From the NCBI RefSeq assembly GCF_028768465.1, contig NZ_CP118225.1, positions 744,001-808,000 of the forward strand: a DNA stretch of 64,000 nucleotides, read 5' to 3'. A model generated the notes under the pieces. It did not search any database and was not told the origin of the DNA. It worked only from the letters and a program-made list of their open reading frames with translations. Within the stretch, counting starts at the first letter, position 1. The number at the start of each line of letters is the position of its first letter. Shown here in pieces: positions 1-64,000 of this stretch. The position numbers and the translations under genes are program-made. This DNA is from Rhodopirellula sp. P2 (GTDB lineage: Bacteria > Planctomycetota > Planctomycetia > Pirellulales > Pirellulaceae).

Positions 1-312
1 GACGGACGCACGCGAGTCTCAGGAACGCTGGATTGCTTCGTGCAACTCGACAGCCTGGGCATCGATTTGATCGCTCGAACGATGAGCCCCATCATCGGGC
101 GTTCCGCCGACAGCAACTTTGAGCAGACGGCGCAGTTCATCGCTCAGGTCAGCGAAGCGAGTGAACGCAACCCATCGGCGATGCTGGACATCGCCGCTCG
201 TTTGCCGCAAGTCACCCAGCCGATTCGGGACGATTTCTCGAAGACCATCTTGGACGTTGCCCGTCGGGGACAGCAGATTGCCGCCCGGGAACGTGAAAAT
301 TTGAACCAGTGA
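1..312 (+). CDS. C-terminal part of an unidentified protein (cut by window edge)
   Basis: The reading frame is open from the first base to a TGA at 310-312, so this is the last 103 residues of a gene that begins outside the window. A GTG at 40 could serve as a start, but the residues before it (RVSGTLDCFVQLDS) read as normal coding sequence. The segment is soluble and helical in character, with an acidic stretch followed by a basic end (ARRGQQIAARERENLNQ). The frame on the other strand at 19-447 has a poorer composition, so the plus strand was preferred. I do not recognise the family and assign no function. Confidence 0.55.
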   Translation, partial: DGRTRVSGTLDCFVQLDSLGIDLIARTMSPIIGRSADSNFEQTAQFIAQVSEASERNPSAMLDIAARLPQVTQPIRDDFSKTILDVARRGQQIAARERENLNQ

Positions 313-511
313 ATTGCCCCCCGGAAACTCGGCTACCATCTGTCGTTGCTCCTCGACCAAGCAGGTCGGCAGGAATGATCGGGTGCAACGATGTGAGCCG
401 TTTGGGCGTTCGCCCCGGTTGCACGTGGGAGCAACGACGCTACCCAAAACATTCCAAATGATGAAAGACTCCTGCCGAACTGCTTAGGGCGATTTTTTTG
501 GCACGGTTGCC

Positions 512-604
512 CCTTGGGTTGAAACCCAAGGCTGTTCGAATGCCGTCGCTCCGCGACTTGGAGGCATGGGATGCAAACCCAGCCTTGGGTCGAATCCCAA
601 GGCT
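512..604. repeat. Pair of palindromic intergenic repeats (REP-like)
   Basis: Two closely related palindromes lie 50 bases apart: CCTTGGGTTGAAACCCAAGG at 512-531 and a 24-base one at 581-604 with arms AGCCTTGGG/CCCAAGGCT. The stretch between them repeats parts of the same motif. The gene-free interval 313-697 holds nothing else that I can recognise. Neither palindrome is followed by a T-run, so they are not obvious terminators. They resemble the dispersed GC-rich repeats also seen at 17.6-18.7 kb. Confidence 0.7.
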
Positions 605-697
605 TCGCATCGCGTGACACCATCTCGTCACCCTGGTTCGTGCCGGTCTCGAACCTTCTCGTCCTTCTGCAACAACCACCTCTGCACGGCGAGTGCG

Positions 698-1966
698 TCA
701 GTTCAGCGGGGCTTCCCACAGCCCCAGTGCCGGATTCTGCACGAAGTAAAACTCGGAGCCATCGACGTCCGTGTGGAAACCATCCTGCAACGTGTGAACG
801 TCGTAGCGTTTCATCAACGCGTCCAGGTCACCCGGAATGAACCCGACCGAAGCGATCTCTTCATCGCTCAATTTGCCGGCGGCGTAAACGACTTCGAATC
901 GGTTCTCGGGTGAACCATGAACCAGGTGAGCCGCTGCAGAGGGATCGCCAGCCAAATCTTCGTTTTCGGCGACCAACTGCATCACCTCGGCTTTGGTGCG
1001 ATAGCCGTACTTGCGAATCAGCTGGTCGATGCGAGGGTCTTCACCAAACTCTTCCACGGCCGGACCAATGACCGTCAACCGACCACCCGTCGCGATCGCT
1101 TTGCGTGTCCGATAAATCGCCTTGTTGCCCAACCAAGTGCTTTTGAATTCGTCTGGGTCCAAGTAGGCGACAACATGCTTGGGTGCCTTTGGCAGATGCG
1201 TGATGTTGACTTTGCGAGCCAGCTCAGCGGCCCGAAAGAACGTCTCGTGATCATCGCCGATGTACAGACCTCGCGTGTGCTTGGTTCCGTCCTTCATTTG
1301 CTGGATCACGGTCAACGCGTACAGCAGCGGCATGTCATCGCAGAAATGGTCCGAGGCGTAGTTCAAAATCTTTCGCAGGGGCGTGTCGGCGATTCCCAGC
1401 GTTTCATCAATCCCGACCATCGCGCTGAGGTAGTGACTTTCGTTGATGCCTGAAACGCCGCCGGTACCCACGAACACGTTCTTGTTGTAGTTCGCCATCC
1501 CGATGACTTCGTGGGGAACGACTTGCCCCAACGAGAAGATCAAATCGTGACCTCCATCGCGCAACATTCGATTGACTTGCGCGGGCCAGCTTTGGGTGTA
1601 AACACCACCGGTGACTTCGCTGACGAATTCCGCCGGCACTTGGCCCAGCTCCACCACGTCCTCTCGCCAACGGTGCGGGCGGAACAAATCGTGAGGCACG
1701 CCGGGGAACATGTGATCCAATTGGTGTGGCTTCATCGGCGTGTGTGTGCCGAGAGCGGGCATGATGTCCTTGACCCGATCGCCCAACAATTCGTGACACA
1801 GCACCGTCAGTTCCCCCGCCCGGCTGAACAATCGCGTTGCATCGGGAGGCAACAACAGCACGCGTTCGGGCCGCTTGATTGCCTTAAACGTCTGCTTCAG
1901 AGCGTCACGAAGATCCTCTGTCGTCAGCGAAGTGGTTTCCGATCCGGAAGAAAAATAGAGGGTCAT
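698..1966 (-). CDS. LarA-like (DUF2088) nickel-pincer racemase/epimerase family protein
   Basis: The 422-residue protein resembles the lactate racemase LarA family, whose members use a nickel pincer nucleotide to racemise or epimerise 2-hydroxy acids. Residues matching the LarA active site can be seen in order. GTHTPM (near 93) corresponds to the GTHRP motif. VVPHEV and then NYNKNVF supply a His and the Lys that would carry the cofactor, and NESHYLS supplies a further His. The family length is about 420 residues, so the gene looks complete. No larB, larC or larE cofactor genes are in the window. The substrate is unknown; sugar-acid epimerisation is as likely as lactate racemisation. It is transcribed away from the signalling pair that begins at 2096. 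Confidence 0.75.
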   Translation of the reverse strand: MTLYFSSGSETTSLTTEDLRDALKQTFKAIKRPERVLLLPPDATRLFSRAGELTVLCHELLGDRVKDIMPALGTHTPMKPHQLDHMFPGVPHDLFRPHRWREDVVELGQVPAEFVSEVTGGVYTQSWPAQVNRMLRDGGHDLIFSLGQVVPHEVIGMANYNKNVFVGTGGVSGINESHYLSAMVGIDETLGIADTPLRKILNYASDHFCDDMPLLYALTVIQQMKDGTKHTRGLYIGDDHETFFRAAELARKVNITHLPKAPKHVVAYLDPDEFKSTWLGNKAIYRTRKAIATGGRLTVIGPAVEEFGEDPRIDQLIRKYGYRTKAEVMQLVAENEDLAGDPSAAAHLVHGSPENRFEVVYAAGKLSDEEIASVGFIPGDLDALMKRYDVHTLQDGFHTDVDGSEFYFVQNPALGLWEAPLN

Positions 1967-2095
1967 TCAGCTCGCTCCAGCGACAATTTTGAAGGGGATA
2001 GCACACGGTCTCCACCATTGGCCGTAAGATGAGGGGTGGTTCACTCACCTGAACCACGCCTGTCCTGCTTGCTCAATATGAAAGAGGTAGATGCG

Positions 2096-3025
2096 ATGGC
2101 CAAGATCTTACTCGTCGAGGACAGTGCAACCCAGGCGGTCGAAATAACGATGCTGCTTCAGGCAGCCAACCACGAAGTCGTTCACGTGGCCAACGGACAG
2201 CTCGGGCTCACGCATCTCAAGACACAAGCGCCCGACTTGGTCATCACCGACTTGGAAATGCCCGAAATCAATGGACTTCAGCTGGTCGAGAACATGCGAG
2301 CCAACTTCTCGCACATCCCCAGCATCTTGGTCACCAGCCACGGCAGCGAAGAATTGGCGGCCGAAGCCCTGCGTCGCGGTGCAGCCGGTTATGTTCCCAA
2401 AACCCGGATGTCGGATTTACTCAACGACACCATCGTTGATGTGCTGGGGGTCATCCGCAGCGACGCGTCGTACGCGAAACTGATTTCGACGTTGAAAAAG
2501 AACGTCTTCGTGTTTGACCTGCCATCCGATCCGGAATTGATCTCGCCGCTGGTGGGCTTGCTGATGCAGGTCAGCGCCGGGATGGAATTGCTACCCAGCA
2601 TCGAAATGGTGCGACTGGGCGTCGCCGTGGAACACGCTCTGACCAACGCCATGCTGCATGGCAACTTGGAAGTTCCTCGCGACCAACAACCGTCCCATGG
2701 TCAAATCGCTCGCGAAGGCCTGATCAATGACGCGATGAAAGAGCGGTTGTCCCAGGAACCTTACAAAAGTCGGCTGACTCACGTGGAAGCCACCGCATCC
2801 GAACACGCCATTCGCATCGTCATCTCCGACCAAGGCCCTGGGTTTGACACCTCCCACGTGCCGCAAGCCGGTGAACTCGATGCCAGTTCCCTCGCGGCCA
2901 GCGCCGACGGTGTGGGACAAGGCGACAAACAGGGCCTGCTGTTGATCGCCAGCTTCGTGGACCAAATGTGGTTCAACGACACGGGCAATCAAATCACACT
3001 CGTTAAACGATGCGGTGCAGAGTGA
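2096..3025 (+). CDS. Response regulator receiver fused to an anti-sigma-type ATPase domain
   Basis: The N-terminal receiver domain (residues 1-120) starts KILLVEDS and has its phospho-acceptor Asp in LVITDLEM near residue 52. The C-terminal half (about 145-309) is a GHKL ATPase of the anti-sigma/serine-kinase type, with an N-box ALTNAMLHGN and a G1 box ISDQGPGFD. This pairing suggests a phosphorylation-controlled serine kinase or anti-sigma factor. The start was set at ATG 2096, which has AGAGG upstream and begins directly with the receiver strand; an in-frame start at 2036 would add 20 unlikely residues. It is followed after 4 nt (or with an overlap, if the next gene uses GTG 3015) by the hybrid histidine kinase, its probable partner. 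Confidence 0.85.
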   Translation: MAKILLVEDSATQAVEITMLLQAANHEVVHVANGQLGLTHLKTQAPDLVITDLEMPEINGLQLVENMRANFSHIPSILVTSHGSEELAAEALRRGAAGYVPKTRMSDLLNDTIVDVLGVIRSDASYAKLISTLKKNVFVFDLPSDPELISPLVGLLMQVSAGMELLPSIEMVRLGVAVEHALTNAMLHGNLEVPRDQQPSHGQIAREGLINDAMKERLSQEPYKSRLTHVEATASEHAIRIVISDQGPGFDTSHVPQAGELDASSLAASADGVGQGDKQGLLLIASFVDQMWFNDTGNQITLVKRCGAE

Positions 3026-3029
3026 ACTG

Positions 3030-5561
3030 ATGAGTAGTGTCTCCGAGTTTCAAACGTCCTCGACCTACCGCGCCCTCGCAAACGCATTGCCGCTGAACTT
3101 GTTGATCAAGGCGGCTGATGGGCGACGCGTCTTTGCCAATGACTCCTACCTGAAATGGCGGGGCGTCACCTGGCAAGAACTGGCGGGCAAACACGACGAA
3201 GATTTGTTCCCGCCCGAAATCGCGCGCCAATACCGCGAAGATGATCACAAGGTGATGCAAACGGGTGAGTCGCTGCACAGCGTCGAGTCCACGAAATTGG
3301 CCGACGACTCGATCGGCTGGATCGAACGCGTCAAAACCGCCGTGCACGACCACAACGGCAATCTGCTGGGCGTCCAAGTTCTGTTTTGGGACGTGACTGC
3401 GAAGGTCGAAAAAGAAAAGGCGACTCAGTTCGAACAATCGCTGCTGACAACGCTGCTGGCCAACATTCCCGATTCCATCTACTTCAAAGACATCGACAGT
3501 CGCTTCATCCGCGTCAGCCACGCGATGGCGATGAAATTCGGGCGAGCCAGGGTCGATGAGGTTCACGGTCGAACCGACGCCGACATTTTCACACCAGAAC
3601 ATGCCGAAGGTGCCCGCCTGGATGAACTGCGTGTGATCGAAACAGGTGACGCCTTGGTCGATCGAATCGAACGCGAAACGTGGCCCGATCGTGAGGACAC
3701 TTGGTGCATGACCACCAAGATGCCGCTTCGAAATGACACGGGAGAAATCATCGGCACCTTTGGAATTTCTCGCGACATCACCGACCTCAAACGCTCCGAA
3801 GCGGCCCTGCACGAAGCCGTCCGAATGGCCGACGCGGCCAACCGATCCAAGAGCGAATTCCTGGCCAACATGAGCCATGAGATCCGCACGCCCATGAATG
3901 CGTTGATCGGCATGACGGACTTGCTCTCACAAACCGACCTCGATCCCGATCAACAGGACTATGTTCAGATCATTCAAGAATCCTCGGACGGATTGCTCCG
4001 GCTGATCAATGACATCCTCGATTTCTCAAAAATCGAAGCCCGCCGACTCGAACTGGAATCGGTTCCGTTTTCGCTCAGCAAGACCGTTGAATCGACCCTC
4101 CGATCGTTTTCATTGAGCGCCTCTCAAAAAGGATTGGAACTGCAGTGCGAACTCTCGCCTGAACTCCCTGATCGATTGATCGGGGACCCCGGACGAGTCC
4201 GTCAGGTGCTCACCAATCTGATCGGCAACGCGATCAAGTTCACCGATCACGGCGGCGTTCGCGTGCAAATCGAAGTCCTCCGCCAAGCCCCTGCTGCGGA
4301 TGCTGACCTGAAAACATCTGCCAATGGCAACGAGTCGCCCGGTCACAAAGACACGGTCGAACTGCGCTGGAGTGTTTGCGACTCCGGCATTGGAATCCCG
4401 CCCGCTCAGCAGGACGCGGTTCTGAATCCATTCACTCAAGCTGACGCGTCCACGACCCGTCGCTTCGGCGGAACCGGCTTGGGATTGAGCATCAGTCGGC
4501 AGCTCGTGGAACTGATGGGCGGCCAACTGCGGTTGCAAAGTGAAGTCGGCGTTGGCACAACGTTTTCATTCGATCTTCAGATGTCCGTTTGCCCGGCCTC
4601 GATGCTGAGTGAAGTGGACGACGAAGAAGAAGATTTGGGCGGACCTGCCCGCCAACAACTCGCGCCGCTGCATGTCCTTGTCGCGGAAGACGGAGTCACC
4701 AACCAACACGTGATCGCCGGGTTGCTGCGCTCGCTCGGCCACAAGTGTTCGATCGCCAGTGACGGGCGAGAAACGTTGTCGAAGTGGCGATCCGAATCGT
4801 ACGACATTGTCTTGATGGACATGCACATGCCCGTCATGGACGGACTGGAAGCCACACGTGCAATCCGCCAAGAGGAATGGGGCACCGACCGACACACGCC
4901 AATCATTGCACTCACCGCGGCGGCAATGAGCGAAGACGCCGCTGCCTGCCGCGAAGCAGGCATGGACAGCTACCTCACCAAACCGATCAACAGCCGAAAA
5001 CTGCGGGACGCCTTGGCGGCCTTCCAAAAAGAACTGCCTCCCACGACAGATTTGTCACAGGAAGAAACGCTCGAGCAATCGTTCTCGCCCAAACTCCTTC
5101 TGGCCAGCGAACAAAATTCGACCACGATCAATGCCGCTCACGCTGCGTTTCCCTCCGCAGGATCCACCTCCAATGCGATCACGCTGTCGCCCGAAAACCT
5201 CGGGTGCTTGGACCTCGATTCGGCACGCTCCCGCATCCCCGGCGGAACAGCCGGCGTGTTGAGATTGGCGTTTGTCTTTCGAACCGAGTGCGCTCAGTTG
5301 GTGGACAAGCTTTCTCAAGAGATCCCAGCCGGACTCAACGATGAAACTCGCCGGAACGCTCATACGCTGAAGGGAGCCTGCGGTTTGCTCGGCGCGAAAC
5401 AATTGCAAGAAGCGGCCGAACGAATTGAGGAAGCCGGCCGAGAAAATCGGGTGCAAGATGCCCCGGAACTGCTATCCAATTTGCAACGCGAATCGGAACG
5501 CGTGCTCAGCGCCATCGATGAACTGCTCAGCCAATCGGAGAACGCTGACCAACCCAAGTAA
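3030..5561 (+). CDS. Hybrid histidine kinase (PAS-PAS-HisKA-HATPase-REC-Hpt)
   Basis: This 843-residue sensor kinase contains every module of a phosphorelay in one chain. Two PAS domains occupy about residues 10-250. The HisKA dimerisation helix has its phospho-His in NMSHEIRTPMN near 283. The ATPase domain shows N-box NLIGNAIKFT, G1 DSGIGIP and G2 GTGLGLSI. A receiver domain follows, with Asp in VLMDMHMPVMDG near 595 and the conserved Lys in YLTKPI. A C-terminal Hpt domain has its His in NAHTLKGACG near 777. No membrane segment is visible, so sensing is probably cytoplasmic through the PAS domains. ATG 3030 is used; GTG 3015 would overlap the upstream gene by 11 nt. Tight spacing points to co-transcription with the receiver-ATPase gene. 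Confidence 0.92.
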   Translation: MSSVSEFQTSSTYRALANALPLNLLIKAADGRRVFANDSYLKWRGVTWQELAGKHDEDLFPPEIARQYREDDHKVMQTGESLHSVESTKLADDSIGWIERVKTAVHDHNGNLLGVQVLFWDVTAKVEKEKATQFEQSLLTTLLANIPDSIYFKDIDSRFIRVSHAMAMKFGRARVDEVHGRTDADIFTPEHAEGARLDELRVIETGDALVDRIERETWPDREDTWCMTTKMPLRNDTGEIIGTFGISRDITDLKRSEAALHEAVRMADAANRSKSEFLANMSHEIRTPMNALIGMTDLLSQTDLDPDQQDYVQIIQESSDGLLRLINDILDFSKIEARRLELESVPFSLSKTVESTLRSFSLSASQKGLELQCELSPELPDRLIGDPGRVRQVLTNLIGNAIKFTDHGGVRVQIEVLRQAPAADADLKTSANGNESPGHKDTVELRWSVCDSGIGIPPAQQDAVLNPFTQADASTTRRFGGTGLGLSISRQLVELMGGQLRLQSEVGVGTTFSFDLQMSVCPASMLSEVDDEEEDLGGPARQQLAPLHVLVAEDGVTNQHVIAGLLRSLGHKCSIASDGRETLSKWRSESYDIVLMDMHMPVMDGLEATRAIRQEEWGTDRHTPIIALTAAAMSEDAAACREAGMDSYLTKPINSRKLRDALAAFQKELPPTTDLSQEETLEQSFSPKLLLASEQNSTTINAAHAAFPSAGSTSNAITLSPENLGCLDLDSARSRIPGGTAGVLRLAFVFRTECAQLVDKLSQEIPAGLNDETRRNAHTLKGACGLLGAKQLQEAAERIEEAGRENRVQDAPELLSNLQRESERVLSAIDELLSQSENADQPK

Positions 5562-5610
5562 GGCTCGGTCAGATCCGTCGAGCGGAGTCAGCGAGCAAGA
5601 CCGCCACCAC

Positions 5611-8529
5611 CTACAGATTCCGCAGGCGTTTGGCGTTCGCTGGCGTGTCCGCCCAAGCAGGATCAATTTTTTGCCCGGCTCGAGCGGCGGCGATCAAGTG
5701 CTCGACCAACGCACTGGTGTCCTCGCCTCGAATTTCCGCGACTTGCTGCAACGTGTATCCATCGCGGCACAATCGCCAGGTCCAGTATTCATGCCGCCAC
5801 GCGGATGGATCAGCCACGGTTTCATCCAGCCGCTCCGAATCCGGACTTGGCTTTGGTTCGCTCGCAGAAGCCTCGACCGGCTCGCTCGGTGGCGAAGCAA
5901 CGGTTCCCGGCGGGCAGTCGATCTCGTGTTCCGCCAACGTGTTCGCAATCAACTCGAGCAAATCGCTGCCGTATGCCTCGATGAACTCGCTGGAAATCCC
6001 CTGCACGCCTTCCAACTGAGTCGCGTTGGCAGGTTTGGACTGGATCAATCGTTTGATCGTCGATTCGGAAAGAATCCGGTGTGGCGCCACATTCAGTGCC
6101 GCTGACCGCTTGCGTCGAAACCGCTTGATCCGATCCGAGAGGTCTTGATCAAGCAAATCCTGTGCGTCATTCGAGCTCAATGGTTCCGCGGCCACAACGC
6201 TGATGTCGGGCTTGGGAGTCTCTGCCGAGGGCGGTGTCTGCGTCACCGAAGAAGCAGGCTGAGTTGCAACGGATGGCTCGATATCGCCGGGTTCTTCCTC
6301 GGCAACGTCACCAGATTCAATTTTGCTAGCCACCTTGGCCAACTTCTTCGCGAGCGGGTACTTCAACTGCAACGACGACGGCAACGGAACCTGACCATTC
6401 ATCACTTGCCGCCCCAGGTCGGTCATGTGAACGGTTGGGCGGCGCTCATTGAGTTCTTTCTGATCCAGCAATCCGACCGTCAACAACGAGTCCATCGCGT
6501 CGGTCAATTCGCCTTGCTTCAGCCCCGTCAGCATGCCGTAGGTGCTCAGCCGGCTCAGTCGCAATTGCGTGACCTTTTTGTTCTTTGATCCAGCCAACAT
6601 CTGCGCAATCAGGTTCTTTCCCAATCGCCCGTGCGTTCGCGTGACTCCGCTCAGGATCACCCGAATCGCGGTCGTCAGGGCGACCATGTCGATCCCGGAC
6701 TGCTCGCTCAACGCACCGATCGAGCCGCTTTCCCCCAGTGCCTTCGCGGTCGACAAATTTGCGGCCGCCAAGGCGGAAGGATCCACCTTGGGCATGCATT
6801 CGCCCGCCGGGTCACAGTGGTCGCACTTCCCACAATTCTCTGCGTTGGGATCCCCAAAGTATTTCAGAATGACATGCTGGCGACAGGACGTTGAACGCGC
6901 GAACTGGATCACGGAATCCAGTTTTTCATATTCAGCTTGCTTGCGTCGGGCCAGCTCTTCGAAGTCAATCTTCAGCTGATTGAAGGGAACATCCCGTCGC
7001 ATGATATGAACGGCACGACCGCGAAAGGGCGGGATGTAGTCGAACGTCTTCAGCTTGGTCAGTTCGCGCAACGTGCGTGTCAACTGAACCCGCTCCACAC
7101 CCGCTCGGGTTGCCAGGTAACTCAACCGGACAAACACATCTTCGCCGCGCCGAGGTCCCACGATCTTCTCGATCGCGGTCATGACCTGACGCTTCAGCTT
7201 GGCTTCGCGAGGCAAGAAATCCAGCAGCGTTGGCACATCGCTATCGATCCGCAGCACCGCTTGATTGGAACTGGCATCCAACCGCCGAAGAGCCCCCGCT
7301 TTGGACAACAACGTTTCGGAAGTGCCAATCGCTTCGCTGCCGTCACGAACAGCAATTGCCTCCCGCACCTGATCCAGGGTCAGCTCAATCGGGTCTTCTT
7401 CTCGAGAAAGCAGGTACTCGTAAACCTTCTTCACCGTTTCTCGCGAGGGGTAGCGGTTCTCGATGAAGAACTCTTGGATCTGACGATCGGCGTAAGCAAA
7501 CAGCAGCAGGCACTGGCTCATCGCCCCGTCACGCCCGGCACGCCCCGCTTCTTGATAGTAAGCCTCCAACGAACCCGGCATGTTGTAGTGCACCACAAAC
7601 CGGATGTCCGATTTATCAATGCCCATCCCAAACGCGTTGGTCGCCACAATCGCGGACAAGTCGCCTTTCATGAACGCCTCTTGCACGCGGCGTCGTTCTT
7701 CAGGATGCATGCCGGCGTGATAGACGCCAACTTTGCGTCCGGTTTTCTCAGGCAACCACTCAGCGATCTCTTCACAACGCTTGCGAGTCGCGCCATAGAT
7801 GATGCCCGCTCCCGAGTGCTTCGAAAGGTAATCACGCAGTGCGTTTTGTTTGGCGACATCGTTGTTGCAAGGCGTGACCGTGAATCGCAGGTTCGTTCTC
7901 GCGAAACCGGTCACGAACACACGAGGTTGCTTCAGGTTCAACAACTCGCAGATGTCATCGCGAACCGTCGGCGTTGCCGTTGCGGTCAATCCGATCGTCT
8001 GCACGCCGCCCAAGTAGCGATCCCGGAATCGTCCCAGCCGTGAATAATCGGGACGAAAGTCATGGCCCCACTCACTCACACAGTGGGCTTCATCGACCGC
8101 CAACAAACTCACGTTGGCCTTGGGGACCACATCCAGAAACCGACCGTTCCGCAAACGCTCAGGAGCCACGTAGATCAGGTCCAACTTCCCGGCGGCCATT
8201 TCGTCCATGACCGACTCTTGTTGCCCGGGTGATTGCGTGCTGTTGAGCAATCTCGCCTGGATGCCTCGCCGCTGCAGCGTGTCGACTTGGTCCTTCATCA
8301 AAGCGATCAGCGGCGACACAACGATCGTGGTCCCCTCTCGGGCCAACGATGGCAGCTGATAACACAGGCTTTTCCCGCCGCCAGTTGGCATCACACACAG
8401 ACAATCCGCGCCCGCGGCCAGAGCATCGACCACGTCCCGTTGGCCGGCTCGAAACTGGCTCAACCCAAATCGCGGCAACAGCGATTCGGGGTCGATGGAC
8501 GGATTGGATTTGGATGCGAGAGACGACAT
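5611..8529 (-). CDS. recQ: ATP-dependent DNA helicase RecQ
   Basis: This is a 3'-5' DNA helicase of recombination and repair. Walker A is MPTGGGKSLCYQLP, the DEAH box lies in AVDEAHCVSEWGHDFRPDY, and motif VI is QEAGRAGRDG. The RQC zinc site has its four Cys in TSCRQHV...NCGKCDHCDP. An HRDC domain follows near the C-terminus (TIKRLIQSKPANATQLEGVQG). A last helical domain (WRLCRDGYTLQQVAEIRGED) resembles the HTH found at the end of some RecQ proteins. At 972 residues it is longer than E. coli RecQ (about 610), mostly through a Pro/Ser/Glu-rich linker before HRDC and the extra tail. The start was set at ATG 8529; ATG 8595 would add 22 residues with no family match. Confidence 0.93.
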   Translation of the reverse strand: MSSLASKSNPSIDPESLLPRFGLSQFRAGQRDVVDALAAGADCLCVMPTGGGKSLCYQLPSLAREGTTIVVSPLIALMKDQVDTLQRRGIQARLLNSTQSPGQQESVMDEMAAGKLDLIYVAPERLRNGRFLDVVPKANVSLLAVDEAHCVSEWGHDFRPDYSRLGRFRDRYLGGVQTIGLTATATPTVRDDICELLNLKQPRVFVTGFARTNLRFTVTPCNNDVAKQNALRDYLSKHSGAGIIYGATRKRCEEIAEWLPEKTGRKVGVYHAGMHPEERRRVQEAFMKGDLSAIVATNAFGMGIDKSDIRFVVHYNMPGSLEAYYQEAGRAGRDGAMSQCLLLFAYADRQIQEFFIENRYPSRETVKKVYEYLLSREEDPIELTLDQVREAIAVRDGSEAIGTSETLLSKAGALRRLDASSNQAVLRIDSDVPTLLDFLPREAKLKRQVMTAIEKIVGPRRGEDVFVRLSYLATRAGVERVQLTRTLRELTKLKTFDYIPPFRGRAVHIMRRDVPFNQLKIDFEELARRKQAEYEKLDSVIQFARSTSCRQHVILKYFGDPNAENCGKCDHCDPAGECMPKVDPSALAAANLSTAKALGESGSIGALSEQSGIDMVALTTAIRVILSGVTRTHGRLGKNLIAQMLAGSKNKKVTQLRLSRLSTYGMLTGLKQGELTDAMDSLLTVGLLDQKELNERRPTVHMTDLGRQVMNGQVPLPSSLQLKYPLAKKLAKVASKIESGDVAEEEPGDIEPSVATQPASSVTQTPPSAETPKPDISVVAAEPLSSNDAQDLLDQDLSDRIKRFRRKRSAALNVAPHRILSESTIKRLIQSKPANATQLEGVQGISSEFIEAYGSDLLELIANTLAEHEIDCPPGTVASPPSEPVEASASEPKPSPDSERLDETVADPSAWRHEYWTWRLCRDGYTLQQVAEIRGEDTSALVEHLIAAARAGQKIDPAWADTPANAKRLRNL

Positions 8530-8707
8530 CCGATCTTTCGTTGGGTGGGTGAATGGCGGACTTGAATGCACTGCGTCCCGGCGACGCAGTGCCATCTTCC
8601 GCGATTCAGCCCCCTTTTGCCACCTCGAACCGCCTCTGGGTCAATGAAGCGATCCGTTTTGACCGCGGCGATCAGATTGCGGTCCAACCTCCGTTGGATC
8701 CGCGCAC

Positions 8708-8748
8708 AAAAAAACCACCCCGCTGATAAACAAGCGAGATGGCTTTTT
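8708..8748 (-). terminator. Intrinsic terminator of the DUF3467-like gene
   Basis: Read on the minus strand, an 11-bp stem (GCCATCTCGCT with AGCGGGGTGGT, two G-U pairs) around a short AT-rich loop is followed by seven T residues. It begins about 25 bases after the stop of the gene at 8772-9158 and separates it from recQ. Confidence 0.75.
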
Positions 8749-8771
8749 GAATCTCAATTCTCGCGGGTCGA

Positions 8772-9158
8772 TTACGACTTCGCGGGAGCTTGCTGCTGCA
8801 AGCCTGGACGAACGCGTTTGTTGATGTCCGTTTCCAGAACACCAAAAACCGATTCGTGACGAGCGACCGACATTTGCAAAGCGGCGAGCAAACGTTTCGC
8901 GGTGAAGAAGTTCACGATGATGCGTTGCTTGACTTGAATGGGGTCCTTGGGCACACCGATTGGCTGTGGGTTCAGGCCGAAATCGATGATCAATTCTTCA
9001 GGCGAACCAGTCACGCGGCAGAAGTTCGCGTAGGTTGCGATGGCGTTGTCATCGTTGACCTGAACTTGAACAGGAGCCTGAGCTTGAGTTTGTGCCTTCT
9101 CAGCGGGAGCGGCTTTTTCTGCGGCGGGGGCTTCAGCCGTCTTGGTTTCGTCTGCCAT
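8772..9158 (-). CDS. DUF3467-like small protein
   Basis: The 128-residue protein begins with a low-complexity Ala/Glu/Gln/Lys stretch (to about residue 40). A compact domain follows, containing YANFCRVTGSPEELIIDFG and later PIQVKQRIIVNFFTAKRLL, which matches the pattern of DUF3467 proteins. Their function is not known to me. The start ATG 9158 has a good GGAGAT ribosome site on the minus strand; an upstream in-frame start at 9245 lacks one. It lies 192 nt downstream of the M50/HlyD gene on the same strand and has its own terminator, so it may be the last gene of that transcript or a separate unit. Confidence 0.7.
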   Translation of the reverse strand: MADETKTAEAPAAEKAAPAEKAQTQAQAPVQVQVNDDNAIATYANFCRVTGSPEELIIDFGLNPQPIGVPKDPIQVKQRIIVNFFTAKRLLAALQMSVARHESVFGVLETDINKRVRPGLQQQAPAKS

Positions 9159-9350
9159 TAAAATCTCCAAAAAATCAAAAGGGAAACAGGTAAGTTGAGA
9201 TTCGCGTGTTTGAGGCCAATGTAGTGATCCCCCCCTACGTCGCAACGCGAAAGCGACGGTGAAGGATCAAGAATCCAAATTTTTGAATCGCTTGCAAAAA
9301 CCAAACGTTAAACCACGTCAAATGGAAAGGATGGTGGAAGCCTAGCTCAC

Positions 9351-11588
9351 TCAGAAGTCAAAGTTGAAAGTTTTAATGATCACTCGCCATAAACGTGATC
9401 CAAGCGACATCGGGTCCACGTGAACCTTGGCCGCACCGCGAAAACCAGGCCGCAATGGCCAATCAATCCCATCAATCGGCACCCGAGCTTGATACGAAAC
9501 ACTGCGAGGTTTGATCTGTCCGGTTTGAGGATCGATTTCGGTCTGCAAACTGCCGCCCGTTTGACTGGACATGGATGCGGAGGCCGCTTCGAGAGGCTTC
9601 TTCGAGATCTCCTCGATCGATCCGTGGAACGTTTCCAGTCGCCGTGAATCGAGCTTCAGATCCACCTCCTGCGATTCGCGAACCAGTTGCCGATCACCTT
9701 GGTCGATGATCAACACCGCTTCGAATGCTTCGGGCGATCCGATCTCGCAGATCAAATCGTCGGCTGTCAGCAAGGCACCTCGATTGCGTTCTTGAAGGGG
9801 TGTCCCACTCCAACTTGGTAGACGCCCATCACCGGGATCTTGTTCCTTCTTTTCTGGCGGCGGAAGCACAAAACCATCTCGCTTGGCTCGCACGTTCAGT
9901 CGGTCCAACTCCTCCTGTGTCTTGGCCAACAAGCCTTCGATCGATTCCAGCATCTCGACTTGCGTTTCGATCTGGATTTTGGCCGAGGTGTCGTCGAGCC
10001 GTCGCGATTTCAAGTTCGCCAGTTGCACTTGGGCGAGCTTGCGTTCGCCCTGCAAATCAGCGAAGCGAATTTCGAGCTCGGGGTTTTTCAACAGTGCGAT
10101 CGTGTCGCCGGTGCTGACCAAAGTCCCCACCGGAACGGTCTGCTCCACACGCCCCACGACGCCGGCATAAACCATCCCAGCACGACTGGGGCGAATTTCA
10201 AACGCCGCGTCAATGTGGTGCGGCAAGGGGATGTAGCACACCGCGGCGACGACCACGCCCAACACGGCGAGCGATGTTAACAACGGTCCGCGTTTCACTT
10301 TTGACAATCTCCCAGGTGTGCGGATGAATTTCCACGTTTGAATGACGGGTTGAGCGACCAAACCGGAGAACCCGATCACAGCAAGAATCCGTCCGAGTGC
10401 CTGCAGGCCATAGGGTTCGAGAACCTGCATCACGAACCATACGATCGAAAACACAACCACCCAGCGATAAATCACGCTGGCGATCGTGAACAACCCAAAC
10501 ATGAATTGGTTGCGAGTGGGCAAGAATGGATCGTCCTGCAACTCCAAACCCAAACACGTCTTTTGGAACCAGCGCTTCAGCACTTCCGTGCTCTTCTGAC
10601 GAAGGTTGGGGATCTCCAAGTAGTCCATCATGATGTAGTAACCGTCAAACCGCAGCAGCGGGTTGCCGTTGACCAAGATCGTGCTGACGACGTTCAAAAA
10701 CATCATGTTCAAACACAAGTCATTGATCGTGGTTCCCTGTTCACTGAAGAACCACACGAACGCCGCAATCGACGCCAAGATCATCTCGACGTAGATCCCG
10801 CCGGCACCGATCCAGATCCGCTTCCACTTGTTCGGCAACATCCATGAGTCGGACACGTTGCAGTACAGGCAGGGCGTGAAGACCAGCAGCATGAAGCCGA
10901 TTTCGTGACACTCACCGCCAAATTTCTTGCAACTCAGCCCGTGGCCAAATTCGTGAATGACTTTCACGATCGCCATCGTTGCGGCCAAGATGATCCAACG
11001 ATCCGCAGCGAAGAACTGATGGAACGTCGGCAGCTTGGCATAAACGGTTTGATACTGCGTCGCCAGCAACAAAGACGCTGCCAACAACAACCCAGCAAAG
11101 AAGATCAACGCTGGAACGGTGAAGATCCATCCGAAGATGGGCAACATCCGATTGAGGATTTTCTCGGGGTCAATCCCACGAAAACGAACGGCGAAGACGT
11201 TGGACATCTTCCCCATCAATTCCTTGTTCTTTTTCTTTCGCCCGCGTTCGCGAAGCGACTTTCCTTGACCGGGTGAATTGCTGATCACCAAACCGCTGCG
11301 GTGCAGCATGCCGATGAACTGCTGCAAGTCGCCAAAGGTGATCTTTTGCGGCGCAAACCGCTGTTCGAAACCGTCTTTGATATGCTGCAGACTGACGTGA
11401 CCATCCAGCATGTTCAGGATGAAATACTCTTCGTCATGAAAACGAAAGTACTGCAATCCCACAGGCTCTTTGACCACCCAATACCCTTGTCCTTGGTAGT
11501 GGTGGCGGCTGGCGGTCAAGTCAGGACGCCGGCGCACCGTCAGTGCACGTGACGAACTGCTTACCAGTGATTCAGCCAGAGTGGTCAT
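9351..11588 (-). CDS. PqqD-like / M50 zinc metalloprotease / HlyD fusion membrane protein
   Basis: The 745-residue protein has three parts. Residues 25-100 resemble a PqqD-type peptide-binding winged helix (YFRFHDEEYFILNMLDG). Residues about 140-440 form a polytopic membrane region with the M50 (site-2 protease-like) zinc motif HEFGH near 210 and a second metal motif NPLLRFDGYY near 305. Residues about 460-740 form an HlyD-like barrel/coiled-coil that would sit outside the inner membrane. Proteins with this layout are annotated as peptide zinc metalloprotease or HlyD proteins in planctomycetes. The gene is third in a same-strand cluster with two other HlyD-type proteins, 77 nt after the adaptor, which suggests one envelope export or processing assembly. 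The peptide substrate is unknown. Confidence 0.85.
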   Translation of the reverse strand: MTTLAESLVSSSSRALTVRRRPDLTASRHHYQGQGYWVVKEPVGLQYFRFHDEEYFILNMLDGHVSLQHIKDGFEQRFAPQKITFGDLQQFIGMLHRSGLVISNSPGQGKSLRERGRKKKNKELMGKMSNVFAVRFRGIDPEKILNRMLPIFGWIFTVPALIFFAGLLLAASLLLATQYQTVYAKLPTFHQFFAADRWIILAATMAIVKVIHEFGHGLSCKKFGGECHEIGFMLLVFTPCLYCNVSDSWMLPNKWKRIWIGAGGIYVEMILASIAAFVWFFSEQGTTINDLCLNMMFLNVVSTILVNGNPLLRFDGYYIMMDYLEIPNLRQKSTEVLKRWFQKTCLGLELQDDPFLPTRNQFMFGLFTIASVIYRWVVVFSIVWFVMQVLEPYGLQALGRILAVIGFSGLVAQPVIQTWKFIRTPGRLSKVKRGPLLTSLAVLGVVVAAVCYIPLPHHIDAAFEIRPSRAGMVYAGVVGRVEQTVPVGTLVSTGDTIALLKNPELEIRFADLQGERKLAQVQLANLKSRRLDDTSAKIQIETQVEMLESIEGLLAKTQEELDRLNVRAKRDGFVLPPPEKKEQDPGDGRLPSWSGTPLQERNRGALLTADDLICEIGSPEAFEAVLIIDQGDRQLVRESQEVDLKLDSRRLETFHGSIEEISKKPLEAASASMSSQTGGSLQTEIDPQTGQIKPRSVSYQARVPIDGIDWPLRPGFRGAAKVHVDPMSLGSRLWRVIIKTFNFDF

Positions 11589-11665
11589 GGGGCCAGGTGT
11601 CGAATGAAAAGGTCAGGAAGAGGCGAGCATCAGGGGAAAGAGCGATCCAACGATCGTTTGGAAGA

Positions 11666-12577
11666 TCACTGAAAGATGATTTCAGCTTCCATTCCGGGCT
11701 TGATCATCCAGTTGCCGTTGCTGTCCTTTTGGTTGTCGACATCGACCCAAATGCGATAGCGTTTTTGACCGTCGACTTCACTGCTGACAAATCCAAGGGG
11801 AGCTTTCACTTCAAAGTTCTGGTCGGGGTCCGCCGTGTTGAACACGCGAACCAACACGGGAACTCCGGCCCGCACGACTCCGTTGGATGCCAGGGCGTCG
11901 ATGTCGCCACCGACTCGAACTCGGTCGAGCTGAACCAGCGTCGCAATCGGCGAACCGGGCTGAACCCATTCACCGAGCTGTGCGATTCGCATTTCGATGT
12001 AGCCATCAAACAACGCCGTGATCCGTCGGCGGTCCAGTTCAAACTCCGCGATTTCGCGTTCGCTGCGTTTTGCGATGTACTGTGCCTCGGCAATCTTCTT
12101 TTGCATTTCAGCCAGGTCGATGCGAAGCAACGCACGGATGGCTTCGAGGACCTTCTTCTTCATTTCGTAGTAAGGCGTGGCCCCCTTCTCGTAGAGCTCA
12201 CGAAACGACTCGGCTTCGGCTCGGGCCAACTCTTCGTTGTTGCGAGCGTCCTTTAAATTGACTTCGTTCGCGGCGTTGAGTTGAGCTTCTTTCTCTTCCG
12301 CTTTCTTGAACTCGAGCGCCAAACGCGCCGAGGTGTCATCGACCAAGGCCAGCAGATCGTCCTTGGCAACGTTCATGCCTTCTTCGATGGGCAACTCAAC
12401 CAACTTGCCTTCGACTTCAGCGGGAATGTCGACCTTGCGGATGTATCGAACTTGGCAATACTCCGCGATCAATGGGGTCTCGCCCCTCAGACTGGTTTGC
12501 GCCGTGGCAGGCTCAGCGCTGATTGCGGCAACGCAAACGCTGGCCAGTACAGCAACGATCAATCGCCAGGATTTCAT
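11666..12577 (-). CDS. HlyD-family periplasmic adaptor protein
   Basis: The 303-residue protein starts with a signal peptide (MKSWRLIVAVLASVCVAAISAEPATA), so it is exported. The mature part has the biotinyl-lipoyl-like half motifs of membrane fusion proteins (VEGKLVELPIEEGMNVAKDDLLALV), a long charged coiled-coil hairpin at about residues 75-170, and then the second half of the barrel. Such adaptors link an inner-membrane pump to an outer-membrane exit, but no pump or TolC-like gene is in the window. ATG 12577 was chosen because the signal peptide begins there; an upstream start at 12604 adds 9 residues. It lies between two other HlyD-type genes with gaps of 63 and 77 nt. Confidence 0.85.
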   Translation of the reverse strand: MKSWRLIVAVLASVCVAAISAEPATAQTSLRGETPLIAEYCQVRYIRKVDIPAEVEGKLVELPIEEGMNVAKDDLLALVDDTSARLALEFKKAEEKEAQLNAANEVNLKDARNNEELARAEAESFRELYEKGATPYYEMKKKVLEAIRALLRIDLAEMQKKIAEAQYIAKRSEREIAEFELDRRRITALFDGYIEMRIAQLGEWVQPGSPIATLVQLDRVRVGGDIDALASNGVVRAGVPVLVRVFNTADPDQNFEVKAPLGFVSSEVDGQKRYRIWVDVDNQKDSNGNWMIKPGMEAEIIFQ

Positions 12578-12640
12578 CAATGGGAACTCGTGGTGGAGGG
12601 ACAAGGAGAGAAGATTCGAAGGAGAAGAGAAGGCGGGAAA

Positions 12641-14692
12641 TCAGAAAGCGAACTTGTAAGCCCACTCAAAGACTTCGTGCAGCAACACAAACCCACTGGC
12701 TCGCTTGCCGCATTTGACGTCGGCGGTCAGCTTGGTCCCGGGACTCGGAGACACCTTGCTCAGTTCAGTGAGGTCTGGCAGCACTCGCATTTTGATGACC
12801 GAGCCATGTTCTTCATTGGATTCCGCTCGCAGCGAAATGTTTCCAATGGGCAACTTGGCGGGCAACGGTTCGTCCGGGTTGGACGCCAGGATGTAGTCGA
12901 CGTCCAATGACTGGATGTTGTTGTCTTGGATGTATTGATCCAAGTGACCTTCGCGTTTTTCAGGCATCTCAATTTCGAGATACATGGGCTTGGAAAGGTC
13001 CGCGATTTCCATCAGCACCTGCCCCGTTTGAATGGGGCGGTTGAGCAGCATCTTTTCGACTTCCCAAGAAACCACAATGCCATCGATCGGCGAACGAATG
13101 ATCAAATCGTCCGCACGCTGTTCCTTCAATTTCAATTTGGCACGCTGGGCTTCCAGCTTGGTTTGCACCTCCACCTCTTCCAATTCGATCGCACGCCGCT
13201 CCGTGGCCTTCAACTGCGATCGATTGCGAGACTGAGTCCGAATGCGCTGCAGTTCCGCCATCGTGGTTCGAATCTGACCACGCAGGTCTTCCAGTTCGAT
13301 GCCGATGTCGGGATTGATCATCTTCACCAATGGATCGCCCGCAGCGACGATCGAGTTGTGATCAACCAACACTTCACGGACTTCGCCGTCGATGCCCGCG
13401 AAGACTTCGCGGCGAGCTTCGGCTTTGAGTGTGCCGTCGGCCTCGAGGTCAAACTCCATCGGGATAAAGATCAACCCGCAAATCAGGGCCGCGATCGCAC
13501 CGATCACACCAAGTGTTTTGGGCAACGTTCGGGCTCGGAGAACCCAAGTGGCTCGGCCGAGTGTTCGCCACACCGGCATCAAGAACAGGTTCGAGTGAGC
13601 CTGCGAGTTGGCGATTGCGCGGGTGCCGTGCTCATAAACCAAGTCACAACGTTGGCGGAAGACTTCCGGAGGAAGGTCCGTTTCGATCTGCTCGACAATC
13701 AATGCCCCGATGACTTCGCCACGGTGCGCGTCATCGCGATCCACTTCGCCGGCAGCGCCCATCTCGGCTTCGTGACCGAGCTTGCGCTGCGGTTCTCGAA
13801 GTGGAAGGACAGCCAAGTTCCGGCCGTAAGAAAGGTCGACGTAGTCTTCGAGGGCTTCTTCGATTTGCGGTGGCAAATCTTCGGTGGACCCGTCGTGCCA
13901 CAAAGGTTCCCCAGCCGCGACAACTCGCGTTGCCAGCAGATTCAATGCTGCAACGATGTTGGAGCGGTTCTCGATCGTGTCTTGGCCGCTGATGGCTTCG
14001 ACCTTGCACTTGCCGCCCTTTTTGATGGCCACGCTGACTCGGTCGCAACCGATCAACCGGCGGCCTTCGTTGGCGACGATTGCTGCCGTTTCTTTCAAGT
14101 CCAATGATTCGTGAGCGGCACGCGCGAACGAGTCGGCTTGCTGCCAAAGCGTTTGACGATCACCGAGCGTCCGCAGCTTTTGACTGCGAAGCCATTCCGC
14201 AGCCAACTCGCACATCTGCTGCAAGAACCGCAAGTAGCCGCGTTGTGTGTCGGGAGCCGTGTCAGGACGCTGGAAGATTTCGATCAAGCCATCTTTCTGG
14301 CCGTCATGCTGCAGAGCACCGAGCACCAACAAGTAGCGAGTCGGGTTGCCTTCGGCATCACCGTCCGTGGTGCCACTGTAGGGTGGTACCAACAGCGATT
14401 GCCCGGACGCGGCGGCGCGACGGATCAAGCGATTGTGGCGATCGGCGTCTTCCGTGCCCTCGGTCAAAATCGACGGCTCAGCGTTGATCTGGTACTGCAA
14501 CCGCAGTTGCTGATCTTCGTCGAGCAACCACACCGCACCACCGGCCGCAGCCAGCGCAGTGATGACCTTGGAAAGCAACTCCGGATAAAACTCCGAAGCG
14601 GTGGCACCACTCTTGGTAAGAGCTGCGATTTCGTTGACCAAACCGCGGATCTGCGCTTTGGTTTCTTCGACCGTTTGTTGGTTGACCGACAT
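12641..14692 (-). CDS. GAF-domain / HlyD fusion membrane protein
   Basis: The cytoplasmic N-terminal half (residues about 30-300) resembles one or two GAF sensor domains (ALAAAGGAVWLLDEDQQLRLQYQ; RRLIGCDRVSVAIKKGGKCKVEAI). One transmembrane helix follows near 385-410 (TLGVIGAIAALICGLIFIP). The C-terminal part is HlyD-like, with the barrel motif GEVREVLVDHNSIVAAGDPLV and a coiled coil rich in Arg/Glu. The fusion suggests that the export assembly formed with the next two genes is tuned by a cytoplasmic signal. This is the first gene of the minus-strand cluster. A palindrome lies about 240 bases upstream of its start. Confidence 0.82.
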   Translation of the reverse strand: MSVNQQTVEETKAQIRGLVNEIAALTKSGATASEFYPELLSKVITALAAAGGAVWLLDEDQQLRLQYQINAEPSILTEGTEDADRHNRLIRRAAASGQSLLVPPYSGTTDGDAEGNPTRYLLVLGALQHDGQKDGLIEIFQRPDTAPDTQRGYLRFLQQMCELAAEWLRSQKLRTLGDRQTLWQQADSFARAAHESLDLKETAAIVANEGRRLIGCDRVSVAIKKGGKCKVEAISGQDTIENRSNIVAALNLLATRVVAAGEPLWHDGSTEDLPPQIEEALEDYVDLSYGRNLAVLPLREPQRKLGHEAEMGAAGEVDRDDAHRGEVIGALIVEQIETDLPPEVFRQRCDLVYEHGTRAIANSQAHSNLFLMPVWRTLGRATWVLRARTLPKTLGVIGAIAALICGLIFIPMEFDLEADGTLKAEARREVFAGIDGEVREVLVDHNSIVAAGDPLVKMINPDIGIELEDLRGQIRTTMAELQRIRTQSRNRSQLKATERRAIELEEVEVQTKLEAQRAKLKLKEQRADDLIIRSPIDGIVVSWEVEKMLLNRPIQTGQVLMEIADLSKPMYLEIEMPEKREGHLDQYIQDNNIQSLDVDYILASNPDEPLPAKLPIGNISLRAESNEEHGSVIKMRVLPDLTELSKVSPSPGTKLTADVKCGKRASGFVLLHEVFEWAYKFAF

Positions 14693-14846
14693 GGGCCTGT
14701 CTGACTGCTCGGGCGAGAAGGGGGCGGAAACGTCCAGTGAGCCGACACTACTTAAAAATCCGCTTGGATCGCCACTGGAAGTCGCTTCAAAAGCGGAGTT
14801 TGCATTCTTCGCTGGCTAACTGCGCCGCTCAGACGGAAAACACCGG

Positions 14847-15587
14847 TTGCCCCGATCCTTCCCCCCAACGCGACTCGTCGGACAACTCCGAAAACACAGG
14901 GGAAATCGATTGCAGCGATTCCCGCTGGACAACTTATACATTTTGTATAACCTCTTGTCCAGAGCCGCAGCGGAAAACTCGCCCAACCCTTTTGGGCGTC
15001 TTCTGACCGCGGCCCTGATTCCAGCCAACGACCTCACCGTTTGGACGCCCGCTTTGGATGCCCCCCCTGACCGCACTGCACCAACCGCTCGCCAAACGCC
15101 CTCGAGCCCCGAATCGCCTCCCAGCCCCCCCATCCAACCGGCATCTGAATCACCGCGGCGCTATGAACCAGACGAACCTGGGCAGATGCTGAAATCACTG
15201 CAGTGGGAACTGAACCGAATCCAACGCACCGTTCGGCACACGCTCCAGTCCAAACTGCAGGGATTGGTCGGCCAATCACTTTCGTCGCTCAACGAAAACC
15301 GAGAACTTGCCAGTTCCATCCAAAAGATGCTGGACACACATAGCCTTCGGATTCGATGCCCTCAATGCGGACATGCGTCAATCTTGCGTGTCTCGCCGCG
15401 AAAGGGGATGCCAGGCGGAGCGTTTGTGCTCGACCACACCATTGATGGCAAACGCACTTTCCATGGTGGATCGTCTTCCGTCCCGCCAATTCAACTGACG
15501 GCGAAACCCGAGCGAAAAGCGACGGCCGCCGCCAAGACTCGAGCTCAACCCGCCACGGCGGGGACGCCTGAGACCAAGGTTGGCTAG
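14847..15587 (+). CDS. Conserved-looking hypothetical protein with a CxxC pair, start uncertain
   Basis: The C-terminal 130 residues look real. A helical, basic segment (LKSLQWELNRIQRTVRHTL) is followed by IRCPQCGHASILRV, which resembles half of a zinc ribbon, and then a Lys/Ala-rich tail. The upstream part is Pro/Ser/Thr-rich and low in complexity. No ATG or GTG occurs in frame before ATG 15186; only TTG codons (14847, 14943, 14955) do. The AT palindrome at 14934-14950 looks like a promoter or operator, so the true start is probably between 14955 and 15186. I do not recognise the family. The gene lies upstream of rplM on the same strand, 127 nt away. Confidence 0.55.
   Translation: MPRSFPPTRLVGQLRKHRGNRLQRFPLDNLYILYNLLSRAAAENSPNPFGRLLTAALIPANDLTVWTPALDAPPDRTAPTARQTPSSPESPPSPPIQPASESPRRYEPDEPGQMLKSLQWELNRIQRTVRHTLQSKLQGLVGQSLSSLNENRELASSIQKMLDTHSLRIRCPQCGHASILRVSPRKGMPGGAFVLDHTIDGKRTFHGGSSSVPPIQLTAKPERKATAAAKTRAQPATAGTPETKVG
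14934..14950. promoter_or_regulatory. Perfect AT-rich palindrome, possible operator
   Basis: TTATACA-TTT-TGTATAA is a perfect 7-3-7 inverted repeat in otherwise GC-rich DNA. It lies between the divergent GAF/HlyD cluster and the gene that ends at 15587. Its halves also look like -10 hexamers in both directions. It could be a repressor site or a bidirectional promoter element. It falls inside the longest possible reading frame of the downstream gene, which argues that translation there starts later. Confidence 0.45.
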
Positions 15588-15714
15588 CACGGCTATCCCA
15601 TTTCGCCCAAAAACCCTACAAACGTTTCCCAAATAGCCCTTGCCGAATTCGGGTTCCGTCGAGTAGGTTCTGCGATTCAAATTTTCGGTGTCCTTTTGTC
15701 AGAAGTTGTGAGCA

Positions 15715-16170
15715 GTGGCTGTTCAACGAACCTACATGGCCAAACCCGGCCAAATCGAAAAGCAATGGCATGTTGTGGATGCCAGCGACGAAGTTCTCGG
15801 TCGACTCGCCAGCGATATCGCTGTCGTGCTGATGGGAAAACATCGTCCTGAGTACACCCCACACGTCGATTGCGGTGATTTCGTGATCGTCACCAACGCC
15901 GAAAAGATCGGCATGACGGGCAACAAGATGCGTGACCGCCACTACACTTGGTACACTGGCTACCCAGGCTTGCGTCTGGAAAGCTACCAAGATCGTCGCG
16001 ACCGCAAGCCTGAAGATTTGCTGTACCACGCCGTTCGCCGGATGCTGCCAAAGAACAAACTTGCTCGCCAAATGCTGAGCAAATTGAAAATCTACGCTGG
16101 CCCTGAGCACCCCCACACCGCTCAGCAACCCGTTGAATTGGCTCGCACCGGCAAAAAAGCCAGCGCCTAG
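15715..16170 (+). CDS. rplM: 50S ribosomal protein L13
   Basis: The protein aligns along its length with bacterial L13, including VVDASDEVLGRLAS, MGKHRPEYTPHVDCGDFVIV, MLPKNKLARQML and KIYAGPEHPH. It binds 23S rRNA early in assembly of the large subunit. A GTG at 15715 gives VAVQRTYMAKP, which matches the usual N-terminus; an internal ATG at 15736 would cut the conserved first strand. It is followed 42 nt later by rpsI, the standard bacterial pairing. Confidence 0.95.
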   Translation: MAVQRTYMAKPGQIEKQWHVVDASDEVLGRLASDIAVVLMGKHRPEYTPHVDCGDFVIVTNAEKIGMTGNKMRDRHYTWYTGYPGLRLESYQDRRDRKPEDLLYHAVRRMLPKNKLARQMLSKLKIYAGPEHPHTAQQPVELARTGKKASA

Positions 16171-16212
16171 TTCCCACATGCCCTCACCGACCGCATCACG
16201 CGGGTCTGATCC

Positions 16213-16626
16213 ATGATTGCAGTAAAAAAAGACAAGATCAACGGCGACGCACTGGGAACAGGACGTCGAAAAAGCAGTGTTGCCCGAGTACGTGTTCGTC
16301 CAGGCAGCGGAAATATCACTATCAATGGTAAGTCGATCGAAGATTACTTCGTCAACGACCAACATCGCTACGCGATCACTGAACCCCTCGAAGCCGCGGG
16401 TTTGACCGAATCGGTCGACTTGCTGATTCGAGTTTCGGGAGGCGGCATGACCGGCCAAGCCGGCGCTGTCCGCATGGGCCTGGCCCGTGCTCTGTGCAGC
16501 CACGACGAGGCATTGCACGACCCGATGCGTGAAGGCAGTTTCCTGACGCGTGATTCACGCATGAAGGAACGTAAGAAACCAGGCCTTCGTGGTGCTCGCC
16601 GTGGCGTTCAGTTTAGCAAACGCTAA
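16213..16626 (+). CDS. rpsI: 30S ribosomal protein S9
   Basis: The 137-residue protein shows the S9 hallmarks: GTGRRKSSVARVRVRPGSG near the start, GGGMTGQAGAVRMGLARAL in the middle, and the C-terminal basic tail RKKPGLRGARRGVQFSKR. That tail reaches toward the P-site tRNA on the ribosome. It is co-directional with rplM upstream and infA 12 nt downstream. Confidence 0.96.
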   Translation: MIAVKKDKINGDALGTGRRKSSVARVRVRPGSGNITINGKSIEDYFVNDQHRYAITEPLEAAGLTESVDLLIRVSGGGMTGQAGAVRMGLARALCSHDEALHDPMREGSFLTRDSRMKERKKPGLRGARRGVQFSKR

Positions 16627-16638
16627 GAAGGTTCAATT

Positions 16639-16860
16639 TTGGGTAAGAAAGAAGAAGCTTTTGAAGTCGAGGGCACCGTTACACAAGCCCTCGCCAACAC
16701 TCGCTTTCGTGTGCAATTGGAAACCGGCAACGAGGTCATGGCCCACGTTGCTGGTCGAATGCGGAAGCACTTCATCCGGATCGTTCCAGGCGACAAGGTT
16801 CGCGTGGAGCTTTCGCCATACGATTTGACCAAGGGTCGCATCGTGTACCGCGAACGCTGA
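16639..16860 (+). CDS. infA: Translation initiation factor IF-1
   Basis: The 73-residue S1/OB-fold protein matches IF-1 in length and motifs ([51 protein letters not shown]). It occupies the A site of the 30S subunit during initiation. The start is a TTG at 16639, preceded by AAGAAGG; no ATG fits. Its place directly after rpsI, rather than in the large ribosomal operon with rpmJ, is noteworthy. Confidence 0.95.
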
Positions 16861-16946
16861 TCTCTGGTCCCGTTGGCTGACGGTTTCAATCGCCGATTTG
16901 CTTGCCATTTCCAAACGTCTCTCCTCTAAAAATAGCGACCGATACA

Positions 16947-17045
16947 GTGGCCAAGCCCCACCGGAAAACTAAGAAAGCCAACCACGGCAAACGCCCTGCG
17001 AATGCGAAGGCACGCAAGGCAAAGCGGAAAAAAATCAAGACTTGA
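16947..17045 (+). CDS. 32-residue highly basic protein in the ribosomal gene cluster
   Basis: A GTG-started frame of 33 codons encodes a protein with 15 Lys/Arg and 2 His among 32 residues. It begins AKPHRKTKKANHGKRP and ends KAKRKKIKT. It is too short for most gene finders. Three things suggest it is real: it sits between infA and a FabZ-like gene, all on the same strand; its stop TGA (17043-17045) touches the start region of the next gene; and the Lys/Arg pattern with Gly, Pro and Asn is typical of small rRNA-binding proteins such as bTHX or bL36-sized subunits. I know of no firm family assignment. No clear ribosome site precedes it. Ribosomal association is an inference. Confidence 0.6.
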   Translation: MAKPHRKTKKANHGKRPANAKARKAKRKKIKT

Positions 17046-17047
17046 TC

Positions 17048-17584
17048 GTGGCACGCAGCGAATACATCCTTGATCCGGCCCTGCTGGACGTTGACAAACC
17101 AATCGCCGACATTGAAGCGATTCGCGAGTTCAACCCGCAGCGGCACGAGATGGAACAACTGACCGCAATCCTCTACGAGGATCTCGATCAGCACGCCTGC
17201 GCGGCATACAAAGCGATCACAGAAAATGAGTTCTGGGTTCGTGGTCATATGCCCGGCATGCCGCTGATGCCCGGTGTTGTGATGCTGGAAGCAGTTGCTC
17301 AACTGTCCAGCTACTACACCCAAAAACACGACCTGCTCGGTGCAGCCATGGTTGGCTTTGGCGGAGTGGATGAAGTTCGTTTTCGCGGGGTCGTGACCCC
17401 CGGTGACAACCTGATCGTGATGGTGAAGCTCGAAAAAGCTCGCCGCGGCCGAATGATCGTCGCCCGTTTCCAAGGCGTCGTTGGCACGGACCTGGTTCTG
17501 GAAGGCTGCTTGCGTGGGATTCCCATCCCCATCGAAGCTGTCACCCGGCAACTCGGTGTCTCCAAAGAATCTGCCGGCTCTTAA
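17048..17584 (+). CDS. FabZ-like 3-hydroxyacyl-ACP dehydratase family protein
   Basis: This hotdog-fold protein of 178 residues carries the FabZ active-site motif with its catalytic His and Glu, in RGHMPGMPLMPGVVMLEAVAQ (residues about 60-80). A further family segment is VDEVRFRGVVTPGDNL. FabZ removes water from 3-hydroxyacyl-ACP in fatty-acid synthesis. This copy is somewhat longer than typical FabZ (about 150) because of an N-terminal extension. The start is GTG 17048, two bases after the stop of the 32-residue basic protein; TTG 17042 would overlap that stop. It could serve ordinary lipid synthesis or the megasynthase pathway 10 kb away. Confidence 0.82.
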   Translation: MARSEYILDPALLDVDKPIADIEAIREFNPQRHEMEQLTAILYEDLDQHACAAYKAITENEFWVRGHMPGMPLMPGVVMLEAVAQLSSYYTQKHDLLGAAMVGFGGVDEVRFRGVVTPGDNLIVMVKLEKARRGRMIVARFQGVVGTDLVLEGCLRGIPIPIEAVTRQLGVSKESAGS

Positions 17585-18751
17585 GTCGCCTCGGAGCTTC
17601 CTCCCCGAGGTGAGTTCGTGCAGATCTATTTCACCCTCCCTTGGGACGTTCGAAAGATAAATGGTGGCTGGCGCCTGGGTTTCGCCCCGGATGGGGCCGT
17701 CATGCTTAGCTCGGGGCGGAAGCCCCGAGAGACCGATGCCGGAAAACAAACGGTCGCCCCGGATGGGGCCGTCGTGGGAGTTGGGGGCGTCCCTCGCTCA
17801 CCAGGCTGTTGATTGAATCAGCCGGAACGCGATCGCGTCCGGTTCGTCCCCGGTAACCGTGGGCTAGCGCTGGACTGTCAAAAGGTTGGTATTGACACCG
17901 CTTTGGACTGCGCAGGTTTTGTTCCCCGACTTCGCCCCAACGGGGCAGCCCTATGCCAGCCCAGGGCAACGCCCTGGGTTGTGGCGGGACCAAGATGACA
18001 AAGCCCCAACGGGGCGGTCCTAGCGGGTTTTGAGGAGTCTTTCTTAGGGCCGCCCCGTTAGGGCTGGTGCCGGAATCTCCGTCACGAAACCCCAGGCGAT
18101 GCCTGGGGCTATCTTAGAACTGCCCCGTTGGGGCGTAGGAAAGAACAGAAACCAACAACGCATCATTCGTGTCAACACCAGAGATTGAACAGTCCAGGCT
18201 AGCGCCGATCGGCTGATCGCGAGATCTTCGAAACGTACTGAATCAACAAGCCGTCACGCTTCGGGTTGTGATGGGTGGTCTTGGCCGACTCGGACGGGCA
18301 AGAGTGCCGATGCTACATACGTTGAAACGCTGTTGAGCACTGAGTCGACAAGCCGTCACCATTGACGCTCTGATTGCCGATGCCAAGTTGATTCCTGGAT
18401 TGCACCTGGGGAGGGTCGGCCCGCTTGGGGCCGGGGAGGGTTACGCGGTGGATCCAATGCTGAGCCCTCCCCTCGCTTCGCTCGACCCTCCCAGGGGGAG
18501 GGTGAAGATCAACGCCCGGCAAGACAGCACTTCAAAACTGCACGACCCTTCGTCGGGCGGGGTTCTCAAGGCATCACTGGCAAGCATTTAGCAGGCAAGT
18601 TCGCCCCTGAAGAGGCCGGCGTCGATCCTGCGGCGAGAAATCACTGGCACTACCCGAAGCGCGAGCGATGAGACGAGCATGCGTTTCAGTGTCATCGGCT
18701 GGGACCACAGGCTCGACGGCGAACCGCCGAGCCACCACACCACTGCAATGA
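17585..18751. repeat. Gene-free interval rich in palindromic repeats
   Basis: No credible gene is present here. The interval contains copies of GCCCCGGATGGGGCCGTC near 17690 and 17759, the palindrome CTCGGGGCGGAAGCCCCGAG near 17710, several CCCCAACGGGG-type hairpins between 17930 and 18140, and a pair of inverted GGGAGGG-type motifs near 18410-18500. It lies between the convergent ends of the FabZ-like gene and glgC, so the hairpins could stop transcription from both sides. Confidence 0.7.
17863..18203. repeat. 341-bp element with imperfect inverted ends (MITE-like)
   Basis: The left end (17863-17898, GCTAGCGCTGGACTGTCAAA and on to TTGACAC) matches the reverse complement of the right end (18169-18203) over about 35 bases, with a few mismatches. 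Between them are nested palindromes such as CCCAGGGCAACGCCCTGGG and CCCCAACGGGG. It contains no reading frame. This is the layout of a non-autonomous mobile element or a large structured repeat. Target-site duplication was not evident. Confidence 0.5.
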
Positions 18752-20035
18752 CTAGCAGGTGAATCCGTTTGGAATCTGGCCGTCTTTGATCACGATGCTG
18801 ATCCCCTCGCGAATTTGCAGGTCATCATCTTCACCCTGGTGATCGATCTTGGCTTCGTTCAGGATCCGAACGTTCTCGCCCACGCGACAGTTCTTGTCGA
18901 GAATGGCACCCTGAATCACGCTGCCAGCACCAACACCGACGGGCAACTTGCCACCGAGATCGGCATCTTGCATCTCGATGAAGTCCGCTCCCATCACAAC
19001 GCTGTCTTTGATCGTCACGTTGTCACCAATCACGGTTCGCAGGCCGATCACGCTGTTTTCGATCGTCACATTGTCGCCAATGCGACAACCGTCTGCGATC
19101 AAACTGCCAGTGATCTTCGCATCGCCCATGATGGTTGGCGGCAAGAATCGTGGCCGACTGTAGATCGGTGCATGACGATTTCGAATGTCAAACGGTGGGT
19201 TCTTGCCGGCCAGCGAGAGGTTCGCCTCATAGAACGAACGAATCGTTCCGATGTCTTCCCAGTACCCGTCAAACAGGTGCAGTTGAACCTTGTGGGTATT
19301 GATCGCTTCCGGGAAGACCTCTTTCCCGAAGTCGCTGTGCAGGCTGTTTTCGAGCATGTCGACCATCAGGTCTTTGTCGAAGATGTACAACCCCATGCTG
19401 GCCAGCAAATCCCGGCCTTGGCTTTCAATCCCGCGGGCATCAATCCAGCTTGGTTCCATGCGGACCTTGGCGATTTCTTCCTCTGTTTGGGGTTTTTCAA
19501 CAAACCCCGTCACGCGACCGGTGTCATCGACCTGCATGATTCCCAGTGACGACGCGTCTTTCCGGGTCACCGGAATACCAGCGATCGTCGCGGCCGCGCC
19601 CGACTCGATGTGAGTCCGCATCATGTCACGAAAATCCATTCGGTACAGTTGATCGCCCGAGAGGATCAGCACGTGTTTGATCCAACTCTCACGCAAGTGC
19701 ACCAGGTTCTTGCGAACTGCGTCGGCGGTGCCTTGGTACCAATCGGTGCCGGAGTTGACCGTCTGTTGAGCGGCGAGCAACTCGACGAAGCCACCGCTGA
19801 AGTGATCGAAGGTGTACGTCTGCCGAAGGTGACGGTGAAGACTCTCTGACAAGAACTGAGTCAACACATACGCGCGATTCAGCCCGCTGTTGATGCAGTT
19901 GCTGATCGGAATGTCGATCAACCGGTACTTTGCGGCCAACGGCACCGCGGGTTTGGCGCGGATCTTTGTGAGCGGGAACAATCGTGTTCCGCGGCCACCG
20001 CCAAGAATCAACGCGATTGTATTGTTCAATTCCAT
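18752..20035 (-). CDS. glgC: Glucose-1-phosphate adenylyltransferase (ADP-glucose pyrophosphorylase)
   Basis: The enzyme makes ADP-glucose from glucose-1-phosphate and ATP, the committed step of glycogen synthesis. The nucleotide-binding start [24 protein letters not shown] is clear. [26 protein letters not shown], and the substrate segment [18 protein letters not shown] follow. The C-terminal third is the left-handed beta-helix of hexapeptide repeats. Its 427 residues are the normal family length. ATG 20035 was preferred to the in-frame GTG 20041 because it begins directly at the conserved N-terminus, with GAGAG upstream. Confidence 0.95.
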
Positions 20036-20112
20036 GATCACTCTCGTGGGATGACGTGCTAGTTAGTGTGAATGGTCGGTAAACGGGAACGTTTGCTTTG
20101 GCACGCGCTAGC

Positions 20113-21087
20113 TTACCAATACTTTTCGAATCGAATGGTGCCGGGACCGGGTGTTTCTGTGGCATCGTGAAAACCGGCGGCTCTCAGCAAGGGCAGCATC
20201 CCGGGTTGAGCGGGAACATCACCGCCGGGCGGCACATAGCCGATCATGTCAGGGTTGCCACACAAGAACACGTGCGTGTTGGTGGGAGCGAGCGGGTCAC
20301 CGACCAGGTCCGCCAACTTGCCGGAGGTGAACATTGTTTGCAGATACTGTTTTCCGACGTAGTCCGGTCGGTCGGGCTCTAAATTCTTGGGTTCGCGAGT
20401 CGTCAGCGGCAGGTAGCAATAATTCGGGAAGCGACGCATCAGCTCGTCGTGTTCGCTTTGGTAGGCGATGTCGGAGCAGTAGCGGACGCTGGTTGCGATG
20501 ACGATTTTTCCGAGATGCCCGCGTGACAACAACGTGGTCGCCATCGCATTGTGAGGTGCCTCGCCCGTGCCGGTTCCGAGCATCAAGACGTTCTCGTTCT
20601 GGGGAATGTCCCCCAACAGATATCGTCCCGTGATTTTCCGTTCGACACAAATTCGGTCGCCTTCCCCCTTGCCAAACAATCGCGGCGTGAGTGCCGGCGG
20701 CTTGCTCGCGGAGGTCGCTCCCTGGCGGACCAACGTGATGTAGAACTCCAGGTAGTCGATCTGATCGACCGGCGCCAATTCCCCCGCCTTTGGCGAGTCG
20801 GCATCATGCAGCATCGGACATGAAATCGAATACGCTCGACGCACCAATTTTCGCGATTTTTTGATCGGGACGTCTTCGGGTTGGGTGCCTCGCAGTCGAG
20901 GTTCCCAGTTCCCCAGCCCGATGGCGACATATTGCCCGGGCTCAAATGGCATCACCGGCTCGTCGCACTGGATCCGATACCGAGCCAGATCCTCGGTCAG
21001 GTCCATCCGTTTGACGATCGTCGCATTGTAGTGCTGCTCGCGAAGCCGCTGCTTCTCTTCTTCGTCCGGGTAGCCCTGTTCATCCAT
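20113..21087 (-). CDS. Ferredoxin/flavodoxin-NADP reductase family protein
   Basis: The 324-residue flavoprotein has the FAD-binding motif RAYSISCP (about residue 88) after PFEPGQYVAIGL, an NADP-binding glycine-rich loop VLMLGTGTGEAPH, and the C-terminal aromatic end RFEKYW that stacks on the flavin. It shuttles electrons between NADPH and ferredoxin or flavodoxin. Such a reductase could feed the Rieske oxygenase or radical SAM enzyme in this window, but nothing links them genetically. It sits 77 nt upstream of glgC on the same strand. Confidence 0.88.
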   Translation of the reverse strand: MDEQGYPDEEEKQRLREQHYNATIVKRMDLTEDLARYRIQCDEPVMPFEPGQYVAIGLGNWEPRLRGTQPEDVPIKKSRKLVRRAYSISCPMLHDADSPKAGELAPVDQIDYLEFYITLVRQGATSASKPPALTPRLFGKGEGDRICVERKITGRYLLGDIPQNENVLMLGTGTGEAPHNAMATTLLSRGHLGKIVIATSVRYCSDIAYQSEHDELMRRFPNYCYLPLTTREPKNLEPDRPDYVGKQYLQTMFTSGKLADLVGDPLAPTNTHVFLCGNPDMIGYVPPGGDVPAQPGMLPLLRAAGFHDATETPGPGTIRFEKYW

Positions 21088-21261
21088 TGCGTTTTCAACT
21101 CCCAGATGCCTTTTTCACGTCGGCGACCCCGCCCGCCTGAGTTACTATAGTGGATGCGGTCGGGCGGCGTGGCGGTGTCCACTTCGCAACCACAACGACT
21201 GAGTTCGTCCGTCTCGACTTCGCGACTTCACCGCCTCACCTTATCATTCGGACCTTCGATC

Positions 21262-22716
21262 ATGTTTGATCGCCAAGTCTTCTTTCGGCAACTTCCGCAT
21301 CGACTCTCGATCCGATCCATCACAATCGGCCTCTCGGTGGCCTTTGGCATCACGCTGGGAATGCCGTCGAGTTTGCCTGCGGAAAACTGGACCAGCCTCA
21401 CAGGCAATCGGACCATCCAAGCCCAGATGGTGGGGCTGTGGAACGACAACGTCATCCTGCTGATGTCCAGCGGACAACGAGTCAGCGTGCCGATGAAATC
21501 GCTGATCGCAGAAAGCCGGATTCAGGCGGAAGAGATCGCGGCTCGTTTGAAGGAACAACGCCAATCGCTGAGCGAAGAACTTCGCCAAGTCGCCGATGCA
21601 GAATCCGCCGCCGCTCCGGATCCACTGCCCACGCCACCAGCACCGCCCGCGTACCAACCGCTGGCCCCCAATCTGCCGATCGATGAAACGATCGAACAGA
21701 TCCAATCCCAAATTCGCGAAGGACATTTGGCGGTTGTCGTTGACGCGCTGCCCCCCTCGTTCCGTAGCGAGCTTGATCAACTGGTTGATTTGGCAATGCA
21801 AAAGATCGATGCCAACGAATGGAACGAAGGCAACCAACGTCTCTACCGTTTGGTCGACCTGATTGTGACTCGCCAAAATTGGATTCAATCGCATCCTCGA
21901 TTGGCCTCGGGTGACCCCAGTTCTCCCAGCGCGTTCAACGAAGCGTTTGTCGAATTGATCCTGCCGACTGCCAACGCGCTTCGTTCAGGACTGGCGGGCG
22001 ATGCGATGATGCCTGACAACATTCGGCAAAAGGGATTCACGAATTGGGTCCGAGATCGAAGCGAATCGGTGGCTCCTTACTTCCGTCAACTGACTCAGGC
22101 CTTTGCCTCTTCGGACCCTCAGTGGGAAGTCGCAAGTTTCAAAGAGGACACCGCGACAATCCAGCGTGCTGGCCCCGGCAATCAACAACCCGGCCAACGA
22201 CGCCCCAACCGCGGTCCAACGCATGAAATGGTTCGAGTGGAAGGCTACTGGATTCCCAAAACCTTGGCGGATCACTTTCCAAAGTGGATTGAAGAACAAA
22301 CGCAGAAGCTCGAAGCGATGACCGATGGAGGAACCAGCATGGCCGACTTGGCTCAAAACTCCGGCGGCATGAATCCGATGGCGTCGAGCACCATTCAGCA
22401 ATCCACTCAAATGTTCGAGACGTTCTTGCAACCGCTCGAATCCGCTGCTGACGCCACTGCCTTCCACGAAGCTTCTGAACAAATGATCGCAACCGTCCAG
22501 CCCATGATCAGCATGTTCAGCGCCATGGCGAACATGGGCGGTGGTCGAAACCAGAACGGGATGTCAGGCTACGGCAACTCTGGTTACGGCAGCGGCGAAC
22601 CCGGGTACGACGACATGAACATGGGCATGGAACCCGGCTACGGCGATCCCATGATGGAAGACGGAAGCATGGACCAGAGCGGTCCGAGCTACGGCATGGA
22701 ACCGATGAATCAATGA
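21262..22716 (+). CDS. Secreted SHD1-type protein of unknown function
   Basis: An N-terminal signal or anchor segment (ITIGLSVAFGITLGMPSSLPAENW, residues about 18-40) precedes a short SH3-like module of the SHD1 type (TGNRTIQAQMVGLWNDNVILLMSSGQRVSVPMKSL, about 45-80). The planctomycete genomes I know carry many such modules. A Pro/Ala linker follows, then a helical domain, and finally a Gly/Met/Tyr/Pro-rich tail (residues about 445-484, MSGYGNSGYGSGEPGYDDM). ATG 21262 was chosen because the signal segment starts soon after; an earlier in-frame start at 21154 adds 36 unconvincing residues. Its stop is 13 nt before the protoporphyrinogen oxidase start. Confidence 0.7.
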   Translation: MFDRQVFFRQLPHRLSIRSITIGLSVAFGITLGMPSSLPAENWTSLTGNRTIQAQMVGLWNDNVILLMSSGQRVSVPMKSLIAESRIQAEEIAARLKEQRQSLSEELRQVADAESAAAPDPLPTPPAPPAYQPLAPNLPIDETIEQIQSQIREGHLAVVVDALPPSFRSELDQLVDLAMQKIDANEWNEGNQRLYRLVDLIVTRQNWIQSHPRLASGDPSSPSAFNEAFVELILPTANALRSGLAGDAMMPDNIRQKGFTNWVRDRSESVAPYFRQLTQAFASSDPQWEVASFKEDTATIQRAGPGNQQPGQRRPNRGPTHEMVRVEGYWIPKTLADHFPKWIEEQTQKLEAMTDGGTSMADLAQNSGGMNPMASSTIQQSTQMFETFLQPLESAADATAFHEASEQMIATVQPMISMFSAMANMGGGRNQNGMSGYGNSGYGSGEPGYDDMNMGMEPGYGDPMMEDGSMDQSGPSYGMEPMNQ

Positions 22717-22729
22717 GCCCAATGAATCG

Positions 22730-24187
22730 ATGAAAATTGCGATCATCGGTGGCGGACTGTCAGGATTGTCCACCGCCGCTCACCTGCGTTTGCTAGCTCA
22801 AAAGCAGAACAAGCCTCTTCCCCAAATCACACTCTTCGAAGCCGCAGAGCGACTCGGAGGCGTGATTCACACCGAGACGCTGATCGACAATCAGGGCCGC
22901 ACCTTTGTGATCGATCACGGGGCGGACATGTTTGCGACCGCACCCCCGGCAGCGATCGATCTTTGCGAACAACTCGGCGTCGCGGATCAATTGCTGCGTC
23001 CCAGTCCGCTTGGGCGCGGCGCGATGATCGCACGAGGCAACCGGCTGATTCCGATCCCGGAAGGATTCGTCTTGATGCGTCCGACCAAACTCGGGTCAAT
23101 GCTGACGACGCCTCTGCTCAGCCTCTCGGGCAAATTCCGCTTGCTGCGTGAACGTTTCATTCCTCGCCGCGATGAAAGCGTGACCGATGAAAGCGTGGGA
23201 TCGTTCGTTCGCCGTCGACTCGGCGAAGAATGCCTCGACAACATCGTCGCGCCCTTGGTCGCTGGCATCTACACCGCCGACGTTGATCGCCTCAGCATGG
23301 CGGCAACGATGAAACCGATTTGGGACATGGAGACCCACGACGGTTCGCTAGCCAAAGCAACGTTGCGACGGATCCGAACCGGGGAGGACTCCACCGAACA
23401 AGCCAGCAGTGGCGCTCGCTACGAGAAGTTTCGAGCGTTTCCCAACGGCATGATGCAATGGATCGACACGCTCGCCGACTTTGCGGGGCGTGAGAACATT
23501 CGCTTGAACACGGCCGTTCGCTCGATCGTCCCGCTTCCGGATCATCGCTATCGACTGGAGATCGAATCCGTCGACCACAGCCAATCGTCCCAAGAGTTTG
23601 ATCAAGTTGTTGTTTCGACCCCCGCGCACGTCGCGGCAAAACTACTGCAACCGCTCAGCGACGAAGCCGCGTCCACGCTTCGCTCGATTCCATTTGCATC
23701 CACGGCGATTGTGGTCATGGCGGTTCGGCGCGATTGCATCTCGCGTTTTCCAACCACCTTCGGATTTGTGGTTCCACCCCAAGAGAACCGCCGCATGCTG
23801 GCAGGCAGCTTCGCCAGCACCAAATTTCCTCAGCGTGCTCCCGATGACTATGTCATTGTGCGGGCGTTTGTCGGCGGCATACTGCAACCCGAAATCCTGG
23901 AACGCAGCGACGACGAGATCACCGAGATCGTGCGGGCCGAACTGGGCGACCTGATCGGACTGGACCAGACTCAGTCACTCGAAGACATCGCTGCGGTGGT
24001 GAAAGTCGTACGTTGGAACAACGCGATGCCACAGTACGAGGTCGGGCACCTGGACAAAGTCCAGCAGATTCGAACCGCGATCCAATCCATCCCAGGCCTG
24101 CACCTGAACACAAACGCACTAGGCGGCGTTGGAATCGCCCCGGTCATCGCAGCATCCAAACAGACCGCGGAACGTATCTTGAAGTGA
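22730..24187 (+). CDS. hemG: Protoporphyrinogen oxidase (oxygen-dependent type)
   Basis: This FAD enzyme oxidises protoporphyrinogen IX in haem synthesis. It begins with the dinucleotide-binding fold IAIIGGGLSGLSTAAHLR, followed by FEAAERLGGVIHTE. The middle carries DNIVAPLVAGIYTADVDRLSM, and the C-terminal part has a second FAD contact, GLHLNTNALGGVGIAPVIAA. Its 485 residues fit the HemY/PPOX class; the gene name varies (hemY or hemG) between databases. It follows the SHD1 gene closely on the same strand. Confidence 0.9.
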   Translation: MKIAIIGGGLSGLSTAAHLRLLAQKQNKPLPQITLFEAAERLGGVIHTETLIDNQGRTFVIDHGADMFATAPPAAIDLCEQLGVADQLLRPSPLGRGAMIARGNRLIPIPEGFVLMRPTKLGSMLTTPLLSLSGKFRLLRERFIPRRDESVTDESVGSFVRRRLGEECLDNIVAPLVAGIYTADVDRLSMAATMKPIWDMETHDGSLAKATLRRIRTGEDSTEQASSGARYEKFRAFPNGMMQWIDTLADFAGRENIRLNTAVRSIVPLPDHRYRLEIESVDHSQSSQEFDQVVVSTPAHVAAKLLQPLSDEAASTLRSIPFASTAIVVMAVRRDCISRFPTTFGFVVPPQENRRMLAGSFASTKFPQRAPDDYVIVRAFVGGILQPEILERSDDEITEIVRAELGDLIGLDQTQSLEDIAAVVKVVRWNNAMPQYEVGHLDKVQQIRTAIQSIPGLHLNTNALGGVGIAPVIAASKQTAERILK

Positions 24188-24474
24188 GATCAAGACTTCG
24201 GGTTGGCGGCACAACCCGAGGAATGCGAAAGGGTTGAGATCCGGGCAAAACCGCAGCGGAAACCGTTTCGAGAGCCCCCAAACTGTTTCGTGAATTCCGA
24301 GGGAGGGGCAAAAAGATGGGATTGACTGGGGTATCGGGATGGTTCACGCTGCGCAGTCAGTTGAGCACCACATTTGGGTTGGTTGGTTTGTTTTGGAAGC
24401 GTTTTCCAGTGAAACGAGCCCGAATGCGAGAGGCATCTTGCCTCGTTGGTGACGGTTTGCAGGGTATCAGATCA

Positions 24475-24909
24475 GTGACGAACATTTATGTCGGGAACCT
24501 TTCGTTCAAGGCCACCGAAGAAGAGCTCCGTGGCGCGTTCGAACAGTATGGCGAAGTGTCAGCTGTGAACATCATCATGGATCGAGAAACAGGACGTAGT
24601 CGCGGATTTGCCTTCGTCGAAATGGCGGATGCCGAAGGCGCGAAGGACGCGATTGAAAACCTGAACGGTCATGAAATTGATGGCCGTGGTGTGACGGTCA
24701 ATGAAGCTCGACCTCGCGAGCCACGCAGTGGTGGCGGCGGCGGCGGTGGTGGAGGCTACGGCGGTGGTGGCGGCGGTCGCGGCCGTGGTGGCGGCGGCGG
24801 TGGTTACGGCGGTGGCGGTGGCAACCGCGGCGGTGGCTACGGTGGCGGCGGCGGTGGTGGATACGGCGGCGGCGGTGGTGGCGGCTACGGTGGCCGCGGC
24901 GATCGCTAA
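24475..24909 (+). CDS. RRM-type RNA-binding protein with glycine-rich tail
   Basis: A single RNA-recognition motif fills residues 1-80: RNP2 is IYVGNL and RNP1 is RGFAFVEM. The tail from about residue 85 is almost entirely Gly with Tyr and Arg, like cyanobacterial and planctomycete Rbp proteins, and such tails promote self-association. GTG 24475 gives the canonical [11 protein letters not shown] start. However, an in-frame ATG at 24316 has a much stronger ribosome site (GAGGGAGGGG) and would add 53 residues, so the start is open. A strong terminator follows at 24943. Confidence 0.87.
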
Positions 24910-24942
24910 TCCCGAAACCAACGACGAATCAGATTCACGAGC

Positions 24943-24980
24943 GGAAACCAGTCTGGCATCAGACTGGTTTCCGTTTTTTT
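24943..24980 (+). terminator. Strong intrinsic terminator after the RRM gene
   Basis: A perfect 13-bp stem (GGAAACCAGTCTG paired with CAGACTGGTTTCC) with a GCAT loop is followed by G and seven T residues. It ends 34 bases after the RRM stop. The gene at 25046 approaches from the other side. Confidence 0.92.
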
Positions 24981-25045
24981 ATGCCTGCTCAGCGTTCTCG
25001 CTTGCGCGATTGTCGGTTGACTCCAACCGTCACCTCCGCAGCCGG

Positions 25046-26335
25046 TCAGTCATCCAAGCCGGTCATCAACGGACGCTTGGATGGCATCGAGATTTCGTCA
25101 TCCCGCGACACCTCTTCTCGCATCGCCCGCAAGCGTTCGTACTTCCGCCGCGCCGCCTCGGCCACTTCCGCATCTTCGTACTTCGGCGAACTGTCGATCG
25201 GCGACTGCATCGAGAGCTTCCCAAACTCATCCAAGATCTCCGTCAGACTCATCGCTGTGCGTTCGCTCGTACCTCGCGATAGCCGAGTGATCATTTCCAT
25301 CGAAAGGATGCCGGCCGATCGGAAGTGAATCTTGGTGACCACGGGTTCCGCAGGGTACATCCCCATCAAAATCATCTTGTCGAAACGAACCTCCGACGAG
25401 ATCGTCGGGAGCGGCGAATTGACCGCCTCGTTGCCCAAGTCCAAACGATGCAAACTGACTCGCTCATCGCTGGTGATATAGACCTCAATCTTGAAGTCAT
25501 CCGCAGTGGATTCGGGAGGCAAATGCAAGAGCATCAACTCCAACGCCTGACGACCGTTATCGGCGACGCCAGAGACTGTGTCATCGCTCTTTTCGAACGC
25601 GAACATCAACGCCAACGTCCGCCCCAGCAACACGCCTGAATCCTCCGGCATGCCAACAATCCCCAGCGTCCGAAATCGGCTGACCGCCACATTGATCATC
25701 GGCTCCGGCTCGATGGTGTAACCGGGACGTTCAATTTCAAAGAATGCTGCCGCGCAATCAGTGCCAAAGTAAACACGTTTTTGCTCGTCGTAAAACAGCT
25801 GAGGCTGGACCGACAAACGATGGTCCTCGAAGTACTGATCCACTTGCTGGCGAGTGACGGCGGGCAACTTCTGACGGCCTTGCGACGCCATCTCCAAACC
25901 AATCGTGATCGCAGACAATCGTCCCAGCTCACCATGCTGGCCAGTGCGAGCCATCGACAGCGGCGCTGACACGGATGCCCCCGGGGCGACGATCCGGCAA
26001 GCATTGCCTTTCGCCATCGTGTAGGCACGCGTCCAATCACGTTCCGAGTCCGGCAACGATCTCAACAACGTGATTTCATCGCGACGCGGAGCGGAGCCGA
26101 TCTTTCCAACGCGAAGGGTGAGCTCTCCCCGTGCTTCGCCCGCCTCGTTCTCTGATTTCGAAGAAAGGGACGGCTGCGCAAAGCTGCCGAGGTTCAGCTC
26201 CGGCACATTCGGGTCACGCTCCTCGCTCGCGGTTGGCTGATCAGAGGTGGACTTCACCACCTGCCACCCAACCATTCCTGCCAACAGGATCACCAGAACG
26301 ATCGTCGCTCGTCGCAGAATCAATGGGTCAGTCAT
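25046..26335 (-). CDS. Membrane-anchored protein of unknown function
   Basis: The 429-residue protein begins with one hydrophobic helix (ATIVLVILLAGMVGWQVV, residues 9-27) that would anchor it, so the rest is probably outside the cytoplasm. The body has no low-complexity stretches apart from a Ser/Glu-rich linker at about 30-70. It ends in a charged helix (AEAARRKYERLRAMREEVSRD). I recognise no catalytic motif or family. It lies 59 nt downstream of the FabL-type reductase gene on the same strand, so it may be the last gene of the lipid operon. Confidence 0.65.
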   Translation of the reverse strand: MTDPLILRRATIVLVILLAGMVGWQVVKSTSDQPTASEERDPNVPELNLGSFAQPSLSSKSENEAGEARGELTLRVGKIGSAPRRDEITLLRSLPDSERDWTRAYTMAKGNACRIVAPGASVSAPLSMARTGQHGELGRLSAITIGLEMASQGRQKLPAVTRQQVDQYFEDHRLSVQPQLFYDEQKRVYFGTDCAAAFFEIERPGYTIEPEPMINVAVSRFRTLGIVGMPEDSGVLLGRTLALMFAFEKSDDTVSGVADNGRQALELMLLHLPPESTADDFKIEVYITSDERVSLHRLDLGNEAVNSPLPTISSEVRFDKMILMGMYPAEPVVTKIHFRSAGILSMEMITRLSRGTSERTAMSLTEILDEFGKLSMQSPIDSSPKYEDAEVAEAARRKYERLRAMREEVSRDDEISMPSKRPLMTGLDD

Positions 26336-26394
26336 CGGACTCTCAATCGCCTAAAAACATCTGTCATGAAAACTTGTTTGGGCCAACATTCGCA

Positions 26395-27192
26395 TCACAC
26401 GCGAATGCTGACGCCACCGTCGATCACGAGCGTTTGCCCTTGAATCAAATCACTTCCTTCGCTGCACAGAAACGCCACCACGGACGAGACATCTTGTTCG
26501 CACAGGCGGCGTTTGCCGACCATCATTCGTTCGCTCGCAGCTTCGATCAGGCCCTCGGAACCTGGCATGCTGGCGATGGCATCTGTGGCAATGATGCCCG
26601 GCAACACGCAATTGAAGTTGATCCCGCGGTCGCCAAACTCCAGTGCGAGGTGACGCACCAAAGCTTCAAGTGCCGCCTTCGATGCCCCAATGGCTCCATA
26701 GTGAGGCACGGCCCAATTGGAACCGTGGCTGCTCACTGCGACCAACTTCCCATGCGAATCCCCGGCGGCCAAATGCTCCCATGCCGCCTGAGCCAACCAA
26801 ACCACGGGTGCCGAATTGCTGCGAAGCACCGCTTCGAAGTTGACGGGGGTCAGGTCATTCAAATCACGAAAACCGCCGGCCGCAGCATTGCTGACCACGA
26901 TGTCCAATCCGCCCCATTTCTGAGCGACACTCTCAACCATCGCTTCCACGTCTTCTTTCGATGAGACATCGGCTCGCACCAACATCACCGTTCCGCCTGA
27001 GTCGGCAATTTCCGTCGCGACTTGGACCGCTTGTTCCTCGGACTTCAAGAAATTGATCGCAACCGAAGCCCCTCGAGCGGCCAACTCCAATGCAATTGCC
27101 CGACCAATGCCACGACTGGCACCGGTGACGAGCGCTCGCTTGCCTACTAAATCCGCCAATGGTTTCATGCTTGATCCTGATCCCTCATTCAT
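26395..27192 (-). CDS. Short-chain reductase of the FabL enoyl-ACP reductase type
   Basis: This 265-residue Rossmann enzyme has the cofactor loop LVTGASRGIGRAIALEL and the NxA motif in VSNAAAGG. The active-site segment HYGAIGASKAAL has Tyr and Lys separated by six residues. YxxxxxxK is the spacing of enoyl-ACP reductases (FabI/FabL), not the YxxxK of ordinary SDRs, and the surrounding sequence is like Bacillus FabL. Enoyl reduction is the one step missing from the megasynthase encoded upstream, so it may act in trans on that chain. It overlaps the Rieske gene by 8 nt. A second possible start is ATG 27168. Confidence 0.82.
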   Translation of the reverse strand: MNEGSGSSMKPLADLVGKRALVTGASRGIGRAIALELAARGASVAINFLKSEEQAVQVATEIADSGGTVMLVRADVSSKEDVEAMVESVAQKWGGLDIVVSNAAAGGFRDLNDLTPVNFEAVLRSNSAPVVWLAQAAWEHLAAGDSHGKLVAVSSHGSNWAVPHYGAIGASKAALEALVRHLALEFGDRGINFNCVLPGIIATDAIASMPGSEGLIEAASERMMVGKRRLCEQDVSSVVAFLCSEGSDLIQGQTLVIDGGVSIRV

Positions 27193-28372
27193 GATGATCT
27201 TCCAACGAATCTTTGTTTGACTTCATGCTTCCCGCCTTCATCGATTCCTGCCAGTGCACATGAAAGGCATGCAGCCTCTCCTCACAGCGTCCAAAGATCC
27301 GACTTGCCTCCTCGTTCACCCCAGCCGCGCCGGCTGAATTCATTCCGGCCTGCACCCGTGGAAAGATCGCTGCGTCTTCGGCCAACACTTTTCGCGCCAT
27401 CGATGCGGCGCTGCGTCCCAACCCGTTCGCGACCATCTTCCCGACAATGCCCGAGCGTTTGGGGCGACGCGTGAATCCGAACACCGTCATTTTGCTGGTT
27501 GAAATTCCAATCGGAGTGATCTGATAGACCAAACTCATCGTGTCGGTGAACGACGCCATGATATTTGGGAACACATGCACATGCTGATAATGCGGCCCGA
27601 ATTCTCCGACCATCCAACGCATCACACGTTCTTCCATCCGCGCCAACAAGGAATCCTCGCGTACATCCGTTCGGAACCGAGTTCCCCACGCCATCAACTC
27701 ATGCGTGCTTTCGCTTTCACCTGGATCGCTGCCAAACGTTTGCGAGTGAACCTCACTGAGATGATAACTTTCGAGCGAACCTTCGATCGGGATTTTCCAA
27801 TCGCAGGGATACTCCAGTTCCTCTTGCAGAACTTGCCTCCACGACGTCGCATCCGTGTTCGCTGCGAAGTCGCTCACCCAATCATCGTCGCCGAGCGTCA
27901 CGAGCCCCGATTCACCGGCTCCCTGACTGGCTCCACCAGACAGATTCACGAAGACCAACTGGCCAACCACTTGCACCGGAAAACTCCCCAACCGATAGCG
28001 TTCCCGATCGAAGTGCGGAAAATTCTTTGCGGCAGGAATCTTGCGAGTGCGTCCATCGCCGCCGTACTGCCAACCGTGGTAAGGGCACTTCAACTCTTTC
28101 GCGTGGCCGCCGCCTTCCGTCACCAGTTGGCACTGCCGATGCGCACACACGTTTCGCAGCGCCACCAATTCGCCGTCGTGGTTGCGAACGATCAGTGGCA
28201 CTCCCAATCGGTCCAGCGCTTGGTAGTCGCCCGACTGCGAGAGCTCCGTCGTGGTTGTGACCAATTGCCATCCTGCCTGACGCAGTGCAATTTGTTCGCG
28301 ATCATGAATCGATGAATCGGTGTACCAAGTCGACGGCAACAGAGCCGGCAGGGACGTCGTGGCGTGATACAT
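27185..28372 (-). CDS. Rieske non-haem iron oxygenase
   Basis: The 395-residue protein has a Rieske [2Fe-2S] site with its Cys-His pairs in CAHRQC and CPYHGW (residues about 77-102). A catalytic domain follows, with a mononuclear iron motif of the ring-hydroxylating oxygenase type (ESYHLSEVH, about residue 205). It is the size of an oxygenase alpha subunit. Such enzymes hydroxylate, desaturate or demethylate their substrates using electrons from a separate reductase. Its start is 3 nt from the megasynthase stop, and it overlaps the FabL-type gene, so it very probably acts on the megasynthase product. Confidence 0.88.
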   Translation of the reverse strand: MYHATTSLPALLPSTWYTDSSIHDREQIALRQAGWQLVTTTTELSQSGDYQALDRLGVPLIVRNHDGELVALRNVCAHRQCQLVTEGGGHAKELKCPYHGWQYGGDGRTRKIPAAKNFPHFDRERYRLGSFPVQVVGQLVFVNLSGGASQGAGESGLVTLGDDDWVSDFAANTDATSWRQVLQEELEYPCDWKIPIEGSLESYHLSEVHSQTFGSDPGESESTHELMAWGTRFRTDVREDSLLARMEERVMRWMVGEFGPHYQHVHVFPNIMASFTDTMSLVYQITPIGISTSKMTVFGFTRRPKRSGIVGKMVANGLGRSAASMARKVLAEDAAIFPRVQAGMNSAGAAGVNEEASRIFGRCEERLHAFHVHWQESMKAGSMKSNKDSLEDHHE

Positions 28373-28375
28373 GGC

Positions 28376-31300
28376 TTAGCGAAGCCAACCGATTCGATAG
28401 CCATCGATTCGCAAGATCAGTTCCCGATTCTGGCCAATCAAAACCGCCGACATCAGGCCGCCGTCGGAACCGCCAGAAGAACCATCAGTTGCTTCACCTT
28501 CCCACTGCACGTGAACTTTCAATGGCTCGCCGGGATCAGGCAACCGACCGATTTCGATGCAATCAAATGAGACTGGCAAACTCGGCCGATCAGCAACCCG
28601 GTAAGCGAGCATGCCCGCCGCGTACAAAACCGCATCCATCGTGGCTGGTGACAAAACCCATCCCAACAACGGACGCGCCTCGCCTGCCAAGTGAGCTGGA
28701 CTGGGCGCGACGATGGTGCCGATCGCACGAGGTCGTTTCGCAGGATCTCCGCCAGACAAACCGGCGTCGGCATTCCCAAATCCAATCGTTCGCAAACACT
28801 GAAGCGATGGACCGTGATAGATCGGAGCCTGCTCGCTGGCGTATTGCACGGCTGACTCGACCACATCTTCGCTGCCCAGCGACACGACTGGCAGGCTGTC
28901 ATCACCCAACTCAATCGTCGCCGCAAAATGCGGGCGTTGGGCTTGGACCAATCGACCATCTCGGCGACGCAAATCGCTGACCAAAGACCAACGGTCCGGC
29001 ACTGTCGGATCTCGCAACAACTCCACCGCAAGGGCGTCATCTGTCATGAATTTGAGCGGCATCGTGGCCGAAACATCACGGCAACGCATGACTTTTTGAT
29101 CGGTGCCCCAGCGAGCCGCTTCGGCCAGCATTTCGATCGCCATCACGAACGGCAACGTGGGACGTCCGTTGACCAAGTGATGCTTCAAAAACAGATCGCG
29201 TTCGGGGTCCAATGTCACCGCGAAGGAATCCTGCGATGTCGCTGGCATGCGTTCCGTTGGATCGATCATGGGCGATGGACCGGGCAACGAGCTCCCTAAT
29301 CGCGACGATTCGGCGGGGAAGAATTTGCGTACATAACGGCGATCCGTGATCAGCACCTCGGCTTCCTCACCACCGTGCTCGACTTCGTTTAAAAAGTGCT
29401 GCAGCCCTTCTTCAGCCGGCATGAATTCCATGCCGATCATGTCCAGTGCCAGCTTGGCTTCAGGCTTGGTCGCCATCCCGACATCGCCCCAAGCGTGCCA
29501 ATGAAAGGTCACGCATCGCGTCTCGGGACGCTGCTGTCGCAATCGCCCGATCAACTTGGCAAGCATCTCGTTGGCTGCGGAATAGTCCGTGTGTCCATTG
29601 GCACCGAAACGTCCGCTGATCGAACCGTAACCAAGGAACCATTCCAATGGATCGTTCTGCGTCGCGGATGCGAGCGCAATCGTGCCATCGATTTTGGCGG
29701 AAAAACACTGCGCCACTTTGTCGGGTCGCTTGCGATCAAAACGCGCGTCTTGGCCGGATCCGGCACCTTGGATCACACCACGGATAGGACCGTCCACGCT
29801 TCGGATTTTGGCAACAACCTCCGCCACCGCTTCGAAGTCCGAAACGTTGACGCTGTGATAGGTGGCCTCAATCGACCGTTCTCGACACGCTTCGAGCGTC
29901 AGGTCAATCTCGATGGCCTTCTCGAATTGCCGCCAAGTCTTGACGGGGTTGCCGCCTTCTCGCTGAATGCGCGCCATCTCGGATCGACGCAGGTCCGCTC
30001 GATCTCGCAGAGCATGTTCCCGCACGGAGGGGTCAATGTGCGGCACCGGGGCCATCCCCAGTAAATGCAGTTTCAACCCGTGACGTTCGGCCAATGCCAT
30101 CGCTGTCATCGCCGTGATCCCACGACCTCCGCCGGCGACGATCCAAGTGCCACCAGGGGTGACCTGAGTCATCTGCGATGAAACATCGAGCGGAGAGTAG
30201 CGAGCTTCCGTTGCCAATCGCTGCTCACCTGCGACCGCGACTTCTTCGTCGTAGGACGGAACAGCTAACTCACGAAACACACCCTCGGCCAATTCCTCAG
30301 GGCTCGCATCCTCGATCTGATCAACGATCAACATCGGCGTGTCGCGGTAACCACGCATCCAGGCCTCGATCAACATCGCTTTGGTCAAACCAGCCAATCC
30401 GCCCGACTCGGCTGAACGACCATGAATCTGCGCAGAAGACTGAGCCAATGTCGACATGGCGTCGAAACCAAACCCGCCTCCCATCTTCAAGGTGGAAACC
30501 AACGAAGCCTGAGCCATCCGATCTTCGTCGATTGTTCGCTGCATCCAGCGCTGACAAACGCGATAGGGAATCGCAAGCGCATCGGATTGACGCTGTTTCC
30601 AACTCGTCGCGTCCAACGTTGTCCAACAAGCCGCATCGTCGTGCGGTGTGGTCAGGAAAAGGTGCGGTGTCGCATCAACGGACCAGACACGATCCAGTTC
30701 GGCATCGAGCTCTGGCAAAGTCAGCTGAGCTGCGATGCGATGAACCGGGACACCTGCCATTTGACATCGAGTCGCGATTGCATCGGCGACCGGGTTGTTG
30801 CCAAGAATCAGCGCGGCCCCATTGAGCGGAGGCATCGTCGGCATCCCATCGCGTCGAGGTGCCGATTTCGTTCGCATCACGAAACGATGGGTCCCCGAGG
30901 CGGGTGCCTGGGACGTCACTTCGGACGAGTCAGAACTGAGATTCAGCGAGGCGTTTTTTTTTTCGTCCGCAGGCTGACCAATCTGCTCCATCACAAACGC
31001 ATGGATCGAAGACAAGGTCGGAAAATCCGACAGCTTCAAGTTCGACTCGCGAAGCGATTGCAACTCGTACTGTTGTTCCAGCTCGCCCAGCAACTGAGCT
31101 CGCTTGATGCTGTCGATCCCAAGTTCGCCTTCCAGATCCGCGTCCATGTCGATGATGTCTTCGTCGTAACCGGTTTGATCCACGACCAAGTCGATCATCA
31201 AACGTTGCAACGATTCCGCGGTGCTGTCGAGGTCCTGCGTCGGAATGGATTCGGACTGGTCGTTGTGTCCGCATGCGTCCATCGGAACGGACGCGAATTC

Positions 31301-34300
31301 GCTGCCTTCGATTTCAGCTGGATCACCGACCAGTTGCAGGATGTCATTGAGCGAAGCGAACTGAGCCAATCGCATGGACTGCGTGTCGACTTCCAAGTTG
31401 CCCCACTGAACGATTTCACCGATCAGCTGAGCCTTCTTGATGCTGTCGACACCCAACTCGGCTTCCAAGTCCGCGTCGAACTCGATCACCTCTGGGTCGT
31501 ACCCCGTCAAATCCACCACGAGGTCAAACAAGAATGATCGAGCTGACCGCAGACGTTGCTGCATGTCCGCATTCGAAGCACGATTCGCCGCGGCGGTGAC
31601 CGTTGCAATCGGCTGCATTTGACTGGAAACCACATCGCCATTTTGCATTCCGTTGCGATGATCACTTCCGTTCTCGCTGACCGAATGAACCGTCGCGGGT
31701 GCCACGACGCCAGAGGATCCCCTGACGTCCGAAACCGGCTTGAATGCCGACCGCGGCTCCTCCTGCGAGACTTCTTGTTGACGTCGACTCCGCCGCGTGA
31801 CATCGACGACTTCGAACGCTGGCCGCGACGCCGTCATCGTGCTCGGCTGATGAACATCCGTTTGTGACGACGCCACGGACACGCTTGTTTCGGAAACCGA
31901 TTCACTCGATGCCTTGGTCGATTGACCGAGTGATTCGTACGCCAACTCGATCAATTGTCGCTGACGATTTGGGTCGCGACCACGGTCATCCGCCGACATG
32001 CAGAGCACGTGCGGAGCAACCGTTGCAGTGGCCAATCGAGTCAGCACATTGTTGGGGCCAACCTCAACCAGTAATTCGCACCCATCGTGAACCAATCGCT
32101 CCGTCGCTCCGCTGAAGCACACCGGACGCGTCAACTGTGTGACCAAATTGTCAACGATGTCAGATGGCTCGGCCAGATATCGATTCGACACCGCCGACAA
32201 AAACGCAAAGCGTGGCGGACGCGCGTTCTGGCCGGTGAATCGAGCTTGCAGCATTTCTTGAGCTGGCATCATCTCGGGAGTGTGAAAAGCGGCCGGCACA
32301 GGAATCACAACCGACGCCATGCCAGCAGACGCCAGCTGCTTTTTCGCGGCCGTCATTTGCTCAGGGGCACCGGCGATCACTGTCTGTTGCGGTGAGTTGT
32401 GGTGCGAAATGGTGTAGCGAATTTCGGATCCTTGCAGAGCAGCGTCGACCGCCGATGGCGCTCCACGAACCGACAACAGTTCACCTCTTTCACGTGTCGT
32501 CATCACCACGCTGTCGCTTCGTGACTTTGCAAACTCGATGGCTTGCCGTGTGGTCACAACGCCCGCGCACCAAGCGGCGGTGCATTCGCCAAAGCTGTGC
32601 CCCAGCACCGCATCAGGACGCAAACCGCGACGCAGCAACGAATCCGCAAACATGGAACCAACTGCCAACACCCACGCCTGTGTCCACCACACATCGCGTC
32701 CGAGTTGCGATTCAGGATCGTGCAAACGATCCGAGATCACAGGCAAACCAAGCGATTTCAGCCGTTGATCGAAACCGTCCAAGAAAGCTCGGCTAGCAGA
32801 TGAATCCTCGGTGTCCAACCAAGTCGGAACAGCCGAGTACTGCGAACCTTGCCCAGGGAACAACCAACCAACACGTGGACTGGCACACTCACCAGAGCGA
32901 GCGTTTGGTAGCCAAACCCAACCATCCTTTTTCGCCAACATCCCGGAGGCTTGTTGACGAATGGGCCCCGCAATCGCCGCTGATGCTGCGGCTGCCAACT
33001 CGCTGTCGTCTTTGCCCAACAAGACCGCTCGACAGGCCGTCGCGGAGGAGGACGTGAACGCCGACACGCAGCTTTCGCTCGCCGACTTTCCTGAGGCAAC
33101 CTCGCTCAGGGCGACTCGCAACGCTTCCAAGGTCGCGCACTGCAGACGAACAACGAGCGTTCCCGACGAACCAGGCACCGATTCCTTCCTCAAGGATTCG
33201 GAACGAGATCGCGTCGACACGGAAGAAGTCGGCTGCGGCGTGGATTCGAGTGAGGTCGAAATCAAAGGAGTCTCACCGGAAGGCAAAGTGGACGGCTCAT
33301 AGTTCATTTGGGGGGAGACACTATAATTGACTCGATATCCATCGTCGGCAACTTCCCCGATCGGAATTGAAACGTTCGAAGTCGGCTTGCTGCTGAATTG
33401 GGGCGTCAAAGTCGCCGCTATTGCTCGAATGATACCCTGACCGCCGCCCAAATGACCAATTTGGCCGACCAGCTTTTGGGAAGAAATAAATCCAGGCACC
33501 TGGGAATGACGAGCCGATTCAGCTCGCGCGGCCGCAACATCCGCCGAAAACGCCTCGGTTGGCTTGGACAACACGCCTAAAATGGTTCGCCCCTGTGCCT
33601 TGGCGTCGGACAAACGCTGAAGCGTCAAAACCGCAACGCCCTCGCCAGGAATGATCTGGGATCCATCGTCGGGCAAATCTTCCGGGCGGCCTGATGGCAA
33701 CAGCTGCTCTTTGTGTGCGAGCTGCTCGAAGGCGACCAAGTCCATCCCGCGTTGAGTCACACCGCACAACGCCAAATCGATCGCTCCCTCATGCAACTGT
33801 TCCATCGCAGTGATCAACGCCAACCCGCCGGAGGCTTCGTCCGCGTCGACCGCGAACGCTCCGCCCATCAAGTCAAACGTTCTCGCGATTCGCGACGCGA
33901 GCGTGCTGGCCGTGAACCCACCGGTCTCATCCAGCAAAGCACCGTACTTTTCAAGCGTCAGCTTTCGCAGTTCATCAGCAACAATGTTTGTTTTTAAATC
34001 ATCCCATCCCATCGATGCCAGCGTGCGACGAAGATGCTGGTTGATCTCAGGCAACCGCAAACCAATTTGCAACTCGTTGCTGAACTGGCCGCCAAAGATG
34101 GTTCCAACGACCACGCCGACTCGCTCGCGATCAACCGACCACTGGCCGCCATCGAACTCATCCATCGCCTGCCGAACAGCCTCGATCAGCATCAATTGAG
34201 CCGGGTTGGCATTGGCCACCATTTTCGGCGGGATTCGATACGACTGAGCATCGAATTTGAAATCTCGAATGTATCCGCCACGGCAATGCGGCGTCGTGTA

Positions 34301-37183
34301 ACTCGATCGATCCGCACCTGGGTTCACACCAAGCCAAGCTCCGCTGCGAGTGCCGACCCAGCGGCCTTCCGGCGGATCGCTGATTGCAGACCGACCGCTT
34401 TGCAGCAACTCTCGAAATGCTTGAAGATTGGCAGCACCAGGCAACACGACACCGCGGCCAACAATTGCGATGGACTCCTCGACTTGCTGTTCTTGCGCGG
34501 TTGCTCGCCGGGAAGAAGGCATCTCTTCAATCACGGCATGAGCATTCAATCCGCCGATACCAAACGCATTGACAGCCGCCACGCGACCCTCGGAAGCTGT
34601 GCGACGTTGCCACGGTTCCACGCGGTCGACAATCCGAACCGGTGATTGATCCCAATCGTGACGTTCGGTTGGCAACGCAAAATTGATCGAAGGTGGAATC
34701 TTCCCGCGACGCATCGCCAGCAAGCACTTCACCACACCGACCAAACCAGCCGCTTCCAACAGATGCCCCAAGTTGCTTTTGACACTGCCGATGGGCAACA
34801 CACTCTGCTGACTTTGGTTGGTTCGCAACAGCGAAGTCAAACTTTCCAGTTCGGTGGCATCGCCCACTTGAGTGCTGGTGGCGTGGCACTCCAAGTAATC
34901 AATGTTGAGCGGATCCGAATCGACGGCGCGTCGCATCGCTGTTTGTTGACCTTCACTTCGCGGCGCCCACAGACCTTTGCCTTTGCCATCCGACGCGACA
35001 CCTACACCTCGCAAGGTTGCCAGGACGGGCAGCCCATTGGCCTCGGCAACACTTCGTCGAGCCACGACCACCGCCACATAACCTTCGCTGCTGATCAACC
35101 CGCTGGCACGGTTGTCGAACGGAAACGATCCTGTCTCGCTGCACGCACCTGACTGAGAGAACAACGCCAAGTTGTCGACATTGTTGAACGTCGCGCCACC
35201 GACGACCGCCAAATCCAAGCGGTTCGCTTCGATGGCGGATGCCGCATGCTGCAGCGCCAACAGAGACGACGAACAAGCCGCATCGATCACCTCGCGACGG
35301 CCTTCAAATCCCATCAACCGCGCGGCCAAAGAAGCCGCCGAATAGGCATTGAAAGCCGGTGAATGCCCCGATTCATACCGCGGCCGATCGCGACGAATGG
35401 CGGATGAAATCGATGCTTTGACCTGTTTTTTCGAATCAGAATCGACGGATTGCAGCGAAGGAACCTGGTCAACCAACTCCATCGCCGTGTCTGCCATCGT
35501 CGCCATGGCAAGCGGTCCGCCCAACTCTGTTCCACCACTGTGCCCAACAAAGACGCCAGCCCGAACGGGATCAACTGCGAGTGGACGATCGGATGTGCAA
35601 TGCAGTGCCGAGGTGGACGACAAACCGCACGATCCCGAAGCTGCCTTGAGCGCCGCCACAGCGACCTGAGCAAACTGCCGATGCGTCAGGTCAAATACCC
35701 CGAGCGACCCAATCGCCTGCTCAACCGCAACATCCAATGGATCAGGTGAAACACAGCCACCAAGTTGCGTGTAGGTCTTTCCTGGAACGCCTTTTTGATT
35801 CTCGAAGTACAACTCGCGGTTCAAGCGATCTTCCGGCATCGGCGCGATCACCGAACGACCTTCAAACAGCATCTCCTCGAACGCTTGTGCGTTATCAACG
35901 CCGCCCGGCAAACGAACCTCAAAACCACAAATCACGCAGTCATCAGGATCGCCACCTTGGCCGACGACTGCTGGTTTCGCCGTGGGTTGCCCCGTCGCGG
36001 AAGTCTGTTTCGCCACCTTGGGTGCTTTCGATGGAACGGCCGACCAGTTGCCGATCATCTGCAGCAGTTCCTCACTGCCGATTTCAGGCGTGTCGTCCAG
36101 GTGCGTTGTTGCAATCACATCATCGATGTTCGCACGATCAAAGATGGGATCGTCTCGAAAGTATGGCAAAAACGTTTTCACAAATGGGCCGGCCATTTGA
36201 TCCAGTTCTTGCCGTTCGCTGCCTGCCCGCGTTGAGGTCTTGCTGAGTTGCCGCGGTCGTTTCAGCCGATCCGGCTTTCGAGTCTGCAACCACTTCGTCG
36301 TCGCGGAATGAAATGCCGCGTCCAAGGACTCAATTGCCGTGCCCTCGCGTGTGGTCAGATGATACGTCCGGCCATGCAATCGAGGCGTGCTCATCACCTT
36401 GCAAATGGCCCGTGCGATCCAGTCCACGTCCACAATGTTCTTGCGTTCGCTTCCTGAAAACCCCAGGTCTCGAAACCACTGCCCATCTTCGGGCAAACCA
36501 AATCGCGACGCCAACATTTGGTACATCGAGAAGGCACCATAGATCGTTCGATCGCCGGAGACCGGCGACAGTCCCGTTCGATCGATCACGATCGACGGTC
36601 GATAAACGGTGAGATTCGACTCGCCGAATGATTCGCGAACGATCCCTTCCGCAATCAGCTTGCTGCGTTCGTAGTCGTTCGCAAACGATTGGCCGACCGC
36701 TCCTTCGGTTTCCTTCACGCGTCCCGATCGTTTGCCGCAAACGTACGCGGTGGAGACATGGTGGAACTGCGAGATCCCAACCTCCTGGCAAAACGCCAAC
36801 ACTTTCCCGGTGCCGTCGACGTTGGTTCGATAGGGCTCATTGTCGCCCTCCGGGTCAGCCGGCAGGAAGCTCAGGCTGGCTGCACTGTGCAACATTCGAT
36901 CGCAGTTGGCCCGCACCCACTCAATCGACTCTTCTTTCAACCCCAGAGCATCTTGGTTCAAATCGCCTTCCAAAATCTTTGGACGTGGCAGGGACACTTG
37001 CCAGGCGTTCTCAAATCGACCGAGGATTTGCTCCATCCGTTGCTCTGCCGTCAATTTCCCCTTCGCGCGTACCAAAACCGCGCATTCGGTCCGGTCTCGC
37101 AATAACTCTGCCACCACATAAGAACCGAGCATTCCGCTGGCTCCCGTGATCAAGGGCATTCGTCGAGAGGTTGAATGGGACAT
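28376..37183 (-). CDS. Giant iterative lipid/polyketide synthase (TER-KS-CLF-AT-ACP-ACP-KR-DH)
   Basis: The 2935-residue chain has eight recognisable parts. A thioester-reductase-like Rossmann domain fills about 1-385 (TGASGMLGSYV; YERSK). A ketosynthase spans about 410-885, with Cys in DAACSSS near 636 and His in ECHATST and NLGHLLEAAG. A second KS-like domain (about 905-1290) has its Cys site replaced (VDADEASGG near 1116), like a chain-length factor. An acyltransferase has Ser in GHSFGE near 1531. Two ACPs carry LGVDSIKKA (about 1914) and LGIDSIKRA (about 2026). A ketoreductase (GGGRGIT near 2356; DYSAAN) and a hotdog dehydratase (HHLVNGRPTLP near 2669) end the chain. This resembles PUFA synthases and the heterocyst glycolipid synthase family. 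The N-terminal reductase suggests release as aldehyde or alcohol. No phosphopantetheinyl transferase is in the window. Confidence 0.93.
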   Translation of the reverse strand: MSHSTSRRMPLITGASGMLGSYVVAELLRDRTECAVLVRAKGKLTAEQRMEQILGRFENAWQVSLPRPKILEGDLNQDALGLKEESIEWVRANCDRMLHSAASLSFLPADPEGDNEPYRTNVDGTGKVLAFCQEVGISQFHHVSTAYVCGKRSGRVKETEGAVGQSFANDYERSKLIAEGIVRESFGESNLTVYRPSIVIDRTGLSPVSGDRTIYGAFSMYQMLASRFGLPEDGQWFRDLGFSGSERKNIVDVDWIARAICKVMSTPRLHGRTYHLTTREGTAIESLDAAFHSATTKWLQTRKPDRLKRPRQLSKTSTRAGSERQELDQMAGPFVKTFLPYFRDDPIFDRANIDDVIATTHLDDTPEIGSEELLQMIGNWSAVPSKAPKVAKQTSATGQPTAKPAVVGQGGDPDDCVICGFEVRLPGGVDNAQAFEEMLFEGRSVIAPMPEDRLNRELYFENQKGVPGKTYTQLGGCVSPDPLDVAVEQAIGSLGVFDLTHRQFAQVAVAALKAASGSCGLSSTSALHCTSDRPLAVDPVRAGVFVGHSGGTELGGPLAMATMADTAMELVDQVPSLQSVDSDSKKQVKASISSAIRRDRPRYESGHSPAFNAYSAASLAARLMGFEGRREVIDAACSSSLLALQHAASAIEANRLDLAVVGGATFNNVDNLALFSQSGACSETGSFPFDNRASGLISSEGYVAVVVARRSVAEANGLPVLATLRGVGVASDGKGKGLWAPRSEGQQTAMRRAVDSDPLNIDYLECHATSTQVGDATELESLTSLLRTNQSQQSVLPIGSVKSNLGHLLEAAGLVGVVKCLLAMRRGKIPPSINFALPTERHDWDQSPVRIVDRVEPWQRRTASEGRVAAVNAFGIGGLNAHAVIEEMPSSRRATAQEQQVEESIAIVGRGVVLPGAANLQAFRELLQSGRSAISDPPEGRWVGTRSGAWLGVNPGADRSSYTTPHCRGGYIRDFKFDAQSYRIPPKMVANANPAQLMLIEAVRQAMDEFDGGQWSVDRERVGVVVGTIFGGQFSNELQIGLRLPEINQHLRRTLASMGWDDLKTNIVADELRKLTLEKYGALLDETGGFTASTLASRIARTFDLMGGAFAVDADEASGGLALITAMEQLHEGAIDLALCGVTQRGMDLVAFEQLAHKEQLLPSGRPEDLPDDGSQIIPGEGVAVLTLQRLSDAKAQGRTILGVLSKPTEAFSADVAAARAESARHSQVPGFISSQKLVGQIGHLGGGQGIIRAIAATLTPQFSSKPTSNVSIPIGEVADDGYRVNYSVSPQMNYEPSTLPSGETPLISTSLESTPQPTSSVSTRSRSESLRKESVPGSSGTLVVRLQCATLEALRVALSEVASGKSASESCVSAFTSSSATACRAVLLGKDDSELAAAASAAIAGPIRQQASGMLAKKDGWVWLPNARSGECASPRVGWLFPGQGSQYSAVPTWLDTEDSSASRAFLDGFDQRLKSLGLPVISDRLHDPESQLGRDVWWTQAWVLAVGSMFADSLLRRGLRPDAVLGHSFGECTAAWCAGVVTTRQAIEFAKSRSDSVVMTTRERGELLSVRGAPSAVDAALQGSEIRYTISHHNSPQQTVIAGAPEQMTAAKKQLASAGMASVVIPVPAAFHTPEMMPAQEMLQARFTGQNARPPRFAFLSAVSNRYLAEPSDIVDNLVTQLTRPVCFSGATERLVHDGCELLVEVGPNNVLTRLATATVAPHVLCMSADDRGRDPNRQRQLIELAYESLGQSTKASSESVSETSVSVASSQTDVHQPSTMTASRPAFEVVDVTRRSRRQQEVSQEEPRSAFKPVSDVRGSSGVVAPATVHSVSENGSDHRNGMQNGDVVSSQMQPIATVTAAANRASNADMQQRLRSARSFLFDLVVDLTGYDPEVIEFDADLEAELGVDSIKKAQLIGEIVQWGNLEVDTQSMRLAQFASLNDILQLVGDPAEIEGSEFASVPMDACGHNDQSESIPTQDLDSTAESLQRLMIDLVVDQTGYDEDIIDMDADLEGELGIDSIKRAQLLGELEQQYELQSLRESNLKLSDFPTLSSIHAFVMEQIGQPADEKKNASLNLSSDSSEVTSQAPASGTHRFVMRTKSAPRRDGMPTMPPLNGAALILGNNPVADAIATRCQMAGVPVHRIAAQLTLPELDAELDRVWSVDATPHLFLTTPHDDAACWTTLDATSWKQRQSDALAIPYRVCQRWMQRTIDEDRMAQASLVSTLKMGGGFGFDAMSTLAQSSAQIHGRSAESGGLAGLTKAMLIEAWMRGYRDTPMLIVDQIEDASPEELAEGVFRELAVPSYDEEVAVAGEQRLATEARYSPLDVSSQMTQVTPGGTWIVAGGGRGITAMTAMALAERHGLKLHLLGMAPVPHIDPSVREHALRDRADLRRSEMARIQREGGNPVKTWRQFEKAIEIDLTLEACRERSIEATYHSVNVSDFEAVAEVVAKIRSVDGPIRGVIQGAGSGQDARFDRKRPDKVAQCFSAKIDGTIALASATQNDPLEWFLGYGSISGRFGANGHTDYSAANEMLAKLIGRLRQQRPETRCVTFHWHAWGDVGMATKPEAKLALDMIGMEFMPAEEGLQHFLNEVEHGGEEAEVLITDRRYVRKFFPAESSRLGSSLPGPSPMIDPTERMPATSQDSFAVTLDPERDLFLKHHLVNGRPTLPFVMAIEMLAEAARWGTDQKVMRCRDVSATMPLKFMTDDALAVELLRDPTVPDRWSLVSDLRRRDGRLVQAQRPHFAATIELGDDSLPVVSLGSEDVVESAVQYASEQAPIYHGPSLQCLRTIGFGNADAGLSGGDPAKRPRAIGTIVAPSPAHLAGEARPLLGWVLSPATMDAVLYAAGMLAYRVADRPSLPVSFDCIEIGRLPDPGEPLKVHVQWEGEATDGSSGGSDGGLMSAVLIGQNRELILRIDGYRIGWLR
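30954..30963 (-). repeat. A10 homopolymer inside the megasynthase gene
   Basis: The coding strand has ten consecutive A residues (GAC GAA AAA AAA AAC GCC) at about codon 2074, in the Ser-rich linker between the second ACP and the ketoreductase. A slip of one base would put ribosomes or RNA polymerase into a frame that meets a stop within about eleven codons (at 30930). The product would then end after the ACPs. Confidence 0.6.
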
Positions 37184-37695
37184 GCTGAAAGCAGGGCGGT
37201 GTTAGCACGCCCTCAAATGGCTGAAGAACAAATGTTTCGTAGTGCCCAAGTCTATTCACCGAATCCGCTGTGCAAATGTCGTGGCACAAAAAGATGGCGT
37301 TGCCCCATGCCCCCAAACCAAAAATCCGAATCAATCGGATCACGCGGGCTAGGCGGATCGTGGCGATCGCTCACGCCGTGGCTCCCGGCGCTGGCAACCT
37401 CTTTCCAACGCGTCATTGAGAATCCAAGCCCGCCAAACTCGTCCCTGCCCCCGACATTCTCTCGCCATCAAAACAGCAGTCTTTCAGTTCACCGCGATGC
37501 CGATTCAGCTCAACCGCACCAACTGTCCACTTCGCTAAATCGCGAAATTCACGTTGAAAACGGGTTTCCGGTTTGGCGACACCACCCAAAGAGACTAGTT
37601 TGATTGGGACCCATGGAGACCTGTTCACTCGAATATCCAAGATCGATTCGGCTGTGCTTTGCTCCTGATTTCCTCTCTCAGCTAGACCTGCGATC
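37184..37695. other. Divergent intergenic region, no gene seen
   Basis: These 512 bases separate the starts of the megasynthase (minus) and the radical SAM gene (plus), so promoters for both must lie here. Frames on both strands have poor composition and no start context. I could not place convincing -10/-35 boxes. Confidence 0.5.
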
Positions 37696-39444
37696 ATGCA
37701 TTCGACGCCCAATCCGTCCCGGTTGCCGGCATCACCCAGACTGCCCGAGAGCCCTGATTCGCCCGTTCGCTGCCTGATGATCCAGCCCTGCTTCGAACAA
37801 ACCAACTACTGGAATTTCGTTGAAAGCGCCAAAGCGATTGGCGCGAAAGCCACCGCACCGCCACTGGGCCTGATGACCGTCGCGGCCTTGTTGCCCCAGC
37901 AATGGGAATTTCGGATCGCGGACCAAAACGTCGCGCCGGTGGAGGAATCCGATTGGGAATGGGCCGACGTGATTTGCACGGGAGGCATGCTGCCCCAGCA
38001 ACCTGGCATCCTGCACTGGGTGGAACGCGCCAACGCGGAGGGAAAGTTCGTCGTCGTCGGTGGACCGGACCCAACCAGCCAACCACAGATCTACCAAGAC
38101 GCCGATGCGGTCGTCGTTGGCGAAGGTGAACTGACCATCCCGATGTGGCTGGATGCCTGGCGAGATGGCAATCCCAAAGGTCAATTTGAATCACCGCACA
38201 AACCCGATGTGACCACGACGCCGACGCCGCGTTTCGACTTGGTGGACTTCAATGACTACCTGCACGTCGGGGTGCAATCCTCCCGAGGCTGCCCGTACAA
38301 CTGCGAATTCTGCGACATCATCGAGCTGTTCGGCCGGCGTCCTCGCGTCAAAAATCCCGATCAGTTCCTCGCCGAACTGCAACGACTTTATGACTTGGGC
38401 TACCGAGGCTGGGTCGACTTCACGGACGACAACTTCATTGGCAATCGCAAACTGATCAAACCGTTGCTGGTTGCGCTCAAGCAATGGAACGAAGAACACA
38501 ATTACCCGTTTGTGTTCTCCACCGAAGCCAGCATCAATCTCGCCGACGACAAAGAACTGCTGGAACTGATGCGAGACGTTCAGTTCCGCTACGTCTTCCT
38601 GGGAATCGAGTCCCCTGATGAGGAAACGTTGATTCACACGCAAAAACGAATCAACACCGTGCATCCGATCATCGATCGAGTGCGAACGATCTACGACCAC
38701 GGGATCTCCGTCGCGGCCGGGTTGATCATCGGATTTGACACCGACAAACCGGGCACCGATGGCCCCATGATCCGTTTCATCCAAGAAAGCGGCATCACAC
38801 TATCGATGGTGGGCTTGTTGTCAGCGCTCCCCAACACACAGCTCACCCGGCGGCTATCCAAAGAACGTCGTCTGATTGATTCCGAACACAATTGGATTCA
38901 AGACCCGGGCGCTAAATACGAGCTTCGAAGTGTGGAGTCCAAGGATCAAACGATCAGCGGAATGAACTTCGTCACCACACGAGATCGAGTGGAGATCTAC
39001 CAAGAGCTTCGCAACATCATTGAAAACGTCTACTCGCCGCGAGCCTTCATGGACCGGGTGATCGACACGGCGGCGCGAATCAAAATCGTCAACAAACATG
39101 TGCCCAACGCATGGGAATTCCGCCGCATGTTCAAGGGGTTCCGGACCATCGCCTGGCGAATGCTTCGCGACAAACGCACGCGATCGCTTTACATTCGCAA
39201 CTTTGTTCGTGCAGCCATGATGGGGCCGACCAAGTTCGAATACGCGCATACCGTCATGGGCAGCTTCCTGCATTTTGATCTGCAGACCCAGAAGATGCTG
39301 GAGGCCCTCGATGTTTCCATCGACTTCGCCAAGCACCACGCCAAATACCCGCGAAGCGTCGCCGACATGCCAGCCATGGCCACCCAAAGCCAAGTCGTCT
39401 CGCTACCACTCGCACAATCCGAGGGCTGTCCCCCTCCCAACTAA
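37696..39444 (+). CDS. B12-binding-type radical SAM protein
   Basis: The 582-residue protein has an N-terminal cobalamin-binding-like Rossmann half (residues about 20-170, PPLGLMTVAALLP, VVVGGPDPTS). A radical SAM barrel follows, with the iron-sulfur motif in SSRGCPYNCEFCDI near residue 200 (CxxxCxxC). A C-terminal helical extension of about 200 residues resembles DUF4070. Relatives methylate or rearrange unactivated carbons, often on lipids such as hopanoids. It is transcribed divergently from the megasynthase, so it may act on the same lipid, although that link rests on position only. Confidence 0.88.
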   Translation: MHSTPNPSRLPASPRLPESPDSPVRCLMIQPCFEQTNYWNFVESAKAIGAKATAPPLGLMTVAALLPQQWEFRIADQNVAPVEESDWEWADVICTGGMLPQQPGILHWVERANAEGKFVVVGGPDPTSQPQIYQDADAVVVGEGELTIPMWLDAWRDGNPKGQFESPHKPDVTTTPTPRFDLVDFNDYLHVGVQSSRGCPYNCEFCDIIELFGRRPRVKNPDQFLAELQRLYDLGYRGWVDFTDDNFIGNRKLIKPLLVALKQWNEEHNYPFVFSTEASINLADDKELLELMRDVQFRYVFLGIESPDEETLIHTQKRINTVHPIIDRVRTIYDHGISVAAGLIIGFDTDKPGTDGPMIRFIQESGITLSMVGLLSALPNTQLTRRLSKERRLIDSEHNWIQDPGAKYELRSVESKDQTISGMNFVTTRDRVEIYQELRNIIENVYSPRAFMDRVIDTAARIKIVNKHVPNAWEFRRMFKGFRTIAWRMLRDKRTRSLYIRNFVRAAMMGPTKFEYAHTVMGSFLHFDLQTQKMLEALDVSIDFAKHHAKYPRSVADMPAMATQSQVVSLPLAQSEGCPPPN

Positions 39445-39764
39445 CTCGTAGCCAGCCAATTCTCCCGTAGCCGGATTCGCCAGAGTTCGGTTCGGACCAC
39501 ACTGAGATCACATTCGCGACACCCCCTGTCATCAACTTAAGTGTCCGGCGGTTCATTCCAGCTGCAACAAACAATTCCTTTCCATTGCGGGACCCTGCCC
39601 ACCCTTATAAAGACCTGATGGCAAAGCGGCTCAAATCCAGTTGAAAGTACAATGAAGATCCCTTTTATTCTGATCGTCGCAATTAGAATGCCCCCGTCCA
39701 CCCAGCCCCCAGGCCGCGTGGGCCAATCCTTCTCATCTTGACCGTCCAACTTAGCTAGCGATTG
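39445..39764. other. Intergenic region, no gene seen
   Basis: A 320-base gap precedes the polysaccharide genes. It becomes AT-richer near 39600-39680 (TTGAAAGTACAATGAAGATC, CTTTTATTCTGATC), where a promoter is plausible. No reading frame or strong hairpin was found. Confidence 0.4.
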
Positions 39765-41342
39765 ATGCCGCACTTAGACACAAATCCGCTGCCGGTCGGT
39801 GTCGTTTGCACAGACACGATCGAACAACTGGACCCATTTGTCCCCAGCGCCGCGGTCACCGACCATCGCCGCACCCAGCGAAACACTTCCAGCCCCAGAC
39901 GTCGCCGTGTTACCCGCAACAAGGCAACTGGTGCCGGTCAGGTGCTCCTGACACTGGCGCCGTTGCTCGCAGCTGACCTCGCTGCCTTGACTTGCTCAAT
40001 TCTCATTGCAGCGATGCCTCTTCTCGTTCTCAGCTCGGCTGGGCTTCAATCAGGGCTGCTACTCAACAGCATTTGCGTCGCGACATTTTACATCGCATGC
40101 GCAGCGATTTACGGCCTGTATCCTGGAACTGGAATGAGTCCGGTGCTTGAATTGCGACAGTCTGTTCTTGCCGCGATGGCCGCCTTCGCTTTCGCAATCA
40201 TTGCGAACTTTTTCCTAGCGACGCTCAGCCTGAGCGAATTAACCGTCTTTTGCGTCGCCTCGGTTGTTGCATCGCTGCTCGTACCGCTGGCTCGACTAAC
40301 GACCCGGCGTCTTTGCTCACGAACAAGCTGGTGGGGCGAAAACGCGATCATTGTCGGCTCGGGCCCTCAAGGTCGAGCGATCTACCGATACTATTCTCGT
40401 GCCCCTCAACGTGGCCTACGTCCAATTGGCGTCGTTGACTTTGCCAAGACAGCTTCCGCTCAGGATTCCCTCGATTTGGCTGGCATACCGTATTTAGGTT
40501 CCGTGCAAAGATTGGAGCGTTTGCGTCGAAAAACACAAGCTCGTTGGTCGATTGTTGCACCTGGCGGGTGTGAAACAATCGACATGAACGAGGTCCTCTC
40601 CCATGCCGGCAATTTCTCCAACGTTCTGATTCTCCCCTCCCAGATGCAGCTTCCTAGCCTCTGGTCAGGATCGCGGGAGTGCGCGGGTGCCATGGGGATC
40701 CACCTGAAGGATCATTTGCACAACCACCCCGCGAGAGCCGCTAAGCGATTCGTCGACATTTGTATTTCCGCCCTCGCGCTGGGCGTTCTTTCTCCGTTCA
40801 TCCTCGTCTTCATTCTCCTGCTGAAGTTGCGTGATCCAGGCCCCGCCTTCTATGGGCAAACACGGGTCGGCAAAGACGGCAAGCCCTTCAAGGCCTGGAA
40901 GTTTCGAACCATGGTCATCGACGCCGACCAAGTCCTGGAAGAATATCTCGAAAACGACCCCGACATGCGTCAGGAATGGATCGAATACCAGAAACTGCAG
41001 AACGACCCTCGAATCATTTCTGGCATTGGCTCATTCCTTCGGAAGTCGAGCCTTGACGAACTGCCTCAATTGTGGAATGTCCTGAAAGGAGACATGAGCC
41101 TGGTAGGACCAAGGCCATGCATGACCTCTCAAACGTCACTCTATGGCAACGTGCTTCCCCTCTACCAGCGCGTCCGTCCAGGAATCACCGGCCTCTGGCA
41201 AGTCTCAGGCAGAAACAAAACAACCTACGACCAACGCGTCCGCTTCGACAGCTACTACGTCACGAATTGGTCTCCTTGGCTCGACATCTACATTTTGATT
41301 CACACCTTGAAAACAATTGCACTCCGGGAAGGTGCCTATTGA
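39765..41342 (+). CDS. Polyprenyl-phosphate sugar phosphotransferase (exopolysaccharide initiation)
   Basis: This is the initiating enzyme of exopolysaccharide synthesis: it moves a sugar-1-phosphate onto undecaprenyl phosphate. The N-terminal half has four to five membrane helices (residues about 60-185) and a nucleotide-binding-like fold (IIVGSGPQGRAIYRYY, near 195). The C-terminal third is the bacterial sugar transferase domain, with one more helix and then GQTRVGKDGKPFKAWKFRTM, SLDELPQLWNVLKGDMSLVGPRP and RPGITGLWQVSGR. ATG 39765 was preferred over TTG 39762. Its TGA overlaps the TTG start of the next gene, suggesting coupled translation. Confidence 0.93.
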   Translation: MPHLDTNPLPVGVVCTDTIEQLDPFVPSAAVTDHRRTQRNTSSPRRRRVTRNKATGAGQVLLTLAPLLAADLAALTCSILIAAMPLLVLSSAGLQSGLLLNSICVATFYIACAAIYGLYPGTGMSPVLELRQSVLAAMAAFAFAIIANFFLATLSLSELTVFCVASVVASLLVPLARLTTRRLCSRTSWWGENAIIVGSGPQGRAIYRYYSRAPQRGLRPIGVVDFAKTASAQDSLDLAGIPYLGSVQRLERLRRKTQARWSIVAPGGCETIDMNEVLSHAGNFSNVLILPSQMQLPSLWSGSRECAGAMGIHLKDHLHNHPARAAKRFVDICISALALGVLSPFILVFILLLKLRDPGPAFYGQTRVGKDGKPFKAWKFRTMVIDADQVLEEYLENDPDMRQEWIEYQKLQNDPRIISGIGSFLRKSSLDELPQLWNVLKGDMSLVGPRPCMTSQTSLYGNVLPLYQRVRPGITGLWQVSGRNKTTYDQRVRFDSYYVTNWSPWLDIYILIHTLKTIALREGAY

Positions 41343-42487
41343 CAACTTTGCGTACACAAGACGAAAAAGGGCTTCCAAACCCGACGACTGAACCCAATGG
41401 CATCAAGATTCTGCATGTCTGCGAAACCGCGAAAGGTGGAATTGCAACTTACCTGCGAATTATGCACCATGCGACTTCGAACGAATTCGAACATCACGTC
41501 GTCCTACCAGAGCACCACAGGAAAGAACTGCAGGACCTAGAAAGAACTACAACCTTCCTTTCGGAAACCCGGTCATTGATCAGACTATTCAAGTTTCTCT
41601 CAGCAACTTGGCGAGCGTCGCGTGAACAAGCTCCAGACATTTTCTTCTTTCACAGCAGCTTCGCACTAGCTGCGTTAGCCTGTTCACGGTTCCGCTTGAA
41701 ACGCCAACCGATGATTTACTGCCCTCACGGATGGGCTGCATTGCAATTTCCTGACCATTCACTGAAGCGAAAAACCGTCAGTTTCGTCGAATATCGCCTA
41801 TCTAAGTTGGCCGATGTTGTTATCAATATTTCCGGACACGAACAAGGCTTTTGTCGACAGCGTTATCCTAAAGTGAACGCTGTACTTGTTGAGAACGCAG
41901 TCGAATCTCGTGAAGCGATGATCCTATCGTCTCCAATCCAAAAACTTGAAAACCATCTGAACATTCTTTTTGTGGGGCGACTGGACAGGCAAAAAGGCTT
42001 TGATATTCTCTTGCTAGCCTTCAAAGATGCAAGAAATGCTCGCCCCGACCTTCACCTTCACGTCGTCGGCGAATCTGTGCTTGCAAACCCTGGCTCTGAC
42101 GGGAATACCGAAGAGACTCCCGGTGTTACATTTTACGGTTGGAAATCTCCTACCGAAGTCCAGTCTTTCATCAATGACAGCGATATCGTCGTAGTTCCCT
42201 CTCGGTGGGAAGGCTTCGGCCTCGTGGTAGCTGAAGCTTATCGATCCGGTACCCCGGTCCTTGTCAGCGATCGTTGTGCCCTGCCGGAATTGGTAATCCC
42301 CAACAGAACCGGATGGGTGATACCCTTCGACCAACGCAAATGGTCTGAATCGCTCGCAAGACTAAAAAAGTCAGAATTGGCGGAAATGCAACACTGCTGC
42401 ACGTCTCTGTACGAGACGCGATTCCATTCTTCTCGGTTCGGCCGCGAATTAGACATCCTGTTTCGCCAGCTCCTGGAACGCAAATGA
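41339..42487 (+). CDS. GT4-family glycosyltransferase
   Basis: The protein has the two-Rossmann layout of GT4 enzymes. The N-terminal part contains LHVCETAKGGIATYLR, and the C-terminal part contains ILFVGRLDRQKGFDILLLAF and the donor-binding segment VVVPSRWEGFGLVVAEAYRSGTPV with its ExxxxxxE pattern. It would add a sugar to the lipid-linked repeat unit on the inner face of the membrane. The frame is open from 41072, but the part before 41339 lies inside the upstream gene and looks non-coding. TTG 41339 overlaps the upstream TGA and no ATG fits. It overlaps the next gene by 4 nt. Confidence 0.87.
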   Translation: MTTLRTQDEKGLPNPTTEPNGIKILHVCETAKGGIATYLRIMHHATSNEFEHHVVLPEHHRKELQDLERTTTFLSETRSLIRLFKFLSATWRASREQAPDIFFFHSSFALAALACSRFRLKRQPMIYCPHGWAALQFPDHSLKRKTVSFVEYRLSKLADVVINISGHEQGFCRQRYPKVNAVLVENAVESREAMILSSPIQKLENHLNILFVGRLDRQKGFDILLLAFKDARNARPDLHLHVVGESVLANPGSDGNTEETPGVTFYGWKSPTEVQSFINDSDIVVVPSRWEGFGLVVAEAYRSGTPVLVSDRCALPELVIPNRTGWVIPFDQRKWSESLARLKKSELAEMQHCCTSLYETRFHSSRFGRELDILFRQLLERK

Positions 42488-43386
42488 TTATACCGAACTT
42501 CGTGATTTGCGGGGCCCCGAAAGCGGGAACGAGTTCTCTGCACACATGGATTGCCGATCATCCTGAAGCACTAGGATCACTTGAAAAGGAGACCTATTAT
42601 TGCGTCGACTTGCACACACACATGTACCGCAAGAACGCGAACATATCATCAGGACTCAAGGGCTATGAGTCCTTCTTTTCCTTAAAACCGGGCACAAAGC
42701 CCCATATTATTCTTGAATCAACTCCGGCCTACATGTACTACGACACTGCCTTAACTCAAATTCCTGACCTCCCCTCAAACCCTAAGTGCTTGTTCATCAT
42801 CAGGGAACCTTCGCAGCAAATCTATTCTCTGTTCAACTATTTCCAATCAAACTGGTCATGGATCCCTGCAGAACTGCAGTTTGAAGACTATCTTCAAATG
42901 TTGAGAAAGAATGTAGGAAAAGAGCAATTCGGAGGAAATGAATTAGCCGCCGATGCGCTGAAAAACGCTCGTTACATCACTTTTCTTGATCGCTGGTTAT
43001 CAAAACTTGGCCCCGACCGCATGATGGTACGGACCTTCGATGAGCTCAAAATGCATCCAACTCATTTCGTCAAGCAAATTGCCATCTGGCTAGGACTGGA
43101 CCCCGCGTTCTATGACACTTACCATTTCCCTCGAGACAACGAAACCTACCAAGTAAAGAACCGCTTGCTACAAAAACTTAACGTAAAAATTCGCGGAAAA
43201 CTGCCGAAGGGCTCCGCCTACAATGCCGTCAAGGATATCTACCGAAAGCTCAACACGACAACGCCCTCAACCGATAGAAATTTGCCTCACCGCGAATCAC
43301 TGAGGCAACTCGCCACCGAATACCGCGATTACAACAGCGAACTGAAGGCCACATTTGATCTTGACCTTTCTGGATGGAAACACTGA
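42484..43386 (+). CDS. Sulfotransferase (PAPS-dependent), first of three
   Basis: The 300-residue protein has the PAPS 5'-phosphosulfate loop near its start (FVICGAPKAGTSSLHTW, residues 6-22) and a 3'-phosphate-binding region (CLFIIREPSQQIYSLFNYF, near 100). This fits carbohydrate sulfotransferases of the Sulfotransfer_1/3 families. It would place sulfate on the nascent polysaccharide. It starts at an ATGA overlap with the GT4 gene. Base composition is visibly more AT-rich than in the housekeeping genes of the window, consistent with acquisition. Confidence 0.87.
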   Translation: MIIPNFVICGAPKAGTSSLHTWIADHPEALGSLEKETYYCVDLHTHMYRKNANISSGLKGYESFFSLKPGTKPHIILESTPAYMYYDTALTQIPDLPSNPKCLFIIREPSQQIYSLFNYFQSNWSWIPAELQFEDYLQMLRKNVGKEQFGGNELAADALKNARYITFLDRWLSKLGPDRMMVRTFDELKMHPTHFVKQIAIWLGLDPAFYDTYHFPRDNETYQVKNRLLQKLNVKIRGKLPKGSAYNAVKDIYRKLNTTTPSTDRNLPHRESLRQLATEYRDYNSELKATFDLDLSGWKH

Positions 43387-44025
43387 ACGACATGGGAATC
43401 TACGACAAGACATTACGGTGGCACCCATCTATGCTCGATCGCATAATGCCTCTCCATTGTGCTCCCAGATGCAGCGGAGCTTTGTCCGGGAGAGCAATAT
43501 GGAAACAGTATGCCTTGAACCACGGCACGGTTTCTTCTGAATTGAGCTTCAGAGGCGTTTACAGATAGGTCTGATCGATAAAACGATGCTTTTGAACGCC
43601 TTAAGCTTGCGAGAGCAGACCATGCCGTACTTTCTGTTTGAAGATGTCCGATGCATCTCCCTCCGTGTGCGTTTCAGTGCCGCCACTCGCTTCGGATCTA
43701 AAGACAGGCACGAACCATTTTCTGTTTTTCACGACACGATTAGTCGGTTCGGTTCTCGCTATTATTGGACCTATGGCAATCCGAAGGCGACACAGCATCT
43801 TGAAGAACATCTCGATTCCTCCCTGGAGGCGAATGGAACTCGACAGTTAAATGAAACCTACATTGGCTTATATTCCGGACTTCCGAGTTGCGTTCAAGCC
43901 GAGCGTCTTGAGGCTTGCGGTGACATGGTTGCATGTCACCGTCGGATTGACACGACCGTTGACACAGGCAGCCTTCAAGGAGTCGAATCTAGGGTTTGGA
44001 TCACTAACCAAGAACGGTTATTACA
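43387..44025 (+). pseudogene. Probable decayed gene between two sulfotransferase genes
   Basis: These 640 bases hold only short overlapping frames. One frame carries protein-like pieces separated by stops: 43374-43568, 43638-43850 (with FFTTRLVGSVLAIIGPMAIRR) and 43851-44033. A different frame (43586-44029) ends in an ATGA overlap with the next gene, as do the true junctions of this operon. I do not recognise any piece. The best reading is a gene broken by frameshifts and stops. A real but unfamiliar 147-residue gene at 43586-44029 cannot be excluded. Confidence 0.35.
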
Positions 44026-44919
44026 ATGATTAGTCCTTCCGTCTTTCTATTAGGTGCGCAAAAATGTGGCACAACAACGGTTGCCGACCTATTGTCAGAG
44101 CAATCAGAGATTTTCGTGCCATCGATCAAGGAAACCTATTTTTTTTGTGACGAGTCGAGATTTGCGCGTGGGGAAGAGTGGTACCATCGCGAGTTTTACT
44201 CACCAAAAGCAATTGGTAAGTCGACGATTCTTTGTGACGCGACTCCTTTTTACTTAACTTCTTGCGAGGCTCTTGGCCGCATCTCGGGATTCACCGGCCC
44301 GAATGCTAAGTTCATCGTTTGTCTACGTGATCCAGTGAAGCGAGCCTACTCTGCTTATTGGCATCAACGCCGACTTGGAAACGAAAAGCTTGGGTTCACG
44401 GAGGCGCTACAAGCAGAGGAAGAACGCATAAGAACGACCCGTGCAGCAAGTGGGCGATGGTGGCGTCACGCATACAGAACCGTCGGCCAGTACGGTCAGC
44501 AGATGGACATTGCTTTTGAGTGCCTTGGGAGAACGCATTTTCTAATACTGTTCGAATCGGACCTTAAGGAGATCTCTACGCTCCAGTATCGCGTAAGAAA
44601 ATTCCTGGATCTTCCCGAGCGATCTGAACTGGCCTCCGTCACGCGCTCCAACAACTCTTCGATGCCCTATTCGTCGCTTGTCCAGAATTTGGTCAATCGT
44701 CGGAACCCGTTGAAACACCTTGCTCAGGCTATGTTACCACGACAATTTCGAACCGCGTTGGGAATAAAACTATTGTCTTTAAACAGCAGGTCATTCGATT
44801 ATCCACCGATGAATCCTATGATCCGTGCGAAACTGCGAGAGCAGTACGAAGGCGATTTCACTCGCTTAGAGTCTCTTGGAATCACCGTCCCGCATAGTTG
44901 GTACGAAAACGCAAAATGA
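44026..44919 (+). CDS. Sulfotransferase (PAPS-dependent), second of three
   Basis: The 297-residue protein begins with the PAPS loop FLLGAQKCGTTTVADLL (residues 6-22) and has the second PAPS contact in AKFIVCLRDPVKRAYSAYWH near residue 100. It then shows helical segments typical of heparan-type and bacterial polysaccharide sulfotransferases. It overlaps the flippase gene by 4 nt (ATGA). It is clearly different from the first copy (different loop sequence), so the two probably modify different positions or sugars. Confidence 0.88.
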   Translation: MISPSVFLLGAQKCGTTTVADLLSEQSEIFVPSIKETYFFCDESRFARGEEWYHREFYSPKAIGKSTILCDATPFYLTSCEALGRISGFTGPNAKFIVCLRDPVKRAYSAYWHQRRLGNEKLGFTEALQAEEERIRTTRAASGRWWRHAYRTVGQYGQQMDIAFECLGRTHFLILFESDLKEISTLQYRVRKFLDLPERSELASVTRSNNSSMPYSSLVQNLVNRRNPLKHLAQAMLPRQFRTALGIKLLSLNSRSFDYPPMNPMIRAKLREQYEGDFTRLESLGITVPHSWYENAK

Positions 44920-46217
44920 AGGTAGGAAACCGCCCCTCACTGCGTAGCAATATGTTGCATTCCGGAATCGCTAACGCGATTTTCGCGTTAACGCAGTGGG
45001 GCATCGTGATAGTCATTGGGCGGTTCGGAACAGCTGAGCAGATGGGGGTAATGGTGGTCGCCACCGCACTTGTTACTCCTGTTTTCATGTTCGCACAGAT
45101 GGCAATGCGAGACGGTCACGCGGTCGACGATCTGGATGAATTCAATCGAGTCGACTACATGGCACTAAGAACGTTTTCTTCGTTATGTGCAATTGGAGTT
45201 GTTGGAGTCCTTTTGCTCACCTACCTGGACGGATCAAGCCTGCTCACGAAAGCCGTTGTGGCCTCCTTCGCCATGGTGAAACTGGTGGGGGCTCATACGA
45301 ACATGAATCACGGGATTTTCCAGCGAGAGGAGAGACTAGATTACGTGGCTGCTTCAACAGTATCGCGGGGCCTCCTCGGATTTGGGGGTTTCGCAGGATA
45401 CTTCTGGTTCTCCCGAAGCCTGCCGTTGTCTTTACTCGTCGAGGCCGTCCTTTGGTGGATTTGCCTTAGATTGGTTGACAAGCGTTTGCTTTCTCGCCTG
45501 CATGCAGAGGTTCGGCTGGGTGAAATCTTAGCTGTTTCACCTTCTAAGCTATTCCAGCTTGCAAAATGGATGCTTCCGCTCGGTTTCGCGGTAATGCTAA
45601 TGAATGGTGCGACGAGTGTGCCGGTACTTGTCCTGCAGCGTCATGTAGACCTAGCAACCGTCGGCATTTTTGGCGCAATTGCTTATATCAATGTTGGATT
45701 AAATACCTTCAGCGGTGCCATTGGCACTGCGTCTGCGGCTAGGCTGCGACGACTGTATCGAAATGGAAACAAGTTTGATTTCCAGCGTTTTAGCGGAAGA
45801 TTGACAGCATTGTCAGCTTTCCTTGGCTCGCTTGTATGGATCGGTGCCTATTTCTTTGGAGACCTGGCGCTAAGGTTACTCTACGGCACGGAATACGTCC
45901 GCAGCGATATCTTCCATATATCTATCCTTGCAGCGGCTTTGCGAATTTCCGCAGCACCTTTGCAATTTGCAATTACCGCTGGCCAAGCTTTCTGGCATCG
46001 TCTACTAGGAAATGGCATAACACTTCTTGTTGCTATTCTCGCCTCCCTTTGTCTAATCCCGTCACATGGCGCGATTGGTGCTGCATGGGCGTTGGTTGCC
46101 TTGTCAATTGTCAATCTCATTCTTACGGCTGTTTCCTTTTCATCTGTTCTATCCGGCATCCCTTTACAAGAATCGGTTCCCGAAAAATCATCCTTGACCG
46201 AAGCTGTGGACCTATGA
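44916..46217 (+). CDS. Polysaccharide flippase (Wzx/MATE-like)
   Basis: The 433-residue protein is almost entirely hydrophobic, with about twelve membrane helices (for example GIVIVIGRFGTAEQMGVMVVATAL near the start and LVAILASLCLIPSHGAIGAAWALVAL near the end). That is the pattern of O-antigen/exopolysaccharide flippases, which move lipid-linked repeat units across the inner membrane. ATG 44916 overlaps the stop of the sulfotransferase; TTG 44898 is an alternative. It ends in an ATGA overlap with the next sulfotransferase. Confidence 0.85.
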   Translation: MKVGNRPSLRSNMLHSGIANAIFALTQWGIVIVIGRFGTAEQMGVMVVATALVTPVFMFAQMAMRDGHAVDDLDEFNRVDYMALRTFSSLCAIGVVGVLLLTYLDGSSLLTKAVVASFAMVKLVGAHTNMNHGIFQREERLDYVAASTVSRGLLGFGGFAGYFWFSRSLPLSLLVEAVLWWICLRLVDKRLLSRLHAEVRLGEILAVSPSKLFQLAKWMLPLGFAVMLMNGATSVPVLVLQRHVDLATVGIFGAIAYINVGLNTFSGAIGTASAARLRRLYRNGNKFDFQRFSGRLTALSAFLGSLVWIGAYFFGDLALRLLYGTEYVRSDIFHISILAAALRISAAPLQFAITAGQAFWHRLLGNGITLLVAILASLCLIPSHGAIGAAWALVALSIVNLILTAVSFSSVLSGIPLQESVPEKSSLTEAVDL

Positions 46218-47128
46218 TCGAAAAAGTTTTATTAGTTACTGGAGCGCCACGCAGCGGCACTACGCCCGTGGGGCACATGTTGTCGATGGTGCCAGGCGCA
46301 TTCGAGCTGTATGAACCGATGGGGCCGACCGGGGATTGTCGGTTCGTGACACGCTTCCCAATTCCTGGGGAACCGACGCTGCCAGTCCCCAGCTTGGTTC
46401 AGTTTGTCGAAGACATGCGACGACTTAGATTGAGATTCAAACCACAAAGACGCCCGGGACATCGGCAGTTCGAAGCGTTGTTCACTCGTTTTTTTGGAAC
46501 TCGTAGCCTGCGATCGTATCGCCTCGCAAAATTACAACGCCACAAGCGTCTGCTGATCTGGAAAGACCCGCATGCGGTTTTCTGCGCGAGTAGTTCGTTT
46601 GATCTAGACTTCCGTGCCGTGGTGAGCATTCGTTCCCCGCATGCACACGCCGCCAGCTTTAAGCGTCTCGGTTGGATTTCAGGGGCCAAAGAAATCTATC
46701 CTCGATACCGAGCTGAGTTTGGCGAGATCGCAGGTTTTGAGGATTGGATCGAACGCGTTGGCGATACTCCCGTCGGGTCTGCCGCCTTGCTTTGGCATCT
46801 GATCCATCAGCGCTTCGTCGCGATTTCAACAGAAGCTAGAGGTAATGTTTACCTCTTCAACATGGAGAAGGTTGCTAAAGATGAGCGTTCGGCATATCAA
46901 GCCCTATTTTCTTGGCTGGGGGAATCAATGCCGCAAAAGGCGGAAGATGTATTGTCCTCAAGAAACAAATTTAAGACACGGAAAACTATGCCAAATAGCA
47001 ACACGGTTCATGACTTTAATCGTTCCGCTGCCCAGGCAAATAGCTATTGGCAAAAAGTGTTATCGAAAAAAGAAATTGAATTGGTATCGGAACTAAACAG
47101 TTCGCTTTGGGGCATATTGACCGCTTAA
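46214..47128 (+). CDS. Sulfotransferase-like protein, third of three
   Basis: The 304-residue protein begins with a PAPS-binding loop VLLVTGAPRSGTTPVGHMLS (residues 4-23). The rest resembles bacterial sulfotransferases that act on sugars or lipids (RLLIWKDPHAVFCASS; VVSIRSPHAHAASFKRLG). The start is set at ATG 46214, which overlaps the flippase stop. The open frame runs back to 45836, but that part lies inside the flippase gene. It is the last gene of the operon; an IS fragment follows within 60 bases. Confidence 0.83.
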   Translation: MIEKVLLVTGAPRSGTTPVGHMLSMVPGAFELYEPMGPTGDCRFVTRFPIPGEPTLPVPSLVQFVEDMRRLRLRFKPQRRPGHRQFEALFTRFFGTRSLRSYRLAKLQRHKRLLIWKDPHAVFCASSSFDLDFRAVVSIRSPHAHAASFKRLGWISGAKEIYPRYRAEFGEIAGFEDWIERVGDTPVGSAALLWHLIHQRFVAISTEARGNVYLFNMEKVAKDERSAYQALFSWLGESMPQKAEDVLSSRNKFKTRKTMPNSNTVHDFNRSAAQANSYWQKVLSKKEIELVSELNSSLWGILTA

Positions 47129-47188
47129 CAGCGTGTTAATTTTCGTTCGATTCGGTTACGATGTGTGAATCACGCTTGGAGGACCGAA

Positions 47189-47296
47189 ATGGCATTAGGA
47201 AAACGACGACGAGAGCAGCAGGGTACGTTTTGGGTTGCGACAGAAAAACTTTGCAACGCACCGCGGAACGCATTCTATTGTATTGGTTCAGCGTGA
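47189..47296 (+). pseudogene. N-terminal fragment of an IS1182-type transposase
   Basis: A 35-codon frame with a good ribosome site (GGAGG) encodes LGKRRREQQGTFWVATEKL, the typical beginning of IS1182-family transposases, and stops after RNAFYCIGSA. The rest of the transposase is missing or unrecognisable. It shows that the edge of the polysaccharide operon has been a target for insertion. Confidence 0.6.
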
Positions 47297-47715
47297 ACTG
47301 GAGTTAGACCTGATCGTTGATATTCCAAAAAGGAAAGTTGCCGACTCGTTTGACGAGTGAATCGGTGTTTCAAAAGTTGTTGATGTGCCACGCAAGTGGG
47401 CTGTCAGCTCCCGATCCAGTGTGGAGGTTTTCGCATTGCGGAAATATCGAAGGGAAAGAGGAGCGGCATCCGAAGACACCGCCGCCCTTCGACGTTTCAC
47501 TTGGCACGGCGTTCGAGTTGGTTCTCACCAGAGCTCTATCCTCCGACCAAGCGTTGTCATTTTATCTGGCGACGCAGTACGTCGCAATCAAGCAGCTTGC
47601 TGCCCGCGCCGCAGTCGACGCGTCTCGCGGGCTGCTTCGAGTTTCTGATCTCGATTGGCGAAGACCTCGCGTTCTTTGCCAAGCAACTTGGCTTGTGGCG
47701 TCATGTCGCCGATGG
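47297..47715. other. Non-coding or decayed stretch between IS fragment and IS66 element
   Basis: Two overlapping frames (47317-47754 and 47396-47719) have some protein-like stretches (PPPFDVSLGTAFELVLTRAL; ISIGEDLAFFAKQLGLWRHV), but neither matches a family that I know. Both run into the IS66 left end. This may be the remainder of a gene cut by the IS66 insertion. Confidence 0.35.
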
Positions 47716-47737
47716 GTAACCGTTCACCAGAACCGTT
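47716..47737 (+). repeat. Left inverted repeat of the IS66 element
   Basis: GTAACCGTTCACCAGAACCG matches the reverse complement of the right end (50325-50346) at all but a few positions. A near copy, with GCAACC in place of GTAACC, lies at 61044. Confidence 0.85.
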
Positions 47738-47792
47738 GTAGGCGCGGGTTTTAGGGTATTGGGTTTATTTTGCTTCCCAATGGAGAACCCCC

Positions 47793-48119
47793 ATGACTCG
47801 ATCCGAAACCGCGAATCTTTGGACGGAGCGTTTGCAACGATTTGAGCAAGCTCAGATGACAGTCGCTGAGTTCTGTACCGCCGAAGGTGTTTCGCAGCCT
47901 TCTTTCTACAACTGGAAACGCAAGCTGCGTTCGGCACGGGATCCGAAAGCCTCCGCCGTGGCCAAGTTTGTGCCCGTCTCGTTTCAAGCCACACCGGATC
48001 GCCCCACTCCTGCTGCGAATCACGCCAGCGCGACGATTGAACTTCCCGGTGGCGTCCGCATTCGTGTCGAAGTACCGACTGATTCTCCGCCGAATCCATT
48101 GCGGAAGGATCAGCCATGA
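47793..48119 (+). CDS. tnpA: IS66 accessory protein TnpA
   Basis: The 108-residue protein has the N-terminal helix-turn-helix of IS66 Orf1: WTERLQRFEQAQMTVAEFC followed by GVSQPSFYNWKRKL. A Pro-rich middle and IELPGGVRIRVEVP follow near the end. It probably binds the element ends. GGAG lies 7 bases before the ATG. It overlaps tnpB by 4 nt (ATGA). Confidence 0.92.
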   Translation: MTRSETANLWTERLQRFEQAQMTVAEFCTAEGVSQPSFYNWKRKLRSARDPKASAVAKFVPVSFQATPDRPTPAANHASATIELPGGVRIRVEVPTDSPPNPLRKDQP

Positions 48120-48484
48120 TCGGATTGCCCGGCAATAAAGTTTCAGGGGGCACGCCGATCTATCTGTGCACCGATCCAGTCGACTTTCGAAAAGGCTTTG
48201 ATGGTCTGACCGGAATCGTCACCACGTCGCTGGGCAAGAGCGTCACCGACGGTTCGCTGTTTCTGTTTGTCAATCGAAAGCGAGACCGCATCAAAGCCCT
48301 CTGGTGGGAGACTGGTGGATTGACCTTGTGGTACAGACGGCTCGAGCAAGGCACCGTTGAGCTGCCAACGTCTCCATGCGATCAATCGCATATCACGATC
48401 GATTCGGTCGAGCTCGCGATGTGGATCGCTGGCGTGTCACTGAAATCGGCCAAGACAAGACGCAAGCGAATGAAAGTTGCTTGA
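48116..48484 (+). CDS. tnpB: IS66 accessory protein TnpB
   Basis: The 122-residue protein matches IS66 Orf2 (PF05717-type): IYLCTDPVDFRKGFDGLTGIV, GSLFLFVNRKRDRIKALWW, GLTLWYRRLEQGTVELP. It is needed for transposition of IS66 elements although its biochemical role is unclear. It is intact here, while the same gene at 55.5 kb has stops and a deletion. Confidence 0.93.
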   Translation: MIGLPGNKVSGGTPIYLCTDPVDFRKGFDGLTGIVTTSLGKSVTDGSLFLFVNRKRDRIKALWWETGGLTLWYRRLEQGTVELPTSPCDQSHITIDSVELAMWIAGVSLKSAKTRRKRMKVA

Positions 48485-48529
48485 TGGGAACACTTTGCAT
48501 CCAGGGTGCGTTTCGTATAATTGCGCACC

Positions 48530-50305
48530 ATGGATGCGAAGCGATCAACGAACGTTCAACCGCCCAATGACATCGAGTCGTGTCACCGCATAATCGCAAG
48601 CCTAAAATCACAAGTCGAAGAGCAAGCCCACTCGGTACTCGAGCTGAAGAGCCACAATGACAAGCTCGAGGAAAAGAACATCGACCTCCAGCTGAAGGTC
48701 GACAAGCTGCTTCAGCAACTCTTTGGCAGACGGAGTGAACGCCGCGTCGACGGCGACGGCCAGCTGTTTCTGGACCTCGGCGATGAAGCGACTCCCGAAG
48801 TGGTCAGTGCACTGGAAGAAGCCGTCCGGGAAGCGGAGCAGGTCGCCCAAGACGCTGAGGAAGAAAAACAGAAACGACGTCGCAAGCAGCCTGCCAAAAA
48901 TGACCGTAAGTTCCCCGAGCACTTGCCGCGAATTGAGCGGATCGTTGACCTTCCCGAAGCTCGACGCGAGGGCTTGAAGCTGATCGGCTATGACGAGGTC
49001 GAAACGCTCGAGTGGATTCGGCCGAAACTTCGTGTTCGCGTCAACAAGTACGCCAAGTACGTTCAGCCAATTGAAAAGAATCGTGTCGAAGAAGGGCCGG
49101 CCATTATCAGCCCCGAGCGCCCTACCGGACTGGTCGCAGGGGATCGCTTCGACGCTTCGATCGGTGTCGAAGTCATCGCTTGGAAGTACTTCTATCACCT
49201 GCCGTTCTACCGTCAGCAAGACCTGTTCGCCGGCAGCGGCTGGACGCCCAGTCGTAGCACGCTGGCGAATATTGAAACCTCCGTCGAGTTCGCGCTACGC
49301 CCACTGGCCGAACACTTGCGGTCGTTTCTCAAGACAGATGCTTGCGTGGGCTGTGATGACACAGGCGTGGTGCTGATCACGCCCAAAGTGATGCCCGACT
49401 TATCGAATCATCCACGCGCAGACCGAGTTGTCGAAGTGCTTGAAAAGGCCATCGCCTCTGGCAAGCCAAGCATCCAAGCGAACTTCTGGGGCTACTACGC
49501 ATCGCGTCTTCCGGTGGTCGGGTTCGACTTCACGGTCAGTCGTCACCGTGACGGCCCCGATGATGTGCTGGCGGATTACGAAGGAACGCTGATCGGCGAC
49601 TGCTGGTCAGGCTTTCAAAAGATCGATGTGCGCAGCGACTCGCGAATCAAGTTCGCAGCGTGCTGGGCGCATGCGCGTCGCAAGATTGACGAGTGCCGCA
49701 GTGCGTTCCCGATCCAAGTGGCGAAGCTGGAATCACTGATCCGGATGCTTTACGACATCGAGGATCAAATCAAGACTCTCGATGACGCGGAGCGACTGTC
49801 GCGAAGGCAAAGCCTCTCGCGTCACGTACTGGGCTTGATCGACGAATACCTGCAAAGCGAAACAATGAGTTCGCCCAAGGTGCTTCCCAAAAGCAATCTT
49901 GGCCAAGCGGCAGCGTACGTGCGTCGACACTGGGCGGCACTGAATCGGTTCACCGAAGACGCTCGCGTTCCGATCGACAACAACGACTGCGAACAGTTGA
50001 TGAAGCGAGTGGCGACAGGCCGCAAGAACTGGTTGTTCAAAGGCTCGCTGTCGGCAGGTGAGCGAGCGGCGAACTTGATGACGATTATCGGGACAGCGAT
50101 TCGCAATGAATTGGACGTTCACGCCTATCTGGATGATGTGCTACGCCGAGCCCTGGCTGGCGAAACCGACTGGTCAGCGCTGAGCCCACCTGCCTGGAGA
50201 AACTCGCACCCGGAATCCATCTGCGACTACCGGCAAGACGAACGTCGACAAGCAGCCGACCGCAAGCGAGTCCGACGCGCCCGCCGCCGACGTCTCAAAA
50301 AATAG
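48530..50305 (+). CDS. tnpC: IS66 transposase TnpC (DDE type)
   Basis: The 591-residue transposase has an N-terminal coiled coil (about 15-70) ending in LQQLFGRRSERR, a zinc-finger-like segment, and a DDE core: Asp in GCDDTGVVL, GDCWSGF, then the Glu in NNDCEQLMKRVATGRKNWLF. The C-terminal tail is very basic. ATG 48530 is preferred; TTG 48521 is in frame. It follows tnpB after 45 bases. Confidence 0.94.
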   Translation: MDAKRSTNVQPPNDIESCHRIIASLKSQVEEQAHSVLELKSHNDKLEEKNIDLQLKVDKLLQQLFGRRSERRVDGDGQLFLDLGDEATPEVVSALEEAVREAEQVAQDAEEEKQKRRRKQPAKNDRKFPEHLPRIERIVDLPEARREGLKLIGYDEVETLEWIRPKLRVRVNKYAKYVQPIEKNRVEEGPAIISPERPTGLVAGDRFDASIGVEVIAWKYFYHLPFYRQQDLFAGSGWTPSRSTLANIETSVEFALRPLAEHLRSFLKTDACVGCDDTGVVLITPKVMPDLSNHPRADRVVEVLEKAIASGKPSIQANFWGYYASRLPVVGFDFTVSRHRDGPDDVLADYEGTLIGDCWSGFQKIDVRSDSRIKFAACWAHARRKIDECRSAFPIQVAKLESLIRMLYDIEDQIKTLDDAERLSRRQSLSRHVLGLIDEYLQSETMSSPKVLPKSNLGQAAAYVRRHWAALNRFTEDARVPIDNNDCEQLMKRVATGRKNWLFKGSLSAGERAANLMTIIGTAIRNELDVHAYLDDVLRRALAGETDWSALSPPAWRNSHPESICDYRQDERRQAADRKRVRRARRRRLKK

Positions 50306-50324
50306 CCGTCAACCCACCAGGTCG

Positions 50325-50346
50325 AATGGTCCCGGTGAACGGTTAC
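50325..50346 (-). repeat. Right inverted repeat of the IS66 element
   Basis: On the minus strand it reads GTAACCGTTCACCGGGACCA. It begins 19 bases after the tnpC stop. A diverged copy ends the relic near 58223. Confidence 0.85.
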
Positions 50347-50571
50347 ACTCGAGTGAATCTCAGACGGTTCGTTATCTCCTCCCGGAGCGTCAATTCACTT
50401 CTGCCGCCCCCCAAATGGCATGCGATTTTTTCGACCGCTATCTTGTTTGTAGCCACGTTTGCGAATAGTCTCAGGCTAGTAGCCCGCCGAAAGAGGTAGT
50501 CGAACACCGCTCGGGCTCGCTGAAACACGTATCATCACACAGTGATAAGCACGTAAAGGACCATTCTGCCG

Positions 50572-53500
50572 ATGAACCTCTTCACCAAGCAACTTTGGTC
50601 TCTTGCTCGTCATCTGAAGGCAGGGGAGTCACGAAACCGCCATCGTTCGAAGCCAAGCGGCATTCACTGTCTTGAGAAACTTGAATCGCGGCTTCCCTTG
50701 ACCGCCGAACTGGATTTCAGCAGTGAGATTTGGGCCCACACTGATCTCACGCCTGCGGATATTCTCGCAGCGGAACCAATTCAGCTTGAGCCGTTTTTTG
50801 TAAGCCAAGGTCCGTCGCTCAGTGCTTCTACCGCGTTGAGCATTCATTCCTTCGCCGAAGATCCAATTCGCACAACCATTGGAGGCGATTTGTATGATGC
50901 CTACCGGCGATCGACGATATTGAGTCCGACCTATTCCGCGGGGGAAAACTCGACACTGACACACAATCCAGTTTTGATCGACTCAAGTGGGAACTATCTC
51001 ATCAACGTCATCGCAAGCGAGAGCACTGAGCAAACGCTCAATGATCTTTTGTCGTTAGGGTTTGTCGAGAATGAAACTTTTGGCAGTGTGATTAGTGGAT
51101 CAATCCCACCACAGAAACTCGGGGGCTTGGCACAGCTAGCGTCCGTCAAATTTGCACGTCCTGTTTACCCACCAAGTCTTTCCGCCGGAACAGTGACAAA
51201 TCAAGCCGACCGCGCATTGCGATCGGACGTGGCGAAGACTCAATTCAGTGTTGATGGTTCCGGAATAAAGATCGGGGTGCTATCAGATAGTTTTGATCGC
51301 AATTCCGGTGGTGGTGGCGCCGCGGGTGGAGTCTCAAGCGGGAACTTACCCGGCCCTGGAAATCCGGCTGGTTTCACTACCCCGGTCCAGGTGTTGAGTG
51401 ACCTGGGGACATCAGGGACCGACGAAGGCCGTGCGATGCTGGAGTTGATACATGACATTGCCCCTGGTGCATCGCTGGCTTTTCACACCGCCAGCGAAGG
51501 TGCTGCGTCCTTTGCGCAAGGAATCCTCGATTTGGCGAATGCAGGGGCAGACGTCATCGTGGATGACGTCACCTACCCTGACCAGCCATTTTTTCAAGAT
51601 GGAATCATTGCACAGGCTGCCGCGAATGTCACTTCACAGGGCATTCCATTCTTCTCATCAGCGGGAAACCAGGGGCGCACTTCATACTCCAGTCAATTCC
51701 GCACCGGTGGCTCAGCGGTATCGATTGCCGGCGCTGGACCATACAACACATTTGACTTCGATCCCGGGCCGGGACAAGACAATTTTCAGTTGGTCGCCTT
51801 GGCTCCAGGCGGGCGGGCAAATATCTCATTTCAATGGGATCAGCCCTTTGCATCCGCAGGAGGAACTGGCGCAGCCAACGACATGGATATATTTGTCTTT
51901 GATTTTCAAACGCAGGCTCTTGTTGCGGCAAGCACAACCTCCAATGTTGGTGGTGACGCCCTTGAAATTGTATCCTTGAGCAATCCGACAGCTCAATCAC
52001 GGTTCTTTAACATTCTGATCGCCGTCAGAGCGATCAACGGGCAGCCACAACCAGGGCTATTGAAATACGTCAGCAGCAGCGTCAGTTTCGACATTGGTGA
52101 ATTTGATACGAGAAGCAGCACGCTCTATGGTCATCACATGGCGGTAGGAGGTGCAGGCATCGCCGCGGCAGACTATCGAGATACACCTGAGTTCGGCGTC
52201 AATCCGCCAGTCCCTCAGCCAACCACATCTGCTGGTGGTCTTCCCATTTTATTCGACGTCAATGGAAATCGTCTCGCTACGCCTGAAGTCCGACAACAAC
52301 CTCGTGTAACCGGTCCGGATAACACCAATACTTCATTCTTCATTCCGGGCAACGATCCCGACGGTGACGGTATTCCAAATTTTTCCGGGACCTCAGCCGC
52401 GGCGCCACATATTGCGGCTGTGGCAGCATTGATGTTGGATTCTTCCGGTGGTCCAAATAGTCTGACGCCAGAGCAAATCTATTCGACCCTGGAACAAACA
52501 GCAATCGATATGCTGTCTCCCGGTTTTGACTTTGAAACCGGATTTGGCTTCGTGAATGCCGAGGCGGCGATCGACGCGGTAAGAAGCACCTCTCCTCCTC
52601 CTCCGCCGCCGCCTTCGAGCCCTTCATTCGTTGGCAAAGTCCTTGGTGAGACCGGGAAGACAACTGCCAATGACGCTTGGAGGACGGTCCAGCTTCGGAA
52701 CGCTTATGTCGATCCGGTGGTGATCGTGTCGCCTGCTTCGTTTGCTGGTTCAGACCCGGTCACGGTGCGTGTTCGCAACGTCGCCTCTGGTAGCTTCCAA
52801 GTTCGTGTCCAAGAATGGGATTATCTGGACGGAAATCACTCCAACGAAAACATCAGTTACCTCGTCGTTGAAAGCGGTACCTACACGCTTCCCGATGGGA
52901 CGCTCGTTCACGCAGGCACTCAATCCGTCAACGCAAATCTCAAGCGGGTCAATTTCCCAGAGGTGTTTGATTCTGCACCGGTGGTGCTCAGCCAAGTTCA
53001 GACAGTCAACGGGCCCTCTGCGGTGGTCACTCGCCAGCAAGAAATCACTCGATCCAGCTTCAAGGTTCGAGTGCAAGAAGAGCAGGGTGCAGACGGATCT
53101 CACAACAACGAGCGGGTTGGCTATGTCGCGTTGGAGCGAGGCAACGGCAGCATTTCTGGATCGCCATATCGAATTCAAGCTACCGGCGAAGTCGTTTCGG
53201 ACACCTTCCGCACGATCAACTTAGGAACCGCATTCAATACCGCCCCCGTCTTCCTCGCTTCGATGCAGACAACCACTGGGGCGGATCCTGCGGGATTGCG
53301 TTTCCGCAACCTGGATCGCGATTCGGTGCAGGTAATTGTCGAGGAGGAAAAATCAGCCGATGCTGAGACCACCCATTCCAATGAAGCTGTCGGCTACGCT
53401 GCCTTCGGCGCCGGCGCGACATTGATTGGGCAGCCCGTTCAAGTTCTTGGTGAGACCGGGAAGGCAACCGCCAATGACGCTTGGAAGACGGTCCAGCTTC

Positions 53501-55434
53501 GGAATGCTTATGTCGATCCGGTGGTGATCGTGTCGCCTGCTTCGTTTGCTGGTTCAGACCCGGTCACGGTTCGTGTTCGCAACGTCACCTCTGGTAGCTT
53601 CCAAGTTCGTGTCCAAGAATGGGATTATCTGGACGGAAATCACTCCAACGAAAACATCAGTTACCTCGTCGTTGAAAGCGGTACCTACACGCTTCCCGAT
53701 GGGACGCTCGTTCACGCAGGCACTCAATCCGTCAACGCAAATCTCAAGCGGGTCAATTTCCCAGAGGTGTTTGATTCTGCACCGGTGGTGCTCAGCCAAG
53801 TTCAGACAGTCAACGGGCCCTCTGCGGTGGTCACTCGCCAGCAAGAAATCACTCGATCCAGCTTCAAGGTTCGAGTGCAAGAAGAGCAGGGTGCAGACGG
53901 ATCTCACAACAACGAGCGGGTTGGCTATGTCGCGTTGGAGCGAGGCAACGGCAGCATTTCTGGATCGCCATATCGAATTCAAGCTACCGGCGAAGTCGTT
54001 TCGGACACCTTCCGCACGATCAACTTAGGAACCGCATTCAATACCGCCCCCGTCTTCCTCGCTTCGATGCAGACAACCACAGGAACGGATCCTGCGGGAT
54101 TGCGTTTCCGCAACCTGGATCGCGATTCGGTGCAGGTAATTGTCGAGGAGGAAAAATCAGCCGATGCTGAGACCACTCATTCCAATGAAGCTGTCGGCTA
54201 CGCTGCCTTCGGTGCCGGCGCGACATTGATTGGGCAGCCCGTTCAAGTCCTTGGTGAGACAGGGAAGACGACCGCCAATGACGCTTGGAAGACGGTCCAG
54301 CTTCGGAACGCTTATGTCGATCCGGTGGTCATCGTGTCACCTCCTTCGTTTGCCGGCTCAGACCCGGTCACGGTTCGTGTTCGCAACGTCACCTCTGGTA
54401 GCTTCCAAGTTCGTGTCCAAGAATGGGATTATCTGGACGGAAATCACTCCAACGAAAACATCAGTTACCTCGTCGTTGAAAGCGGTACCTACACGCTTCC
54501 CGATGGGACGCTCGTTCACGCAGGCACTCAATCCGTCAACGCAAATCTCAAGCGGGTCAATTTCCCAGAGGTGTTTGATTCTGCACCGGTGGTGCTCAGC
54601 CAAGTTCAGACAGTCAACGGGCCCTCTGCGGTGGTCACTCGCCAGCAAGAAATCACTCGATCCAGCTTCAAGGTTCGAGTGCAAGAAGAGCAGGGTGCAG
54701 ACGGATCTCACAACAACGAGCGGGTTGGCTATGTCGCGTTGGAGCGAGGCAACGGCAGCATTTCTGGATCGCCATATCGAATTCAAGCTACCGGCGAAGT
54801 CGTTTCGGACACCTTCCGCACGATCAACTTAGGAACCGCATTCAATACCGCCCCCGTCTTCCTCGCTTCGATGCAGACAACCACTGGGACGGATCCTGCG
54901 GGATTGCGTTTCCGCAACCTGGATCGCGATTCGGTGCAGGTAATTGTCGAGGAGGAAAAATCAGCCGATGCTGAGACCACCCATTCCAATGAAGCTGTCG
55001 GGTACGCTGCCTTCGGCGCCGGCCCCATTCTTTCACGCAACACCGCCGCTTTCGGAACGAATGCAGCCGCATTTTTAACGAACGCTGCGACCACGATTGT
55101 AGAAGAACCTTTGAGGCAGGATCCCAATCAAGATGGCGTTATTAGCGCACTGGATGCTTTGATCATCATCAACCACCTGTCGGATCAAGGGCACATCGGT
55201 TCTGAACCGCTGAACAAAGCAACCAATCTTGAATTGGACATCAACAACGATGGTTACGTGACCGCGCTTGACGCCCTCATGATCATCAATTCGATTGCTC
55301 GTCCTGCTTTCAAGATGGGGGCAACTCACGAGGAATCGGTGAGCACTGACCTTCAGCAACAAACAGCTGTTGATGCATTTTTTCGGAAAGAAGATCTAAA
55401 AACCTTGCTCCAGGAGGACGTTCTTCTGGTTTAG
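50572..55434 (+). CDS. Secreted subtilase with three lectin-like modules and dockerin-type repeats
   Basis: This 1620-residue exported protein begins with a basic N-terminus and LEKLESRLPLTAE, a planctomycete LEPR-XLL-type surface motif. The subtilisin-like (S8) domain spans about residues 215-640, with Asp in IGVLSDSFD (about 232), His in ELIHDIAPGA (about 292), Asn in SSAGNQG (about 364) and Ser in SGTSAAAPHIAAV (about 605). A Pro-rich hinge leads to three almost identical 268-residue modules. Each has three subrepeats with the pattern QE-x5-DG-x-H-x2-E-x4-Y, which resembles H-type lectin domains. Two calcium-binding dockerin-like repeats (DPNQDGVISALDALIIIN, DINNDGYVTALDALMIIN) close it. 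It probably degrades protein or glycoprotein at the cell surface. Confidence 0.9.
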   Translation: MNLFTKQLWSLARHLKAGESRNRHRSKPSGIHCLEKLESRLPLTAELDFSSEIWAHTDLTPADILAAEPIQLEPFFVSQGPSLSASTALSIHSFAEDPIRTTIGGDLYDAYRRSTILSPTYSAGENSTLTHNPVLIDSSGNYLINVIASESTEQTLNDLLSLGFVENETFGSVISGSIPPQKLGGLAQLASVKFARPVYPPSLSAGTVTNQADRALRSDVAKTQFSVDGSGIKIGVLSDSFDRNSGGGGAAGGVSSGNLPGPGNPAGFTTPVQVLSDLGTSGTDEGRAMLELIHDIAPGASLAFHTASEGAASFAQGILDLANAGADVIVDDVTYPDQPFFQDGIIAQAAANVTSQGIPFFSSAGNQGRTSYSSQFRTGGSAVSIAGAGPYNTFDFDPGPGQDNFQLVALAPGGRANISFQWDQPFASAGGTGAANDMDIFVFDFQTQALVAASTTSNVGGDALEIVSLSNPTAQSRFFNILIAVRAINGQPQPGLLKYVSSSVSFDIGEFDTRSSTLYGHHMAVGGAGIAAADYRDTPEFGVNPPVPQPTTSAGGLPILFDVNGNRLATPEVRQQPRVTGPDNTNTSFFIPGNDPDGDGIPNFSGTSAAAPHIAAVAALMLDSSGGPNSLTPEQIYSTLEQTAIDMLSPGFDFETGFGFVNAEAAIDAVRSTSPPPPPPPSSPSFVGKVLGETGKTTANDAWRTVQLRNAYVDPVVIVSPASFAGSDPVTVRVRNVASGSFQVRVQEWDYLDGNHSNENISYLVVESGTYTLPDGTLVHAGTQSVNANLKRVNFPEVFDSAPVVLSQVQTVNGPSAVVTRQQEITRSSFKVRVQEEQGADGSHNNERVGYVALERGNGSISGSPYRIQATGEVVSDTFRTINLGTAFNTAPVFLASMQTTTGADPAGLRFRNLDRDSVQVIVEEEKSADAETTHSNEAVGYAAFGAGATLIGQPVQVLGETGKATANDAWKTVQLRNAYVDPVVIVSPASFAGSDPVTVRVRNVTSGSFQVRVQEWDYLDGNHSNENISYLVVESGTYTLPDGTLVHAGTQSVNANLKRVNFPEVFDSAPVVLSQVQTVNGPSAVVTRQQEITRSSFKVRVQEEQGADGSHNNERVGYVALERGNGSISGSPYRIQATGEVVSDTFRTINLGTAFNTAPVFLASMQTTTGTDPAGLRFRNLDRDSVQVIVEEEKSADAETTHSNEAVGYAAFGAGATLIGQPVQVLGETGKTTANDAWKTVQLRNAYVDPVVIVSPPSFAGSDPVTVRVRNVTSGSFQVRVQEWDYLDGNHSNENISYLVVESGTYTLPDGTLVHAGTQSVNANLKRVNFPEVFDSAPVVLSQVQTVNGPSAVVTRQQEITRSSFKVRVQEEQGADGSHNNERVGYVALERGNGSISGSPYRIQATGEVVSDTFRTINLGTAFNTAPVFLASMQTTTGTDPAGLRFRNLDRDSVQVIVEEEKSADAETTHSNEAVGYAAFGAGPILSRNTAAFGTNAAAFLTNAATTIVEEPLRQDPNQDGVISALDALIIINHLSDQGHIGSEPLNKATNLELDINNDGYVTALDALMIINSIARPAFKMGATHEESVSTDLQQQTAVDAFFRKEDLKTLLQEDVLLV
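52639..55023 (+). repeat. Three near-identical 804-bp tandem repeats within the subtilase gene
   Basis: Units begin at 52639, 53443 and 54247 with GT(C/T)CTTGGTGAGAC. Long stretches are identical base for base; the few differences include GCC/ACC for Ala/Thr, GCGGAT/ACGGAT for Ala/Thr, and GCTTCG/CCTTCG for Ala/Pro. The third unit lacks the last 20-odd bases. The near-identity at silent positions indicates a recent duplication or ongoing gene conversion. Confidence 0.95.
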
Positions 55435-55519
55435 GCGTAAATACTTGTCTAGCGACAATAAGTTTTCCCTGCTCGAGGACACGATCACATCGGTGCAGGG
55501 TAACCGTAGACCAAAACTG

Positions 55520-56210
55520 TTGTCGACGCAGGTTGATCTTTGCGCGCAGCCCATTGATTTCCGGAAAGGGTTTGACGGGCTCACTGGCATCGTTACCAAC
55601 ACGCTGGGGCAGAGAGTCAATGACGGTTCTCTGTTTCTCTTTGCCAATCGCAAGCGTGATCGCATCAAAGCCCTGTGGTGCCCGGTCCAGTGATACCCAG
55701 GCGGCGGGCTTACGTTCAGGTACAAGCGGCTCGAGCACGGCACCGTCGAACTACTCAAGACCGATTGCGAAACATCGCATGTGACAATCGACAATGTTGG
55801 CTTTGACGGCCAATTGCATTTTGACTTGGCCGAAGAGCCCACGCCCGAAGTCATCAGCGCACTCGAAGAGGCGATCCGCGACGCTGAGCAAATCGTTGAC
55901 GACGCCGAAGAAGACAAGAAGAAGCGACGACGAAATCGCCCCCCAACAGGCGACCACAAGTTCCCCGAACACTTGCCGCATTATGAACGCATCGTCGATG
56001 TTCCTGAAGGACAGTGAGACGGGCTGACGCCAATTGGCTACAACGAAGTGGAGACTCTCGAGTGGGTTCCCGCGGACCTGAAAGTCCGCCTGACGAAGTA
56101 TGCCAAATACGCACATCCAACCGACAAGCCCCGAGCAGCCCACCGGCCTTGCCGAAGGTGATTGCTTTGACGTATCGATCGGTGTCGAAGTGTTGGCCTG
56201 GAAGTACTTC
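55520..56210 (+). pseudogene. IS66 tnpB-tnpC remnant fused by deletion
   Basis: The reading starts in tnpB (STQVDLCAQPIDFRKGFDGLTGIV) and hits an in-frame TGA near 55691. It continues in the same frame (RYKRLEHGTVELL), then passes directly into the tnpC part QLHFDLAEEPTPEVISALEEA. The tnpB end and the tnpC start have therefore been deleted. A further stop near 56015 and frameshifts follow, up to the IS630 insertion point. Confidence 0.8.
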
Positions 56211-56212
56211 TA

Positions 56213-57401
56213 AGCACGTCTGCATGAGTCATCGGGCATAACTCTCCAATAACGGCATGAAGATGACTTCACCAATGTCGCAGAGCTTGCTCGTCAAAGT
56301 ATTGAGTAACGTTGAGAACTTCTCCCAGGCCTCGGCGGGCATCAATTGGTATTTTAGTTTCTTCCAAAGTCGTTCAATTGAATTGAGCTCGGGACTGTAG
56401 GGCGGAAGGTGGTAGACCAGCAGACCATGAGCCGCCCAACGCTCCACGCAGGCGTTGAAAGCGTGGCTCGTATGGCACGAAGCATTGTCGAGCACCACGA
56501 CAGTCGTCTGCTCGATTGTCTCACAGAAGTCATCCATGATTTGGATCACTGTTTCAGTCGAGACATAACCTTTATGAAGGTAAGTTTGAGCATGACCGTC
56601 TTGATGCTCAAATCCGATGGCTTGAACATTCGATCCATGAGCCCCGGTCACGGGCACGTCCATCCGTTTGCCTACTGGAAGCCATCCGTAGGGGACGACG
56701 CCCTTGAGCGAAAATCCCGCCTCGTCGAAGTACACAACGTCGATCTTCGGTTCCTTGAGCAACTCGGCAAGTTCATCTTGAGCCAGTCGAAACGCCTTTT
56801 CGTCTCGTCGTTTACGAAGGCTGCGACGAAAACGCTTCCAACTCAAGTGAAACCGTTTGGCGTATCGTCGCAGCGTGTCTCGTCCAATCGACTTGCCCGT
56901 TCTCGCCCGCAAGCGAGCGATGACGGTCGCTGGCCTGGAAGGGTATCGTCTCAAGAGGTCTCGAAGAATTTCCTCCTCTTCTTCATTCAGTTTCCTCGGG
57001 CCACCCGGACGATCTTCGTCCCGAAGTGCGTCGACGCCGCCCTGTTCAAATCGTTGGATCCAATCACGAACCGTATCCCTTTTGACTCCAAAGATCTCGA
57101 CGATCTTCTCAATTTCGTAATGAGCGTCACTGAGGATGATCGCATGAGCGCGCATTCGGGTGTAGTGATGTGGATCCTCCTTCCAAAGAGCCACCAGTTC
57201 ATTGCGTTGCTGGTTGGACTGAATCTTTGCAAATACGCTTGCAGGCCGTGCCATGATTTGACTCCCGTGGTTGTCGGGAGAACTCCACCATACATTGCCG
57301 CCTGACCATCAGGCGATTTGCTAGCAAATCCAGGAGGTTCCCACTGACTCAACGCTGCAAATCAAACGCCAATTTCACCCGATCACACCTGCCGACGTGC
57401 T
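56213..57401 (-). mobile_element. IS630-family insertion sequence with TA target duplication
   Basis: The outer ends are AGCACGTCTGCA at the left (56213) and AGCACGTCGGCA read inward at the right (ending 57401). TA flanks both sides (56211-56212 and 57402-57403), the classical IS630/Tc1 target duplication. Removing the element and one TA restores the tnpC reading AAGTACTTCTATCACCTGCC of the host IS66 relic exactly. It carries one intact transposase. Confidence 0.95.
56229..57254 (-). CDS. IS630-family transposase
   Basis: The 341-residue protein has an N-terminal helix-turn-helix pair (EIEKIVEIFGVKRDTVRDWIQRF and a second winged helix) and the IS630 DDE core: Asp in VVYFDEAGFSL, Asp in VVVLDNASCHTS, and Glu in LPPYSPELNSIERLWKKLK. 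No frameshift is needed, unlike in many IS630 members. It looks intact and may be active. Confidence 0.95.
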   Translation of the reverse strand: MARPASVFAKIQSNQQRNELVALWKEDPHHYTRMRAHAIILSDAHYEIEKIVEIFGVKRDTVRDWIQRFEQGGVDALRDEDRPGGPRKLNEEEEEILRDLLRRYPSRPATVIARLRARTGKSIGRDTLRRYAKRFHLSWKRFRRSLRKRRDEKAFRLAQDELAELLKEPKIDVVYFDEAGFSLKGVVPYGWLPVGKRMDVPVTGAHGSNVQAIGFEHQDGHAQTYLHKGYVSTETVIQIMDDFCETIEQTTVVVLDNASCHTSHAFNACVERWAAHGLLVYHLPPYSPELNSIERLWKKLKYQLMPAEAWEKFSTLLNTLTSKLCDIGEVIFMPLLESYAR

Positions 57402-57403
57402 TA

Positions 57404-58184
57404 TCACCTGCCGTTCTACCGTCAGCAAGACATGTTTGGGCCAGATGATGTGCGGCGTGACTTTGAAGGCAACCTGATCGGCGACTGTTGGTCGGGTTTT
57501 CATAGGATCGAAATGCGAAGCGAATCACGTTCGCGGCGTGCTGGGCCGCTTGCGCGTCGCAAGATCGACGAGTGTCGCAGCGCGTTCCCCATCCAAGTGG
57601 CGAAACTTGAGTCGCTGATTCGAGTGCTTTATGACGTGGAAGATCAATGCAAACAACTTGCTGAGCCCGAGAAACTTTCGCGACGCCAGAGCCTGTCACG
57701 TCATGTTCTCGATCAGGTCGAATCTTATCTTTCCAGTGAAGCGGTGTAGTCACCGAAGGTGCTTCCCAAAAGCAAATTTAAGATGACGGCGGCCTATGTG
57801 CGCCGTCACTGGGAGGCGTTGGGTGGCGTTACCGAAGACGCACCGATCCAATTGGACAACAATGACTGCGAGCAGTTGATGAAGCGGGTGGCGACGGGTC
57901 GCAAGAACTGGATGCTCAAAGACTCGGTGGCCACGGGCGAACGAGCAGCCAACTTACTGACGATCATTGACAGTGCGATCCGCAACGACTTGGACGTCCG
58001 AGCGTACACGGATGATGTCCTGCGGCATTCGCTCTCCGGGGACACCGACTGGTAGTCGATGATGCCCCATGCTTGGAAAGCAGAACATCCTGAGTCAATC
58101 CGGCAGTGTCGCCAAGAAGAGCGCCGCCAGGCGGCCGACCGCAAGAAAACCGGCCGTGCCCGCCGCCGAACTCGCAAAAAGTAG
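57404..58184 (+). pseudogene. IS66 tnpC remnant, 3' part with core deletion
   Basis: After the IS630 the tnpC sequence resumes with HLPFYRQQDMF but jumps straight to GPDDVRRDFEGNLIGDCWSGF, so about 110 residues of the catalytic core are deleted. A TAG near 57747 and another at the end of GDTDW (58053) interrupt the rest. The conserved NNDCEQLMKRVATGRKNW stretch is still readable. Confidence 0.8.
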
Positions 58185-58275
58185 TCAACCCCAAGCATCC
58201 AAACGGTGCCGGTGTAGGGTTACGCTGCACTGAGAAAATCAGCGAAAGCCGGCTCAGAGAATGCTTATTTAAGAT

Positions 58276-59604
58276 CTAAATCGCTATCTCATCACGAGCG
58301 CAACCGACGCGAAAAAGACGCAGCGTCACTGCTAACAAAATCACCGGAAGGAAAATCAGAAAGAGACGCTGCACAAAGCCGGTCCCGACACCACCGTCAA
58401 ATAACAATAAGGCTAAGACCCAGCCCATCGTAGCACGCCATGGTGAGCCTCGAACATTCTGGAACGCACTGTCGAAAACCGCTGCAGTAAGTCCCGAAAT
58501 CAGCCCGCCGAAAAGGATGCCCCATCCGCCAAAGTTAACATACCAGCTGCCAATAGTGGTAACCGGCCACCCATTTACAACGTTGGGGTAATAGACCTGT
58601 CGAAACCATTTTCCGACATGAAAAGATTCTTTGTCTGAATACAGTTGCCTCGGGATCCAACTCAGCATGCCATTAATGAAGTCCTTGCCGTCGCGAAAGT
58701 CAAACCTATCACCAGCATCACGAAGAGCAAGCATGAAAGCATCGAATTGAGTGAAATGCAAAGAGGTTGATATGTCCAGCCAGAACGATTGGTCTCTATC
58801 AGTTTCCCGCTCCGCAACCGTCGCCACTGAAAAATTGCGATGGGCTTTAAGACCTTGCAGACCTGCAGCCACGATGAGAGCTAAAGCAACGATGTAGCGT
58901 AACTTCATACTCGAAACGGAAAAGTGCCAGCCGCCAGCGAGAGCGATCACAAGCATTGCAATATTGTATCGATTGCCCCAGAAATAGTTACATGCAAGGT
59001 TAGTTGCGAGCAAAACAACCGAAGCACTCATAAATAGAATCCTATTTTTGGTTTTGCCCCTTGTTTTGATGAGTTTTGCGAATGAGACGAAAGCCAGACT
59101 TGCGAAAATAGCTCCAACGACAGAAATCTCTCGAACCACATAAAACCCAGACAGTTCCTTCTCAATTTTGACATTGTACATGAATCGGGCGATCGATCCT
59201 GCGTTCGAGATCAAGCGACCAGTGGCAAGCAATCCTATGCCCGTCGTGAATATCGTCACGAGAAGCAAAATGTTTAGACTAGAGTTCGAAGGTGGATGCG
59301 GAAACAGATTCCCAAGAGTTGCCATAGGTCGAATCATCAGCATATGGGTGATCGAAAACACCAAAATCCAGACGGACGCGGCGACTAGAGCAATGCCGAC
59401 GAGTACCCATTCCTCGCTTTCGAAGTACTCATAGGGAAATGGTCGGTCGAACCCGAAAAAGAAGATCACTGGCCTCACAAATACTTGAGGGATCAGGATC
59501 CCAAGCACTGCGGAAGCTGCGATGTTGCCAGCTTTGATAAATCGCAGGAAAAAGAAGAGTAGAAAAGAGACTCCGAACGCCCAGGTAAGTAATGCAAGCA
59601 CCAT
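58276..59604 (-). CDS. Wzy-like polysaccharide polymerase
   Basis: The 442-residue protein has about eleven membrane helices with one long loop between about residues 265 and 350 that contains charged and aromatic residues (FDAFMLALRDAGDRFDFRDGKDF). This is the layout of O-antigen/oligosaccharide polymerases. Short sequence motifs are too weak for certainty. It lies 6 nt downstream of a GT4 gene on the same strand, and the IS66 relic begins just after its stop. It would join repeat units on the outer face of the membrane. Confidence 0.72.
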   Translation of the reverse strand: MVLALLTWAFGVSFLLFFFLRFIKAGNIAASAVLGILIPQVFVRPVIFFFGFDRPFPYEYFESEEWVLVGIALVAASVWILVFSITHMLMIRPMATLGNLFPHPPSNSSLNILLLVTIFTTGIGLLATGRLISNAGSIARFMYNVKIEKELSGFYVVREISVVGAIFASLAFVSFAKLIKTRGKTKNRILFMSASVVLLATNLACNYFWGNRYNIAMLVIALAGGWHFSVSSMKLRYIVALALIVAAGLQGLKAHRNFSVATVAERETDRDQSFWLDISTSLHFTQFDAFMLALRDAGDRFDFRDGKDFINGMLSWIPRQLYSDKESFHVGKWFRQVYYPNVVNGWPVTTIGSWYVNFGGWGILFGGLISGLTAAVFDSAFQNVRGSPWRATMGWVLALLLFDGGVGTGFVQRLFLIFLPVILLAVTLRLFRVGCARDEIAI

Positions 59605-59610
59605 ATACTT

Positions 59611-60828
59611 CTACTCCCCAGTTTTTCTATAGATGTTTAGAAGCGAATCGACGTGGTCTTTCACGGAGTTCCCGTAAGCTTCACGATTGTTATATGCGTT
59701 GATTGAGAGTTCTTTTGCGAACGCCGGAGTTAGTTGTTTCAGCACGTCTGTGAGCTTTTCTCGTTCCGTGTAGATCAGGCCTGTCTTTTCATGTTCAATC
59801 TGCTCGGCAGCAGCATTCCAGTTGGCCACGATAACGGGCAAGCCTTTCGAAAGTGCCTCCATCGACACCAGCGGCTGGCCTTCGTACCAGAGGCTTGGGA
59901 AGACCAATGCCCGAGCTTGGGACATCCAGTGTGTGACTTCGTCCGTGTTCACCCAACCCAGTAGTTCAGCATTTGGGTTTTCCTGGCGGATCGCATCTTC
60001 TTGCGATCCTTTCCCAAGGAAAACTGCACGAACACCAGCATCACGAGCAGCCTTCGCGAAATCAACGCAGCCCTTCTCTGGCGAAAGTCTGCCTACATAT
60101 AGGAAGACGTCATTGTCTTCTGCCTTGGTCCTGCCAGCAGTTGGGTCAATCGCGATTGGGTTTGCAAGGTGATGCAAAGTCGCCGCCTTTGGTAAGTACG
60201 GCCGCATTACTTCCAACTGGGTTTGCGAGATATATACGATATCCCGCAATGCTCGAGGTAGTCGCCCCATGCCTTGCAATATAGCATGTCGGGCCACGCG
60301 AAATATTTTGTGAGCGCCATGGCGAGAATCGCAGTTCGTACATAGGCACCTCACCCCCATCCCGCGGCGTTTGCAAATTTCCTGACGTTGGTAATCGTAG
60401 AATCCGCCGTTTGGACATGCTAAGAAGTATTCGTGCATTGTGTAAACGTGTGGCAACTTCCCGCTAACGAAAGCCGGCCCGAAAGCTGGTGACAACCCGC
60501 GAGAAAAACTATGCCCGTGGAGAATAGTATGATCGGGATCTGCGTCTTCTATTAGTCTCGTCAGCACGCTTGCGACTTCTCGATTCCAAAGACCTCGCAG
60601 CATTGCAGCGGCGCGGTTCTTGTCTTCTGAAATGTCTGGTTGATTCAGGCAGACCACCTCTACGCCAGCCTGCTTTAGGCTTTCATCGACAGGTCCGATG
60701 GCGGCAAAATAGGTGACACGTCGTCCGGTTACTGCCAATCCCTTCGCTTCATCAATGGCCACCTTCGAGACGCCACCATTAATGTAGGCGTGGTCGGTTA
60801 CGAGGATTACGTGTTCTATCTCTGGCAT
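59611..60828 (-). CDS. GT4-family glycosyltransferase
   Basis: The protein begins VILVTDHAYINGGVSKVAIDEAKGL and has the GT4 donor-binding part NDVFLYVGRLSPEKGCVDFAKA and ALVFPSLWYEGQPLVSMEALSKGLPV. A Cys cluster in the middle (CPNGGFYDYQRQEICKRRGMGVRCLCTNC, residues about 140-170) is a known variable insert of some members and may bind zinc. The start was set at ATG 60828 because the conserved Rossmann strand follows at once; ATG 60897 would add 23 residues. It is paired with the Wzy-like gene. Confidence 0.87.
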   Translation of the reverse strand: MPEIEHVILVTDHAYINGGVSKVAIDEAKGLAVTGRRVTYFAAIGPVDESLKQAGVEVVCLNQPDISEDKNRAAAMLRGLWNREVASVLTRLIEDADPDHTILHGHSFSRGLSPAFGPAFVSGKLPHVYTMHEYFLACPNGGFYDYQRQEICKRRGMGVRCLCTNCDSRHGAHKIFRVARHAILQGMGRLPRALRDIVYISQTQLEVMRPYLPKAATLHHLANPIAIDPTAGRTKAEDNDVFLYVGRLSPEKGCVDFAKAARDAGVRAVFLGKGSQEDAIRQENPNAELLGWVNTDEVTHWMSQARALVFPSLWYEGQPLVSMEALSKGLPVIVANWNAAAEQIEHEKTGLIYTEREKLTDVLKQLTPAFAKELSINAYNNREAYGNSVKDHVDSLLNIYRKTGE

Positions 60829-61043
60829 TGGTGGTGATTCCGATGGAAGTGCCGCAAAAAAGACAAGTGAAGACGGAAGCCGCCTCAAGGACGGCATGGA
60901 TAATTACTTGTCTGCACTCGTTGAGACCAGGTCTTGGTTGGCTGGGTCAATCGCAATAGCGCCCATGGTGGCGAGCAGGCACAGGAAGCCACTGAGCGAC
61001 GCAGTGTAATTTGAATGGAGGCTGGTATCAATGCATCTGGAGT

Positions 61044-61560
61044 GCAACCGTTCACCAGAATCGTTGCAGGCTCGGGGGTAGCTTGGTGGGTCTTGTTTCG
61101 TTTGACTCAACGGAGGAGATTCGATGTCCCGTCCCGAAACCGTCGATTATTTGCAACAGCGAGTCCAGTGAACTGATCCCGTCAACATTCACTGTTCCCC
61201 TGCTCTTTCAAAACGAAGGAGTTTCGCAGCGGTCCTTCTTAGATTGAATGAAACGCACTCAGCGAGACGCCTCATTACCCCCCCTTCACAGGGGCAACTT
61301 CCGGCAACTACGCTTGGCCGCTCCGGCAACGAATCGCGTGGACTTCGATGCCGAGCAGGCTGGACGCGCGCGGGCCTCTCTACCGTTGGCCGGCACCACC
61401 GTCTAACTGCCCGGTGGTGTTTAGATCCGCGTGGAGATGCCTGCCGATTTTGCGGTAAGCCGTCACGATGAGGCCCGGATATGAGTGGATTGCCCACTGC
61501 CACGATCATCTATCTTTGGACTGATCCGATCGACTTAGGAACGACGGATAAACAATCCTC
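61044..61560 (+). mobile_element. Short relic of an IS66-family element (left end, tnpA, tnpB start)
   Basis: GCAACCGTTCACCAGAATCG at 61044 matches the IS66 left end. A tnpA-like start (SRPETVDYLQQRVQ, then a stop) follows near 61124, then NEGVSQRSF, LPGGV and IRVEMPAD in different frames. Near 61481 comes a tnpB start (SGLPTATIIYLWTDPIDL). The rest is missing. Confidence 0.75.
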
Positions 61561-61717
61561 ACTACATCGTTTACAACTCGATTGGTCGTAGCGGTGGACG
61601 GCACTACTCAGAGCGGAATTCCCTACGAAAAGTTGATGGCGGAACAGTCTTAACGGGAAGGTAAGTATTTCAGCCTGACGATCGGACTGGATTCAATGAA
61701 AACGCTCGTATTTCATG

Positions 61718-62848
61718 TTATTCGAATTCGATCGAACTTAGGTAGTCAAGCGAGAAGTGTGAACGGACAGAGTTGTAAAAATGCTCGATGAAGTCAGAGA
61801 CGCCTCGCGTGGCTTTCTCATGGGTTTCGTATTATTCGTCATGAACTTCTACCGTCTTGTAGCTTTTGAAGAAGAAATCCATTGGAGCATTGTCGTAGCA
61901 ATTGCCTAGGTTGCTCATGCTCTGAATCAACTTGCGTTGGCCTATTCGTTGGCGGAACAGACCGCTGGCATACTGGGATCCGCGATCGCGGTGAGCGACC
62001 ACCTCCGGACTTGGATTGCGAAACGTGATGGCATCGCTGAGTGCAGCGACGACGAACTAAGAGTCAATCGTTCGACTGGTTTTCCAACCAATGATTTTGC
62101 GAGAATGCAGGTCAAAGACGGCGGTAAGGTAGGTGCCCCCTTCTTTCGTTGGGATGTACATGATGCCCGTCAGCCAGACTTCATTAGTCGTTTTGGTGTT
62201 GAAGTTTTGGTTCAATAGGTTCGGTGCAGTTAGATGATCGGAGTCGGTGATAGAGATGCAGAGCTTTGCGCGGCGATTCGCTGCAATTCCGGCTGCTCCA
62301 ATGTACTTGGCGACTGTGTTGAGGCAACAAGAAACGCCCCTTCGAAGTAGCCCTTGGTGAACTCTTGGGCTGCCATAGGCATCCTGGTGTTTCTTCGAAT
62401 TGATCTCGATGATCGCGTCGGTGACTTCTGCTTGCCGTATTTTAGCCTTTGAGGATGGCCTGCCAACACTCTAATAAGAAACCCGACGTGAAACCTCCAG
62501 CACTCGACAGAGCACCGTAACCGGCCAACGATCACGGTGCTCGGAGATGAACTTCAATCTCAGTTGCTTTCCTCTGCGAAGAACGCCGTCGTTTTCTTAT
62601 AGGTTTCGCTCCATTTTGATCTATCGATATTCTTCTTGCAGTCGCTCCAGATCGTCTTCCACTGAGTTGTTGCTGGCGCTATCCGCCTCGAAGGAACCGT
62701 CTCTCTCGAGGGCTTTTCTCCATTTTCTGAGCATGCTGTCACGCACTCCCACGTCCCTGGCAAATTGAGCGTGGAGCATCCGCTGCTCGATGATCTTCTT
62801 GACGGTGGCGATCTTAAATTCGCGGGTGTATGTTCGACGTTGGTCCAT
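61718..62848 (-). pseudogene. Decayed IS3-family element (orfA fragment and broken orfB)
   Basis: The orfA frame at 62621-62848 encodes YTREFKIATVKKIIEQRML and GVRDSMLRKWRKALE, the IS3-type helix-turn-helix. The orfB frame below it is readable as YGSPRVHQGLLRRGVSCCLNT, then WLTGIMYIPTKEGGTYLTAV, HRDRGSQYASGLF and GNCYDNAPMDFFFKSYKT. At least two in-frame stops (SRTIDS-stop, HDE-stop) interrupt orfB. The first catalytic Asp appears as Gly and the Glu as Asp, so it is inactive. Confidence 0.85.
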
Positions 62849-62933
62849 GAATCGTTCCTCCTGTCAGCAGAGTCTGACATGCGCCGTACCACTGCCAACT
62901 TTTCGTGGGGAACTCCATGCTGTTCTATTTTGC

Positions 62934-64000
62934 CTAGAACAGGATTCCGTCAGTGATGACTTCATCGACGGAATCTGCCCACCAAGATTCATCGTCGTGC
63001 TCAGCAACACTGGCCACCAATTGGTCTAACCCATTAAGTTTATTGATGACCATCAGGGCATCCAGGGCCGTGATGGAACCGTCACCATTGACATCCAGTC
63101 GGGACAATTCCACGCTGAGGGGTTCCCCTTCAGCTCCATCGGCAGGACTGTTCATATAATTGATCACCCGCAGGGCATCCGACGCAGTCACGGAACCGTC
63201 AGCGTTGGTGTCTTCTTTCTCCATCTGGTCGGTCGCTACACGGGCGTTGTAAGAGGAAGCTGAACCAGTTGGCGGGCTCAGCGATACCGAAGCAAGTTCC
63301 TGCAATTCGATGTGGTTGAGCACCCGATTGTAGATCCGTGCGTCATCGATCAAACCGGCGTAGTGACTCGACGTACCGCCCACATTCACACCGCCACCGG
63401 CACCGTCGCTGAAGCGAGTGCCGCCGTCGGCACGTCCGAGCGTGGCGTTGTTGTGGGCCGTGATGGCAGCCAGTGCCGCCCCGGTGGTCTCCGCAGCCCC
63501 GTTGAGCTGCAAGCGGATTTCGCCAGCGACCGCATCAAAGACCAACGAAGCGTGGTTCCACTGATCAGCCACGACGTTGGAGGCCGAAAGCCACGTTCCT
63601 CCCCAACCATCCAGCACACTCCAGCCACCGGCGAGCAACTGACCGTTCTCAAGATATATGTTGAGTCCCCGTACTGTCCCACCTTCCTGGTAGATCACCT
63701 GACGACCGGTGCCATTCAGGTTCGTTGGGTAGAACCAAAACGCGACCGTCCGCTCAGTTGTGGTCCGGTTGTCGATGTCCACCGACTGGGCCACCGTCAT
63801 GACCTGATCCGTTCCAGAGAACTGAACCGAGCTATTGCCCAGGCCACCGGAAACAATCGTCGCGCCAACCAACGTGCCGTCATCGGCGGCGCTGCCCTCA
63901 GGGGCACTGTCCAGAGTATTGCCTTCAAATCCCCAGTGCGTGACCAGGCCCAAGGCGAGATTTCCAGGAGAAGTTGGTGTTTGAGAGTCGAGTTCCTGCA
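62934..64000 (-). CDS. C-terminal part of a LamG/dockerin-type surface protein (cut by window edge)
   Basis: The frame is open to the window end, so the start lies outside. The visible 355 residues contain a LamG-like concanavalin fold (residues about 20-230 of the visible part: THWGFEGNTLDSAPEGSA, FWFYPTNLNG, IDDARIYNRVL). Two dockerin-type calcium loops (DTNADGSVTASDALRVIN, DVNGDGSITALDALMVIN) follow. It ends with an acidic tail. The dockerin pair resembles that of the subtilase at 50.6 kb, suggesting a shared mode of cell-surface attachment. A TTG at 63953 is not a convincing start. Confidence 0.85.
   Translation of the reverse strand, partial: QELDSQTPTSPGNLALGLVTHWGFEGNTLDSAPEGSAADDGTLVGATIVSGGLGNSSVQFSGTDQVMTVAQSVDIDNRTTTERTVAFWFYPTNLNGTGRQVIYQEGGTVRGLNIYLENGQLLAGGWSVLDGWGGTWLSASNVVADQWNHASLVFDAVAGEIRLQLNGAAETTGAALAAITAHNNATLGRADGGTRFSDGAGGGVNVGGTSSHYAGLIDDARIYNRVLNHIELQELASVSLSPPTGSASSYNARVATDQMEKEDTNADGSVTASDALRVINYMNSPADGAEGEPLSVELSRLDVNGDGSITALDALMVINKLNGLDQLVASVAEHDDESWWADSVDEVITDGILF

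Follow-up and report, generated by a model that had tools for sequence, protein, structure and literature searches.

Here, we identify in a 64,000-nucleotide stretch of the Rhodopirellula sp. P2 genome (hereafter, the window) a single-chain synthase of 2935 aa (28376..37183, minus strand) with the domain order TR-KS-CLF-AT-ACP-ACP-KR-DH, in which TR is a thioester reductase and DH a dehydratase. We consider it probable that this protein is a planctomycete secondary-lipid synthase that releases its product reductively and relies on a FabL-type enoyl reductase (ER) in trans. Judged from the sequence, the product would most likely be a long-chain aldehyde or alcohol. Of the 296 genomes of the order that were sampled, 83 match the KS-CLF stretch at E ≤ 1e-80, and in a phylum-wide sample the family was found only in the window's class. 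Given these matches and the recurrent plan of the clusters examined, it may be that the catalogue lacks a lipid widespread among these planctomycetes. The window holds a minimal, single-protein version of a synthase of the PUFA/heterocyst-glycolipid kind, which could be expressed and dissected whole.

Domain organization and origin of the fusion

At E ≤ 0.001, the synthase has Pfam matches to NAD_binding_4 (residues 12-260), ketoacyl-synt (two stretches), Ketoacyl-synt_C (one), Acyl_transf_1, PP-binding (two stretches), KR and PKS-type DH (PF21089, PF14765), and none to FabA-like (PF07977) or NMO-type domains. Together with intact catalytic motifs, these matches bear out the original prediction of a 2935-residue fusion of TR, KS, CLF, AT, two ACPs, KR and DH, all encoded on the minus strand. 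The KS (34514..35941) has the Cys-His-His residues in DAACSSS, ECHATST and KSNLGH. The second KS (33284..34501) is CLF-like and reads DADEASGG, with Glu in place of Cys, which rules it out as an active KS; 6riw, whose ORF10 we take to be M. marina PfaC, also has Glu at the aligned position. The AT (31964..32896) carries GHSFGE and AFH motifs, presumably of the malonyl type, and the ACPs (30944..31546) carry LGVDSIKK and LGIDSIKR, the latter of which we regard as PUFA-like. The KR (29384..30916) has an intact S/Y/N motif, and its stretch ahead of residue 2345 is probably its structural subdomain, while the PKS-type DH (28379..29296) contains HLVNGRPTLP and the Asp of PATMDAVLY. The synthase is not a chance ORF because six other genomes of the genus match nearly the whole protein in one stop-free piece at 58-93% identity; in three further genus genomes, the synthase is in two pieces.

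The N-terminal TR domain (36029..37162) contains TGASGMLG, STAY and YERSK. The predicted reductive domain has the expected cofactor residues: GxxGxxG, Ser/Thr and YxxxK are present in 16 of 16 fused and 23 of 23 planctomycete free-standing TRs, and among the aligned TRs, that of locus L115 opens its glycine motif with SG instead of TG. The nearest PDB sequences are the MxaA R domain and a type I PKS reductase; the same reductases rank at the top in Foldseek, but with TM ∼0.4 on a low-confidence model (mean pLDDT of 54.8 in the outer half of the TR). Against TIGR01746, the TR scores 111 bits, under the cut-off of 213.35.

The related loci are of a fused and a split type. Gene counts for them are profile matches of at least 60 bits at any position in the stretch retrieved for each locus (about 11-29 kb), meaning that a gene counted as present is nearby but not always adjacent and that an absent one may sit beyond a contig or stretch end. 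The gene profiles were built partly from loci that they later scored, and the duplicate loci L011, L080 and L109 were removed. On this basis, the TR is fused in 16 of 17 fused-type loci, with the 17th cut by a contig end, and the 16 fused TRs form a single clade (99/98) in a tree whose root is one very long row. The one-chain architecture claimed at the outset is thus correct for this protein but is a derived state that goes back to a single fusion clade; among the 29 split-type loci, 22 have the TR as a gene of its own. Five loci come from a different family of the class and stand outside these counts; of these, two have FabL, one has TR and none has Rieske.

The KS is of the PfaC type. In a first tree, 48 planctomycete KS formed a single clade (100/98) that joined three PfaC-type KS (97/89); this tree kept 48 planctomycete rows of 63, leaving out 10 CLF rows, three rows of <350 residues (L012, L069 and L070) and two Embleya rows, both of which were re-cut by hand. 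In a second tree, to which modular-type PKS KS rows were added, the planctomycete clade (100/99) grouped with four PfaC KS at 97/94, with one stray CLF row included (L133, end branch of 6.12) and the bootstrap not settled; FastTree gave 1.0 for the grouping of planctomycete and PfaC-type KS, and the PfaC reference from Embleya is long-branched. As to PfaA, the KS phylogeny suggested with the original prediction therefore places the window KS with the PfaC type, not the PfaA type. The KS of three cyanobacterial plasmid regions fell outside the PfaC/planctomycete group in the second tree, and no hgl reference was found among these regions.

Genes that accompany the synthase

Two further minus-strand ORFs follow the synthase closely. 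As had been claimed, a Rieske oxygenase ORF (27185..28372) begins 3 nt past the synthase stop, and it is overlapped by 8 nt by the ORF of a FabL-type SDR (P0002; 26395..27192), the presumed ER acting in trans. Two features of the protein support this assignment. First, the best PDB match of P0002 is 3oic, an enoyl-ACP reductase that we take to be B. subtilis FabL. Second, the active-site motif of FabL, Tyr-x6-Lys, is present in 42 of 42 planctomycete homologues; a 43rd row, from Embleya, is a 69-bit SDR match without the motif. FabL is the top NCBIfam family, but at 227.7 bits P0002 falls below the equivalog cut-off of 328; SDRs of the FabL kind can also be ketoreductases, and ER activity of P0002 remains a prediction. 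All 17 fused-type loci and 25 of the 29 split-type ones have the gene close to the synthase, and within the genus it is found at E ≤ 1e-40 in all 10 synthase-bearing genomes and in none of the three synthase-less ones; therefore, the FabL-type reductase belongs to the synthase system. That the three synthase-less congeners have no FabL at this threshold also rules it out as a housekeeping ER. G045, a genus genome with two synthase clusters, has two FabL genes.

The Rieske protein matches PF00355 and PF00848 and contains CxH, CxxH, ESYHxxxxH and a later Asp; CxH/CxxH cluster ligands and a 2-His-1-carboxylate iron site are the motifs of Rieske oxygenase alpha subunits. Its predicted structure has a mean pLDDT of 34.2. 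No electron-transfer partner (reductase or ferredoxin) was found by Pfam among the six window proteins searched. The gene is near the synthase in 12 of 17 fused-type and 15 of 29 split-type loci, and it is an optional part of the system; loci of the Rubripirellula obstinata type do without it. Conservation beside the synthase, on which the original prediction hinged, thus held in every fused-type locus for FabL and only in part for Rieske, with five of the 17 lacking it.

Divergent from the synthase is a gene for a B12-binding radical SAM protein (DUF4070 by Pfam/NCBIfam; 37696..39444, plus strand), which ends exactly at the end of the interval first described and was not mentioned there. It is found in 14 of 17 fused-type loci and one of 29 split-type stretches. 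Assignment of P0004 to the ladderane-type radical SAM family was rejected (55.6 bits vs. 360). On the other side, P0005 (25046..26335, minus strand) is a co-directional fourth gene, likewise unmentioned at first, 59 nt past the SDR, whose product has an N-terminal hydrophobic segment and no match in Pfam or NCBIfam. In 10 of the 17 fused-type loci, it comes after FabL or a WS-like gene; in a single one, L055, it sits beyond the synthase, and none of the 29 split-type stretches has it.

Rieske, radical SAM and P0005 could be mere neighbors that belong to another pathway, leaving only synthase, TR and FabL as the system. The near absence of radical SAM and P0005 from split-type stretches and the lack of Rieske in five fused-type and 14 split-type stretches agree with this, as do G045 and G091, which keep the synthase without a Rieske or radical SAM orthologue. 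However, both orthologues occur in eight of the 10 synthase-bearing and none of the three synthase-less genomes of the genus, two of the latter having just Rieske/radical SAM paralogues of 29-36%, and the Rieske ORF sits between synthase and FabL with the tight spacing noted above. Overall, we find a separate pathway rather unlikely.

Many relatives have a further gene near the synthase, a WS-like profile match in 11 of 17 fused-type and 16 of 29 split-type stretches. HHxxxDG is present in all seven WS-like sequences examined. Among four fused-type proteins, that of L011 passes the PF03007 cut-off, two are below it and that of L056 has no match, and two WS-like proteins score 52.7 and 29.2 bits against TIGR02946, far under its cut-off of 309.95; the WS/DGAT identity is tentative. 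The window's own cluster has no WS-like gene, and the genome offers only homologues of 22-24%. Both split clusters tested have an MMPL-family gene upstream of the synthase.

Proposed pathway

In the model that we favor, one KS-CLF pair would extend malonyl units on the two in-chain ACPs, KR and DH would process every beta-keto group, and the FabL-type SDR would reduce enoyl intermediates in trans, in all cycles or in chosen ones. The N-terminal TR would then free the chain from the ACP using NAD(P)H, yielding an aldehyde or primary alcohol. In lineages with the Rieske gene, the chain would be oxygenated or desaturated, and the reduced and oxidized long-chain lipid originally predicted is a plausible product; in many relatives, the nearby WS/DGAT-like acyltransferase may esterify the alcohol. 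We infer every chemical step, the chain length and any roles of the Rieske, WS/DGAT-like, radical SAM and P0005 proteins from genes and their context. One prediction is that strains with and without Rieske differ by one oxygen or double bond on the same chain. More tentatively, and with somewhat less confidence than an even chance would merit, we suggest a PfaC-like KS-CLF family with its own FabL-type ER in place of PfaD and a reductive chain end, whose chains would be capped to give wax-type esters or long-chain alcohols oxygenated by Rieske, destined for the cell envelope; in the Rhodopirellula clade, this family would have been condensed to a single protein that has just one KS-CLF pair.

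A bioactive or pigment polyketide, made in a limited number of cycles, released as an aldehyde and oxidized by Rieske as a conjugated or aromatic product, is unlikely. The DH is of the PKS type, and in the PDB the Rieske protein comes closest in sequence to carnitine monooxygenase and to phthalate/biphenyl dioxygenases, a set that includes several ring-acting enzymes; but the FabL-type reductase counted at 42 of the 46 loci argues for saturation, the KS is PfaC-type with a CLF, and the WS-like and MMPL neighbors in relatives point to lipids.

Comparison with known systems

The window synthase is PUFA/heterocyst-glycolipid-like with another reductive set. The hgl island of cyanobacteria brings together KS, CLF, AT, ACP, KR, DH, ER and thioester reductase, and the C26-C32 chains of its products bear keto or alcohol functions (PMC11804610). 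The window shares this full activity set (TER, KS, CLF, AT, ACP, KR, DH and ER), but its ER is of another type, and one chain plus a FabL-type ER stands in place of a 19-gene island.

With PUFA (Pfa) synthases, the window protein shares a PfaC-type KS with CLF, ACPs with DSIK(K/R), AT and KR. It differs in having one PfaC-type KS and no PfaA-type KS, a PKS-type rather than FabA-like DH, a FabL SDR that replaces PfaD, and an N-terminal TR. No PfaD-type ER (NMO, PF03060) was found by Pfam among the six window proteins searched, and a Persicobacter PfaC-type control protein (L127) has two FabA-like stretches vs. zero in the window. Planctomycetes are already among Pfa Types I and J in the classification of Types A-T (Shulse and Allen 2011; PMC3098273); the planctomycete Type J is KS-MAT-ACP3-KR plus PfaD, a layout unlike that of the window. 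Against TIGR02813 (PfaA; cut-off, 1010.1), the window protein scores 540.3 bits, L126 (1156.1) and L043 (1192.7) pass, and split-type L058 falls below at 929.5; this last score places the family nearer to PUFA synthases than would be concluded from the window protein by itself. That score, the PfaC-type KS, the LGIDSIKR motif and the C31:8/C31:9 hydrocarbons reported in some members of Planctomycetes (PMC2649909) would suit a maker of polyunsaturated acyl chains, e.g., for C31:9-type hydrocarbons, but we give this little credence, a PUFA product having been set aside as first choice for want of a FabA-like DH/I, with a PfaD-type ER missing from the cluster genes and a PfaA-type KS lacking too, the window protein far below the PfaA cut-off, and reductive release suiting an alcohol more than an acid.

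Zeamine/fabclavine specialized-lipid synthases resemble the window synthase in that they are PUFA-like and have recruited a thioester reductase domain; their chain, however, is a polyamino-alcohol joined to a peptide-polyketide, and 'Rieske' is absent from the main text of the paper (PMC13291983). Type P phenolic-lipid synthases (Azotobacter, Beijerinckia) likewise have a KS-AT-ACP-KR chain builder (L126); but their KS falls with the PfaA type, an NMO (FabK-like) ER is fused, KAS III-like genes adjoin, and L126 has no CLF or TR match. A fused synthase of the present kind was in no title or abstract of the literature searched, which included few subscription papers.

Flanking features

No PPTase was found by Pfam among the genes of the window cluster; PPTases were found elsewhere. 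Exopolysaccharide-type genes from 39762 are beside the synthase in L010 and L073-L076 and not in L009, L011, L056 and L057, and were rejected as part of the system. A 17-pair hairpin with a T tail (24939..24976, plus strand), found in a consensus scan in which the region has fewer such sites than shuffles, lies between P0005 and a convergent gene (24316-24909) and is a candidate operon end. Separately, a family-4-like glycosyltransferase is encoded at 41072-42487.

Results

The locus is a real, conserved and uncharacterised planctomycete lipid-synthase cluster and a new variant within the kind of system formed by PUFA synthases (Pfa) and the heterocyst glycolipid (hgl) island. Its Rieske gene is optional, and its one-chain state is a lineage-specific fusion.

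The synthase ORF (28376-37183, minus strand) encodes 2935 aa with, from N to C terminus, a thioester reductase (TR), an active-looking ketosynthase (KS), a KS-like partner (CLF), AT, two ACPs, KR and a PKS-type DH, as originally described. Its stop codon lies 3 nt from the start of the Rieske ORF, which overlaps by 8 nt the gene for P0002, the FabL-type SDR presumed to act as enoyl reductase in trans; the spacing and overlapping operon first noted were both found. The fourth and last gene, P0005 (25046-26335, minus strand), follows 59 nt after the SDR gene and matches nothing in Pfam or NCBIfam. The stretch separating P0005 from the convergent gene next to it contains a 17-pair hairpin followed by a T tail. 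Divergent to the synthase across a 512-nt gap is a B12-radical SAM gene (37696-39444, plus strand), which lies inside the interval first noted (26395..39444).

Except in the CLF, the catalytic motifs are retained. The cofactor residues of the reductase domain, the loss of which had been set beforehand as refuting the prediction, are present in TR (TGASGMLG, STAY and YERSK). The KS has DAACSSS, ECHATST and KSNLGH, while in the CLF the Cys is replaced by Glu, the residue that 6riw (ORF10, which we take to be M. marina PfaC) also has at the corresponding position. The AT motifs are GHSFGE and AFH, which we read as malonyl-specific; one ACP carries DSIKK and the other DSIKR, and the KR and DH motifs are both present. 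The SDR active site has Tyr-x6-Lys, the FabL-type motif, which is kept in 42/42 planctomycete homologues; the best PDB match is 3oic (158 bits), the next scoring 129.9 bits.

The synthase is present in 10 of 13 genus genomes. A FabL orthologue adjoins it in all 10 and has no match in the other three at E ≤ 1e-40; in G045 there are two synthase clusters and likewise two FabL genes. The Rieske orthologue lies beside the synthase in 8/10 (exceptions, G045 and G091); none was found in the three synthase-less genomes, G109 having only a paralogue (29%). The same eight genomes carry a radical SAM orthologue, G045 and G091 lacking both; G108 and G109 have radical SAM paralogues only (35-36%), and the remaining 3 of 13 have no match at E ≤ 1e-60. 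The radical SAM orthologues are 83-100% identical, compared to 58-93% for the divergently oriented synthase.

Beyond the genus, the whole synthase matched in 19/100 Pirellulaceae genomes (E ≤ 1e-100), and the KS-CLF stretch in 83/296 genomes of the order (E ≤ 1e-80) and in 7/294 of a phylum-wide sample, all seven in the class to which this strain belongs. We compared 17 fused-type loci (duplicates removed) with 29 split-type relatives. In the fused type, TR is fused in 16/17 (the 17th is truncated by a contig end), and FabL (17/17), radical SAM (14/17), Rieske (12/17), P0005 and a gene weakly resembling WS/DGAT acyltransferases (WS-like; 11/17 each) accompany it. Split-type loci, in which some absences fall on short contigs or at stretch ends, have FabL (25/29), a separate TR gene (22/29), WS-like (16/29), Rieske (15/29), PPTase (12/29), radical SAM (1/29) and P0005 (0/29); some have two KS-CLF pairs. 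In five additional loci that belong to a different family within this class, FabL was seen in 2/5, TR in 1/5 and Rieske in 0/5. Among fused-type loci, conservation of FabL beside the synthase was borne out, whereas that of Rieske held only in part. In a draft contig of R. europaea 6C (L010/L080, G103:C166), the synthase is broken into ORFs of 2081 and 829 aa, either by sequencing error or in reality. In split-type L058 and L062, an MMPL-family gene, a candidate lipid exporter, lies upstream of the synthase, with a metallo-beta-lactamase-fold gene in between in L058.

Discussion

Two sets of trees place the cluster. First, the 16 fused TRs form a single clade (99/98) in a tree rooted on one long row, so that one fusion event explains the one-chain form; the arrangement is real here but lineage-specific. 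Second, in KS trees built without HglE and HglC, the 48 planctomycete KS group in a single clade (100/98) that clusters with three PfaC-type KS (97/89), apart from PfaA-type and Type P KS. When 15 further KS from five plasmid regions were added, most of them of the modular PKS type but including another PfaA/PfaC pair, the clade (100/99) and its PfaC-type placement (97/94) were kept, although the bootstrap had not fully settled. In this synthase, therefore, a single PfaC-like KS is paired with its CLF, and a PfaA-type KS is absent.

Unlike Pfa systems, the enoyl reductase candidate is not of the PfaD type, and the synthase lacks FabA-like stretches, of which a Persicobacter PfaC-type control has two. 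However, L058 scores 929.5 against the PfaA model (cut-off, 1010.1), blurring a clean separation. The kind of system is already known: planctomycetes were placed under Pfa-like Types I and J in 2011 (PMC3098273), antiSMASH called an hglE-KS cluster in a recent Pirellulaceae description (PMC13190842), and the activities named for the cyanobacterial hgl island, the products of which bear alcohol or keto groups, equal those of this cluster (PMC11804610). For the layout of FabL, N-terminal TR and Rieske, no description was found in the literature searched.

Elsewhere, the genome contains two more giant PKS ORFs (G000:C1:7175462, about 2480 aa, and G000:C1:2992772, about 3680 aa; L069 and L070), which carry EAHGTGT, a motif usual in modular PKS. 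A Pfa-like actinobacterial cluster on an Embleya plasmid (L043) has a separate gene for a TR-like protein (107 bits), one ORF upstream from its PfaA-like gene, possibly an independent TR recruitment.

The simplest reading of the domain anatomy is that chains would be elongated on KS-CLF, processed by KR, DH and then FabL in trans, and released reductively by TR, with Rieske as a putative optional tailoring enzyme. Overall, the best explanation is a planctomycete lipid synthase with trans FabL and TR release, which we consider moderately likely, our confidence being lowered by the weak WS/DGAT scores and the PfaA score of L058. HHxxxDG is present in 7/7 WS-like sequences inspected (L009, L011, L012, L054, L055, L056 and L063), with a weak WS/DGAT family match. 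The place of this gene in the clusters fits an alcohol product, esterified in some lineages. It lies between FabL and P0005 in L009, L012, L056, L057 and L108; in the lineage studied here these two are adjacent, as after loss of the WS-like gene. P0005 is the terminal gene of the cluster in 10/17 fused-type loci, where it follows either FabL or the WS-like gene; in L055 and L011 it lies on the opposite side of the synthase.

Genes for a WbaP-type sugar transferase, a glycosyltransferase and two sulfotransferase-like proteins (39762-44919, plus strand) adjoin the lipid cluster. A sugar-transferase gene is not beside the cluster in L009, L011, L056 and L057 and is so in L010 and L073-L076.
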